Made by a program: the position numbers and the translations under genes. Shown in pieces: positions 1-64,000 of a stretch of DNA of 64,000 nucleotides (its first letter is position 1; each line of letters opens with the position of its first letter). The stretch comes from Dysidea avara (Eukaryota > Porifera > Demospongiae > Dictyoceratida > Dysideidae): contig NC_089285.1 of the NCBI RefSeq assembly GCF_963678975.1, positions 4,636,694 through 4,700,693 on the forward strand. Reading direction: 5' to 3'. The notes under the pieces were generated by a model. It did not search any database and was not told the DNA's origin. It was given only the letters and a program-made list of their open reading frames with translations.

Positions 1-114
1 GTTTACACAAAGTGGTAATTTGAAATGCGCACATGGCAACGGGTCTTTGTTTGCCAGTTTTCTGTGTTATTCAACCAAGTATCAACAGTTATTGTACAAG
101 GAAAGTGTAGTAAC

Positions 115-166
115 AAGAGTACATAATAAAAATAGGGAGCCCTCCCTATTTTTATTATGTACTCTT
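115..166. repeat. Perfect short hairpin
   Basis: Two 25-base arms (AAGAGTACATAATAAAAATA... and its complement) face each other around a 2-base loop. It is probably the remnant of a very short palindromic element; no flanking duplication was found. Confidence 0.7.
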
Positions 167-364
167 GGTAGTAAGGACCCAAGATAACTCCAGTTTGCTA
201 AAACAATGGTTGCACAAACAAGCGTGTTGCTACGCTTTCAGGGATCCTCTTGATAGTATATACCAGAACTTTAACATTTGTCAATTCCCTTTAACTCCTA
301 TCATGTTTTCACTTGATTTTGTGGCCAAATTTAGCTAAATACAGCAAACCTTAATGGTAATGAA

Positions 365-475
365 AACGAACAATTACTGATATATCCATGTTACTTTATG
401 CAATCATTAATCACAGGGTAATACACCTGTTTGATACTCTTGGTTTCTATTATATACTCTTGGTAATAGCGTTAG
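365..475 (+). repeat. Dispersed repeat, also present inverted near 55.5 kb
   Basis: The stretch around GATACTCTTGGTTTCTATTA reappears as its reverse complement at about 55488-55585, with flanking ATTAATCACAGG also shared. Nothing coding is evident. Confidence 0.6.
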
Positions 476-757
476 GGTCGGGTTCAGCTTTGGTTTCTTC
501 TTCACTCACGTGTAGTCATAGCAAACTATTTTTAGATAGGGGGACTCTGTTTATGCAGTTGTCAAGCACAGTCAACATGCAAAGCATTATCCCTCTAGGG
601 GTCTGGGGACATGCCCCCACAGGAAAATTTTGAGGGTTTAACCTTCTGAAACACAATGACTGCTCTATTAGATCAACTGACTGTTCTATTAGAGTTATTT
701 GATCTTTTTGAAAACTAACAGCAGAAAATTATTAGAGAGGCTCCAGCCCTCTTTCTT

Positions 758-778
758 CCCCCCCCCCCCCCCCCCCCC
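758..778 (+). repeat. Homopolymer C run
   Basis: A run of 21 C residues. The flanks (GACTGCTCTATTAGA before, GGGTTGCTATGTCTAT after) resemble 42290-42435, so the run lies in a dispersed repeat. The length of such a run is prone to assembly error. Confidence 0.8.
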
Positions 779-873
779 GGGTTGCTATGTCTATACCCAG
801 GTATATACATGTAGGTTGTACAGATTACCTCTTGAATCACATTTATAAGATAGAAAAGTAGAGGAGGTGGGTA

Positions 874-1209
874 GCTATAGTGGGTACGCGTTCACCTGAG
901 CCCTGCCAAATATAGTAATATCAAAGGGGTGAACACATGTTCACTCCCAATGGTTTTGTACTGGAACAAGCATATTTTCATAATTACTGTAAACATGTTT
1001 GCACGCCTGAATCGTCCATACTAAATGTATGGGATATTTTTAAAGCCTCATAACTCACTTGTTCTTGCTGGTATTAAAGCGCTTTTTTGATTACCAGTTC
1101 CGGCGTTTAAAAGGATTCACATTGCTACTAAATGTTTGGACAGCTGGCCCATGTAACAAGAGTTATTAACAAGAAACGAGGGCTCAGGTGAACGCGAACA
1201 GACTATAGC
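874..1209. mobile_element. MITE-like element with ~30-bp inverted ends
   Basis: The left end GCTATAGTGGGTACGCGTTC and the right end, read as complement, GCTATAGTCTGTTCGCGTTC both continue into ACCTGAGCCCT. The 336-bp interior has no open frame. A non-autonomous DNA transposon is the simplest reading; a target duplication is not clear. Confidence 0.6.
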
Positions 1210-2839
1210 AATGGAAGCACAGTTGGTACTACACTGATCTCACACATCAGTGGTCCATGGTTCTAACCCTGAAAGTGTTGCAGGTTATTATGTATATATT
1301 TTCATTTTAGCAACCTTTTTGTCTACACATGTGGAACCAGACAAATAGCCTCATACATGAGAAATGTGCCCTTAGGCTGATAATTGCTGTGTAGTTATTT
1401 ACCTATTGTATGCTTACTGTCTATTGCTGCAGCTTAATTGCTATTAAACTATCAGTCAGTATACCCATGTCTCAGTCCAGTGTTATCAACACCATTTTCT
1501 TGTTTAAACACCAGTATCATGTGAGAAGGATCACATGACACTCATGTGAGAAGGATCACATGACACAAACTGTGTGTGTAAATGTCCAGAACTGTAGAGA
1601 GTTTATTTAGTGTTTGTTGAAAGTTTAAGTTTCATTGCTTCGTCGTGAGATTGAATACCTTGGGTGAGATTGCAATTCAGAGAGAATCACACTAGAGGTA
1701 TGATAGTTGAAATAATATAGCTAGTGAGGTAATTTAGCAAGAGAACAGTCATTCTTATACAGCATCCCTCAGATTTAATTGTGTACTAACATATCACTCA
1801 TGTTTATATGCCAATACCCCTAGAATAGTATTACTGTACATGTTTATCTTTCCTCCCACACACACTGTGTTCAGGGACCCACGGAGTATGCTTTTAAATT
1901 GCCCTATTGTTCTTTCTAGTATTTTTTCTTCACCTATTATCAGTCTTGTGCCCACTGTAATAACCCTAAGACTGCACACAGTGGGTGAAGATCAAGAAAA
2001 GGAATGTAACTCAAAGTACCTCAAGTGTTGATACAGCAACCACTAGTGGACAGAGCATCACCACAGAGTCCTTGGATGGATCAATTTTTAATGCAGAAAT
2101 TTAACATGCTTTGGAACTGCTGCAGCCACGCAAGAACACTGTTGTTATTGTAAGAACAGAAGCAGTTTATTGAAATTGAAACTGTTTGATGTTGGTGTAC
2201 TGTTGTAGTATTGACTGATGGACTGTACCACACATAATAGTATGCACTACATAGAGTGACAGGAATGATGTAATTTTTAGTATTTGAGGGCTGAAACAAA
2301 TAGTAATACTTGACGAATACTCATTAAGGATTTTCGTACTCGGATAGTAAAATTGGTACTCTAGTACTCATTAAGATCATGTGAGCTGTTGTCATCAGAG
2401 AGTGACACAATGAAGGCTGTAGAGTTTGATTGGCATAATTTCTGGTCACATCAGTACTTTAATACAGTGTGTGTATCATTGTTGTTACTTGAAAAAAGCT
2501 GTAAACTGTTAAAGGTTGGTACAAAACATGTCAAATGGGTATGACTATTTGCAACTAGTAATTGTGAGTACACGATCATTAACTCTAGAGAGTACTTGAA
2601 TACTAAAAAACCATATAATGATCGTGTCAGCCCTAATTTGTATCATGCAGTACGGTAGTACTGTATAAGGATTGATAATGAAGAACTGGGCTTTTCAAAC
2701 CAAAAAATATCACCCTAAAACCATTCCGTCCATGACAGTCTGGTTAGGCACAGCTAAACTCAAAAATACCTTCAGGCCTTCCGAAAAGTTTCTATGAAAT
2801 TCAAAAAAAATCTATTAACAGATTTTTATGTTGATTGAC
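1210..2839. other. Stretch without recognised gene
   Basis: Only short open frames and a small direct repeat (CATGTGAGAAGGATCACATG motif at about 1515-1565) are seen. No domain, splice-consistent exon or RNA gene was recognised. Confidence 0.5.
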
Positions 2840-2990
2840 TCAGTATTAACTAACTGATGCCTCCAACCAGCATAACTCAATGGATAACGCTACAGACATG
2901 ATTTCTTCTCTGTTTTGACTTCGCTTCATCCCAAGATGTGCCTTTTTGCCAACCACAGTACGTTCAATACACGCATCATGGACTTGCCTT
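2840..2990 (+). repeat. Dispersed repeat (copies near 33.35, 34.9 and 36.0 kb)
   Basis: A module running from ACTGATGC through TAACTC..ATAACG to GTGCCTTTTTGCC..CCACAGT recurs at about 33345-33460, 34890-35030 and 36000-36150. The later copies share TCACTTCGGTCCGAGAGGTG. This is a SINE- or MITE-scale family of unknown type. Confidence 0.55.
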
Positions 2991-3186
2991 TATCCTCCTT
3001 TGTATCCTAGTTCTTTTGCTGACAACAGAAGGTGTCAATTCACAATAGCACAATGGAGCTTCCCTGTGGCTGTGTTGCATGGCTTATCGCCCATATTTTC
3101 CATAGTGACTGGATTTATTGCAGACATGCTTCTCGTACTGTTCTTCACTTGTAATTCTGTGTAACAGGAGGAGCATACTGATGACA

Positions 3187-3258
3187 TTCTGTCCGTTCAA
3201 ACATTGTATTGCGTATACTGCATTAACATGCAGTATGCAATGTTCAAATGGACAGAAA
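3187..3258. repeat. Imperfect hairpin, ~33-bp arms
   Basis: The left arm begins TTCTGTCCGTTCAAACATTG and the right arm ends CAATGTTCAAATGGACAGAA, with the turn near TGCATTAACATGCA. It looks like a small palindromic repeat; no gene is present. Confidence 0.6.
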
Positions 3259-3743
3259 ATCCTCAGTAGCTATATGTGTTTAACATTGTTATAAAATTAT
3301 TTTGATTATAACTGGACAAGGAAATGATGCACCATATGCATAGATCACAACAATAGTGAAATTTAAAATTCTATAGTGTATTAGTTAATATACCACCTAA
3401 AATAATATTTTATGATCAAATACTGAATGATACTAGATTATATATACTACACAAATCTAATTGCCAGGAGCAGACTGTGCAGTATGCAGTGCTAGGTAGA
3501 GGTGTACCGATTATGGAATCGCCAAAAGGGCCTACCGTTTTATACAAGTCCTCAAGTTCTGGATATATCTAGCATTGAGTCAGTATAGAGATGTGCTACA
3601 AGGTTTGTGGTTAATGATTATTCCTACCAGTCAAAAGCTAAACTAGCCAACCCTACTACATTGTTGAGACCAACTAAAAGTTGTTATGTTTACACAATCT
3701 TATTAATTGACATACCTGACACTCAGTTACATCTACTTCCAGA

Positions 3744-3889
3744 AGAAACCATCTTGCAAGAACAAAAATGCAAGATCTTGCAATAAAAAAGGACCTTTCC
3801 TGCAAGAATACTGCAGGACCTTTCTCCTGCAAGATTTTTTCTTGCAATAAAAAAGGACTTTTTCTGGCATAATCTTGCAGGATGGTTCT
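3744..3889. mobile_element. Short MITE-like palindromic repeat
   Basis: The ends AGAAACCATCTTGCAAGA and, as complement, AGAACCATCCTGCAAGA are inverted. The inside carries repeated TTGCAATAAAAAAGGAC and CTGCAAGA units. Non-coding. Confidence 0.5.
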
Positions 3890-3973
3890 ATATTGATGAA
3901 TAAAAAAAATTTAAAAGGGGAATAAGCCATGAAACAAGAAGGGATCACTGAAAAAAAGCCACTAAACAAGGAA

Positions 3974-4105
3974 GGATTTCTGGGATAGTAATGTAAACCA
4001 CACATCCCTATTTTGACTCATCTCAAAATGACAAAGCAGTAGCTAAAATTTATGATACAGAGTCAAAATAGTGATTTGTGGTTTACATTACTACCCCAGT
4101 GATCC
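3974..4105. repeat. Inverted repeat around a short spacer
   Basis: GTAGTAATGTAAACCACA-type sequence occurs on one side and its complement on the other (TGTGGTTTACATTACTAC), continuing through CTATTTTGACTC. A palindromic non-autonomous element is likely. Confidence 0.5.
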
Positions 4106-4819
4106 CTATAAATTTTTTTTCAGTAATCCCTTTTAAAATTTTCAATTTTTTATTTATCTAGTTTGTGTACTTTTTATAATCCAGTAATGCATTTACTTTA
4201 TTGATAATGATAATTGTTATAGATATGTATAGCAATTTACATTAGTGGCTGTCAAGTTCAGTGTAAAGCTTTGTTGCTACCAGACACACTTGACTGCATT
4301 ATTAGAGTATTTACATGTGACTGCTCTTGGCTGTCGACAAGACTATACACGTACATTACACACATTCCTAATATTGAGCAGCTGTTTCTTGCTATATGGT
4401 CAGGACACTTAGTCATTGTAGTATCTTCATGCAGTGTTCATGAATACTCACCAGCTGGTATGATACTGAGCTAGCTAGCTACTTGTCACAAGACATGGAA
4501 CTCTGACGAGGATATAATGGATATAATTATATAAGTTAAACATTCAGTACTAGTGTTTGTGCATTTATCATTTCAACCAACACTGTACACAATAAGAATC
4601 ATATACAGATTTTCCAGCAGTGCATGGTGCACAGTAGATATATAACGCCAGAAAAGAGATACATAATATATAGTTTGTGCAGAGTAATTGTATTGTATCC
4701 ATTGGGTATACCACAGTGGAATGTGGAATATATGAATGCATATGGCTTCCCAGAAACAATATGTGGCATCTACAAATACGATAATTATTTCACATAGCTA
4801 TATATCAAGACACACGGTA

Positions 4820-6035
4820 GTGTGTCGTGCGGCCCAAGAAGCCGGCGCGCCACACCGTGAGTATATTGACAGGAAGAACGAAAACGTCATTTTCACACCT
4901 TTGTATCTTGGTGATCACTTATCTGATTGGAACCAAATTTGCTACACAGTTGCCCGCCAGCCAAGGGAGTCTACATTCCTAATTTGAAGGAAATCGCTCC
5001 AGCCATTTCCGAGATACGAGCTGCCAAAGTTTCGTTTTTTTTTTTTTTCTTCGTCTTTTCGCACACTTGCAAAAATTGCTATAACAAGCAAACGCGTACT
5101 CCGATCGCCTTGAAATTTGGCACACAGAAACGGAGTCCAAAGGCGAATCCTAGCATCAAATTTGGTACAAATCCGATGAATGGTTCAGGAGTTATGACCG
5201 ATTATTCGCGTAAAACAAGATCGATTTGTTGTCACGCCTACAGGGTAAACCGCTTCATGGAATGAGTTGAAAATTGCTATGTAGATGGAGTAACCATCGT
5301 AGGAGTGCCTTTTGGTGGTTTGAAAGGAATCGAGATAAAGACCATGGAGATATGACACAAAACCCAACCTGTGTCACAATTACGCGATCGATTTTTATGA
5401 ATAAAAAAAGTATTAGTTTTCACGCCTACTAGGCAAACCGCTAGTCTCGCGTGGCCAGACCGCTTTTTTTCCGTATATTGGGTGGGGAAAAAAGGGTCTG
5501 GTGCAACTCCAGTAGCTGTTTACTTCTGAGCCGTCCCCACATTCCAGGGACGCTAATTGAATAACATTGGTCACAAAGGAGGTGCCATGACGTCAGTAAG
5601 TTAACTAGAGATCTGTTTATCCTTTAACGAATCTTAATTTGCTCCGATGTCTCTTATAGCGTCTTGAAAGTTAATCCTCATCGTGTAACAAGACTCACAA
5701 CCGGAGCAGGAGTGTAGGAATACTTCATAGTTTTACTGACGTCATGGCACCTCCTTTGTGACCAATGTTATTCAATTAGCGTCCCTGGAATGTGGGGACG
5801 GCTCAGAAGTAAACAGCTATTGGAGTTGCACCAGTCCCTTTTTTCCCCACCCAATATACGGAAAAAAGCGGTCTGGCCACGCGAGACTAGCAAACCGCTT
5901 AGAGCAATGAGCTGAAAATCGGTGTATAGCTGGAATAATCTTCATAGAAAGTCCTTGCAGTAATACAGAAGAATCGGATTACAAACCACTGAGTTATGAT
6001 TCGAAAGCCAACTCCGTGTAGCAAATGCGAGATCG
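4820..6035. repeat. Composite dispersed repeat hosting a palindromic element
   Basis: The stretch is richer in CG than its flanks and carries two diverged modules that begin GCCTAC..GG.AAACCGCTT and continue through similar words (GAGYTGAAAATYG, GGAATAA). The second module is split by the 448-bp element at 5442-5889. No protein family is recognised in the open frames here. Confidence 0.4.
5442..5889. mobile_element. 448-bp palindromic MITE with 9-bp target duplication
   Basis: The ends TAGTCTCGCGTGGCCAGAC and GTCTGGCCACGCGAGACTA are perfect complements, and the arms continue almost perfectly for about 160 bp. The host sequence GCAAACCGC is duplicated directly on both sides (5433-5441 and 5890-5898). 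A 9-bp duplication with long inverted ends is typical of Mutator-like elements; the class is inferred from that alone. A related 99-bp member lies at 39227-39325. Confidence 0.85.
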
Positions 6036-6059
6036 AGATACTCTAATAGAACAGTCACC

Positions 6060-9000
6060 CTAATAGAGCATTCGGCTAATTTATTTACTCCATTATAGAA
6101 TTTTATTACATCACAAGTTATTCTGTAGGGAGTTCAGCTGCAAACAGTTAATCTTATAGACAGTTCAGCAAGAAGACAGTCACCATGTGGAGAGTTAAGC
6201 AAATATACCACTATAGAGATTCAGAACATTACAATTAAGTCACACTGAAGAAAGTTCAGCTATAAACAAGTCATGCACTGTGTAGAGAATTCAGCTACAA
6301 TTAAGTCACTCTCTAGAGAATTCAGTTACACAGAATTCTGCTACACACAAGTCACTGTGGAGAGAGTTCAGCTACAAACAAATTACCCTTTAGAGTGATC
6401 AGCTACAAACAAAACACTTTGCAGGGTGTTCAACTGCAACAAATCAATTACCTTTAGAGCGATCAGCAATGAACAAATCAACACAAATCTACCTGTAGAG
6501 AGATCAGCTAGAAACAAACCACCCTGAAGAGAGTTCAGCTACAAAAAATCACCCTGCAGAGACATCAGCTAGAAACTAGACACAATGTAAGGAATTCAGC
6601 TACAAGCAATCACCCTGTAGAGAGTTCAGCTAAAACAAATCAACCTGCAGAGAGATCAGCTACAAACAAATCACCTTATAGAGAGTTCAGCTACAAACAG
6701 ATTACCTGTAGAGAGATCGGCTACAAACAAATCAACCTGCAGAGAGATCAGCTATATACACACAAATCAACTTGTAGAGAGATCAGCTACAAACAAATCA
6801 TCCTGTAGAGAGATCAGCTAGAAACTACACACAATGTAAGGAGTTCAGCTACAAACAAATTACCCTGTAGAGAGATCAGCTACAAACTAGACACAAAGTA
6901 AGGAGTTCAGCTACAAGCAAATTACCCTGTAGAGAGTTCATCTACAAACAAATCAACCTGTAGAGCAATCAGCTAGAAACAAATCACCCTGAAGAGAGGT
7001 CAGCTACAAAAAATCACCCTGTAGAGAGATCAGCTAGAAACAAATCACCCTGAAGAGAGGTCAGCTACAAAAAAATCACCCTGTAGAGAGATCAGCTACA
7101 AACAAATTGCCCTGTAGAAAGATCGGCTACAAACATATCAACCTGCAGAGAGATCAGCTACACACAAATCAACTTGTAGAGAGTTCAGCTACAAACAAAT
7201 TTCCCTGTAGAGAGATCGGCTACAAACAAATCAGCCTGTAGAGAGTTCAGCTAAAACAAATCAACCTGCAGAGAGATCAACTACAAACAAATCACCTTAT
7301 AGAGAGTTCAGCTACAAACAAATTACCCTATAGAGAGATCGGCTACAAACAAATCAACCTGCAGAGAGATCAGCTACACACAAATCAACTTGTAGAGAGA
7401 TCAATTACAAACAAATCACCCTGTAGAGAGATCAGCTAGAAACTACACACAATGTAAGGAGTTCAGCTACAAATAAATCACCTTATAGAGAGTTCAGCTA
7501 CAAACAAATCACTCTGTAGAGAGATCAGCTAGAAACTGGACACAATGTAAGGAGTTCAGCTACAAGCAAATCACCCTTTAGTGAGTTCAGCTACAAACAA
7601 ATCAACCTGCAGTGAGATCACCTACAAAAAAGCACCTTGTACAGAGTCTACAAACAAATTACCCTGTAGAGAGATCGGCTACAAACAAATCAACCAGTAG
7701 AAAGATCAGCTACACACAAATCAACTTGTAGAGAGATCAGCTACAAACAAATCACCCTGTAGAGAGATCAGCTAGAAACTAGTCACAATGTAAGGAGTTC
7801 AGCTACAAGTAAATCACCCTGTAGAGAGTTCAGCTAAAACAAATCAACCTGCAGAGAGATCAGCTACAAATAAATCACTTTATAGAAAGTTCAGCTACAA
7901 ACAAATTACCTTGTAGAGAGATCGGCTGCAAATTAATCAACCTGCAGAGAGATCAGCTAAACACAAATCAACTTGTAGAGAGATCAGCTACAAACAAATC
8001 ACCCTGTAGAGAGATCAGCTAGAAACTAGATACAATGCAAGGAGTTCAGCTACAAGCAAAATCACTCTTTAGTGAGTTCAGCTACAAACAAATCAACCTG
8101 CAGTGAGATCACCCACAAAAACGCACTTGTACAGAGTTCAGTTACAAACAAATCACCCTGTAGAGAGATCAGGTAGAAGAATTCACCTTGTAGAGAGTTC
8201 ATTTACAAAGAAACCATCATATAGAGAGTTCAGCTACAAAGAAATTACCCCGTAGAGAGTTCAGCTAGAAGAAGTCACCTTGTAAAGAGTTTAGCTACAA
8301 AGAAACCATCATGTACAGAGTTCAGCTACAAAGAAACCACCTGTACAGAATTCAACTACAAACAAATCACCCTGTATAGAGATCAGCTAGAAGAAGTAAC
8401 CTTGTAGATAGTTCAGCTACAACAATTCACCTTGTAGAAAGATCATGCTAGGAGAAGTCACCTTGTAGAGTGTTCAGTTACAAAGAAACCATCATGTAGA
8501 GAATTCAGCTGCAAACAAATCACTCTGTAGAGAGTTCAGCTACAAAGAAACCGCCATGTAGAGAGTTCAGCCTCATACAAACCACCTAGTAGAGAATTCA
8601 ACTACAACAAATCACCCTGTAGAGAAGAAGTTACCTTGTAGAGAGTTCAGCTACAAAGAAACCACCATGTAGAGAGTTTAGCTGCAAACAATTCACCTGT
8701 AGAGAGTTCAGCTAGAAACAAATCACCCCGTAGAGAGATCAACTGGACGAAGTCACCTTGTAGAGAGTTCAGCTACAAAGAAACCATCATGTAGAGAGTT
8801 CAGCTGCAAACAAATCACCCTGCAGAGAGTTCAGCTACAAAAAAATCACCCTGTAGAGAGTTCAGCTAGACGAAGTCACCTTATAGAGAGTTCAGCTACA
8901 AAGAAACCATCATGTAGAGAGTTCGGCTATAAAGACACCACCATGTAGAGAGCTTAGCTGCAAACAAATCACCTGTTACAGAGAGTTCAGCTACAAAGAA

Positions 9001-9065
9001 ACCATCCTGTATATAGTTCAGCTACATTTCAAGTCACCCAGTAGAGAGATCAGCTGCAAAAAAAA
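6060..9065 (+). repeat. 31-bp minisatellite array, ~3 kb
   Basis: About 95 imperfect tandem units of 31 bp, consensus near GAGATCAGCTACAAACAAAT followed by CACCCTGTAGA. Units vary (TTCAGC versus ATCAGC, AGAAACTAGACACAATGTAA variants) and higher-order blocks of several units recur, for example at 6840-7000 and 7440-7560. Non-coding. Confidence 0.9.
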
Positions 9066-9269
9066 TCCTGTAGGGAATAATGAGCATGTAATAAATATAT
9101 GTATATAATTTGTATAATTACTAATAAAATCAAAAATAATTGAAGTACTAAAATTCTTCTTTAAGTTCTTTTCTTCTTCCTGTGGTAAAGAAAAAAACAC
9201 ATGGGTTAAAAAAGCCCCAAAGCCAGCCATAGGCCGGCTTTGCAGTATACAAATACAAAAAGAAGTGAT

Positions 9270-9734
9270 ATCTAATCAAAAACAGCCAAGCTGTAAAAAA
9301 AGGTGCGGCCACCATAAAGGCCATAGTGAAAAAGGTGTGAAATCCAAGGTGGCGGCCAAGAAATGGCTGTGATGGTAGGTTAATGGTTACATTTTAATAA
9401 CGGCAATTCAGGTGAATTTTGTGCCGCTTGGTCTTGGCACCAAATTCACCTGAATTGTCGTTATTAAAATGTAACCATTAACCTACCATCACAGGCGGCC
9501 AAGAAAGTCTGTGATGGTAGGTTAATGGTTACATTTTAATAACGGCAATTCAGGTGAATTTTGTTCCGCTTGGTCTTGGCACCAAATTCACCTGAATTGT
9601 CGTTATTAAAATGTAACCATTAACCTACCATCACAGCCATTTCTTGGCCGCCACCTTGGATTTCACATCTTTTTTCACCATGGCCTTTATGGGGGCCGCA
9701 CCTTTTTTCACAGTATGGCTGTTTTTGATTAGAT
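9270..9734. mobile_element. Nested palindromic element
   Basis: The outer inverted ends are ATCTAATCAAAAACAGCC and its complement. The inside holds two tandem copies of a ~125-bp hairpin, each arm beginning GTGATGGTAGGTTAATGGTT. The whole is a 465-bp foldback structure without coding potential. Confidence 0.75.
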
Positions 9735-10089
9735 AGCTACTACATCGTATACAGTCCTGTAAACTGTACAGTAGCTATTCTGCATCATTCACAACAACAA
9801 GTCAGATACTGTGTAGCTACAATGTCTATTGTAAACAATGGATTATCAGCAGCATGAATTGAAGCCATGTTGTTTACGCAATATGGTCAGACACTAGAAT
9901 TATGGCTCTCACAAATAGTTTCAAATTTTAACAAGACTCATGCTGACTCCACCCAACTTTAGGCTTTGCGTGGAAAGGAAATATGGTTTATAGAAACTAT
10001 ATGAATAATCTCTGGTATCAGTGCTATCAGTTAAGTACCGTTGCATTTTGCTGAATGTCTAAATGAAGGAGGCCAGTGTACATGTACAT

Positions 10090-11110
10090 GTGATGTTTTA
10101 ACTCTTGACTTTAGCAAAGCTTTTGATAAAGTCCCATATGCCCGGCTGTATCAGAAACTCTCCCTTTATGGAATTCGCTGACCAATGTTAACTTGGCTCC
10201 ACGCTTTTCTAACCAACAGATCCCAGCTTGTCATTGTAGATAACATGAAAACTCATGTACTTTCAGGTGTGTCACAAGGAACAGTGTTAGCCCCCTATTA
10301 TGTCTGATGTATATTGTGTTCGTAGTAAAGTTAGACTCTATGCTGATGATGTCCTGTTATATTCTTATGTTTACTTGAAGGATGATTGCATCTCTCTACA
10401 GTGAGATTTAGATGCCCTTGAAGAATGGTAAATTAAATGGCAATTGCCTTTCAAAATGCGAATTTTTACATATTGCAAATAAAAAGAACCCAATAACTCA
10501 TACTTACTTTATCGCAAAACCCCCTATATCAAGGAAGTTACAACCCTTGGAATATTAATTGACAGTAAGCTTACGCGGAACAACCACATACAGTCTGTTG
10601 CTCATAAAGCTACCCAAGTAAATGGTTTCCTACATCGTAATCTAAGATAATGTCCCGGCCTCAATTATTAAAGCAATATGTTTTAAGCCAATGCTTTGTC
10701 CAATCCTTGAATATGCTTCCTCCATATGGGCCCCCCACACTATTCAGAGACTAGAAGCTGTACAAAGACGTGCAGCCAGATTCTGCAGCTTCAACAAATT
10801 TTCTCCATACTCCAGTGTGACCAACATGTTAGAGTCTTTAGATCTACAGAGCCTCCAAACCAGAAGGAACATAGCCAAACTCATTATTATGTATAAAATA
10901 ATCAATAGAAATTTACACATCCCTCCAACTCACTGATCCCCAATCAACGCGATTCAAGAAGAGGATACTTTACCCAATTACAAACTAGAATAGACTCATA
11001 TAAATTTTCCTTTTTCCCCTCCACTGTTAAGTTATGGAACCCCCTTCCCTGCTGTAATTAACTCCCCTAAACTTAATCAGTTTTGTAATATGATTAATAC
11101 CTGTGCGTTT
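10090..11110 (+). pseudogene. Decayed non-LTR retrotransposon reverse transcriptase
   Basis: Translating across frame changes gives the reverse-transcriptase blocks DFSKAFDKVP (about 10105), GVSQGTVLAP (about 10267) and LYADDVLLYS (about 10336). The C-terminal stretch LEYASSIWAPHTIQRLEAVQ (from about 10706) is typical of jockey/CR1/L2-like elements. Stop codons and at least two frameshifts break it, and the 5' part including the endonuclease is absent. It is a dead, 5'-truncated copy, clearly more decayed than the copy at 17243-17971. Confidence 0.8.
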
Positions 11111-12973
11111 TGATTTCTGATATAACATATAGGGGTAGAAATTTTCAGAGGGGGTTTCAGGTTCTCTGGAATTGCAACTTCAGCCTAGCTGCAATTGAAG
11201 ACCAAAAAAAAAGAAAGATGGTCACTAGCTATGTGGTTTTGAACGCTTTTTAAATGAAGTTTTGCCATAATATTATAATATAATACAGTATGTATAACCA
11301 TAGATATTAGAGAGAACTCTTACCATATCCCTTATACTCTATGCTCTTACCCAGAGCACTATTTCAGAGAGATTTCTGTACCTCATGGGCGTGCGTCTGC
11401 TTTGTGATCACGTGATGTAAGAATCCACGTGATACTACAATGTGGGATTTCGGGCGCGATGAAGACAGTTCAGTGGACAGTGCGCTGATTTAGCGGACGT
11501 CGAGAACATGAAATACAGGTATTATAGTGTCACGTGTGTACTTTCGAGACAGCAGGCAACGCGGGAAGGGCGCTAGGCCTATGACAGGAAATAGTGCTAC
11601 ACGGGTACTTTGCAAGTTCAATCCTGTGACCTTGATCACACTTAGAAGTCCAATAATGGAAAATCGAAACCCATAATATAACACCATTTTCACATGGACA
11701 CCCAAAAGTGGGGCCGGGTTGAATAACCCACTCCACGAGAAGCTACCCGTAGCGGGGAAAGGTATATAAATGCGCACGAGTTAGCTGTTTTAAATACTGA
11801 AACTTACCCTTGAACTTACCAGAGGTCCTTGGCAGAAAACTACACCATATCAAATAGACTAAACAATTACAATCTCTGCTACGACAACTTAAAAGTCTTG
11901 GTAGGAGCATGCATTATAATATTTGTGGGTGCTGTCACTGCTTAATTATATTCTGGGTGGGTGTAATTGAGGCTACACCATCATTGGTATTGACTCCAGT
12001 AACAATGCTGTGATCATTCAGCTAACAATTGACCAATTAGCTTAGTCTGAAATTATAAAATGCTATAAGAACTACCTGTACAAGATCAGTCATATTGGAT
12101 AACTGATATCAGATCAGTACAATATCGATAGATCGGTAATAAATTTCCTAGATCAGATTGGTATTGGTAAAGCTCAGAAAAGTTGAATCGGTACATCTCT
12201 AATGAATGTGTCTACATTTATGGGTTCCCACACTGTCCTATTTAATTCAGTCTTGCATAGCTTCAAGTACACAAAAAAATGGAATTTTCAACTACCAGGT
12301 GCCATGCAGCTAGCTAACTCATCTGAAATTAACCAAATATGTATTACTATTTTATTATGTTGTGCAACAACACATAATTAATTCTAAAGGTAAATAACTC
12401 ACAGTGATAAACAAACATAACAACACACATAAGAGAATGTATGTACTATTACTTTAAAGATAAAGATTCATTAATTCTCGGATTTCATAATTCATGAAAG
12501 TTTTGTAATTCTTCAATTACATTGCTATGCACTGCTATGGAAGCGCTTGTTAAACAAACCACTTTAACAACATATGCACAGAAGTATCTTTTAAACTGTT
12601 TTATAGTTTGACTATAGTGTTTTTCTCCACAAATTCTTTCGACAAAACCTCAAAGCTACTCTTCATTTTGTTCGCGTACGTTGGAGATAAGCCCCCTTTC
12701 CAATTCGAAGGGATAGGCTATTCCTGGTAGTCTACGAGGCCTGCACTGTTGTTTCTCAATTGTTAAACGCCTGTAAGACCCGTGATTCACAAAGTCTGAG
12801 GAGAGTCACCAGACCTGTATTTCAGACTGCTGAAAAGAAACCACCTCAGAGCAAACTATACCTGTGTGTAAGTTAATGCAGACTTCATTTCGCTTTACTT
12901 CCTGCTTTTACTATTTAACGATTTTGCTCATGTGGGTGCATACGGACAAACATAAATAGGTAGATATGTAGGT
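11111..12973. other. Stretch without recognised gene
   Basis: It contains a fragment of the AGTGGCGGAT-family MITE near 11140-11190 (TTTTCAGAGGGGGTTTCAGG) and a CG-richer island at 11385-11600 with two CACGTGA-type words. Otherwise it is plain AT-rich DNA. The 95-codon minus-strand frame at 11490-11777 shows no family signature. Confidence 0.4.
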
Positions 12974-13007
12974 ACACACACGCACCCACACACACACACA
13001 CACACAC
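12974..13007 (+). repeat. (CA)n microsatellite
   Basis: An interrupted run of CA dinucleotides lying next to a palindromic MITE. Confidence 0.9.
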
Positions 13008-13081
13008 TTTTACAAAAACAATTTCAGTAAACCAGGCACGCGTTCACAGATGGCCGAAGGCCTGTGGGCGTGTACCTGGTT

Positions 13082-13257
13082 AAAAGTACTGAAACAAGCT
13101 GGAGTGGTGCACAATATTAAATCACAGTAAAAATATAAGAAGTCCCTACTGTGCTCAAGATAACATAATGGAAATTCACAGTAGGGATATAACACTTCTT
13201 ATTGTTTTACTGTGATTTAATATTGTGCACTACTCCAGCTTGTTTCAGTACTTTTTA
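13082..13257. mobile_element. Palindromic MITE, AAAAGTACTGAAACAAGCTG family
   Basis: The left arm AAAAGTACTGAAACAAGCTG is mirrored by CAGCTTGTTTCAGTACTTTT on the right, and TCCCTACTGTG/CACAGTAGGGA sits near the centre. Related copies are at 48191-49129 and 62846-63147, and a half copy is at 36470-36600. Confidence 0.75.
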
Positions 13258-13302
13258 TCGAAGTGCTTTATTCCCTACTCTAGTTGAAAGCTCCAAATTT
13301 TT

Positions 13303-13728
13303 ATGTACTTGTTTAATGGGTTAATGTCGTGCAGAGCATTCTCTCCTTCTCTAAGCCATTCTACCATCCAGATTTCTGACTTTAGTCATTTACCAAGCTC
13401 ATGTTTTTCTGTGCATCTGTTTACTTTGATATATTGTCTGGTTATCTCTCAAGGGAACTCAACTGACAGTACAATTGTGAATTTCCTTTCTGATTTGATG
13501 CCTGACATCTTCGAATGGAATACTAGCAAAGTTGAAAGCCTGTTTCTATTTTGTTGGAAATACTTAAGCCTGCCCCAAAGGCTTGAAATACAACAAACTC
13601 TATGTAGTGTATACAGTGAAGCCATCATCACCTTTGTCTGTATAGAAAATCTGATTGCAGTCGATTTCGGAGAACTTGACGAAGTTTACACAGTCCTAGT
13701 GGCTAGTACGTCACTGTTAGTAACGTGA
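13303..13728 (+). CDS. Possible exon or orphan open frame, unknown product
   Basis: This is a 141-codon open frame, long for this AT-rich DNA. The second half (SDLMPDIFEWNTSKVESLF onward) has natural-looking amino-acid composition and is preceded by a possible acceptor (CTCTCAAG at about 13455). No domain is recognised. It lies about 0.5 kb upstream of the notchless exons on the same strand, but nothing joins it to them. It could be a chance frame inside an old repeat. Confidence 0.2.
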   Translation: MYLFNGLMSCRAFSPSLSHSTIQISDFSHLPSSCFSVHLFTLIYCLVISQGNSTDSTIVNFLSDLMPDIFEWNTSKVESLFLFCWKYLSLPQRLEIQQTLCSVYSEAIITFVCIENLIAVDFGELDEVYTVLVASTSLLVT

Positions 13729-13971
13729 TTGGTCAGATCAAACATTTCTTCACATTGTCCTCTTCTCTGTCACTCTAATCCCATCAACCATACACCTTTC
13801 ATGAGGTGTCACAAAAAGACTCAGTCTAGTGGATTGCCAGTAAAGTGTGATGTCATTGCTTATTAAAGAAGGAACCATATGTTGTTGTCTGTTGACCATA
13901 TTTGGCTATAAACAGTATAATAGTGAACATCATGTATCTAGCTTCAAAATGACACAGTAGGATTTACTCCA

Positions 13972-14095
13972 AATACACTTAGGATTTACTCTAAATTAGG
14001 ATTACTCTAAATTTAGGATTTACTCTAAATTTATTAATCCTAATTACTCTAAATTAGGATTTACTCTAAATTAGGATTTACTCTAAATTTTAAGG
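13972..14095 (+). repeat. Short tandem repeat of AGGATTTACTCTAAATT
   Basis: About seven imperfect copies of a 15-18-bp unit lie directly upstream of the first notchless exon seen here. Confidence 0.85.
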
Positions 14096-14180
14096 TCTTG
14101 GTTGACATTTTCATGGAATTGCCCATATGCTGTGTGTCTGTATTTGCCAGACTCAACAAACTTGGTTGCTGTTATTGTAG

Positions 14181-14641
14181 TTCAGTTTGTTATTTCACAT
14201 GATGAGATCTCCTATGAATTTTTTTGTTGGTGATCATCGAATAGACAAGAGCCTGAAGGAGACACTGGAACAGTTAAAAGATGAGAAATACAGTACCAGC
14301 CACAGGCCAGGTTTAAGGTTAAAGCAGTGACGAGATGTACCACTAGTATACCAGGTATGTCTGTCTGTGTGTATGTAGATGTGTAGGTTACTTATTATAA
14401 TCAGTGATGTGTGTTTATGCTGGACTGGGATTATCATGTCATGTGTTTAGTTGTGAACATGTCCACATTTTGTGGGGAGTCTCAGAGGTGTTCCTGTTAG
14501 ACTATTACTACAGCTAAAAGTTCATACTATGAACTTGTATGATAAAGAGCACTTCATATTGATAGTGATTACTATGTTCCTGTTGTTACACACAGGTCAC
14601 AGTGAGGCTGTCATAGCAGTATCATTTAGTCCTGATGGAAG
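14181..14641 (+). pseudogene. NLE1: Notchless homologue (NLE1-like), N-terminal exons
   Basis: Exon 14181-14354 encodes the end of the NLE domain: MNFFVGDHRIDKSLKETLEQ matches the PLAFFVHDAEI region of animal notchless, and YQPQARFKVKAVTRCTTS matches its conserved IYQPQA block. The two halves are in different frames; one missing A near 14288 (GAGAAATACAG) would explain it, so there is a frameshift or a read error. Exon 14596-14641 (GHSEAVIAVSFSPDG) starts the first WD40 repeat, with AG and GTGAGT splice sites and a phase-matched join. Notchless is a WD40 protein that works with the Rea1/midasin AAA ATPase in maturing the 60S ribosomal subunit. The family assignment is firm; earlier exons were not found. 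Confidence 0.85.
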
Positions 14642-14748
14642 GTGAGTGTGTGTATAAGGACTTTATGAAATGTCGGAAGTTTATGTAGATGTGTGTATGC
14701 TAGAGTGTTAGTGATTGTAATTTCAGTCCAGCTCCATCCTTAGTGTTA

Positions 14749-14927
14749 CAATGGGCCTTATCCAAAACTACACGAAGCCATATAAGTACTGTATACTATC
14801 TGTTTTGTGAATGCTATACTTTTGTTAGGCGCAATCTGTGAATTTGCGCAGTTTATAAATTGCGCTGCGCATTTTGTGAATTCATAAAATGCGCAACAAT
14901 TTATAAATTGTTGCGCAGTTTGTAAAC
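14749..14927 (+). repeat. Left terminal inverted repeat of the giant element
   Basis: About 179 bp, matching the complement of 43317-44042 once the insertion at 43408-43968 is removed. The inner part is rich in short palindromes (GCGCAACAATTTATAAATTG), giving possible protein-binding symmetry. Confidence 0.7.
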
Positions 14928-15107
14928 TACCGTAAGAGCTGTGCATTGTATGAACATCAACTGGATTGTGGTCCATTCAGCGTACCACCATTATGATTCA
15001 AGTGCGTATCATAGCTGCTTTCAGGGAGGAATAACTGGCTTCTTTTACTACACCTTAATATATTTACTAGCTAAAGGGACATGGATAAAGACACATTTAT
15101 TATTATT

Positions 15108-15195
15108 TATTATTAGCGCTTTACAGTGACCAGCACTGAAGGTCTGACAGTAACATGTGCTGCAGCCTTAGGATTACCTAACCTACAAGGACTTA
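15108..15195 (+). repeat. Short dispersed repeat beginning TTATTATTAGCGCTTTACAG
   Basis: CAGTGACCAGCACTGAAGGT followed by CTGACAGTAACATGTGCTGC and a GGATTACCTAACCTA end. Copies occur inverted at 22655-22735 and diverged at 31617-31680, all inside the giant element. Two of the three have a TTA/ATT-rich run at the same end. Coding potential is not conserved, so a SINE-like unit is more likely than an exon. Confidence 0.6.
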
Positions 15196-16561
15196 GACAT
15201 TCTAGCTACATTGCAGACTATCTCTCCCTCCAAGGTTCCTTTGCGTACTTGCAGCTGGCCTGGATAAGGTACATACTGTCTTTCTCAGTTTTGCCCTCTA
15301 CTGCATACTACAGCATTTGTGGTAGCTAACAGGTTCATCTTGTTTTGATCAGCTGATATTGATGGGCACATGTACAGTCCAGCCTGCATGTATGTTTTTC
15401 TAGCAGCTGTCCAGCACAAACAATCACTGCACATGCATGCTCCACCAGTAATGAAATGTACGTATATCAGCACATAAGGTTTGGTGCATTGTAACTTGTG
15501 TCCCAACATCACTGACATCTTTAATGTCCAGTTTGACGGTAAGATACAAATGTGTATATGTTTACTTCATGGTACAAATGAGTACACAGAATGTGATGAT
15601 GTATATTGAATTGTTTGCTGAAGCAATTAATAGGTACATAATTATAATTTTTTTTGTGGCATAGTCTATCAAATGGTATGGTTGTACCGTTTAAGTAGGA
15701 ATCCACGTGAAATTTTTGCACGGTGCCCAAAATCCTGCCTTTAAAAATCATTCTAGAGATATCTTACAAGATGAAAATTACCTTTACGAAATAGTACTAG
15801 TCCATATAATACATAAAACAGCATTAAATACAACAAAACGCTTACAGGTGGCTGGATACAGAATTTTAAAAATCGCCAAAACTTTGAATTTTAGACTGAC
15901 TGCCTGACTGACCACAGTCACAAGCCTAGAGGCCAAACGAAGCAGTGCACAGCCACCGTTTTATGCAACAATAACAAACTCACCAGTGGAATGTGCCCTG
16001 ACGAGTGTGTGCCCTCTGCGCCTTGTCTTTTCTTTTAGCTTCAATCAGGCTGCTTGTCTCCTTCTTCATCCAACAAAACCATACCGAGGCATTAATTTTC
16101 CATATCAACACTTTCTTGAAGCAGCATAATAGATGCCACAAGATTATTTAAGGCGCTTAGACTACGCTACTGTACAAAGGAATAGATTATATTCCTTACT
16201 GATATAATCTATGACGGAGGGTACTATACGAAGGTGCTGGTACTAGATAGCTTCACGATAGGTCTCAAGATCATGCCCATTCTTCATTCTACGCATTATC
16301 GATCTATCCATTGAAACCAAGATGACACACCCCTTTTGCCCTAGCTGTGTTTCAGTGACCACACACCTTCAATTTGGAAGGCTGACTCGACATACTCTAT
16401 AATCGATCGAAACCATGCCCCTTTTTGGGCAAGCGAACATCTTGCAGGCTGCCTCGAGATACTCTAACACAGCAGTCACCCTAATAGAACAGTCGCATGT
16501 TTATAGCTAGCTGTGTATGCCTTAACAAAAAAACTAAAACTAATATTAAAGATTATAAATT

Positions 16562-16789
16562 TAAAAATAAAGTAGGCCGAATCCAAGCGATAAAAAGTAG
16601 TGGAACAAGAGAAGAACGATGGTAGCTATTACAGCATAACTCGGTGGGAAATTCCTACTTTGACATTGAACACAAAATAATGGCTATATCATGCCAAAGT
16701 AGGGATTTCTCACCGAGCTATGCTGTAATAGCTACCATCGTTCTTCTCTTGTTTCACTACTTTTTATCGCATGAATTCCTACTTTATTT
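16562..16789. mobile_element. Palindromic MITE
   Basis: Inverted ends AAAAATAAAGTAGG and complement; inner arms GCGATAAAAAGTAGTGGAAC mirrored on the right, including TAGCTATTACAGCATAACTC. It is 228 bp and non-coding. The plan resembles the AAAAGTACTGAAAC family, but the sequence differs. Confidence 0.7.
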
Positions 16790-16952
16790 TTTAATTTTTA
16801 ATATACTAGTCTTATTTCAATACATTTCATTTTAAACAAAGGGTAGTTGAGTTTCACTTAGTGGGTGGTCTGCGCAAACAGAGTAAAGTCAAATAGTTAA
16901 CTGAAAACAAGTGCTAGACTTCATGTATTCATCTGAACGTGCCCCCAACACA

Positions 16953-18210
16953 GGGGCGGATACAGCAGGGGTTACAATGGTTTCAGCTGATACCCCCTCT
17001 GAAAAACTGTGCGTGCCCCTAATTTATTTGCGATTTGTGTGAGTGATAAAATCACCAACAGTTATGCATAGTGTATCACATTGGGACCTTTTCTACTGGC
17101 ATTTCATACTTTTACCTTTGCAATCACTAAAAATAACATTACGGTGTTGAAGTGTGTTAAGTGCCTCTAAAATAATTATCAATTTAGTGGTGTTTTGATT
17201 ATTATGATTAGATACGGGTAAAGGCAAAGCCTGTATACCCGATCAATACATTAAAACATTATACATAAAATTAAATCTAAAATCTAATAAATAATTATCT
17301 AACAGCAATTTAAATGTGTTGATTGAAGTGCTTTCTACAACAGAGGTAGGTAAACTGTTCCAATCATCAATCACTCTGTTCATAAAGTAATTTGTTCTGC
17401 ATAATAATCTTGAATGTTGCTTGAACAGTTTAAACTGGTGCTCCCTGGTAGTAGTAGTAGTAATAGTAGTGGAGTAGGTGTATAAATTAGTAAAGTCAGA
17501 ACTGAAGTAGTCATTAAGAATTTTGTATAGAAAAATTAAATCACCCTTCTGGTGTCTATACAACAGTGATGGTAAGGATAGTATTGACAGCCTCTCAGTA
17601 TAGGATTTGTCATGTAATGATGGGAGGAGATGGGTAGCTCTACGTTGTACCTTTTCAGCCTTTCTCTGATCAAGGGTAAATAGTGGTCCCCAAGTGGCAT
17701 TACCGTATTGTTGAACTAGTGTGGTAAACAACTTAGACAACATGTCCAAGTCAAGATATTCAAAGGAGTTCTTGATCATGCCAAGTATTCGGTTAGCTTT
17801 GATTGTAACTTTAGTGGTATAATCATGAAACTTAAGCTTGTCATCAAAGAGAATTCCGAGGTCATTGTGGGATGTAACTGTGTCAAATGGAATTCCATTA
17901 AGGTAATAGAAGCCATGATGGTGAGTTGAGCCAAAATGGAGATGCTTACATTTGGAGATGTTAAAATTCAATTGCCAGAGTTATTACCATCTGTTTTACT
18001 TCAAAACTTTCTGCGAAGGCCTGGATCAACTATGAAACAATGTTTTGGAGTGATTTTTATGATTCACTATAGATCAATGCAATGTAGCTATATGCCACTG
18101 AGCTATAAGACTGAGTTAACAACCTCAGCTGGACTATTGCTGGTGGGATCACAGTTATTGAAAACTTCCTGAACCTGAAACCGTCTCTGAAAATTCCTAG
18201 ATCCGCCACT
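16953..18210. mobile_element. GGCGGATACAG-family MITE split by a retrotransposon
   Basis: The left part (GGGGCGGATACAGC..., GGTTTCAGCTGATACCCCCT) and right part (CTGAACCTGAAACC..., ending AGATCCGCCACT) together match the uninterrupted copy at 51055-51490. The interruption is the reverse-transcriptase fragment at about 17199-17997, flanked by TGTTTT(G/A) on both sides. Another copy is at 23686-24041. Confidence 0.75.
17243..17971 (-). CDS. 5'-truncated non-LTR retrotransposon, C-terminal reverse-transcriptase fragment
   Basis: A 242-codon frame with no internal stop carries WQLNFNISKCKHLHFG (just before and over the start), YGNATWGPLFTLDQRKAEKV and VQRRATHLLPSL. These are typical of the thumb/C-terminal part of jockey, CR1 or L2-type polymerases. 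The catalytic YADD half is missing, so the copy was truncated at insertion. The 3' end carries an ATAATAAT-type tail. Target-duplication-like TGTTTT flanks the insert, and the empty site at 51055-51490 confirms it. The intact frame suggests a fairly recent insertion; it cannot act alone. Confidence 0.85.
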   Translation of the reverse strand: MNFNISKCKHLHFGSTHHHGFYYLNGIPFDTVTSHNDLGILFDDKLKFHDYTTKVTIKANRILGMIKNSFEYLDLDMLSKLFTTLVQQYGNATWGPLFTLDQRKAEKVQRRATHLLPSLHDKSYTERLSILSLPSLLYRHQKGDLIFLYKILNDYFSSDFTNLYTYSTTITTTTTREHQFKLFKQHSRLLCRTNYFMNRVIDDWNSLPTSVVESTSINTFKLLLDNYLLDFRFNFMYNVLMY

Positions 18211-18607
18211 ACAACAATAATTAGGCCACTACACTTTGATTTCAGCCATGTTTAGCCAGTTACACAGCATTGCATGGGAAGCTCCTCTGGAACCATTCCA
18301 GTCATTACAGTAACAGTAAATACAGATAACTTCTGTTACATGTGTAGGGAAGCCATTACGTGAAGCTAGCTACCACAAATCAACATCTTCCACTGTCAGT
18401 AAAGATACATAAAGGAGGACTCAAGTAGGTCCATGATGTTCACATTATAAGTACTGCGGTATGCCAAATTAAGATACCAAGTGATGTTGAACAGTGAAGA
18501 AATCAGGGGGTCTGTTCCAGGTAGTTGTAAAGCTAAGTACTGTGTGAAAATACACATATAGGTAGCAGGTATGTCCAGGTTTGCCAAACAATATCCCTAT
18601 GTTGTCA

Positions 18608-20360
18608 AAAGTTGTCCTACAGTCCAAAGGTTCAACTAAAGGAGGTCCAGAGGTTGCTGTCTTCAAATCCCAATGTCCAGAGGTCCAAAGGTTCCATCAC
18701 AGGACTGAGGTATTATCCTTGCATTATCCCAAGGTCCAGAGGTTGCTGTCATCTAATCCCAAGGTCCAGAAGTCCAAAGGTTCAACTAGAGGACTGAGGT
18801 ATTATTCCTGCATTATCCCAAGGTCCAGAGGTTGCTGTCATCTAATCCCAAGGTCCAGAAGTCCAAAGGTTCAACTACAGGACTGAGGTATTATCCCTGC
18901 ATTATCCCAAGGTCCAGAGGTTGCTGTCATCTAATAGAGGCCCAAAGGTTCACTATAGGACTGAGGTATTATCCCTGCATTATCCCAAGGTCCAGAGGTT
19001 GCTGTCATCTAATCCCAAGGTCCAGAGGTTCAAAGGTTCACTATAGGACTGAGGTATTATCCCTGCATTATCGTTCAAAGGTTCACTATAGGACTGAGGT
19101 ATTATCCCTGCATTATCCCAAGGTCCAGAGGTCCAAAGGTTCAACTACAGGACCGGGGTATTATTCCTACGTTATCCCAAGGTCCAGAGGTTGTTGTCAT
19201 CTAATCCAGAGGTCCAAAGGTTCAACTACAAGACTGAGGTATTATCCCTGCTTATCCCAAGGTCCAGAGGTTGCTGTCATCTAATCCCAAGGTCCAGAAG
19301 TCCAAAGGTTCAACTACAGGACTGAGGTATTATCCCTGCATTATCCCAAGGTCCAGAGGTTGCTGTCATCTAATCCCAAGGTCCAGAAGTCCAAAGGTTC
19401 AACTACAGGACTGAGGTATTATCCCTGCATTATCCCAAGGTCCAGAGGTTGCTGTCATCTAATCCCAAGGTCCAGAGGTCCAAAGGTTCACTATAGGACT
19501 GAGGTATTATCCCTGCATTATCCCAAGGTCCAGAGGTCCAAAGGTTCAACTACAGGACCGAGGTATTATCCCTACGTTATCCCAAGGTCCAGAGGTTGCT
19601 GTCATCTAATCCCAAGGTCCAGAGGTCCAAAGGTTCACTATAGGTCTGAGGTATTATCCCTGCATTATCCCAAGGTCCAGAGGTTGCTGTCAACTAATCC
19701 CAAGGTCCAGAGGTCCAAAGGTTCAACTACAGGACCGAGGTATTATCCCTACGTTATCCCAAGGTCCAGAGGTTGCTGTCATCTAATTCCAAGGTCCAGA
19801 GGTTGTTGTCATCTAATCCAGAGGTCCAAAGGTTCAACTACAGGACTGAGGTATTATCCCTGCTTATCCCAAGGTCCAGAGGTTGCTGTCATCTAATCCC
19901 AAGGTCCAGAAGTCCAAAGGTTCAACTACAGGACTGAAGTATTATCCCTACGTTATCCCAAAGTCCAGAGGTTGCTGTCATCTAATCCCAAGGTTCAGAG
20001 GTCCAAAGGTTCACTATAGGACTGAGGTATTATCCCTGCATTATCCCAAGGTCCAGAGGTTGCTGTCATCTAATCCCAAAGTCCAGAGGTCCAAAAGTTT
20101 AACTATAGGACTGAGGTATTATCCCTACGTTATCCCAAGGTCCAGAGGTTGCTGTCATCTAATCCCAAAGTCCAGAGGTCCAAAGGTTCAACTACAGGAT
20201 TGAGGTATTATCCCTGCATCATCCAGAGGTTGCTGTCATCAAATCCCAGGGTACAGTGGTTCAAAGGTTCAACCATAGGACTGAGGTACGTATTATCCCT
20301 AAATTATCCAAATGCCAAAAGGTTGCTGTCCTTATATTTAAAGATCCTGAGGTCCAAATA
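18608..20360 (+). repeat. Left subterminal tandem array (CCAAGGTCCAGAGGT units)
   Basis: About 1.75 kb of tandem units roughly 60-90 bp long, built from CCCAAGGTCCAGAGG, GTCCAAAGGTTCAACTACAG and GACTGAGGTATTATCCCTGC blocks. The same blocks occur as reverse complement in the array at 40850-42240. Matching outer flanks (ATGTCCAGGTTTGCCA and complement) show that the two arrays belong to one inverted structure. The long open frames running through the array are by-products of its period. Confidence 0.85.
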
Positions 20361-22654
20361 AAGTGTATGTCATGCGTATGAAGTTTATATTGTTTTAGTT
20401 GATTTCTTGCATTTACGTTGTTTATAGATTATTTATATAATTGTATATATGTGATTCTAAATCTATATGCCACATGTCAGATAACCAGAAAGTGTAATAT
20501 AGCCATGTATTCAGTCACTTAAGTTATAATTGTAATTTAAAACAAATTGATTGTGGAGAGAATACAACTGACTATAAATCATTCATGTACAATGAAATGT
20601 ATAGTAGTAATTTTCTACATATAGCTAGATGATTTTAACTTGATCAACTCTTTGGCGTTGTGTAAATGGCAAATGTAAGTTAGGAAGAATGTGTATACAT
20701 GTTGGTTCATTCTCTTTGTCATCTTTCCAAAAGCTGACATCCATGAAAACGTCTGCTCACACACTTCTGTGTCCACCTAAGGAAATAAGCAGCAGGACAT
20801 AATAATGGTACTAGATAAACATTATAAAAATAAAAGAGAACTATATTTATTTTATCATTTTAATTCTCAATAATGCATGTCCTGCAGTAAATTGTAATTG
20901 TACAAATAAGGTGGTCAATCAAAGCATATAAACGTTATGTCTAGGGTGGTGGAGCAGCTAAAGCAGATGGGAACTTTAGAGATGGGGTTATACAATGACA
21001 TTTGAAGCAGTATTATGTTGATATTATGGGACTCTGAAAATCACAGCATACTTTTCAAGCTTTCTACTTATCCAATGCTATCAATTTTATTGAATCTTAA
21101 TAGAGATGTATGTGTGGAAATTTTAAAATATTCTATCCCTCATCAAGTACACTGACCTAAATAGCCAGGAATTATCAGCATACTATTGGTTGGTCCTGAG
21201 ATATATGTACTGTATAAGTGTATATATAAAATTTTAGTCAACTAAGAAGCAGCTCACCCAGATGCAATGTAACTATATACATAAAAGCAAAGCAACTCCG
21301 GCAGCCATGTGAAACACAGATATAATTGCTGCCCAGTGAACCAACACTGGGATGCCTGTGCACCACTCAAGCACGTATGCCTTGTGCAGGTAAATCCTCC
21401 TAGGGCGGGGCTAGTAATCTGCAGGAGGACTGTCCAGGTCTCATGGAGAGAGGTCACGGAACCCAAAGTTTCACAACAACCCCACCACCACTAAGCAAGA
21501 CAATGATAGTTGGGCGTTTGCTTCCCCAGGTATCCATCGATGTGGTTTCAAGGGTATTCTATCACATATTGAACAGTCATATTTGATTCCAGTAAATAGC
21601 GATTTAAGTAACAGGGTGAAAGTACAGGTACTGTAGTCTAACTTAACTAATTGTGATAGCTAATAATACAGCCATACAGGTAGGTGCCTGGGTATGGCAT
21701 ATAAGATACTGTGCTAGGTACGCATAGCAATTCATAATTATTAATGAGAAACATGGGAATGCTATGCTAATAATTTGCCAAATTTTATTTTTTCCAGCAG
21801 TGGTATTGTTTTTTTCCTCTAATTTCACTTGAAATCGTCACACACAGATCTCTATTCAGACTGAATGGATATGCATAGTTTCCATAAAATTATGGTCAGA
21901 TACAGGGTGGGTTTGACATGTCTACTGCAGTGATAGAATGATTTTATTGATTGACTCTTGTTCTTTAGTGATCTCAATTTCACACAATTACATTTTAAAA
22001 GTATTCTTATCAAAACAGCACAGTATAAGTACTGTTTAAGTAGGGATCGCCCCAAAACTGGTACACACCACCAAAAATGCCACCATTAAAAGTCATCAGT
22101 TACAGTTGACATTACATTTGTTTTGCCCTTAGTAAAATGGCTGATAGTTTGCACCCAAGGCACTTTTATGGTCACAAATCTTCATTGCACACCTTTATAC
22201 AGTGTACACTATAATAATGTGACTGGAATCACTGGTGTGGGAAAAGTAGTCTTATTGCCCATGACAATAAGCTTGAATTTTAGTCCCAAATGTATATAGC
22301 TACATTAATACACTAGTTATTAAATTTCACTCTCATAACCAGCCAGATTTAAGTGGTCTGCTTCTGTTGACTGTGTTTTCCAAGCACAGTGTGGTGAGCC
22401 TTTCTAAGTCCAGTGCCTTGATGAAGCTATGGCCAATCAGGAGGTGGCTATGTGTATGGCGGTACAGCTCCATGGTATTGGATAAATAAGTTTTCTTTGT
22501 ATCTTTAGCTAATTGTGGTCCCCATGACTTAGCCTAATACACACGACACATTCCTGTTTCATTATTTCATTAATCTTTTCCTTACTTTGGCCCTTTTTCT
22601 GTTACACCTTATTAACTATAAGTCATTGAAGTCTAAATCATTGTATTTAGGTTA
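20361..22654. other. Stretch without recognised gene, inside the giant element
   Basis: AT-rich DNA. A CG-richer patch at 21290-21500 has a minus-strand 70-codon frame with no recognised family. No exon of the neighbouring transposase was found here, so the transposase 3' end may be lost or unrecognised. Confidence 0.4.
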
Positions 22655-23685
22655 GGTAATCCAAAGGCTGCAACACAAGTTGCTGTCAGACCTTCAGTGC
22701 TGGTCACTGTAAAGTGTTAATAATAATAACCTTTTGCCCTCCTCTCCACCCACTACTGCTCACCTGATACAGTCAATCTGGATCAACCTTGGTAAAACCC
22801 ATCTAAAATGGCAGGAAACCTATCTATTGGCTACCTGTTCTTCAGTGGATCATTTAAGGAATTGGCATGAAGGCAAAACATGTGAAAATCTTGTGCACAT
22901 AGCTACAAGAATTGGTGAACTACAACACTCAAAACCGGTATTTCTTAACAGTTAATTGTAAACAGATGATACTACCAGTTATTACAGAGACAGTCTCAGA
23001 TGGAAATTTGGCATTTGTATATTAATAACGTCATACAATTCATATAACTTACATCATTAAGCTCTTCAAAATTGTTCGGATCACAATTTTCAGCACACCA
23101 CTTGTCAACATGTCCTCTCATGTGTAGCTTATCTATTACAATCTCTATCTTAGCCAGTGCAGCAGCAGCTGAAGACACTTCATTACGTTGGGAGTTTCTG
23201 GCATACTTTCTCAAGTGACATCCATCATCATAACATATAAACTCTATATTTAAATATAGAATATATTTGGGTTACATGGTTATGCTTGTTTATAGTGTGT
23301 AGCCTTATTAATTTGTTTTGCATGTCTGACAATTGATCACAACTGTATGGAGACATAATGGTGTGTACTAGTATTATTGCAAGACAGTCACATACAACCA
23401 TTATCTGTAATTCATGATGCATCAATTATTGTCAAGAGTGGTAATAGTAAAAGGCTTCATTACAGACCTACATCTTAAATGGTGCAGATAATGCAGAGTG
23501 GATTTTGATGTCTAGCTGGAATCTCTTTGACAAAGGAACTTGGAGGAAACTGGATTGGCACTAACAGGCTTGTAGCTAACCACAAATCAACAAACCACAT
23601 CCACCATTCTCTAAGCTAGTAAGTCATACACTAGTACCTAGCACCTTAAAGTAAATTACTTTAGAGTACAATTGCAAGCAGTGGT

Positions 23686-24041
23686 GGGTGTAGGGGGGTT
23701 GCAATAGTTACAGCTAAATCCCCCTCTGAAAATAGCACACGTTCCCCTAATATATTTACAATTCGTGTGGGTGATAACATCACCAAGAGTTATACATAGT
23801 GTATATATTATATTAGGACTTTTTCTACTGGCCAAACTTCATACTTTTCCTTTGAAATCACCATTACGACATTCAACAGCGGGTAGTTGCATTTTTCTTT
23901 GGTCTTTGACTTAAAACTAGGCTAAAGTTACTATTCCAGAGTGGAATTCCCCTTTCATAAAGTCTGGATCTGCCCCTGACAGTTATTAAAAACTTCCTCA
24001 ACCTGAAACCCCCACTGAAAAACTAGATCAACCACTGACAA
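23686..24041. mobile_element. GGCGGATACAG-family MITE, diverged copy
   Basis: The ends GTGGTGGGTGTAGGGGGGTT and CCCCCACTGAAAAACTAGAT resemble 51055-51490. It lies in the transposase intron between 24268 and 23243. Confidence 0.65.
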
Positions 24042-27000
24042 GGATGCAGTAAAATTATTCTATCACCTCCCCTTCAATTGCCTCAAAGATGCAAGAAGTC
24101 AAAGTCTTACTATGGTACAATGGACATGATAGCCCTTGCATAATTATATTTTGCTTACATTAATCATTATAGCAGGAACACATACACAAAATCACATAAC
24201 AAAGTGTGAGTTTTGTGCTTTTTGTTGTATAATACATACACTCCTGATTATAATAATAACAACTTACTTATAGTGGAGCAGACATCAGGGAATGTATTGT
24301 ACATGTCATACAAGTATCCATATACAAGCCCAATTGACTCAGAACAATACAGTTAATTAAGTGATGTTATGATTCCACACGGCCACATTGTTGCAAGTAC
24401 ACCTAAAATTGTATAAATTTATCACACATGCCACATTAGCATAAAATTCACTAATATACGTGTAATAAAGTATTGCAAGTTATCTACATTCCATAATCTG
24501 AATGTTGGTGCACCATATAATAGTATGTAGTTTGGAGTTAGAAACATTTTGTAGAATCATCCTTGGACCATGAATTGTTCAACTAATTCTAATTCAATGC
24601 TTAATAAGTCAGCACAAAATACATTTGCAAACTCCATGTGCTCACAGGCACAGTCCCGGTAACATTTGTACATCTCTAACTTGTCCAGAAACATTTTTGG
24701 CATATTCTAATTATAAAGAAGATAAATTATAGACCAAAATTTTGCTCTTTTATCGGCACAAAATTTCTCAACCTTAAACATTTATTAGCAATAAAGTTAT
24801 ATATATGTACCTGCTGTCCTGTGATTCAAACGCATGTTCTTATCCTTCTCAGTATTGCACTTCAACTTATCTTCCTTCATATCATTATCCATGAGTTTCC
24901 TGGTAGAGCAGAACTTAAAGTCACCATAGATGTGATTGTCTTATTTATATGTACAAGTAAATGTAATTTTTGAATTTTTTAGCTAGGGATCATGGTAGAA
25001 ATAAAAAGTAAAGATACAAGGGTGATTGCCTACACCTCCAGCCATATAAATTATACTAGTGAACATATAATCACTACTAGTCATGACATGAAAGGATGTA
25101 GACTGAAGTATATCCATTAGTATATAGGTGATCATCCCTATGAACTTATCTTCGTTTACTCTTTGTAACTAGCTAGTGAACCCAAGCATACAAAATAATG
25201 GATCCAGACATCTGAACATGCATACCAATAATATTAATCAGTGAAAAGTCAATGGGTCATTCCGGTTCACTTTTTTTGTTCAGCACTTTACAAATGAAGA
25301 ATAGCATTAGAACCACCTCTACAATCAATCCAGTCACTATAATTATGGAAAATAGGAAAGATTCACTCATCTAAACACTCGTGCCCCAACCATCAACTTG
25401 TGAAAGTTACTGTACTATGTTCAGCCCATTACACAGTGTCACAAAGTACAAGATTGTGTGGAGCATGTCTGCAGTTAGTATGGATAATATGGACATTTAC
25501 TGCATGGGAAGCCACAGTGATGCACTACTATGAATCGACACCTTACACTGTCAGCAAAAGCATTGGGACACAAAAGAGGTAAGTCCATGATGCATTCATT
25601 GTATGTACTGCAGTATGCCAAATTGCACCAGTCAGGATGAAGCGACGTCTAACAGGGAAAAAGTAAGCCCTTAGCCTTAACTGTTGTCAAGTTATGCTTG
25701 TCTGAAGGCATCAGTTACAGTAGTAGTCAATCAGTAGAATAATTTCTTAGCAACCTAACATACACATAATTGGCTGCTCTGAAGACACTTTTGGGCTTAA
25801 TTCCACTGAGCCATGAACATGATCATTACTAGATTAGAAACCCTAGCTTCATTGCAAAAAGGAACTTTTCCTGGGTTCCCAACCTAATATTATTATATGA
25901 AGGTGAGTAAGAGAGATTTAATAAAATGCTGTTCCACACTTTGAAGTGACAAAACAACCTTCTCCTTATCTGACAACAGAGCTACTACAATTTAATTAGT
26001 ACTGCAATTTCATACTGACAGTCACTACGTATACATGGTGAAATTTTAGCTAGACAGTAGAAAATTTCCATTAATTTTGAGCAAAATAGATATTATCTTG
26101 GAACAAAACTATGGAGTACAATTGGTAGAAAAAGCAAAATAGCATAGTGATACACAAACCAACAGGGTTGGATTCAGCCAAGAACAGGTCTGATTGCTTG
26201 CTAAATATAGTAAGACTACTGGGTTGCTACATAGATGAAGAAAGCAACTACAAATACTTAATTAATACCTATTAACTACAAATAATGTGTGAAGAAGTTT
26301 AATTGATGCTGATTCTTAATTTTATTAATATTACAATGAAAATTTATTCTAAAGGTATTACTGTCACATATACTGTAGGATAAAGCTGACACATTTTATG
26401 ACTTGCAATTTAAATAATAAATAAATTTATGGTTATAAAAAATCATAACCAACCACACACATCTACCAACGCCTTAATGCATGCAGGCCCAAACAAATAT
26501 ATCTATCAACCAATATAAACTTTCTGCTTTCATAAATATCACCAAGGTGGGATTTATTCTTACCCTTGTGTCATTACTGTTTCATCCTCTGTATCAGTGC
26601 GTCTTCTTTTGGCACTATGATCTTTGCTTTGATCATCAGCTTCTTTATTGTCATCTTCATTATCATCTTCATGTCGTTTATAGTCCTCCACCATTTCTTT
26701 AGTAACATTAGATTCTGGTTCCCAAGTAACTTTATCATTTGGTCCAACACATAAAACCTTTAATTTTGCACAATCATAATGATACACACTGTCGCACTAT
26801 TGAATTTACATTTAATTTTGTATAAAATGCACCACATAGACCCTGCAAAGAAATGGTATACTGTGGTATTTCAAAATTAATACGTTTATGTATATGCAGT
26901 TATGGGACTAGAATAATGGACTGGACCACTGGACTTACATAGGTATTGCTCTAACACTTTTTAAAGTTCATGCAATAATGGCTTCACATGGTAGACGTAC

Positions 27001-27150
27001 ATACAGCTAACTGATTAGTTGATTTGAGTTCGTTTCAGATTTTAAAGCTCTGAGATAGCTTTTTAAAATTGCTGGCTAGAAACTTACAGCTTTTAAAAAT
27101 GTTTCTATTTTATTTGTACATAGCCTTATACCAGCATGCTGTGCATTAGT

Positions 27151-28358
27151 GTTGTTTTACTACAACTAAAACTAAAAGTACTTTAGTAAGACAAATATGT
27201 TTTAGGTACCTAAAACTATAACTAAAAGCAAATCCATATAAATCTATAATTAAAAAACAACTAAATAATTTCATATCAAAACATTTGTCAACTTTTACCA
27301 TACATTCTAAAAATCCGTAACATAAAAAAATACGCAAAAATTATACCGACTGCTAAATACGGCACCATAACTTCCGCATACGTTCATTTACGGAGATCTA
27401 CTATGGCTCATCAGAATCCTTAATCAATGGCGATTCGAGTGATATATAGGAGTTTGTGAAGTAACTAAGAGAAACGGCAGAATAGAGCCTTGTATCGCTA
27501 GATTATGTGTTCAGATAAGTAATAATTTAGCAGAAAATAACTGTTTTTTCGTATGTTTTGCAATGTAACTCTGTACAACAATTAGTTAGACACTTACTTC
27601 GGGTGGATTCTTAATCAGCAAGTGTCGATACGTAGAATGATACCAAGTTTAGCGAATTTGGTTGAGGGTAACACATTGCTTTTTTGGGGTTTCCCACCCG
27701 ATTAATTAAATTCTCCATAGGAAATTGTATGGGGGCACGTATTATGTTGTAATCAACAGTAAATAACTTTTACTATGGTAACAGTAGAGGGTTACTTCGG
27801 GCGGAATCGTGCATAGCAATTCAAGGGCTTTATTTTGTTGTATAATGTCCTGTAGAGATTATGGGTGCTAATGGTTGCTTTTTGTATTTAGTATAAAATC
27901 CATGTATTTTGAATGGGGGAAGAAATAATGGCTGCCGACAAGGTTTTTCAACCAACTGGTTTGACTAAGTTATGAATACCAAAATGACGTGGAGTTGATT
28001 TTAAACTATTTTATTACATAATTCATAAGATGTAATAGTAAAACTTGATGTTATGCAAAATTTTGTTTAGACCGCTTCGGTTTACAACTCCCAATAGAAT
28101 GTTTTGATATGTGCCAAAACTAAATCTAAGAATTGGGAAGAATAACTAAAACTATCTTATGCACAACTTAAACTATAACTAAAACTAAAAGGTTTTCATG
28201 TTCTTAAATAAAGCTATAACTAAAACTAAAATGACACAAGCAATATAACCATAACTCAATCTATAACCAAGAAGAATTACTAAAACTAAACTCATTGAAG
28301 AAACTAGCTAGCGACGTAAGACTAAGTAAAACTAAAACTCCTTACTAAAACAACACCA
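27151..28358. mobile_element. Possible insertion bounded by AAACTAAAACTAAAAG-rich ends
   Basis: The left end GTGTTGTTTTACTACAAC is mirrored by TACTAAAACAACAC on the right. Both ends lead into runs of AACTAAAACTAAAA-type repeat. It lies in the long transposase intron (26797-29245). No transposase frame is seen and the borders are approximate. Confidence 0.4.
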
Positions 28359-28944
28359 TGTTGCTTAGATCACTGCATGTATATAAGTTAACATACGTTC
28401 TACAGGTGGAACGAAATTAATTATAGCTTTAGTTTAAAAAGTAAAAATCTTTTAGTTATAGTTTTAGTAAAATCTATAAAAAACCTTTAGTTTTGGTTAC
28501 AGTTTTAGCTGTACATAAAAAAATTGCATTGCATTGCATAGTGCTTGTATTAGTGCCGGTAATAGGCAAGTTATCTTCAATGAACTATGCAGTTATACTA
28601 CCAATGAGATTTAACAAATAATGTACAAATTTTAGTGCCATGGTGAGTTACTTCGTGGTTAAGCAATAAAACAAAACAACCAGTCCAGTCTTGTAATCCA
28701 TCCAGTTAATGTATATATATCTAATATTGTGGAAAATATTGTACAGGTCACACTTGTACCAATAGCTCATAGAATACCAAACCTATCAGTTGCTTTGGTT
28801 ATAATTATTAGAAACTGCGTTGTTTGTAAACCAAATCACGGTAAGTACCCTGTATAATTGGTTAATATCTATGCAAGTATCAATGTGTAATGAATGCTGA
28901 GGCATAATATGTTAGATACAGACAGAGTTTAGACTGAAATGGTC

Positions 28945-29192
28945 AAACAAAAGTGGTTGAATTTGCGAAAAGGGGTCTTCCCCACACATCCAATTCTGTG
29001 AACTCAGAAGACCATAACTCAGTGTTCAAGAAACATAACATTCTGAAAAATATTCCATCCACTAATCTATGTTGGTACTTAGTACTGGTCAAATTTCAAG
29101 TCAATAGCCTTTTCCAATCTGAAGTTATGAGATGTCAATGTTGGTAAATTGGATGTGTGTGTAAGACCGTTTTTTGCAAATCCGGTCACAAA
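28945..29192. mobile_element. MITE with GACCGGATTTGCGAAAA-type ends
   Basis: The right end reads TTTGCAAATCCGGTCACAA and the left end has TTTGCGAAAAGGGGTC, with CCACACATCCAATT and its mirror inside. A cleaner relative with both ends intact is at 37933-38187. Confidence 0.55.
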
Positions 29193-31149
29193 TTGTCCTT
29201 TATCCATTATGAATCATTATGAATGTAATAATCATTACTGTATACCTGATAATATATTCCAGCACGTGTGGTCTTCTTGGCTGTAATGACTTTAAGTGGC
29301 TGTTCATTTGATGCCCCTGACAATGAAGTATGATCAGCACAGTAGCGGCTTTTGTAAGCTGGTGTATTAATACAACCAGTCTTTATCTGACCAGGAAGAT
29401 TCATAAACTCAATGTGCCCTGAATTCTTTGCAAAGCATATGTCTCTGTGGTTTTTCATATTTCCGTCAATCACTAGCACATATCCACAGCCTGGATATAA
29501 GCACCTGTGAGCTGCACATGCAAATAAATACATTATACATAAATACTGACTTACAAACCTGAGTATCTTTGTTTAAAAGCTAAACAGAGCTTTGGGTTAA
29601 TTTCTTTCAGGGTATAGTGTATGTCTGGTTTGATTGTTGTATCACTAAACACCTCCGGAAAACTTCTCTGGATACGAAGTACCGCAAACCGCAAATGCGC
29701 ATTTTCCAGCCTCCTTCTATCAAGTGGTGTTCTGTTGCTACAATAATGGTCAATATAAAATATAAATAAGAGTTGCTACTAGACAAGCTATATACACCTA
29801 AGCAATACCCATTATACACAAGAAACTGCAAATTCTAAGTGGTGATACATGTAAAGGTCACATTTTATATGTACCAAATTGAAATAATTATGGTTTGTGT
29901 ATGTATGCATGCAGGGCTGAAATGTTATTGGGAAAATCAATTTTGTAGTTAAAGTTATCCATAGTAAATTTTGTAAAATGACTAAAATGTTTACTCCGGC
30001 GTAGAAGCAGTTCATGAACCTGAAATTATTGTTGGACATCTGCTATTTTATTACAAAATCTGGCTAATGTTTGAACACATTTAGAACAGTACTAATGAGT
30101 ATGTCCAACCACATAACAGGACTGATTTGTCATCATTTCCAAAACATAATTTCAGACTCTGGAGTAGGAAATTCTGTGCAAATGAAGTTATACTGATACT
30201 TTAAATACATATCTATTAGCAACAGGAGTCAGAATGCTAGTGTAATCATTTTACATAACAAGTGGTATTATATCAGACTGTCTAATTAAATTCCTTTAGA
30301 AATTATTTGGGATCTGTATTTCATGTGGCATCAGACTAACCTTTTACATGTTTCACTTGTAAGAAGCACCTCATCACTTTGAAAAGTTGTACTCTTCTTT
30401 TTACTATCTAATTTGGTGTTGCGCTTTTTGAAGCTGTCATAGCATTGGTAATGGTTGTAAATGTCGGCCTTTTGGTTGTATGATAATTGCCCAATTAAAA
30501 GCTCTGAGTCCATCTTCTTCAAAAATTCTGTCTCAAATACCGTCTCTTGTGAGGAAACGAAGTATGGGAGGTCTGCCCAATTATCATCATACTGTGCACC
30601 AGATTTCAGCCCACTAGTTACATAGCCATAGTGTTGTACAACTTTACATTTGGGATTTTTGCACAACTTATGGTAGTGCATTCCAACAGTAGTACCCACT
30701 GATTCAGAATAAATCGTGACTTGGCTAGGACGATCAGACCTTAGTCTAAGACTGTTGCCACACTGGAAACACGAAGATTTATCGGAAATCAAAACCACGC
30801 CCAACTCTCCGCTTCCGTCGCGCTTTTGCATGTGCACCAGTTCCTCTGCGAGCTCTCTGTCAGATATAAATGCAGCAGGATAAATGGTCCTGAGATTTTG
30901 CAAGGCTATTTGTAGCTTCCTTTTAAAACTCTCTTCCAAGACATCTGGGTTGTCACCTGTAGCGAACTTAACCACCGTCTCCCAATAAAGAGGATACTCC
31001 TTTGGTAAAGCAGCAGACACGAAAATTAACCGTCTACGTACAACAGCACTTGGAACTAGTGTACACAGTATATCCATTGGCGATAGGTTATCAATGGGCC
31101 AATTTAACGTCGCGTCGGAATTCCGGCTCCTTATAATTAACTTCCGCAA

Positions 31150-31345
31150 GAACTTCCGCCATAGGTAATTTACGAGTACATTAGTGTTTCACAGTGGATC
31201 CTGAGGGTATCCGATCCGGACTTGCTTCCCATTATGACGTAAACGTTCACTGTAAATTTCCGCGGGTGCTTGACTCATTTCTTTGCATCACCAAGTTCTT
31301 GCAACCATTTGAGTCTTAGTTTGTTGTAGTTAGCTACAGCGCATA
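31150..31345. promoter_or_regulatory. Likely shared bidirectional promoter
   Basis: The ~196 bp between the divergent transposase and DUF3987-like genes is richer in CG than the surroundings. It contains TGACGTAAAC (about 31234), which matches a CRE/ATF-type site. It has no TATA box at a convincing distance. The role is inferred from position only. Confidence 0.45.
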
Positions 31346-34300
31346 ATGAATAGCACACTGAAGGAATTTGTGTCTACCAGCCAAGCGAAGGTTAGCGCAG
31401 AAGCTGCTGAGACGAGAAGAAGGTTGGAGAGATGCTGGCCTTTTGACGTGAATTGGGATCTTTACCCCAAAAAGCTTTCTCTTGTAAGTTAACAATACAT
31501 GAATAGCGAAAATAGACTTGTGCATAAACTAGCTACGTTGGATACTAGATAGCAGAATGTAGCTACCTACTGATTAGCTACCTATATTCTACCCTGAGTA
31601 GCTTTTGTGTATCACAGCCGGCAGTGACCAACACCGAAGGTCTAACTGCAACTTGTGCTGCAGCGGTCTTAGGATTACATGCATGTAGCTACTTTCATTT
31701 AATTTTTGTATCTGTAAGTGTTTAGTGCTGTATATGGAAGAATGTTCCAAGAGAATAAATAGATTTTCTTCATAGGGTTGTAAGCAGTTTGGAAAGTCTC
31801 TTGGAGTTCCATCAAGTTGTATATTGGCCGGGCTTGTAATCCTATGCAGTTTTATGTTGTCTCCAGCCCAAGTCGCTGTCCCAGGAACAAGCTGGACAGA
31901 ACCAGTTCTTGTATGGATCACAATGTCGATGTCGACAGGTTCTAGGAAATCAACTATATATAGTCTGCTATCCAGGATTGTCAAGGATGTGAAAGAGAAA
32001 GTTGGGATTAAAGGTGAGGTTTTGTTTACCAGAATGTTCTTTATATAAAAAAATTATCATGGTGTATCTAGGCACACAAAACATTATTAAAACTGTGTAT
32101 TGTTTCTGCAATCAACACTAGTGTAAGATTTTACTGATCCAGTAGCTACATGGCTTCATAATTACTTACTCCATTTTACACCACTTTAAAAATCACTTAC
32201 TATTTACAATTTAAAATGTCACAAGTCTACTCCTTAGAAAAGTTTCTAAGTGCATACAGCCCATTACAATTATGTCACAGTAGAGAGTCCAAGCAATTCA
32301 TTAGACTGAACTTCTTGTAGCTACAGTAGCTACCACCAGGTGAATGCATAACATTGATAGGAAGAAGCAATTATTGTTTGCATTTCTACTGCTGTGAAAG
32401 GATAGCAAGACATCCTGTATATAATTAACACTATAATAATCCCTGTGTCCATGGTTACAACCAGGTGGATGGTCTTAGTGTTACAAAAGTGCTACACAGT
32501 GAATGTCACTGAAGCAGCTGGTTACAATGTTGTGCAGATATATTCTCACCTGTATGGCTAACTATCAATGTGTGAGCTGAAATCGTTAATGTTCTTCATG
32601 TACAGTAGATATAATGACATGAAATGGCTACTGTTTGATATGAAATAGCTACAATTTGAGCCTTAAAAACCACACTCATGGGGAGTTTGGAGAATGTGAG
32701 CTATAGCTATATGCTAGCTATAGCTATATGCTAGCTATAGCTACATGCTAGTTCAAAGGGTTACATTGTATGCCTGCATTTTGTTTAGAAACAAGATCAT
32801 GGGGAATGAAGGACACAAGTTTTCAGAAGATGGGAGAACTAATGGCAGATAACGATGGAAGACTTTTGGGAATTTTTGATGAACTCTCCTCATTTTTGGC
32901 CAAAATAAATATTTATAATGGCAAAAGTATATGTGACTCCAACGAACTATCAATGCTATTAGAGCTATATAATGGCAATGGTTGGTCAAGGAACACTGGT
33001 AAGTTATTTTTTGTTATTGCATGAATAATCCTGTTAATACAATAGCCAGAACGTAGTGTCACAGTCCCAAAATAACAGTTCACATATATTTTATATATAC
33101 ATGCACACATCATGATTAGTATTATCATGATAACATGTCATGCAGCTATGAACAAATGGATAGTCATCACTATACACAGAATCCAAGAAAACTTTATTTT
33201 CAACAGTATGGATATGTAGTACTATCATACACTACAGTAGTACTGCATATCTGGGGATGATTAGAGTCTCAGAGTAGCCAAAAATGTTGCTAGCCAAGTA
33301 GCTATGAAATTTAATTCAGTGGAATTTGTGCTGACTGACCGGTTTAATTTAGTGGAATTTTCTGCTGACTGACCGATGCCTGCCTTCATACAGGTGTAAC
33401 TCCATAACAGCTAAGGTTACAGGCTTGATTTATTCACTGTTAGACATTATATACTTCAGCCCAATTGGTATATTGCAGCATAATTATATTAATTTCATTA
33501 AATTTTAATTATGAGGCAAGCTATGTAAAGAAAGCCAAGCTATTTTGCATTAAACTAGTTGTCTTACTTGCTAGTTTTTCTACATGCCTTACTTTGTAAA
33601 ATGTGAATTCTACCTTGAATCTATATCTATATATATCCAATGTAAAGGTTTGCAACTGCACCAAGGGGGTTAGAATTTTTAGAACAGTTTAGTTACTATT
33701 AAAAGTGTGTGGGTGCCAAACTTTGGACAGTTTTTGTTTTCAATGTTCTATCTTCACCATGCAAGCAAATCATTTCATACGGTGATAAAACCTATTCTAT
33801 GGTGCATCCGTCCTGCAAGTTTCATTATAATATCTCCATCAGTTCAGGAGCTATGCTCCAAAATTCAATTGTGTGTAATTTTCGTGAATGTTTGTAACTG
33901 CGGACACTTGTTATTACGCCTGAAACAATGTTTCAGAAGATGATTTCAAATTTTAAACACTGCCACATTTAACTTAATAGCATCTATTTCCCACTTCGTA
34001 CTCAAATTTGAAAGTAATAATTCTTGCATTGTCAAGTTTTGGAAATTTCAATCAAAGTGTATTTCGGCAAGTTTAAGTGCAGTTTGAATGAGACTGGCTC
34101 ATACAAAATCATCCATAATGAGTATTTGGCTGATTGAGTGACTGTAAACGAATGGAACTTGGTACAGTGGTAATTCATAGTAGGCATTTCTGCCCTTTTT
34201 AGAAAATGGACATTTTATATGCTCATTGTATAGATAGAGTATTGATCGCTGATCTCAGAAATATATTATTTTGTTGGGTTGGAATTGGCTACTTTGGCAT

Positions 34301-37300
34301 GCACAGTTCTTTTACAAGGCTCCAGAGCTCCACATACATTTTAAAAGAAAATATGGCACAATTGAAATAGGAAGCCATCTAGTAACATGGACTGTCTAGA
34401 AATTTCTATAGTTATGCAGTAGTTGCAAGTTTGTACATGTAATGAGAGTAACTTTAGGTTTTGTTGATACCCAGTGACCTTAGTATATACGCCTTGTGGT
34501 GAACAAATACTGATGTTTCACCAAATGGGCACTTGTCAATACAATGCTGTATAGTTACCCAATGCAAGGCAAGTGGCTATCTCAAGTAAGTGAAAAATAT
34601 TAAAAGTTAACAAGTTATAAAGGTAACAACTGAAGCGGAGGTGTGTCACAATGATGCAACAGTATTCCTGCCTTGCCAGTGGGAATTCATGGAGAATCTT
34701 TTATTTTAAAAATCTTGGATACTGAAATGCCTATTCGTAGTTGTATTCTGTGCTGTACTAAAATCAGCTAGATAGCACTATTTGCTTCAAATATTGAACA
34801 TCATATCTCAAAAAGTAGCTGCTGTATTTATTTGAGATGAATGCTTCATTTATGATGATACTATGATTCCAAAATGTACTGCTAGTTAAGGTGACTGACT
34901 GATGCATTCAGACAAGCGTAACTCGATAACGGCTGGCTTGATTTTTTCACTATTTGGTGTCACTTCGGTCCGAGAGGTGCCTTTTGGCATACTACAGTGC
35001 GTACAATACTATGCATGACAAAATTATCAAAAATTCATCGCACTTGGTGTGCAACATAATGCTATGTCTTAACACATTAGTTCAAATCTATTGTTTTACT
35101 GTAGTGTCAGGTGAAGCCAACTTTCAAATGCCAAGTACAAGCTTGACAGTTGGGGGATTTAATCAGCCACCAATAGCACGAAGCCTGATTGAAATACAGC
35201 GAAACGCTGAGAAAGGACTGTCACAACGATTTATGTGGTTTTTCCCCAAGCCAATTTGTGGAAAACTTCGTGATCTGCAGCCACTGGATAAAATCTTTTA
35301 TGATCAGCTTGGTATGAAATAAACATGTAAATACATGCAAGTATCTCTTTGTTTGTATAATTTAAGTCAATTTTGTTGTTTATGTGTTTGTCAGTTTCAC
35401 AGGGTAGTCAGGCATGAATGCAGTTTCATTGTAAACATACCTGAGTGTTAAACTATGGTGTACAGTGTCCCACCTACTTCAAAAATCACCTAGCACAGAA
35501 CAGTGTTATTATTTCAACCAGAGTAATTATCAGTGAAAAGTGAGAATCACAACATTCAGTAAACATTTTCTGACCTGGCAAAATATTGGGAAATGGATGG
35601 CAATCTTGCTAATTGGTCGGCAAATGGCTGATGGCCAACTGTTACTGTCATCCTAAGCACATTCTTTCCTGAGTATATATTTTACATAGCTGTTCTCAAG
35701 TAGATATTGTTTTAGGGTGTACATTATGTCTAATATGCAACAGATGGCTCCTTTATCAATGTAACCATACGGCACAGTATCACAGGGAGTCATAATCATG
35801 CAGTACGATATACTGTATAGTAGAGTCCACAAAGATGCGGGTGTGGCCCATAAAAACAACATTTAAAATCCTGCATCATTTCCCCTAACAATGATGAAGC
35901 AGTATTGGTTAGATAAAACTAAGCCCACAAGCCTTCAGATTGACCCAAAATGTTTTCAACAAGTTGCTAAGGGATTTTAAAAATATATGTTTAACAGAAT
36001 TTCTACTAACTGACTGACTGACTGATGCATTCAGACAAGCGTAACTCGATTACGACTGGCTTGGTTTTTTCACTATTTGGTGTCACTTCGGTCCGAGAGG
36101 TGCCTTTTGGCATACCACAGTGCATATAATGCATTCTTCATGGACTTACCAGTGGCCTCCTTTATGTCCAATTCATCTTTGCTGATGGCAAAAATCAAAG
36201 TGTCGATTTTGGCAGTAGCACGTGATGGCTTTCCTTAGGCTACTTTGATTGCAGAGGTGCTTTTTGAACAGCTCTTGATTTTTAATGCTGTGTAATGGGT
36301 AGAACATAGCTGATACACTTTTAAGATGATAACTGATAGCTGGGGTACACGGTATCATTTCTTTCTTTTGATGCGGTATGCATAGGTTCACCAGTCATAG
36401 TAATTTTGTTTTACAAACAAAGTTAACAAACAAGTACACAAAAGAGTTTGGAATTTTCGACAGAGTAGGGACCATTACTTGAGCACAGTAGGGATATACA
36501 CTTCTTATGGCTTTACTGTGATTATATTTTAATACTGTGCACTACTTCAGCTTGTTTCAGAGCTTTTATCAATGTGTTATGGTTCCTACTCTAGTTGAAA
36601 TTCCAAACTATTTTGTGTACTTGTTAAGGAAAACAATGTCCCTGAAGCTACTACAGACTTTTAAGAGTCTGTGTTGCCAATGATGCTATGTTATGTAGCA
36701 GTGAATGTCCACAACATATTTATGCTCCAAATGGGAAGCACAATGACTATATACACGGGCTGAAACTAAATGGATATAATACATTCATGCAAAACTACCA
36801 CAAATTTATTGGAGACAGCAATATAAGATGTCAATGTAACTATTGATATTTGTCTATTCTGTGTTACAAGTCACCCCTGAACTATGAATACAACATACCA
36901 AATAGTTGGTAACACATACATTGATTTGGATATCTGATTTATAAACACAATACTTGGAGAAACAAAACAACTATTGCCACATTTCCTTGAGCATTATATT
37001 TACAAATCAGATATGGGTAAGTATATATTAACTGTTACTTAAATATAATATTTTAGTTGACTTGTTTTTTGAAACCTGGCAACGTGGAAATGATGACTCA
37101 GATGACTGCCTGACAACTCGTGAATTTATATTTTTAAATGAGCACTTTGCTACTAAATATGATGAAATTCAAGAGGCAGTAAGCAAGTTGGCAGGTTTAG
37201 ATGATTTGCTTGCTGGTGAGATATGCATAAGTTTATGCGTATATGCATGTAGCAAGCATAGTCAAGATACACTAATATACAATATAATAATATTATCATG

Positions 37301-40300
37301 TAATAACACATGTGTATGAAGAAACAGTGACTTTGTAAATGTTAGTGAGTACACAACAAATCATAATGGGTAATGATGTGGATAGCATAACCCTGTATCA
37401 TGCAGATACTATTATTATGTGCCTTCCACACACATGTCCATTTTATTAACTTTGGTAATTCATGACGTCACACTGGTAAAAATATTAATGTAAAATTTGG
37501 TCAGTATTGAGCACTAACATAGCTTAGCAGATGTTTTTAGTCTAAAAAACATTTAGGTATGTCTATAAAAACAATCCAGTGGTAGCACTCGTGTTGGCTG
37601 GGGTGGTTGACCACTCAGCATGGTGAGAGATATCAGCCTTCACCGGCTTGGGTGATTAGTTGTACTGGCATGAGCGCTGTGGGCTATTAGCCTGCACTAG
37701 AGCAAACTGTTCTTTATTGCCCACAAAGAATGCTTTATTGCACGACAAAGAATGCTTTATTGTACTATTGAAGTACTCTTTGTGGGCAATAAAGCACTGT
37801 TTGCCGTCATAAAGTGTACTTTATGAAATTTAAAATACACTTTTCCTTTGATCTTGCCCATGCAAAGCTCTATAATTATATTATAATGTGTAAACCAGAG
37901 AAACAATGAAAGTACTATACACGGATGATAATTGTGACCGGATTTGCGAAAAGGTACCTTTTCCACACATTTGACATATCAGCAAACAAAATAATGTAAC
38001 ACTTGATTCCTTATACTGATTAACTTGCTCTTAGTATCACAATGTAGCCAGATACTGTAGCTACATTCATTGAAAATTTCAAGCAATTATACAACATGAT
38101 CAAAAAGTTATGAAGCTTTACAGTTCAAATAATGGGTCAAATTTTGTGTGTGAAAAAGGTACCTTTTCGCAAATCCGGTCACAATTACAGCTCAAATATT
38201 TCATAATCTTATACTGTGTTCACTCACATCCTGGCTGAAATTTGGAAAGAATGATCTGACTAGCTAGACTTAGAAATGCACTAAGATTAAGCATCATTTC
38301 AACAGATTTGTGACAACAGAGTCACTGTGTGTACTTTACTGATAAAATGCAGCTAGTCGTGGCAAACTTAATATTATTTTTAAATTGTAGAGATAGTGCA
38401 CACAACCAGTATATGGAACCGTTTCCAAACATAATGCAATGTAGTCAAATTTTATGTACTCCTCGCATCAGGGACTGTGACCAAACTGTTGGAAATCAGC
38501 ATGTAGTACCAACAATCGTATTGTAATGCTTAATGTTACTACTTTTACTTTATTAGGCATGCTCAGCAAATCAACTGGTCAAATACTAAGAGTGGCAGCA
38601 TGCTTCAATGTGTTGTTCAGGATCCGTGATTCAACTGAGCCATGGCCAGAAAACAATCCAGAAGACAAGATTATTCATGATGCTATAAAAGCCGCGTGTG
38701 ATTTTGTGGACATATGCTGTATTCACACAGCATTCATGGCTGGGAGGTCAACCTCATTATCAAAAACGCAGGAACTTAAAACAAGCGATGAGAATTTTTT
38801 CCTTGTATTTCCTGGCAGTGTATTAATTTTAAGTGATATCATAAATGCAAGAAGGTTTAAGAGTAGGGGGAAAAAGGATGAGGCTGTAACTGCTTTAACA
38901 GCACTGCAAAATGATGGCTTGGGAACACTGAGTGACTTACCATCATCCAAGCATTCTGCACACACTGTGAGTGTCATGTGTAGTAGTATTATTGTGTTGA
39001 TACAAAAATCACTTATTGCACTACAACAGAATAGTGTATGAATAATGATGTAGGAGCTCTCCTATTATTAACTATGATGAGAAATTGACCATTAAATTCA
39101 TGTCCTAGTTATTGTATGATATATAAGTTTGATTTGCACACTTATAGTGGTCTAACTCACAGAATGCGTGAATAGCAATCTCAGCAAAATTGCAACATCT
39201 TGAGAATTTAGGACCCGTGCATTATATAGACTCGCGTAGCCAGACTGCTTTTTTCTTTTGTGTGGGCATCGGGGAAAATCCCTGACACCCACATAAGAAA
39301 AAAGCTGTCTGGCTACATGAGACTATGCATTATATAGCTCCAGAAACATTAAATATATACAGCAGTGCATGGAGTTAATAGATGTTTATGTAAAAGTGTA
39401 CTTTAGGTCATGTACACTTTCTCGTCCTTTCCTGGGTCTGACTACATCAAAAAAATTTTGGTACTGCTCATGGTTGATTGCAAATAGAACTGTATACGTA
39501 AGTTGGTTACTTGCTAGAAAAGTCTAAAAATTTACATTTCATATCATAATTATGAACTTTCTAATTTCTATCGATGTAGCTAAACGCACCTTCTCACATT
39601 GTAATCAAGTTTATGTTGCATAAATTCAAATTTGCTCTCATTTTAATTGTTTATTATTATAGGATGTACAAATAACGCAGTATGCTTAACTACATATACT
39701 ACTATATAATGTAAATCATACATGTACAAATTATCTGATAGGCATATCAATTCACTAAGGCTAAGGTGCCAGATTCACCAGAAGGTAAAGAAAAGTTTGC
39801 TGCTGCCTTGATGAAGCACGGGGTTTCACTGGAGGAATATGTAGAGGCATTTCAAAAGCCAAACTTCGTACATGCACCGTAAGCAATTTATTATATAGAT
39901 GATTTGTGTTCCAAGTTGACAATACTACAAACAATACTTACCAATGATATTGTTATAATCGTGAAGTGTTCTCGATCAATGTTCTACCCATACTTGCCAA
40001 AGTAGTTATCCAATTGTTAGCAGCAAACACACCTTAGTTTACAGCATACAACACTAAAACTTAAACTGAGATTTCTGCTTATTGCCCAATAAACACCTTA
40101 GTATCTAATTACAGTTAAAAAGCTACATCATTGTCCTACTATCACTCTATCAATCATACGTATAGTATTACAAGTAAAGCTACAGATGCTAAGCATTTAT
40201 CCAGTCATATAATTTGTATACAGTAGACAATTTTACTGTCAATCATAATTGTAAAAATAAAGATTTATAATTTATTACTTTGATACATATGTTTTCAGGC

Positions 40301-40389
40301 CATCAAAGAAGAAGAGGGCAATTATAGAGCCTGGTGAACAGAGCAAAACCAAAAAGTCCAAGGAGGTTGCAGAGTCAGATGAGGACTGA
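31346..40389 (+). CDS. DUF3987-like P-loop ATPase gene, eight exons, open throughout
   Basis: Exons 31346-31483, 31776-32013, 32789-32998, 35105-35311, 37057-37215, 38557-38966, 39742-39878 and 40299-40389 join with matching phase at every junction. They give 529 codons from an ATG to TGA, with GT/AG borders. A Walker A-like TGSRKST is at about residues 100-106, after EPVLVWITMSMS. A Walker B-like LLGIFDELSSFL is near 151-162. LTVGGFNQPPIARSL (about 209-223) and GLSQRFMWFFPKP (about 233-245) resemble the sensor and arginine-finger region of DUF3987 proteins, followed by a helical C-terminal half. The last exon encodes a basic PSKKKR motif, a likely nuclear signal. DUF3987 proteins are best known from phages and mobile elements; the activity here is not known. 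The gene sits head-to-head with the transposase inside the giant element. The family call rests on motif recognition. Confidence 0.75.
32697..32752 (+). repeat. Short tandem repeat of TAGCTATAGCTATATGC
   Basis: Three copies of a ~19-bp unit lie just upstream of exon 3 of the DUF3987-like gene. Confidence 0.85.
33020..35100. other. Intron sequence of the DUF3987-like gene
   Basis: It holds two copies of the dispersed repeat seen at 2840-2990 (33345-33460 and 34890-35030). Open frames of 60-80 codons near 33.7 kb have no family signature. Confidence 0.45.
36000..36600. repeat. Dispersed repeats in an intron
   Basis: A copy of the TCACTTCGGTCCGAGAGGTG module (36000-36150) is followed by half of a palindromic MITE (36470-36600, CACAGTAGGGATAT through CAGCTTGTTTCAG). 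Confidence 0.6.
37699..37800. repeat. Hairpin with CTTTATTGCCCACAAAGA arms
   Basis: TTTATTGCCCACAAAGAATG is mirrored by TTTGTGGGCAATAAA. A tandem copy of AAGAATGCTTTATTG lies between the arms. Confidence 0.65.
37933..38187. mobile_element. MITE with TGTGACCGGATTTGCGAAAA ends
   Basis: The ends TGTGACCGGATTTGCGAAAA and complement are perfect and continue through GGTACCTTTT. It is 255 bp and non-coding. A relative is at 28945-29192. Confidence 0.8.
39227..39325. mobile_element. 99-bp MITE with 9-bp target duplication
   Basis: Ends TAGACTCGCGTAGCCAGAC and, as complement, TAGTCTCATGTAGCCAGAC. TGCATTATA is repeated directly at 39218-39226 and 39326-39334. It belongs to the same family as 5442-5889. 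Confidence 0.85.
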
Positions 40390-40696
40390 ATGAGTACAAG
40401 CATGCACTAACACTGCCGTATATCGCACTACCATAATAATAATGGATAAGTAACAGTAATGCATGCAGCACTAGCAAACTTGATCACTTTTTGTCACTAT
40501 TTGCACTGTATTACAATATTTAATTGTCACATACAAATAAGTCTTAATTTTCCTTAATGGCTTAAACGCATAGTTGCTTTCACAAAAACTATAAACAAGT
40601 CAGTTAGACATCTTCTTTATGGTGTAAGTCACGTTATCATTTCATCACCTCATTGAGTACACTTCTTGCATCTATCTTCAATCAACCTGCACGCGT

Positions 40697-40702
40697 AATA
40701 AA
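40697..40702 (+). terminator. Candidate polyadenylation signal
   Basis: AATAAA lies about 300 bp after the stop codon of the DUF3987-like gene. It is plausible, but such hexamers are common in AT-rich DNA. Confidence 0.35.
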
Positions 40703-40849
40703 CATTAATGACGTGCAATTTTATAACAAATAGAAAAGTAAACATACTATGTATCACACACAAATAGTATACTAGTCAATACAAATACACTCATAATACA
40801 GTAATATTGTATATTAGGAATCATGGAGGTTTGCATTTTCTTACAAAAA

Positions 40850-42240
40850 ATTTTTGGACATCAGGACATTGGGATTTGATGGCAGCTACTTATGGACCTT
40901 GGGATAGCTTATGGATAAAACCTCAGTTGTATATTTGGACCTCTGGACTTAAAGGATAACACCTCAGTTGTATAGTTAAACCTTAGGACCTCTGGATAAC
41001 TAAGGAATAGTACTTCAATTGTACAATTAAACCTTTGAACCTCTGGACCTTGGGATTTAATGGCAGCTATCTCTGGACCTTGGTATATCTTTGGGATAAT
41101 ATATTAGTGAACCTTTGGACCTCTGGACCTTGGGATAACTAAGGAATAGTACCTCAGTTGTATACATAGTTAAACCTTTGAACCTCTGGACCTTGGGATT
41201 TAATGGCAGCTACCTCTGGACCTTGGGATAACTTTGGGATAATATATTAGTGAACCTTAGGACCTCTGGACCACTAAGGAATAGTACTTCAGTTGTATAG
41301 TTAAACCTTTGAACCTCTGGACCTTGGGATTTAATGGCAGCTACCTCTGGACCTTGGAATAACTTTAGGATAACATATTAGTGAACCATTGGACCTCTGG
41401 ACCTTGGAATAACTAAGGAATAGTACCTCAGTTGTATAATTAAACCTTTGAACCTCTGGACCTTGGGATTTAATGGCAGCTATCTCTGGACCTTGGTATA
41501 TCTTTGGGATAATATATTAGTGAACCTTTGGACCTCTGGACCTTGGGATAACTAAGGAATAGTACCTCAGTTGTATACGTAGTTAAACCTTTGAACCTCT
41601 GGACCTTGGGATTTAATGGCAGCTACCTCTGGACCTTGGGATAACTTTGGGATAATATATTAGTGAACCTTAGGACCTCTGGACCACTAAGGAATAGTAC
41701 CTCAGTTATATAGTTAAACCTTTGAACCACTGGACCTTGCGATAACTTACGGATAACACTTCTGTTGTATAGTTAAACATTTGGACCTGTGGACCTTGGG
41801 ATAACTAAGGGATAACTACCTCAGTCCTATAGTTGAACCATTGGACCTGTGGACCTTGGGATAACTAAGGGATAGTACCTCAGTCCTATAGTTGAACCAT
41901 TGGACCTATGGACCTTGGGATAACTAAGGGATAACTACCTCAGTCCTATAGTTGAACCATTAGACTTGTGGACCTTGGGATAACTAAGGGATAGTACCTC
42001 AGTCCTATAGTTGAACCATTGGACCTGTGGACCTTGGGATAACTACCTCAGTCCTATAGTTGAACCATTGAACCTTGGGATAACTAAGGGATAACTACCT
42101 CAGTCTGTGTACTTGAACCATTGGACTTCTGGATAACCTTGAAACCTGAAGATTTAATGACAGCAACCTCTGGAGGACCTTGGGATAAGGTAGGGATAAT
42201 CACACAGTCCTATAGTTGAACTTTTGGACCTTTGTATAAC
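40850..42240 (-). repeat. Right subterminal tandem array, inverted relative to the left array
   Basis: Tandem units built from GAACCTCTGGACCTTGGGAT, AACTAAGGAATAGTACCTCA and GTTGTATAGTTAAACCTTTG. These are the complement of blocks in 18608-20360. Local higher-order structure is visible: a ~390-bp block at 41060-41300 recurs at 41480-41720. Confidence 0.85.
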
Positions 42241-42289
42241 TAAAGGACTTTTATTGGCAAACCTGGACATGTATGATAGGTAGGGGGTC

Positions 42290-42435
42290 TGGAGGCATGC
42301 CCCTAGATTCCTTCTAAGATCACTCACTGACTGCTCTATTAGAACAAATGACTTCTATCAATCTTTTTCCAAACTAATATATCAGAAAATTGATAGGTGG
42401 GCTCCATAAATTGATAGCTGGTTGTTATGTCTATG
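42290..42435 (+). repeat. Dispersed repeat shared with 590-800
   Basis: GGGGTCTGG.GGCATGCCCC, GACTGCTCTATTAGA and GTTGTTATGTCTAT occur in the same order in both places. Confidence 0.55.
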
Positions 42436-42468
42436 GGGATCACAAAGGTTTGGTCTCTTGCAAAAGTA

Positions 42469-42834
42469 TCAGTTAAAATCCAGCCTAACTTGTCCTTCAC
42501 TACAGCTTGGCATTATTACAAACTTGGGAACTGCATGGACTACTTGTTCAGTATTATAATAATTAACCACCCATCTCCACAATGTCCAGGTCTTATGACT
42601 GGTGGCTATATATTTTTGTGATGCTTGAGAATATGATAGCATACATAGTTCGTTATACTTCCATACCTCTGCAAGTATTTTCTTGTAGTCTACATGTCCA
42701 TTTTCAGTTGAATGCACACGCTCTACTACGTCATAAAAATTCTCAACTGTTGCAACTAAACGATGGTGGCCTAAGACAGTTTTGTCATTCTCATTCTGTA
42801 AATTATTACAGAATTTTGTGAAGGGCAGGCACAA
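42469..42834 (-). pseudogene. Fragment resembling the integrase zinc-binding region of KRBA2-like/Ty3-type proteins
   Basis: A 121-codon frame contains ENFYDVVERVHSTENGHVDY followed by KKILAEVWKYN. This resembles the H-x-x-x-x-H segment that precedes the integrase core in domesticated Ty3-type integrases. The paired cysteines and the catalytic core are missing, so at best it is an exon or fragment. It lies near the right end of the giant element. Assignment is tentative. Confidence 0.35.
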
Positions 42835-43316
42835 ACAAAGCAGGTTTAGTTTCTTACCCTTTGCTAGGCAGGCAAATATAGAACTTCTTCCTGAACTTCA
42901 CTGCATGAGCTCTGGGTAGTTTAACAAAACAAACCGGCTTCTTTGTTTCAGTCAGCAATGAAAGGGCTAATTAGACATATCATCACTTCTTTCCACTCCA
43001 TTCAAAACGTCTGTTATCTTCTGCACCTTCTCCTCCATTAATCTACTGTTTTGCTTTTGGAGATGTGATTGGGATCAAGTTATTTTCCTCTACAGAAGCT
43101 CTCTGTGCGTGACCCTTTCCGACATATCTCTAAACTCAGAATAGCATAGATTATATAATCTATGATATTAATGGTGATTCGAATCTCACACCTCGCATAC
43201 ACTGCCACGAGGAAATCTTGTGATCCAACACTTGGAACAACAGTAGGTCAGCAACTGATACAACTGTAATGTGTCGCATCTCGCGTTGCCCCTTGCCATA
43301 TGTCAGTACGACACTT

Positions 43317-44042
43317 GCACGATTTATAAATTATTGTGCCTTTTATGAATTCACAAAATGTGCAGCGCGATTTATAATCTGCACAAATTTACAGATTGCG
43401 CCTAACACTTTCATTTCATATCCGCGTTGCATCCGTGATATTTTAGCTGGGAGTGTAGTTTCTACTGGAGTCTAATGGAGAATGATGAGTTGAATGTATA
43501 AGAGTAGCTCTAGCTTTGCGAGACATAAGTATGTTGTTTTTCCATTAAAAATACTACAGTCTAAGATGGCAAAAACCTGGAATAAAGATTAGAAGTTGGG
43601 TTTTTTTTTTGATAATGTGCGATAAATAGAGTCAGCACAAAGGACATGTTATTGCATTCAATCTAGCATTCAGCATTGTTTCAATTAGCCTGCATGCTTT
43701 TACATTGCCTGTCCTAATGGCAGACTGCCAATTTACAGTACATTAAACAAATCTATGGAAGTTTCTAATTAGTGCACGCAGCAAAATAAACCTGCTTTCA
43801 GGCATCATTCCTGAGTTTTGCCACCTTAGAATGCCATATTTTAAACAATAAAACAACATACTTGTGTCTCATAAAGCTAGAGCTACTCTTATAGGCTTAA
43901 CTTACCATTCTCCCATAGACTCCTGTACAAACTATACCCCCAGTTAAAATATCACGGATGCGACGTCGAAAGTATAGCATTCATAAAATGGATGGTATAT
44001 GGCACTTATGTGGCTTTGTGAAGTTTTGGATAAAGCTCATTG
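43317..44042 (-). repeat. Right terminal inverted repeat of the giant element, split by an insertion
   Basis: The outer part (43969-44042) and inner part (43317-43407) together match the complement of 14749-14927. An unrelated palindromic element separates them at GCTATACTTT / TGTTAGGCGC (complement orientation). Confidence 0.7.
43408..43968. mobile_element. Palindromic element nested in the right inverted repeat
   Basis: The arms share GCATCCGTGATATTTTA.CTG and continue through TAAGAGTAGCTCTAGCTTT and GTATGTTGTTTT, around a ~270-bp centre. The left-end copy of the repeat lacks it, so it arrived after the giant element. Confidence 0.7.
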
Positions 44043-44100
44043 GGTTCTTTTGAACCGATTGCTACAAAGTGCAAGTGTATCTATGTGTGTACTGTAAGCA

Positions 44101-44211
<111 letters not shown>

Positions 44212-45179
44212 CATATAACTTATCATGTTGTACAAGGGTCTAGCTAGTGTATCAGGTGACTGTACTGTTAGATTATGGGATACCAGTACTGAGACTCCTC
44301 ATCATGTTTGTAAAGGTGTGTATAATATAGTGTGTACTGTGTACATGTGTTGAAGATACAGATCACATGGTAGACACTGTGTATAACAAGGATACAATCA
44401 TATAATAGTCTCCATAGCTGTATAATACAAATCATTAATGTACACTAGTATATACAAACAGTTCAGTTATCACATGTCTCTTATGAGTCCTCAGTGTCCT
44501 GCCAAGTCTCTGAACTGTCTTGACAACTTGTCCAGTAATCACAGGATGTAATCTAGTTGTGGAGGAGATGATGTCTAATGTAGAATGAGTTGACTGTGTC
44601 TGAGCTCATCCATAAGTAAACAGGAGAGTTCTACAGTCTTGTTCCATCATGGTATTCTGTGTATCAGGGGGTACATTCTTTTGATGTGGACTTAGCATTT
44701 GGCAGTGTCTATACTCAGTAGTACAGTTGACAGCCTTTTCATTTCTATAACCATCCAAGGTTCTGTCTATTGTGCACCTAGCTTCGTCATTGCTAGAAGG
44801 ACTTGTTGTCCAGGGGCTAGCTAGGTATACTCTTTAATTATGAGTGTTTCTGTTGATCTGACATGTGGCATGTAATACCTCATTTTACTAGAAGGAGTTT
44901 CTCCTCACTGTAGTCAGACTGATAGATCAGTACTGGTTAGGTAGCCACTGACAGTTATGTGTAAAAGGAGCTCATAAGGAGGACAGTTCAGTAGTGACAT
45001 GTTTGGTATGTAGTTACATGAGCAGTAGGAGCTGTGAGTGTTCCTCCTGTTCCACAATCAATAACTGACTATTGTTGAGTAGTGGAAGACTTGACTTTGT
45101 GACAAAAGATGTACTAGTATAGTCAGCTACAATCATCATTGTCTGTATTGGTTGAAGGGACTTAACCACTCTGTGCAAC

Positions 45180-46010
45180 AGTTTGTTGTATTGACTACCA
45201 AAAGCATGTGATACCTCTAAAATGCCACTAAAGCATTAGGCCATTTGGACAGGGAATCAGCTTATTGGTTTGGTCTGCCAGTAAGATGAACAATATTTGG
45301 AAGTTATATACATGAAGTTCTAAGGGCAGACATTGTGATCAAGCCCTGCTAGACTTTGATGACCCAAGTGTTTGTAATGTGCGTAATACCTAATTTTCAC
45401 AGTGGCCCATATCATTGCCAGACACTGTTTTGTAGCTTAGGTTGTTGACAGGACAGCCCCAAGTCCCACATCTGAGGCATCTGTAGGTAATGTAAATGTG
45501 TCACCACAAGCAATTACAAAAGTGATTACTTTAGACCATTAATCTGTCATGTTCAACTGCCCACTTGTGGACTACACTAGTGGCCATGCCAGCAAATCTA
45601 GGACAAATATACTGGTAGAATTAGCTAGACCAATAAAATGACCTGAGCATTTATAAAGTACACTGGAATTGCCTTCTGGTATTCACCATTGTTAAGAGTA
45701 CTTGAATTCCAGGTGTGAGATAGTATTCTTTTCAGGTAAAACTGGCCGCAGAGGTTGGTACTTAAATCCAATTTGCCAAGAACATGAGAGAGATCATTAG
45801 CATGTGAGGCTGAAAAACTACAATTGTTGACATACTCTAATTATCAACATAGACCTTGTGATCTCTTGACACTTCGTCTCATCTCCTATGGCACTCCATA
45901 ATCTTTACCAAGTGCCAGGGTTGAATGCCATCTTCTCAGTGGAGTCCTTGTGCTTATAAGAACTGCTGAAATATAAGCACTGTGGTTCACAATTAATTCC
46001 TACAATGGTC
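45180..46010 (-). pseudogene. Ty3-type retrotransposon pol remnant, copy 1
   Basis: On the minus strand, short blocks such as LPTDASDVGLGAVLS (RNase H) and, further on, HLTGRPNQ*ADSLSKWP (end of RNase H) can be read with several stops and shifts. It lies in a notchless intron and is shared with copy 2 (55835-56470), which keeps the VVEYASRATQS segment deleted here. An old, inactive fragment. Confidence 0.65.
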
Positions 46011-46301
46011 ACATCAAAAGTATCATTTTAGGTGTTCATATTGTTGTTGAAATGTGCTTGTATAGCTAACACAATTGAGTGGTACCTTATTGTAGTGTAC
46101 ATACTAAAAGGTTGATGTAGTATCTTATCTTTCTCTCTTGCTCTACATACATGTAGCTCACTGCCATTGGATCCTCAGTATTGCCTGGTCACCAGATGGG
46201 AAGAAGATTGCATCAGGTTGTAAAGCTGGCAAGGTGAGTGAAATGTATGGAGTTGTCCACCTCATTTCCCTCTACCACCCTTAATAATACTCTTACTACT
46301 A

Positions 46302-47012
46302 CAGTGGAACCTGTCTAAAGTGGTCACCTTCGGGCCAGAGATATTTGGTCTTTATAGAGAGGTGGCTGCCTAACTCACTATCATATCTCTATAAAGCAGC
46401 CATAGGTCACAAACCAAGGTTGACCTTTATACAAAGATTCCTGGGATTGTAGCTATCCTCACACATGCCTACTCTTCAATCCATTACTTACATAACAGGC
46501 ATAAACAAAGTAGCAGAAACCAGAAAGGATGACCAACAAGAGCGAGAAACCACTATATGGAGACATTATCACTAGGCTGCCTTGCTACAAAGCCAGTGAA
46601 GGAAAGGCTATGGTTTTTATACTGGAAAGACAGTTACCTGGTAACTACACAACTGTAAATTCCGAGATAAATTCAAAAAATTAGCATATTGTGGGGTGAG
46701 CTTTAATTGGAATCATGTGAAGAGACAAAAGCCATGGAGTGGCTATAAGCTTATCTATACAGAACACAACTGTGAGTATAAAATGTTATAGAGGTATAAA
46801 GTAGTGTAACTGGTTTACTCACCATTATGGCTGTTGCTGGCTGCTTTGTGAGAGGCTTTTGTGTAATGAAGTGCTGTTTTACGTGTTATAGAGGTGACCG
46901 CTTAATGCAAACTATTTCTGTACAAACTGTTTAGGAAGGTTAGGACCATAGTCACGTGGTCATTTTGCTGAGGTGACCGCCCAACTCAGGTGATCGTTGA
47001 GAGGTTCCACTA
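46302..47012. mobile_element. Mariner/pogo-like non-autonomous element, copy 1
   Basis: The ends CAGTGGAACCTGTC and, as complement, AGTGGAACCTCTC are flanked by TA. The inside repeats AGGTGACCGC/GGTCACC. The same element is in copy 2 (56781-60246), so it predates the duplication. Confidence 0.65.
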
Positions 47013-48190
47013 TACTACACAGTTATACACAGTATGTTAATACCCTACTACACAGTGTGAGACATATCCAATCCTTATGTGAAAATTTCCCTTCTACACA
47101 CCATGATACAATTGTTATAATACAATTTACAGGTGTGTATATGGGACTCAGTAAATGGTAAACAATTGGGGAAATCCCTAACTGGCCACAGACAGTGGAT
47201 AACATGGTTGTCATGGAGACCAATGCATCAGTAAGCAAAATTAATAAGCTCATATGCAGACCATGTGTAGATGTTCTGCATATAGTTGTGAGACTGAATT
47301 GTATGGGATTTGTAAATGCGAAGTCAAACTGTTGGTGTAGTGTAGTGCGTGCATGTGTGTGTGTGTGTGTTGTACTAGTGTATGCATGTGGAGTGTGTGC
47401 GTGTGTTTGTGTGTGTTTACGCATGTGTAGTGTTTGTGTGCGTTTGCATGTGTGTGTGTGTAGTATGTGTGCATGTGTATGTTTTTGCGTGGGTGTGGGT
47501 GTGTGGTATTATCCATTATCCATACCCACAATACAGAGTTGACATATTTCCCCTTCCATAGGGAATATTATGTAGGACACTATCAGGACATGGTCACTGG
47601 GTTAGTGGTGTACATGTAGTAGTAACTGGATCATGTGAGTCAGGTGAACACACTATGTCTCAACACTGACTATGTGTTAAGGACTGGACCATATGAACCA
47701 GCTAATGACAGACTGTCTAAACCAGAAGGTATTGTGTAGTAGTTCAATATATGACCTCTCATGTACATCTGTGTTTATGGTGAAATATCTTGAAGCTATT
47801 TTGGCTTGTCATGATGTTAACAGTACTAACATTTATTGTATGTGTCAATGAATGCAGAAGACTTCCTTGATTGATATGTAATGATGTTATTTAGCATTAC
47901 ATAATGTGTTGTTAATTTGGATCTCTACACAGGTGACCTCCACCAGTTGTCATTAACTAGGTATGATATGAGCACCAGTAATAAGTACAGATGGTACAGT
48001 GGTTATTACCATATTAGGAAGTGATCAGTGAAGAACTACTTGTGTCGGGATCTGATGACTTTACACTGTTCCTATGGCAACCATCCACCGGCAAGAAACC
48101 ATTGGCTAGAATGACAGGTAGGTACAGTGAAATACAATATTGTTTAAACAGCACTTACTGGAGAAAAAGATGTAGTTGACCTTATTATAT

Positions 48191-49129
48191 ACAAGTATAA
48201 GAAAAAATTGGGAACTTTAAATTAGATTAGGGACAGTGTATAATGCTGCAATAAAAAGTACTGAAACAAGCTGGATCAGAGTAGTACGTAATGTCCAAAT
48301 ACTGTAAAACAATAAGAAGTGAATATCCCTACTGTGCTACACTCAATGCACAGTAGGGATATATAATAGTTATACGGACACAATGTGGAGTCTATGAAAT
48401 TTATAAACCCGAAGGCCCGGGCTGTAGCGCACGAGCGAAGCGAGGGCGCTACTAAGGGCCTGAGGGTTTATAAATTTCATAGACTCCACATTGTGCCCGT
48501 ATAACTGCTTTAGACTCTATTTCACGTTACACTCAGATTACTTACCTCATCCACGGCTGTTTCTGCTGTAGGCTCGGCGAAAGCAATTGTAATTGTAATT
48601 GTAATTGTAATATTTAAACAGGGATTAAAAGGCTTACATCGACTGTAGAGTTACATTGTCAGGCTTACATTGTCAGGCTTACATTGTCAGGCTTACATCG
48701 ACTGTAGAGTTTGCACCTGCTGAATTGTAATTGTAATTGTAATTGTAATATTTAAACAGTAATATTTAAAAGCGACTGGTTTTCTTACGATAATACTAGC
48801 GCCATGGCAACTATGCGTCCTCACGTGACTAAATAATCGCGCTCGTTAAATCACTGCACGTGAATAACGCATAGCGATTGGACAAACCCGAATTTGAGCA
48901 TATGTCATATTGTGCTTGAAGGCGTGGAGTATATTAGAAAACAAGGTGGAGTATATGAGATTTATTACCCACCCAAAACAGCCTAAATAGAGTCTAATCA
49001 CTTCTTATTGTTTTACAGTATTTGGACATTACGTACTACTCTGATCCAGCTTGTTTCAGTACTTTTTATTGCAGCATTATACATTGTCCCTAATCTAATT
49101 TAAAATTCCCAATTTTTTCTTATACTTGT
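48191..49129. mobile_element. Palindromic MITE interrupted by a second element (copy 1)
   Basis: The outer arms ACAAGTATAAGAAAAAATTG...AAAAAGTACTGAAACAAGC are mirrored on the right. The uninterrupted version is at 62846-63147. Here 48363-48997 splits it. Confidence 0.8.
48363..48997. mobile_element. 635-bp insertion present only in duplicate copy 1
   Basis: Absent from the equivalent place in copy 2 (GGGATAT/TCACTT). It contains a ~110-bp hairpin (AATGTGGAGTCTATGAAATT and complement, with CGAGCGAAGCGAGGGCGC at the loop). It also has (AATTGT)n blocks and tandem GGCTTACATTGTCA units. AGACTCTATTT recurs inverted near the right end. Confidence 0.75.
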
Positions 49130-49239
49130 TTGTGAAGTTTTTTTGCAAGCTCATGACCACTAAATATCTGCTGAGTTACTTACAGCACTATTATACTAGA
49201 TTATGACTCATATAATAACAACTGATCAGTGGGCATGGC

Positions 49240-49500
49240 TCTACATAAGCCAACAGACAATAATGGACGTGGATTCGTGCATATCTACATGGGCGTGGCT
49301 ACCATATGTCTACAGACAGTAATTTACGTAAGTGGGCGTGGATTCGTGCATACCTACACACTGATGAATGGAAGTGGTTACCATATGTCTGCAGACTGTA
49401 ATTTACGTAAGTGGGCGTGGATTCGTGCATACGTACACACTGATGAATGGAAGTGGTTACCATATGTCTGCAGACTGTAATTTACGTAAGTGGGCGTGGC
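49240..49500 (+). repeat. Tandem repeat, ~78-bp unit, about three copies
   Basis: Units carry GTGGGCGTGGATTCGTGCAT and GGTTACCATATGTCTGCAGA. The duplicate at 63240-63370 has only about one unit, so the array changed length after the duplication. Confidence 0.85.
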
Positions 49501-49649
49501 TCACGAAAGAAGCAGAGCTACGCTATGACGTGTAGTAACACATCCATATTTAATTTAGCACGTAGGGTCAGACCCGAATAATCTTTAAAGCAGGACCTGG
49601 ATGACCCAACTCGGTTTAACATTGTTACTAATTAACTATATTTATTGAC

Positions 49650-49895
49650 TTACACATTCGCTATATAGTTCGCCGTGAGTTGCTCTCTCTGATCGATATC
49701 AACAGCAAGTCTGACGTACGCGTGTGTTTTTGGTACAACCGGCGACCACGAGTATTCGAATAGTTTGATGCAATATACACTGGTATGGAAGCCGTATTGT
49801 AGTCTATTAACACTCAGCAGTAGAACCTTGACTGATGGCCATGGTAAAGAAGGATAAAAGGTATGACAATAGCGCAAGCATTGTATGTTTATCAA
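49650..49895 (-). CDS. Open frame retained in both duplicates, unknown
   Basis: An 81-codon frame ending VDIDQREQLTANYIANV, kept open with few changes at 63520-63765. No domain is recognised. The high similarity of the duplicates alone could explain its preservation, so coding status is doubtful. Confidence 0.2.
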   Translation of the reverse strand: MINIQCLRYCHTFYPSLPWPSVKVLLLSVNRLQYGFHTSVYCIKLFEYSWSPVVPKTHAYVRLAVDIDQREQLTANYIANV

Positions 49896-50249
49896 TATAC
49901 CAAAGGTTTTTTCTTAAGCGATCTAGAAACGTTTCTGCGAAAGAATTAGGGCTGTAGCTGTAGCCAGTTTTCTGCTACGCTTAACTGAAGACGTCAGGCA
50001 GGCAGGCAGTAGAAAATTCCATTGACTAAATTTAAAAAAAAAATTCTGTAACAACTTGATGGAAACATTTCGGGTCGATCTGAAGACACTTTTGGGCTTG
50101 GTTTTACCCAACCAATACTGTCATATCGTTTTGAGGAAAAATCGCGGCAGGTTTTTGGGTTATATTATATCATGGATCGCCCCCACACCTTCGATCTCCC
50201 TAATATACAGTACTATCGTACTGTATGATACACTAGCCTAAAATTTCCC

Positions 50250-51050
50250 ATTTGGAGGGTCACAGTTGGCCATAAAAGTATGTGTGGTCACATGTCAGTG
50301 CATCTAGTAAGAAAGTGACCTTAGTAATGATGTTGAGTGTTTTAATGTGTGCATTGTAGTTCCATGTTGTATCACAAACCTTCTCCCAATACAAAGTGTG
50401 CCTTCCAGCTAAGATACACTAGGTGTCATGTTTGGTTGTACAGTCATGCATGGCAATAATATTATATCACAAATAACAGTATATCATCACTTTGAAAATT
50501 TTACGTAGTATTTCCTTTGATGTCTGAGGTTACTAAATCCAATAGAAACCTGTGGTGGGGTTACTAAATAGTTAGTAACTTGTGGTCTTGCTGGTGATTG
50601 TTTACTACTGTACATTCATCAAATGAAAATCGGCAAAGCCAAAAAACAGATTAATGGAAGCACCCATGACTTGGTCACCTTTCATGTAGTAGTGATGTCT
50701 GGTTGGGATTTTCCAAACAAGGTGATACCATCATGTGGTAGTGTATCGGTTACCAAAAACTTTACAAATCTTTCATTAAAGGGGATATTTGGAATCTAAA
50801 TTAAAGCTTTCATTTGGAGTTTCTTGTCATTTGATTCACCAGTGAAATCATCAAATATTTTCTTCGTGTCTGTATAGGCCACTACCTCATTACTCTCTAT
50901 TGATGTGTGATAATATCGAGTAATCAATTATATCATGTATATCATGATTGTGATTAACAAAAAGCTTATGTTGTGATATGATAATGTGTGTGCATGTGTT
51001 ATAACCACGTTTTGTAAAATGGCTTCCAACTTAGTACTGCTCCCTACTGG
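50250..51050. other. Stretch without recognised gene
   Basis: AT-rich DNA; nothing beyond short frames is seen. Confidence 0.4.
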
Positions 51051-51054
51051 AAAC

Positions 51055-51490
51055 AGTGGCGGATACAGGGGGGTTGCAATGGTTTCAGCTGAAACCCCCA
51101 CCGAAAAAGTGCGTGCGCCCCTACGATTTGTGAGTGATAAAGTCACCAACAGTTATGCATAGTGTGTCACATGGGACCTTTTCTACTCATACTTTTACCT
51201 TTGAGATCGTTAAATATGGCATTATGGCGTTGAAGCGTATTAACCACCCCTAAAATTAATTATCATTTTAGTGCTGTTTTGCTTCAAAGCTTTCCGCGAA
51301 GGCTTGGATCAACTGTGAAACAATGTTTTGGAGTGATTTTTATGATTCACTATAGATCTATGTAGCTATACGCCACTGAGCTATAAGACTGAGTTATCAA
51401 CCTCAGCTGGACTATTGCTGGTGAGATCACAGTGATTGAAAACTTCCTGAACCTGAAACCCCCTCTGAAAATTCCCAGATTTGCCATTGG
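51055..51490. mobile_element. GGCGGATACAG-family MITE, uninterrupted copy
   Basis: Starts CAGTGGCGGATACAGGGGGG and ends CCCCCTCTGAAAATTCCCAG. It serves as the empty-site reference for 16953-18210. Confidence 0.8.
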
Positions 51491-52526
51491 GAAATAGCAA
51501 AGTTTGACGTTATTTGGTTTCAGAAGTGATGAAAATGGGAAAATAATGGACAGGAGAGGAGTGATCTGCTAGCTAGGTTTGCTCACAGACTTTACCATAC
51601 TTGGGAAATACAACGAATCTAACTTACATCTTAAGCACAGTTACGATGAAGAGTAGCGCTTATTAGTAGGTCAGCTCTGTTTCCGTCAACTTCCAAGTCT
51701 AAGAAAAAGGAACACTGTATTTCACAAAAAGTCTCTATACTTGAGTTAGCCAGCATTTTAAGGATTGTGAGGAGTCGGTGATGGAATATGAGTGCAAAGA
51801 CATGGAACCATTGGCTACAGTTGACAGTGTTCTGTTTCTTCGACTGCTGCAGACACTGGATCCAAGGTACAAGTCTTCTTCTCATGCCTACTTTACTCGA
51901 GTATTGTTACCTGTCAAGTACAAAACTGTTAAGGGTGCTCTGTACAGTTCCGTGTATGGCTTCTGAGGTTAGCACAGCTGGGGTTTACTAATGGATTCCC
52001 ATGGTCACCAGTAATTATCTAATTAGTCTGTGGCTTGTTTAACATGTGGTGCACCCAATGAGACAATGTCTTTTATGATGAAATAACTTGCCACAAACGA
52101 AGAAAGAAGAGAGATATACATGAAGGAAGTGAAGTAAGTGTTGTATCTTCTTCATCGTGGTCTAATAAATATGGTGATCCGTAATTTACCGATTATCTTC
52201 TGGTTACGCAATTAAGAAACAATAACTGTGGCCATGGAACAGCTGCGGGCGTCTCAGTTTCTACACCTTGATACTAAAATTAGAACTAGTTTGTCATTTT
52301 AGACCTGATAGGCATGAAAATTTCAGATGGGCAACCATGATGTTTATGCATTAAAAGAGCGTTTGTCGTTTTTTTTTTATAGCTCCTTCTGGCAAGGAAT
52401 GGCGTGGAGGTAAAGAAGACTGATTAGTGCCAGCACAAAAACGGAAGAAGAGTATCTGATGACTGAGAAGCCAGAGAAGAAAAATATAAACGCACGTTTG
52501 TTTGTACAGTTTTCAATAATGTATTT

Positions 52527-53390
52527 GGGGCGAGCCTGAGCGAGTCCCACAATTGCAGTACTCTATTCGACTGTACGATCGTCGCGTTCCCAAACGTTTA
52601 CGCAAAGAACACGGAAAGTCCCACACTGTTAGTAGTCCATTGGACCGTCGTACGACTTTTGCGTTCCCAAACGTTTACGCAAAGAACACGGAAAGTCCCA
52701 CACTGTTAGTACTCCATTGGACCGTACGATCGTCGCATTCCCAAACGTTTACGCGAAGAACACGGAAAATCCCACACTGTTGGTAGTCAGGACCGTCACA
52801 TTCAGTTTCCAAAAATTTACAGTGGTCACTTTTATTGCACGTGGCGCGATGTGACCATGGCGAGTGTTGAAAGTGCAGAACAGAGAGAAGAAAGGCTCAG
52901 AAGAAGAAGGGAGCGCGATAGGCTCAGAAGAGAGAGAGAAACCGAGGAGGAAAGACAAGCAAGGTTACACCAAACGCTTACCAGAAGACAGCAAGATCGG
53001 CGTACACGTGGAACAGAATCTGATGAACAGAGGGAAGCAAGGTGCTGCCGGGTAAAAATAGGACTGTTGATGGGTGTTAAATGCATGTATCTTTAATTTG
53101 TAACACATTAAGTTTATCAAAGAACTGTGTATTAAGTACTTTCAATAAACTAAGTGAGGCTGTGTTGATAGCCATCTAAATTGCATGTCAACATAAGTCA
53201 GTAATAAGATAGGACTGTTGACGTAATTTCTTCTTTATTATTCTTCGTTTCTCAGTGTTACTTTACGAGAAGGTCATGGTGTGGAATGCAATAAAGACAA
53301 TACGCAATTAGGGTGTTTACCTGTATTGTTGCATCACTAATGTGTATAGCTAGCTATACAAGTCTTTTAGCTATAGATCAGGCTCGCCCC
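52527..53390. mobile_element. Element with perfect 13-bp inverted ends
   Basis: GGGGCGAGCCTGA starts it and the exact complement ends it. Inside are three ~85-bp tandem units (TTCCCAAACGTTTACGC.AA..., 52580-52790) and a short charged open frame. No clear target duplication. Class unknown. Confidence 0.65.
52857..53051 (+). CDS. Highly charged first exon (RRRRERDRLRRERE type)
   Basis: ATG in good context (GACCATGG) is followed by a 65-codon frame, MASVESAEQREERLRRRRER and similar repeats, ending at a GTAAAA donor. Such R/E-rich leaders occur on proteins of Helitron-like and other transposons; that link is from memory of the family and weak. A coiled coil or nucleic-acid-binding stretch is likely. 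No downstream exon was found inside the element. Confidence 0.4.
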
Positions 53391-53900
53391 ACAATGCTTT
53401 TAGCATCTGTCTAGTTTTAAAGAATCAAGTCTGTAGGGCATAAACTGTGGGGCTAGTTCTAGTTTGAAGCGAAAATTTATAACTCACCTTCTACAGTGAG
53501 TTAAGACATGGGATTTGGACTAAACTGTGCAGTGGTGATAGCTTATTGCAAATAAAAAGAGTTTAGCAGAATAGTTTAATGCATTCGTAAGTAATAGCAG
53601 AAAACATAATTTATGGGAAGCCATACGCGTAACTGTACAGAACACCCTTAAGGTGTCCGTTGCAGGTTTGTTGAGTAATGCTAGCTGCTTAACTATGGAT
53701 ATGTGGACTGGGTGCCATAGCCGTTCCTATATGGCTGTGACTGCTCACATAGTGATGAATGGAAGATGAAGAGTTTTTATCTTGCAGATTGTGAGATTAC
53801 TGATTCCCACACTGCTGATAACGTAGCTACTAAACTATCAGCTGTTATGGTGGCCGTATAGCACTGGAAACCTTAGATGTAGCAGTTAGAAACCTTACCA

Positions 53901-55487
53901 AAGATTTACTTAACTAATTACTTTATCTCATTATTGGTCATGTCATATGGGGCTGTTTACATCATAACTGCATGACACAGTCCCTGAGGGTACACATGAA
54001 AAATCAAAAGTTGTTACACATTTACATCACATGAAGTGCCATTTGTGTATTACAAGTCACAACATTGTTCATATATTCATAAATAATTGATGTGATACAT
54101 ACAAAATGAAACAAAAATTTTGATGTCACACTGCTGAGAGATGAGCAATACTACCACCTAAGCATCTTGGGACAAGTGTACACATGAGGAGTTAGTAGTA
54201 GTTTGCCTGTGTAGCCAGGCATCACCACTCAGGTTGAATGCAGTGAACACCGGTAAAGAAAACAGATAAATGTTGTGGAGACTGCCGACGAACACATCAT
54301 AACTACTGACCAGGCTGAGAAGAATGAGTTGTCCTACTTCAAGTACATAAGGTTACATCTAACTCTAGTTTGTTTATGAAGAGGCTAAGTTCCTATACAT
54401 TACTGATGAAGACTCCTGTAACTTTGCATATCCGACATATGATACAGTACTAGTGCCAAGCATCTGCCATAAAGTACAGCCATGATCAACTCATTGTGTG
54501 GAAAGTGTACACTGCTTCGAGTGAGGTGGAATTATGATTACCATTACAGATGACTGTATATCTAAATTATTATACATAATTTATTAACACTTCCAAAATT
54601 GTGTGAGTATTAATTTGTACCACAAAGTTAGGGAAACTAGTATAAGATGGTCTCGGGCTGAGTATTGTATAACAACCATACATTTACTTTACAGGAAATA
54701 ACTGGCAAAGAACATCACCAGATTGGCTGGTAATAAACCCATCCAACCCCAAAATCAAGTTCCTGGTTCTTGAATTTTAGCTCAACACATAGTTGCAGGG
54801 CAGTCAAGTTGATTAATACTCAATGATATACTTTATATACACACTACTGACAAGCTCTACCTCTTTTAGAGCACAGGGAGGTTGTATTCCAGCTGATCTG
54901 AAGACCATTAATAGAAGCTTACATTGTAGTGTAATTCTGCCATATACATTGTCATGGATGTGAGAAAACTACAGCTTTATGTCTGCACTGCCTCCTTAGC
55001 ACTTGCCATCTTTTAGTTATTGCCTGAGTCGAGAAAGAAACTCGGAAAGAAGAGTGTATCGTTTGAGAATTTACTGAATAACGTCGAGCACTGTTGAGAA
55101 ATAAGTCTCGCACGTCTCTTCATGCTGCAGCTTCATGTATCACATTACAGACCTTGCTCACAATAGTATCACGTAGAATGAAATGTAGTGCTTACTGTAG
55201 TCTGCCATATAATGCTGATTCATTCATGCACAAGTTGTGCCACGTGCTTTTGTGGTTTTGATAAACAAGTAATTCTTCAAATCGATGTTTCTATCGACCT
55301 GTTGGATGAAATACAGCGAAACTCTATAGCAATACAGATAAATACTAGCATTACAAATCTATGGATTCGCCATTTTTTAATCTTTATCGTGGTGCGTGAT
55401 AGCAGCTTTTTCTTCCTGAGGAAGAGTGGTTCAGCTGTATCTGTCAGGCCTGTAGGGTACAAAAATTCATAGAATTGTTACTACGCT
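53901..55487. other. Stretch without clear gene
   Basis: It may contain more decayed hAT sequence, but no convincing block was read. Short frames near 55.2-55.47 kb show no family. Confidence 0.35.
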
Positions 55488-55602
55488 TTTACCAAGAGTA
55501 TATAATAGAAACCAAGAGTATCGAATGGTGTATAATCCTGTGATTAATCATTGCGTAGAGTAATATCGTTTTCGTATTAGGTTGTGTCATACTGAACGTT
55601 AA

Positions 55603-55770
55603 CGATATTTTGTTTAATGACGACAGGTTACGGTGCCACCAGGTTTAGGTGTGACCTTATCAATTATTTTGACCACATCACTATCTAATGTGACAGTAAA
55701 CAGTCTTGTGTCCACACCAGCTATAGTAGTATCAGTACTAACACCAAGATCAGTACCTTCATATCCATCT
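55603..55770 (-). CDS. Possible terminal exon of an unknown gene
   Basis: After a plausible acceptor (TTATTTACCAG) a minus-strand frame of about 55 codons reads GVSTDTTIAGVDTRLFTVTL then DSDVVKIIDKVTPKPGG and ends with TAA. The composition (alternating hydrophobics, beta-rich) looks like a real extracellular or beta-sandwich exon. No family is recognised. It lies just outside the duplicated block. Confidence 0.35.
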
Positions 55771-55834
55771 GGTAAATAACCAGTTTTGTTTTTCTCTGAC
55801 TGATCCAGTGTTTAGGTGTAAATGGTCAGGTAAT

Positions 55835-56470
55835 ACCTGCCTAATTTTCACAGTAGCCCTTATCATTGCCAGACACTGTTTTGTAGCTTTGTGTTGCTCT
55901 GCTTGCATACTCAACAACATCATTATAGGTTGTTGACAGTACAGCCCCAAGTCCAACATCTGAGGCATCTGTAGGTAATGTAAATGTGTCACCACAAGCA
56001 ATTACAATAGTGATTACTTTAGACCATTCATCTGTCATGTTCAACTGCCCACTTGTGGGGCCATGCCAGCAAATCTAGCACAAATATACTGGTAGAATTA
56101 GCTAGATCAATAAATGACCTGAGCATTTATAAAGTACTGGAATTGCCTTCTGGCATTAACCGTTGTTTGAGTATTTGAATTCCAGGTGTGAGACAGTTTT
56201 TTTTTTTCAGATACAACTGACTGCAGAGGGTGGTGCATAAATCCAATTTGATGAGAGATCATTAGCATGTGAGGCTGAAAAACTACCAATTGTTGACATA
56301 CTATTGACACAGTCCTTGTGTGATCTCTTAACGCTTCGTCTTGTCTCCTATGGCATGTTTGTGGATCAGTGTGAACTCCCATAATCTCAGTGCCAGGGCT
56401 GAATTTCATCTTCTCAGTGGAGTCCTTGTGCTTATAAGTAACTGCTGAAATATAAGCACTGTGGTTCACA
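55835..56470 (-). pseudogene. Ty3-type retrotransposon pol remnant, copy 2
   Basis: The RNase H block CGDTFTLPTDASDVGLGAVL is followed by VVEYASRATQS and is open for 67 codons at 55841-56044. The rest is shifted and interrupted. Same insertion as in copy 1. Confidence 0.7.
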
Positions 56471-56780
56471 ATTAATTCCTACAATGGTCACATCAAAGGT
56501 ATCATTTTAGGTGTTCATATTGTTGTTGAAATGTGCTTGTATAGCTAACACAATTGAGTGGTACCTTATTGTAGTGTACATACTAAAAGGTTGATGTAGT
56601 ATCTTATCTTTCTCTCTTGCTCTACATACATGTAGCTCACTGCCATTGGATCCTCAGTATTGCCTGGTCACCAGATGGGAAGAAGATTGCATCAGGTTGT
56701 AAAGCTGGCAAGGTGAGTGAAATGTGTGAAGTTGTCCACCTCATTTCCCTCTACCACCCTTAATAATACTCTTACTACTA

Positions 56781-59700
56781 CAGTGGAACCTGTCTAAAGC
56801 GGTCACCTTCAGGTCAGAGATATTTGGTCTTTATAGAGAGGTGGTTGCCTATCATATCTCTATAAAGCAGCCATAGGTCACAAACCAAGGTTGACCTTTA
56901 TACAAAGGTTCCTGGGATTATAGCTATCCTCACACATGCCTACTCTTCAATCCATTACTTACATAACAGGCATAAACAAAGTAGCAGAAACCAGAAAGGA
57001 TGACCAACAAGAGCGAGAAACCACTATATGGAGGCATTATCACTAGGCTGCCTTGCTACAAAGCCAGTGAAGGAAAGGCTAACTGGAAAGACAGTTACCT
57101 GGTAACTACACAACTGTAAATTACGAGATAAATTCAAAAAAATTAGCATATTGTGGGGTGAGCTTTAATTGGAATCATGTGAAGAGACAAAAGCCATGGA
57201 GTGGCTATAAGCTTATCTATACAGAACACAATTGTGAGTATAAAATGTTATAGAAGTATAAAGTAGTGTAACTGGTTTACTCACCATTATGGCTGTTGCT
57301 GGCTGCTTTGTGCAGTCGAAACGCAAGTGGCAAAAATATGCTTTATTACGCATATTTAATTGCACAGCTTGTTTTCCCGCGAAGAAACAAGCGCTTCTTC
57401 GGGTAGAACACCATCTGACTACAAACGCTTGTAGCTTCCAGATGCAACGCTCTTTCCTGTTTGCACTGGGTGTCACGCAACAACACGTCACTTGTCTTTC
57501 CACAGCAACCAAATTCGGCAGCTGCAGTTAGTTAGCAACGAGCTACAAAGCACTGAGCGAAGTTGGTGAGTAATAACAAGGTGGTTTTGAGGTGTGGTAC
57601 AAATTTGTTTCAAGCCATATTAGTGTTTCTAATTAATTTGCACAACTAGACAAAAGCCCAAACTTAATAATTATGTTGTAAAAAGTTGTGCACTTTGGCT
57701 GCTGTTTACACATACAGTGATTGTTGACAAATAGCATTTTTACACATTTTAAATCAACAATTTCTATAAAAGTTATCAGGTGGAGACTTCCTGTGCCAGA
57801 ATACTGCTGCTACTACTCCGAGTTGACCAGAGATGAAAGTTTCTACCATCAAATTCAACAATAACTTGTAGCTGCTTGGGTACAGCCATCTTCAAGGACT
57901 CCATTTCTACTGTGTCCAGGGTAAATCCCACACAGTACTGCTCCTGTCATGGAGATACACAGAGGTCTGGTCATCCATCACAGTCCTAACCTGTATTAGT
58001 TTCAAAAATACAACTGGATGTACTAGCTATTAGAACGCAGTATTACTAAATACATAGAATGTGAGGTAAATTGGTCAAAAGAAAAGTAAAAATGTTACCA
58101 AGAGTTAATAATAGTGGAGTATTAACTCTTGATGCTACTAAAATCGATTGAGGAATGGATAGCTAGCTACACTGAAAGAGAGCAGTCACAACAGACCAAT
58201 TTACGTACCAAGGCCACCTTCATCTAGCCAAATTATTGTTGCTTCAGAAGGGCTTTCTCATTCCAAAACAGAGTTATCATGGTACGACACTGCAACTGGT
58301 ACAATCAGTTTGTTCTGAAAGTTTTAACAAACCAAGGTTATCATCAGTTACCTGTACAGTACAAACGTCTCAAGTACACATGGGTACACATGAGACTTTA
58401 AAAGACCATCATTCTAAATCAGGGGAAGATCCAGGATTTCACAAGCTAACAGGAACAAAATTTGTAAAGCAGGGACTCAGAAAAGAGATACCGTATGACA
58501 AGAAAATTTGATGAATCTACATTTCAGCCATTTTGGTGAATTACTATAAACATCCTCAAAAATCGAGAAATTATAGATCTAAACACATACTTTTAAAGGT
58601 GCTTATGAGCATTTAATGAATTTATAGTTTACAATCTAAACTAATTATTTGTCAAATTTTCTCGAGCAAAAATTTCCTGCCTTACGGTAAGCATCCATTT
58701 TGAGTAATTATCAATTTCCAGCAGTGATTACGATTTTAAAACTTCAAGAGTTATTTGTATTACTATATTATATATAGTAGCTCCATGTTTCTAATTTTAC
58801 ATACTGGTAAAGTTTCATAGTGAAACACATAGTGAAACACATTAAGCAACTGCAACTGGTCTAAATAAAGCTTGTCAAAAATTCAGGGTACCGTGGGACA
58901 ACATTTAAATCTACATAATATACAGCAATGCTCTAAATTGCCAGATTTTGCTGTGGGAAGCCCTTACCATTGGATGTGAATCACAAGTTCCTGAATTCAG
59001 CTGCACTGCAAGAGTCTGACCTAGTAGAAGAGGTCGTAACTGATTGATCTATTTTTAACATGTGCACCACTAAGGTAGCAGTAATGATTATTTCTCAAGA
59101 TGTGGGATAAAAAGATTGCATGGATTTTGTAGGCATCTGATAATGTAGGGATTTGCAATGGTGATGTCTTTCCATAGGAATTAATAGTTTTATGCACGGG
59201 CAATCCTTGTTATGAGTCCAGACTATCTCACTAACTCAACTTTGCTTCCTCGTGAAATATCTTGATAGTTTCACTTTTACATTGGGTGAGTGTTATCAAA
59301 TCACAGTGGCATGCAGCCAGTTTATTCCAAACTTCATCGCTATGGTTGCCCAGGTTTAACTATTTCAAAGCATCAAGACAAGGTACAAGAATTTTTTCAG
59401 TATTAGCAAAGATTTTTACATTTCTGTAAACTGAGGCTGATACTGTTGACTACTGAACTTGTAATGAGGATTGTCCATGTTATGAATCTCTACTTACACA
59501 GTACATGTACTAAAGGTGTGGAGCAACTGAGATATTTTCACTATTGAGAGAGCTATATCTGAACCACAAAAATTTCTTTCAAAAATGTTTTTACATTTTG
59601 GCAATCCACAAAAGTTGTTTTAACACCTTATGACACTGTGGTGTATGGTTTATTGTGTATAACAAGATACTGAATAACACCCTCTTCTATATTAACAGAG

Positions 59701-60246
59701 TACAAATTTGTTTCACAAATGTGTACAGTTTCATACAGCTACTAGACGTGCTCTATACAAACCTTATCACTTTCGTTGACTCAGATTTTGTGCACTCTTT
59801 TTCGTTTATCCACAGCAAAGTGAAACCGGGAGCAGCTAAATTCTTGTTCAATTCTAACACTAAAATACTTTCAGCCCACACGTTTCAAGATTAAATAAAC
59901 TGAATAATTGTCTCCATAAATCATCTCCTCAAGTGTTTTTACTCGAAAATACGCCAGAAATTTACTGGTTGAACGCCATTTCTCTCGTCCGTGTGGCCTG
60001 GCGAAAACGCCATTTTGGACTTGTCGTAAATTGCGCGTGCAAGTAAAAACTCCCGTTTTTTGTCGCTTGCGTTTCGACTGTGTGAGAGGCTTTTGTGTAA
60101 TGAAGTGCTGTTTTACGTGTTATAGAGGTGACCGCTTAATGCAAACTATTTCTGTACAAACTGTTTAGGAAGGTTAGGACCATAGTCACATGGTCATTTT
60201 GCTGAGGTGACCGCCCAACTCAGGTGATTGTTAAGAGGTTCCACTA
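56781..60246. mobile_element. Mariner/pogo-like non-autonomous element, copy 2, containing another transposon
   Basis: Same ends as 46302-47012. It is enlarged by the 2768-bp insertion at 57313. Confidence 0.65.
57313..60080. mobile_element. 2768-bp DNA transposon with 4-bp target duplication
   Basis: The ends CAGTCGAAACGCAAG and its exact complement are flanked by TGTG on both sides (57309-57312, 60081-60084). The empty site GCTTTGTGAGAGG is at 46843-46855. Internal frames (for example 58236-58511) show no transposase domain, so it is probably non-autonomous. Superfamily undecided. Confidence 0.9.
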
Positions 60247-60876
60247 TACTACACAGTTATACACAGTATGTTAATACCCTACTACACAGTGTGAGACATA
60301 TCCAATACTTATGTGAAAATTTCCCTTCTACACACCATGATACAATTGTTATAATACAATTTACAGGTGTGTATATGGGACTCAGTAAATGGTAAACAAT
60401 TGGGGAAATCCCTAACTGGCCACAGACAGTGGATAACATGGTTGTCATGGAGACCAATGCATCAGTAAGCAAAATTAATAAGCTCATATGCAGACCATGT
60501 GTAGATGTTCTGCATATAGTTGTGAGACTGAATTGTATGGGACTTGTAAATGCGAAGTCAAACTGTTGGAAATGATCAGTGTGGACTTAGCTTTTACCTC
60601 CATTAGCTTTATTGTAATGCCAATGGAAAGTATAGTCAATTAGCTACAGCCTGTACTTGCGGAAGCTACATAGGCCTAACAACCACTGTATCATTTTTTT
60701 GCAGAAGCTGTACAAGCTTTATGCTTGCTTTCAACTTTTGGTCCTTGTGTACATTTATCATCATTTGTGTTAGTAGTTATAACACTTTGTGTACAGCAAT
60801 CATAGCAGCCTGTGCTTGTATACACTGTATTTTGCATTGATAATTACATAATATTTTATGGTACATAATTCGTACA

Positions 60877-61860
60877 GTATATGTACTCCACACTATAGGA
60901 TAGTAGTGTATGTACTCCACACTATAGGATAGTAATGTATGTACTCCAGACTATAGGATAGTAGTGTATGTACTCCACACTATAGGATAGTAATGTATGT
61001 ACTCCAGACTATAGGATAGTAGTGTAAGTACTCCACACTATAGGATAGTAGTGTATGTACTCCACACTATAGGATAGTAGTGTATGTACTCCACACTATA
61101 GGATAGTAGTGTATGTACTCCACACTATAGAATAATAGTGTATGTACTCCACACTATAGGATAGTAGTGTATGTACTCCACACTATAGGATAGTAGTGTA
61201 TGTACTCCACACTATAGGATGGTAGTGTATTTACTCCACTCTATAGGATAGTAGTGTATGTACTCCACACTATAGGATAGTGGTGTATGTACTCCACACT
61301 ATAGGATGGTAGTGTATGTACTCCACACTATAGGATAGTGGTGTATGTACTCCACACTATAGGATAGTAGTGTATGTACTCCACACTATAGGATGGTAGT
61401 GTATTTACTCCACTCTATAGGATAGTAGTGTATGTACTCCACACTATAGGATAGTAGTGTATGTACTCCACACTATAGGATAGTGGTGTATGTACTCCAC
61501 ACTATAGGATAGTAGTGTATGTACTCCACACTATAGGATAGTAGTGTATTTACTCCACACTATAGGATAGTAGTGTATGTACTCCACACTATAGGATAGT
61601 GGTGTATGTACTCCACACTATAGGATGGTAGTGTATTTACTCCACTCTATAGGATAGTAGTGTATGTACTCCACACTATAGGATAGTGGTGTATGTACTC
61701 CACACTATAGGATAGTAGTGTATGTACTCCACACTATAGGATAGTGGTGTATGTACTCCACACTATAGGATGGTAGTGTATTTACTCCACTCTATAGGAT
61801 AGTAGTGTATGTACTCCACACTATAGGATAGTAGTGTATGTACTCCACACTATAGGATAG
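60877..61860 (+). repeat. 29-bp satellite array, ~34 units
   Basis: Unit TATGTACTCCACACTATAGG + ATAGTAGTG, with minor variants (ATGGTAG, ATAGTGG, TTTACTCCACTC) arranged in higher-order blocks. The last unit runs into the acceptor and first codons of the notchless exon at 61856. Confidence 0.95.
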
Positions 61861-62845
61861 TACAGTTCACATATGGGATACAAGACTAGCTCATTCAGTG
61901 ATTATATTAACTGGTCACAGTCAGTCAGTGACTTGTGTATGATGGGGAGGAGAGGGACTGATATATACCTCATCACAAGATAGGACTGTGAAAGTGTGGA
62001 GAGACCGTGATGTGAGTGTAGTGTGTGTAGTGTAGTGCGTGCATATGTGTGTGTGTGTTGTACTAGTGTATGCATGTGGAGTGTGTGCGTGTGTTTGTGT
62101 GCGTTTGCATGTGTGTGTGTGTAGTATGTGTGCATGTGTATGTTTTTGCGTGGGTGTGGGTGTGTGGTATTATCCATACCCACATTACAGAGTTGACATA
62201 TTTCCCCTTCCATCGGGAATATTATGTAGGACACTATCAGGACATGGTCACTGGGTTAGTGGTGTACATGTAGTAGTAACTGGATCATGTGAGCTCCTGT
62301 CAGGTGAACACACTATGTCTCAACACTGACTATGTGTTAAGGACTGGACCATATGAACCAGCTAATGACAGACTGTCTAAACCAGAAGGTATTGTGTAGT
62401 TGTTCAACATATGACCTCTCATGTACATCTGTGTTTATTGGTGAAATATCTTGAAGCTATTTTGGCTTGTCATGATGTTAACAGTACTAACATTTATTGT
62501 ATGTGTCAATGAATACAGAAGACTTCCTTGATTGATATGTAATGATGTTATTTAGCATTACATAATGTGTTGTTAATTTGGATCTCTACACAGGTGACCT
62601 CCACCAGTTGTCATTAGCAAGGTATGACATGAGCACCAGTAATAAGTACGGATGGTACAGTGGTTATTACCATATTAGGAAGTGATCAGTGAAGAACTAC
62701 TTGTGTCGGGATCTGATGACTTTACACTGTTCCTATGGCAACCATCCACCGGCAAGAAACCATTGGCTAGAATGACAGGTAGGTACAGTACAGTGAAATA
62801 CAATATTGTTTAAACAGCACTTACTGGAGAAAATACATGTATTAT

Positions 62846-63147
62846 ACAAGTATAAGAAAAAATTGGGAATTTTAAATTAGATTAGGGACAATGTATAATG
62901 TTGCAATAAAAAGTACTGAAACAAGCTGGATCAGAGTAGTACGTAATGTCCAAACACTGTAAAACAATAAGAAGTGAATATCCCTACTGTGCTACCCAAT
63001 GCACAGTAGGGATATTCACTTCTTATTGTTTTACAGTATTTGGACATTATGTACTACTCTGATCCAGCTTGTTTCAGTACTTTTTATTGCAGCATTATAC
63101 ATTGTCCCTAATCTAATTTAAAATTCCCAATTTTTTCTTATACTTGT
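62846..63147. mobile_element. 302-bp palindromic MITE, uninterrupted
   Basis: Arms of about 150 bp, from ACAAGTATAAGAAAAAATTG to the central CACTGTGCTACCCAATGCAC-like loop, are near-perfect complements. The interrupted twin is at 48191-49129. Confidence 0.85.
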
Positions 63148-63519
63148 TTGCGAAGTTTTTGTGCAAGCTCATGACCACTAAATATCTGCTGAGTTACTCA
63201 CAGCACTATTATACTAGATTATGACTCATACAATAACAACTGATCAGTGGGCGTGGCTCTACATAAGTCAGCAGACAATAATGGACTTGGATTCGTGCAT
63301 ACCTACACACTGATGAATGGAAGTGGTTACCATATGTCTACAGACTGTAATTTACGTAAGTGGACGTGGCTCATGAAAGAAGCAGAGCTACGCTATGACG
63401 TGTAGTAACACATCCACATTTAATTTAGCACGTAGGGTCAGACCCGAATAATCTGTAAAGTAGGACCTGGATGACCTGACTCGGTTTGACATTGTTACTA
63501 ATTAACGATATTTATTGAC

Positions 63520-63765
63520 TTACACATTCGCTATATAGTTCGCCGTGAGTTGCTCTCTCTGATCGATATCAACAGCGAGTCTGACGTACGCGTGTGTTTT
63601 TGGTACAACCGGCGACCACGAGTATTCGAATAGTTTGATGCAATATACACTGGTATGGAAGCCGTATTGTAGTCTATTAACACTCAGCAGTAGAACCTTG
63701 ACTGATGGCCATGGTAGAGAAGGATAAAAGGTAAGACAATAGTGCAAGCATTGTATGTTTATCAA
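63520..63765 (-). CDS. Duplicate of the 81-codon frame at 49650
   Basis: Same frame with a few substitutions, ending VDIDQREQLTANYIANV. No recognised domain; coding status doubtful. Confidence 0.2.
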   Translation of the reverse strand: MINIQCLHYCLTFYPSLPWPSVKVLLLSVNRLQYGFHTSVYCIKLFEYSWSPVVPKTHAYVRLAVDIDQREQLTANYIANV

Positions 63766-64000
63766 TATACCAAAGGTTTTTTCTTAAGCAATCTAGAAAC
63801 GTTTCTGCGAAAGAATTAGGGCTGTAGCTGTAGCCAGTTTTCTGCTACGCTTAACTGAAGACGTCAGGCAGGCAGGCAGTAGAAAATTCCATTGACTAAA
63901 TTTAAAAAAAAATTCTGTAGCAACTTGACGGAAACATTTCGGGTCGATCTGAAGACACTTTTGGGCTTGGTTTTACCCAACCAATACTGTCATATCGTTT

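What the first reader, a model, noticed from the sequence alone, without database searches (positions are those of the whole stretch)
23053..40389. Head-to-head pair: KDZ transposase and a DUF3987-like ATPase
Seen: two divergent split genes about 0.2 kb apart inside one pair of inverted ends. The plus-strand gene has Walker A/B-like motifs, GGFNQP and GLSQRF..P blocks. Inference: a transposase plus AAA-like ATPase helper, an arrangement functionally reminiscent of two-component transposition systems such as Tn7 or Mu but with unrelated parts. I know of no described KDZ element with this partner.
Basis: partly seen in the sequence, partly recalled or inferred. Interest (0 to 1): 0.87.

Follow-up and report, generated by a model that had tools for sequence, protein, structure and literature searches.

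The report
Sponge transposon with helicase-like partner gene
In a marine sponge genome, a family of large "jumping genes" carries not only the enzyme that cuts and pastes it but also, back to back with that enzyme, a helicase-like motor protein, an arrangement seen again and again among its diverged relatives in that genome.

Summary
Window 18566-42275 is one 23,710-bp transposon: imperfect 22-nt inverted ends (19 of 22 alike), a perfect 8-bp target duplication and subterminal tandem arrays. Inside lie a minus-strand KDZ transposase gene and a plus-strand 527-aa DUF3987 gene (80.6 bits, cut-off 27), start codons 268 bp apart. The host is probably the sponge Dysidea avara. In its genome 17 of 20 loci found with the KDZ CxC5/CxC6 exons have a DUF3987 gene within 10 kb, all 17 head to head. 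Found with the catalytic exons, 14 of 46 loci, mostly other KDZ types, have one within 25 kb. A second, diverged family has its own inverted ends and 8-bp duplication around the same pair. DUF3987 is predicted in print to be a mobile-element helicase, so I read this as a two-gene KDZ transposon with a helicase-like AAA+ partner. A Tn7/Mu-like role is possible but untested; structure prediction was off. The window's transposase has an in-frame stop. Other animals could not be surveyed. The open-access searches made showed no such KDZ element.

The parts
18558..18565 (.). Left copy of the 8-bp target-site duplication ATAGGTAG
18566..18587 (+). Left terminal inverted repeat CAGGTATGTCCAGGTTTGCCAA (KDZ side); element start
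18643..20288 (.). Subterminal tandem array, unit about 89 bp
   Evidence: inverted counterpart at 40848-42133
20615..20776 (-). KDZ last catalytic exon, VDTEVCEQ (borders approximate)
23053..23243 (-). KDZ catalytic exon with ICYDDGCHL (borders approximate)
24268..24402 (-). KDZ catalytic exon WPCGII...ES; carries an in-frame TAA in this copy (borders approximate)
24811..24914 (-). KDZ exon CNTEKDK...TAG (borders approximate)
   Evidence: same segment in one-frame homologue P0017
26564..26796 (-). KDZ chromodomain-like exon (borders approximate; Pfam Chromo 16 bits, below cut-off 25.1)
   Evidence: Chromo over cut-off in homologue P0017
29246..29511 (-). KDZ CxC6-like exon, VIDGNMKNHRDIC (no Pfam match on its own)
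29559..29737 (-). KDZ exon LDRRRLE...
30341..31077 (-). KDZ first exon with CxC5-like cysteine cluster; start ATG at 31077
31078..31345 (.). 268-bp intergenic region between divergent start codons; presumed shared promoter (inferred)
31346..31483 (+). DUF3987 ATPase exon 1
31776..32013 (+). ATPase exon 2, Walker A-like TGSRKS
32789..32998 (+). ATPase exon 3, Walker B-like FDELSS
35111..35311 (+). ATPase exon 4, GGFNQP and GLSQRF motifs
37057..37215 (+). ATPase exon 5
38557..38966 (+). ATPase exon 6 (end of the DUF3987 match; winged-helix-like tail, inferred)
39742..39878 (+). ATPase exon 7
40299..40389 (+). ATPase exon 8, basic tail and stop codon
40848..42133 (.). Right subterminal tandem arrays, inverted relative to the left array
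42254..42275 (-). Right terminal inverted repeat (reverse complement CATACATGTCCAGGTTTGCCAA); element end
42276..42283 (.). Right copy of the 8-bp target-site duplication ATAGGTAG

Best explanation
Window 18566-42275 is a two-gene DNA transposon of the KDZ group. A 268-bp divergent intergenic region (presumed promoter) drives, to the left, a CxC5-CxC6-chromodomain KDZ transposase and, to the right, a DUF3987 AAA+ ATPase with a basic tail. Shown: one mobile unit with inverted ends and an 8-bp duplication holds both genes, and the head-to-head pair recurs across diverged families of this genome. Inferred: the transposase cuts at the inverted ends and binds the subterminal arrays; the ATPase is a helicase-like motor that works on the element's DNA, most likely unwinding or remodelling the ends or the strand-transfer product so that a 20-24 kb element can be moved or re-copied. 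I put about 0.95 on the two-gene transposon and about 0.5 on helicase/remodeller as the motor's role.
For: TIR plus perfect 8-bp TSD around both genes. Second family on C5: 20,551 bp, inverted ends scoring 54 (best of 1000 shuffles 30), TSD TGAAAACT/TGAAAACT, KDZ (+) and ATPase (-) inside. Copies with both genes between the same ends on C3 and at C14:7.84M, with different 20-nt flanks. 17 of 20 CxC5/CxC6-KDZ loci paired within 10 kb, 17 of 17 head to head, median gap 644 bp. 0 of 39 PF18758 matches lie within 30 kb of an ATPase locus. Catalytic exons on the KDZ side in 14 of 17 paired loci. ATPase pS 0.72-0.91 against pN 0.18-0.36 over 15 pairs. Divergence of the two genes correlates over 5 families, r 0.77, 3 of 120 permutations as high. 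DUF3987 80.6 bits; PHROG_2373 DNA helicase E 4e-8; DUF3987 predicted helicase (PMC5862659, passages).
Against: No activity, expression or structure was measured. The window's P-loop reads TGSRKS, with R where GxxxxGK[S/T] has G; two other families have TGSGKS or TGNGKS, two relatives have TGSRKT or TGSTKS. The window KDZ has an in-frame stop. The C3 and C12 end pairs show no TSD, and at C14:7.84M the repeat CACTAGCC lies 8 nt from the end. 5 of 22 ATPase loci and 3 of 20 KDZ loci are unpaired; 3 of 17 paired loci lack detected catalytic exons. Catalytic-exon loci: 32 of 46 have no ATPase locus within 25 kb, and 7 of these have an exon 44-78% identical to the window's, so KDZ copies of this type without a detected partner exist, whether cut short or not.
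Confidence: 0.72

Rival explanations
1. The ATPase is a TnsC/MuB/IstB-like regulator: it polymerises on target DNA, chooses or marks the target and activates the KDZ transposase, making a eukaryotic two-component transposition system.
For: Head-to-head co-inheritance with the transposase, P-loop motifs and few amino-acid changes against saturated synonymous sites fit any essential transposition partner.
Against: Profile matches are to DUF3987 and a phage DNA helicase family; no TnsC, MuB or IstB model appeared in the Pfam, PHROGs or NCBIfam tables (NCBIfam was given only relatives). A fold comparison could not be run.
Confidence: 0.25
2. The ATPase is a captured passenger that rides with the transposon and has no role in its movement (for example protection from silencing, or replication of extrachromosomal copies).
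For: Accessory genes of other functions are known in KDZ elements, such as TET/JBP dioxygenases in fungi (PMC12730594, abstract and passages). Some KDZ loci of this type show no partner.
Against: Present in 11 paired families by my grouping, always in the same orientation, with few amino-acid-changing differences while synonymous sites are near saturation.
Confidence: 0.15
3. The pair is two unrelated genes that are adjacent by chance or by copying of one segment.
For: Three groups contain near-copies (window group; C1/C9/C7; C5/C6/C6), by my reading.
Against: Expected chance pairs 0.016 of 20; 11 groups remain after grouping near-copies. Two diverged families are each bounded by inverted ends and an 8-bp TSD.
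Confidence: 0.01

Closest known systems
Zisupton (KDZ group) DNA transposons
   Same: KDZ transposase, multi-exon gene, TIRs and 8-bp TSD (8 bp stated in PMC12730594, passages; multi-exonic in PMC9297572, passages).
   Different: Partner DUF3987 gene, CxC5/CxC6/chromodomain architecture, 80-89-bp subterminal arrays. Placement inside KDZ was not tested by a tree.
TET/JBP-carrying KDZ elements of fungi
   Same: KDZ elements that carry a second, unrelated enzyme gene (PMC12730594, abstract and passages).
   Different: There the partner is a dioxygenase, thought to counter silencing; here it is a helicase-like ATPase.
Kolobok lineages with accessory enzymes (KolobokH with RecQ helicase; Kolobok-1_CCri with RecQ on the complementary strand)
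   Same: Eukaryotic transposon with a transposase plus a helicase, once on the opposite strand (PMC9587614, passages).
   Different: Different transposase superfamily and a different helicase family.
Giant KDZ elements of algae
   Same: KDZ elements of 30.3 and 31.7 kb (PMC12477816, passages).
   Different: No DUF3987 partner is mentioned in the passages seen.
Bacterial primase-DUF3987 proteins
   Same: DUF3987 P-loop domain, predicted helicase of mobile elements (PMC5862659, passages).
   Different: Here it is a stand-alone spliced animal gene next to a transposase; no primase domain appeared in the Pfam tables.
Tn7 and phage Mu (transposase plus TnsC/MuB; recalled)
   Same: A transposase with a AAA+ partner in one element.
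   Different: Neither protein was shown to be related to theirs; role untested.

Membership tests
KDZ transposons | PF18758 catalytic domain above the curated cut-off | tested here: met
   43.8 bits, cut-off 26.6, exons joined with X at the stop; 18 bits for one exon alone
KDZ transposons | Acidic catalytic residues conserved (which residues are catalytic is inferred, not from a call) | tested here: met
   DGN in 4 of 4 (VIDGN in 3, VVDGN in 1); YDDGCHL in 2 of 3 newly fetched KDZ stretches and DTE[VI]CEQ in the same 2 of 3; the third, L056, ends just before those exons, which one search places at C3:33060208
KDZ transposons | CxC5/CxC6 clusters | tested here: inconclusive
   Window CxC5 20 bits, below 26.9, and no CxC6 match; relatives P0060 27.4 (over) and P0017 26.5 (just under); CxC6 in P0017 15 bits, below 27.5
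Zisupton | TIRs and 8-bp TSD | tested here: met
   Window and C2; C5. Not met at C3 and C12; displaced at C14:7.84M
Zisupton | Groups with Zisupton in a transposase tree | not tested
   No tree was built
Kyakuja | 7-bp TSD, CA..TG ends, no TIR (PMC12730594) | tested here: not met
   8-bp TSD and TIRs; the CA..TG part is met (CAGG...TATG)
DUF3987 | PF13148 above the curated cut-off | tested here: met
   80.6 bits; relative P0003 97.5; cut-off 27
DUF3987 / P-loop ATPase | Canonical Walker A GxxxxGK[S/T] | tested here: inconclusive
   Window TGSRKS; of the 5 aligned sequences that cover the loop, 2 have G before K (TGSGKS, TGNGKS)
Two-component Tn7/Mu-type systems | ATPase of the TnsC/MuB fold that directs the transposase | not testable with these tools
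Kolobok | Kolobok transposase | tested here: not met
   The catalytic region matches KDZ, and no Kolobok model was in the Pfam table

The most novel reading that the evidence does not exclude
A eukaryotic two-component transposition machine: the DUF3987 AAA+ protein is required for KDZ transposition in this lineage, assembling on the 80-89-bp subterminal arrays or the target and driving end remodelling or target choice, a role like TnsC/MuB reached with unrelated parts.
Probability: 0.3. Interest if true: 0.85.

Novelty: new variant of a known kind. Interest (0 to 1): 0.68.

Why it matters
Most eukaryotic cut-and-paste transposons are pictured as needing only their transposase. A KDZ lineage that has kept a helicase-like ATPase head to head with its transposase through deep divergence suggests a motor-assisted mechanism and a way to move 20-24 kb elements. 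It also gives DUF3987, a domain of unknown function predicted to be a mobile-element helicase, a testable animal setting.

Tried and rejected
Candidate exon 31618-31713 was in the 559-aa queries and was later dropped (absent from P0001). A frameshift suspected in the LDRRRLE exon was rejected, because the other frame aligns with relatives. Ten kb upstream of 20 of the 39 PF18758 matches held no DUF3987 or CxC match at E 0.01 (one weak catalytic-exon match in L025, 28%). Viral contigs: 21 and 32 pattern matches, no relatives. Bacterial and archaeal contigs: 37 pattern matches, no relatives. Solved structures: no match for the single protein at E 1 or the profile at E 5. The C2 element shares ends and arrays but showed no KDZ or ATPase match in its first 8 of 16 kb. 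A genome search with PF13148, to ask whether any DUF3987 is a plain host gene, did not complete. The KDZ-side end of the C9/C7 family was placed where similarity stops; its other end was not reached, so no TSD was tested. Considered and rejected: chance pairing, and two nested elements.
Full report
WHERE. The window is G000:C14:4636694-4700693 of a 550.8-Mb genome in 108 contigs. An NCBI protein named Dysidea avara, P0003, lies on a contig of 65,135,833 bases, exactly the length of contig C1 here, so I take the host to be that sponge (Porifera, Demospongiae). Another protein of that name, P0009, whose aligned part is given as 100% identical to the window's ATPase, lies on a contig of 14,977,628 bases, which is not the length of C14 (14,966,200), so the assemblies are not proven to be the same.

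THE GENES. The plus-strand gene has eight exons between 31346 and 40389 and codes for 527 aa; all internal borders are AG/GT. It matches Pfam DUF3987 at 80.6 bits, cut-off 27. The minus-strand gene is a KDZ transposase. Its first exon is CxC5-like (20 bits, below the cut-off of 26.9), followed by an LDRRRLE exon, a CxC6-like exon, a chromodomain-like exon (16 bits, below cut-off) and the catalytic exons. Joined, with X at one stop, the catalytic exons match PF18758 at 43.8 bits, cut-off 26.6. The homologue P0017 has CxC5, chromodomain and catalytic segments in one open frame, which supports the exon order. The start codons of the two genes are 268 bp apart. The window KDZ carries an in-frame TAA in one catalytic exon; the two close copies are open in that exon.

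THE ELEMENT. Its ends are CAGGTATGTCCAGGTTTGCCAA at 18566 and the reverse complement of CATACATGTCCAGGTTTGCCAA ending at 42275, flanked on both sides by ATAGGTAG; it is 23,710 bp long. Inside each end lie tandem arrays inverted with respect to each other. With up to 3 mismatches the end pattern has 53 forward and 48 reverse matches in the genome, against 2 and 0 for the reversed control. Such ends enclose the same two genes on C3 (24.7 kb) and at C14:7843816-7866991 (23.2 kb), with different 20-nt flanks. Of the five end pairs of this type looked at, two have a perfect 8-bp duplication (window, C2), one has an 8-9-bp match displaced by 7-8 nt (C14:7.84M) and two have none (C3, C12).

A SECOND FAMILY. 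The C5 locus has a diverged pair; its exons are 47-59% (ATPase) and 37-63% (KDZ) identical to the window's. Its left end at 5509145 came from the end-pattern search with 3 mismatches. The other end was found by looking for the left flank's last eight bases, TGAAAACT, in 9 kb beyond the KDZ gene's CxC6 exon: one occurrence, just beyond the array. The two ends next to these eight bases align over 45 columns with score 54, against a best of 30 in 1000 shuffles; the aligned part begins 7 nt inside one end and 12 nt inside the other. That element is 20,551 bp and holds KDZ (+) and ATPase (-). Arrays with units of 80-89 bp adjoin the KDZ side in the window, C9, C7 and C5; an 89-bp array also lies at an end of the C2 element.

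THE PAIRING. ATPase loci came (80 matches, 78 of 100 candidates scored; grouped by me into 22 loci) and KDZ loci, made with the CxC5, LDRRRLE and CxC6 exons (42 matches; 20 loci). 17 of 20 KDZ loci have an ATPase locus within 10 kb, 17 of 17 head to head, gaps 269-5810 bp with median 644; expected by chance 0.016. Near-copies grouped by me leave 11 families. Unpaired: KDZ at C1:61636332, C15:949692 and C14:8480183; ATPase at C1:58596738 (a partial copy near a right end), C15:1269564, C15:1303387, C15:1382061 and C4:24349762.

THE SAME TEST FROM THE CATALYTIC SIDE. The chromodomain and catalytic exons gave 83 matches, 46 clusters; 14 have an ATPase locus within 25 kb, and these 14 are 14 of the 17 pairs. 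Not detected at C14:239k, C3:39.17M and C14:11.89M; at C3:24.26M one of two catalytic matches is on the other strand. Of the 32 clusters without an ATPase locus, 25 have a best exon of 25-42% identity, so probably other KDZ types; 7 reach 44-78% (C1:61.66M, C13:18.78M, C14:1.02M, C15:347k, C15:745k, C15:1.48M, C15:13.3M). Of these 7, only C1:61.6M also had a CxC5/CxC6 match, so the other six may be cut short; this was not checked. As a control, none of the 39 PF18758 matches lies within 30 kb of an ATPase locus, and 10 kb upstream of 20 of those 39 showed none.

SELECTION AND CO-INHERITANCE. Over 15 pairs of ATPase pieces (64-265 codons) from six loci, synonymous differences are near saturation (pS 0.72-0.91) while pN is 0.18-0.36. 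Identities of the two genes over five families correlate, r 0.77, 3 of 120 permutations as high.

WHAT THE ATPASE IS. The window protein matches PHROG_2373 'DNA helicase' at E 4e-8 and its relative P0003 at 1.1e-17. DUF3987 domains are predicted to be helicases of mobile-element replication (PMC5862659, passages). The Walker A-like loop varies: TGSRKS in the window; TGSRKT, TGSTKS, TGSGKS and TGNGKS in relatives. The likeness of GGFNQP and GLSQRF to sensor-1 and arginine-finger motifs of AAA+ helicases is recalled, not tested.

ELSEWHERE. Homologues of the ATPase: 14 proteins at E 1e-3 or better, two of them named Dysidea avara. Homologues of the KDZ N-terminal part: 48, including one from the anemone Exaiptasia diaphana (P0060). 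Neither search gives gene neighbours, so pairing outside this genome is untested. Only the 8000 candidates sharing most words were scored in each search.

IN PRINT. Searches of the held open-access library for KDZ/Zisupton (25 of 66 papers listed), Kyakuja/Dileera, DUF3987 with transposon or eukaryote, sponge combinations (15 of 36 listed), Dysidea avara, AAA+ ATPase and helicase/accessory showed no KDZ element with a DUF3987 partner in the listings and passages that I saw. The founding papers of Zisupton and KDZ are not held, so this does not prove absence. Precedents for accessory genes are TET/JBP in fungal KDZ elements (PMC12730594) and RecQ helicase in Kolobok lineages (PMC9587614); giant KDZ elements are known in algae (PMC12477816); all seen as passages.

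VERDICT. A real two-gene transposon lineage; the helicase-like nature of the partner rests on profiles and its role is inferred.

Noticed in passing
C2:35240794-35256827 (L054) and C12:11224790-11241625: 16-17 kb elements with the same type of ends; the C2 one has a perfect 8-bp duplication GGACTGAA and an 89-bp array but no KDZ or ATPase match in its first 8 kb: possibly non-autonomous relatives.
   Followed up: partly
L055 1830-3461, L058 807-2104, L057 6733-8480, window 18643-20288: Subterminal tandem arrays with 80-89-bp units next to the KDZ side in three diverged families; possible protein-binding sites.
   Followed up: partly
C13:18.78M, C14:1.02M, C15:347k, C15:745k, C15:1.48M, C15:13.3M: KDZ catalytic exons of this type (44-78% identical) with neither a CxC5/CxC6 nor an ATPase match nearby; perhaps cut-down copies.
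   Followed up: no
window 31618-31713 and about 22640-22710: A short similar sequence occurs in an ATPase intron and on the minus strand near 22.7 kb; seen by eye, probably a dispersed repeat.
   Followed up: no
window 6230-9064 and 60876-61862: Long tandem arrays outside the element, units about 31 bp and 29 bp.
   Followed up: no
window 29146-29191, 37929-37969, 38147-38187: Short inverted and direct repeats around TTGTGACCGGATTTGC, perhaps ends of a small nested element.
   Followed up: no
C14:7843786-7843867 (L031): The target repeat CACTAGCC lies 8 nt outside the inverted end instead of touching it.
   Followed up: no
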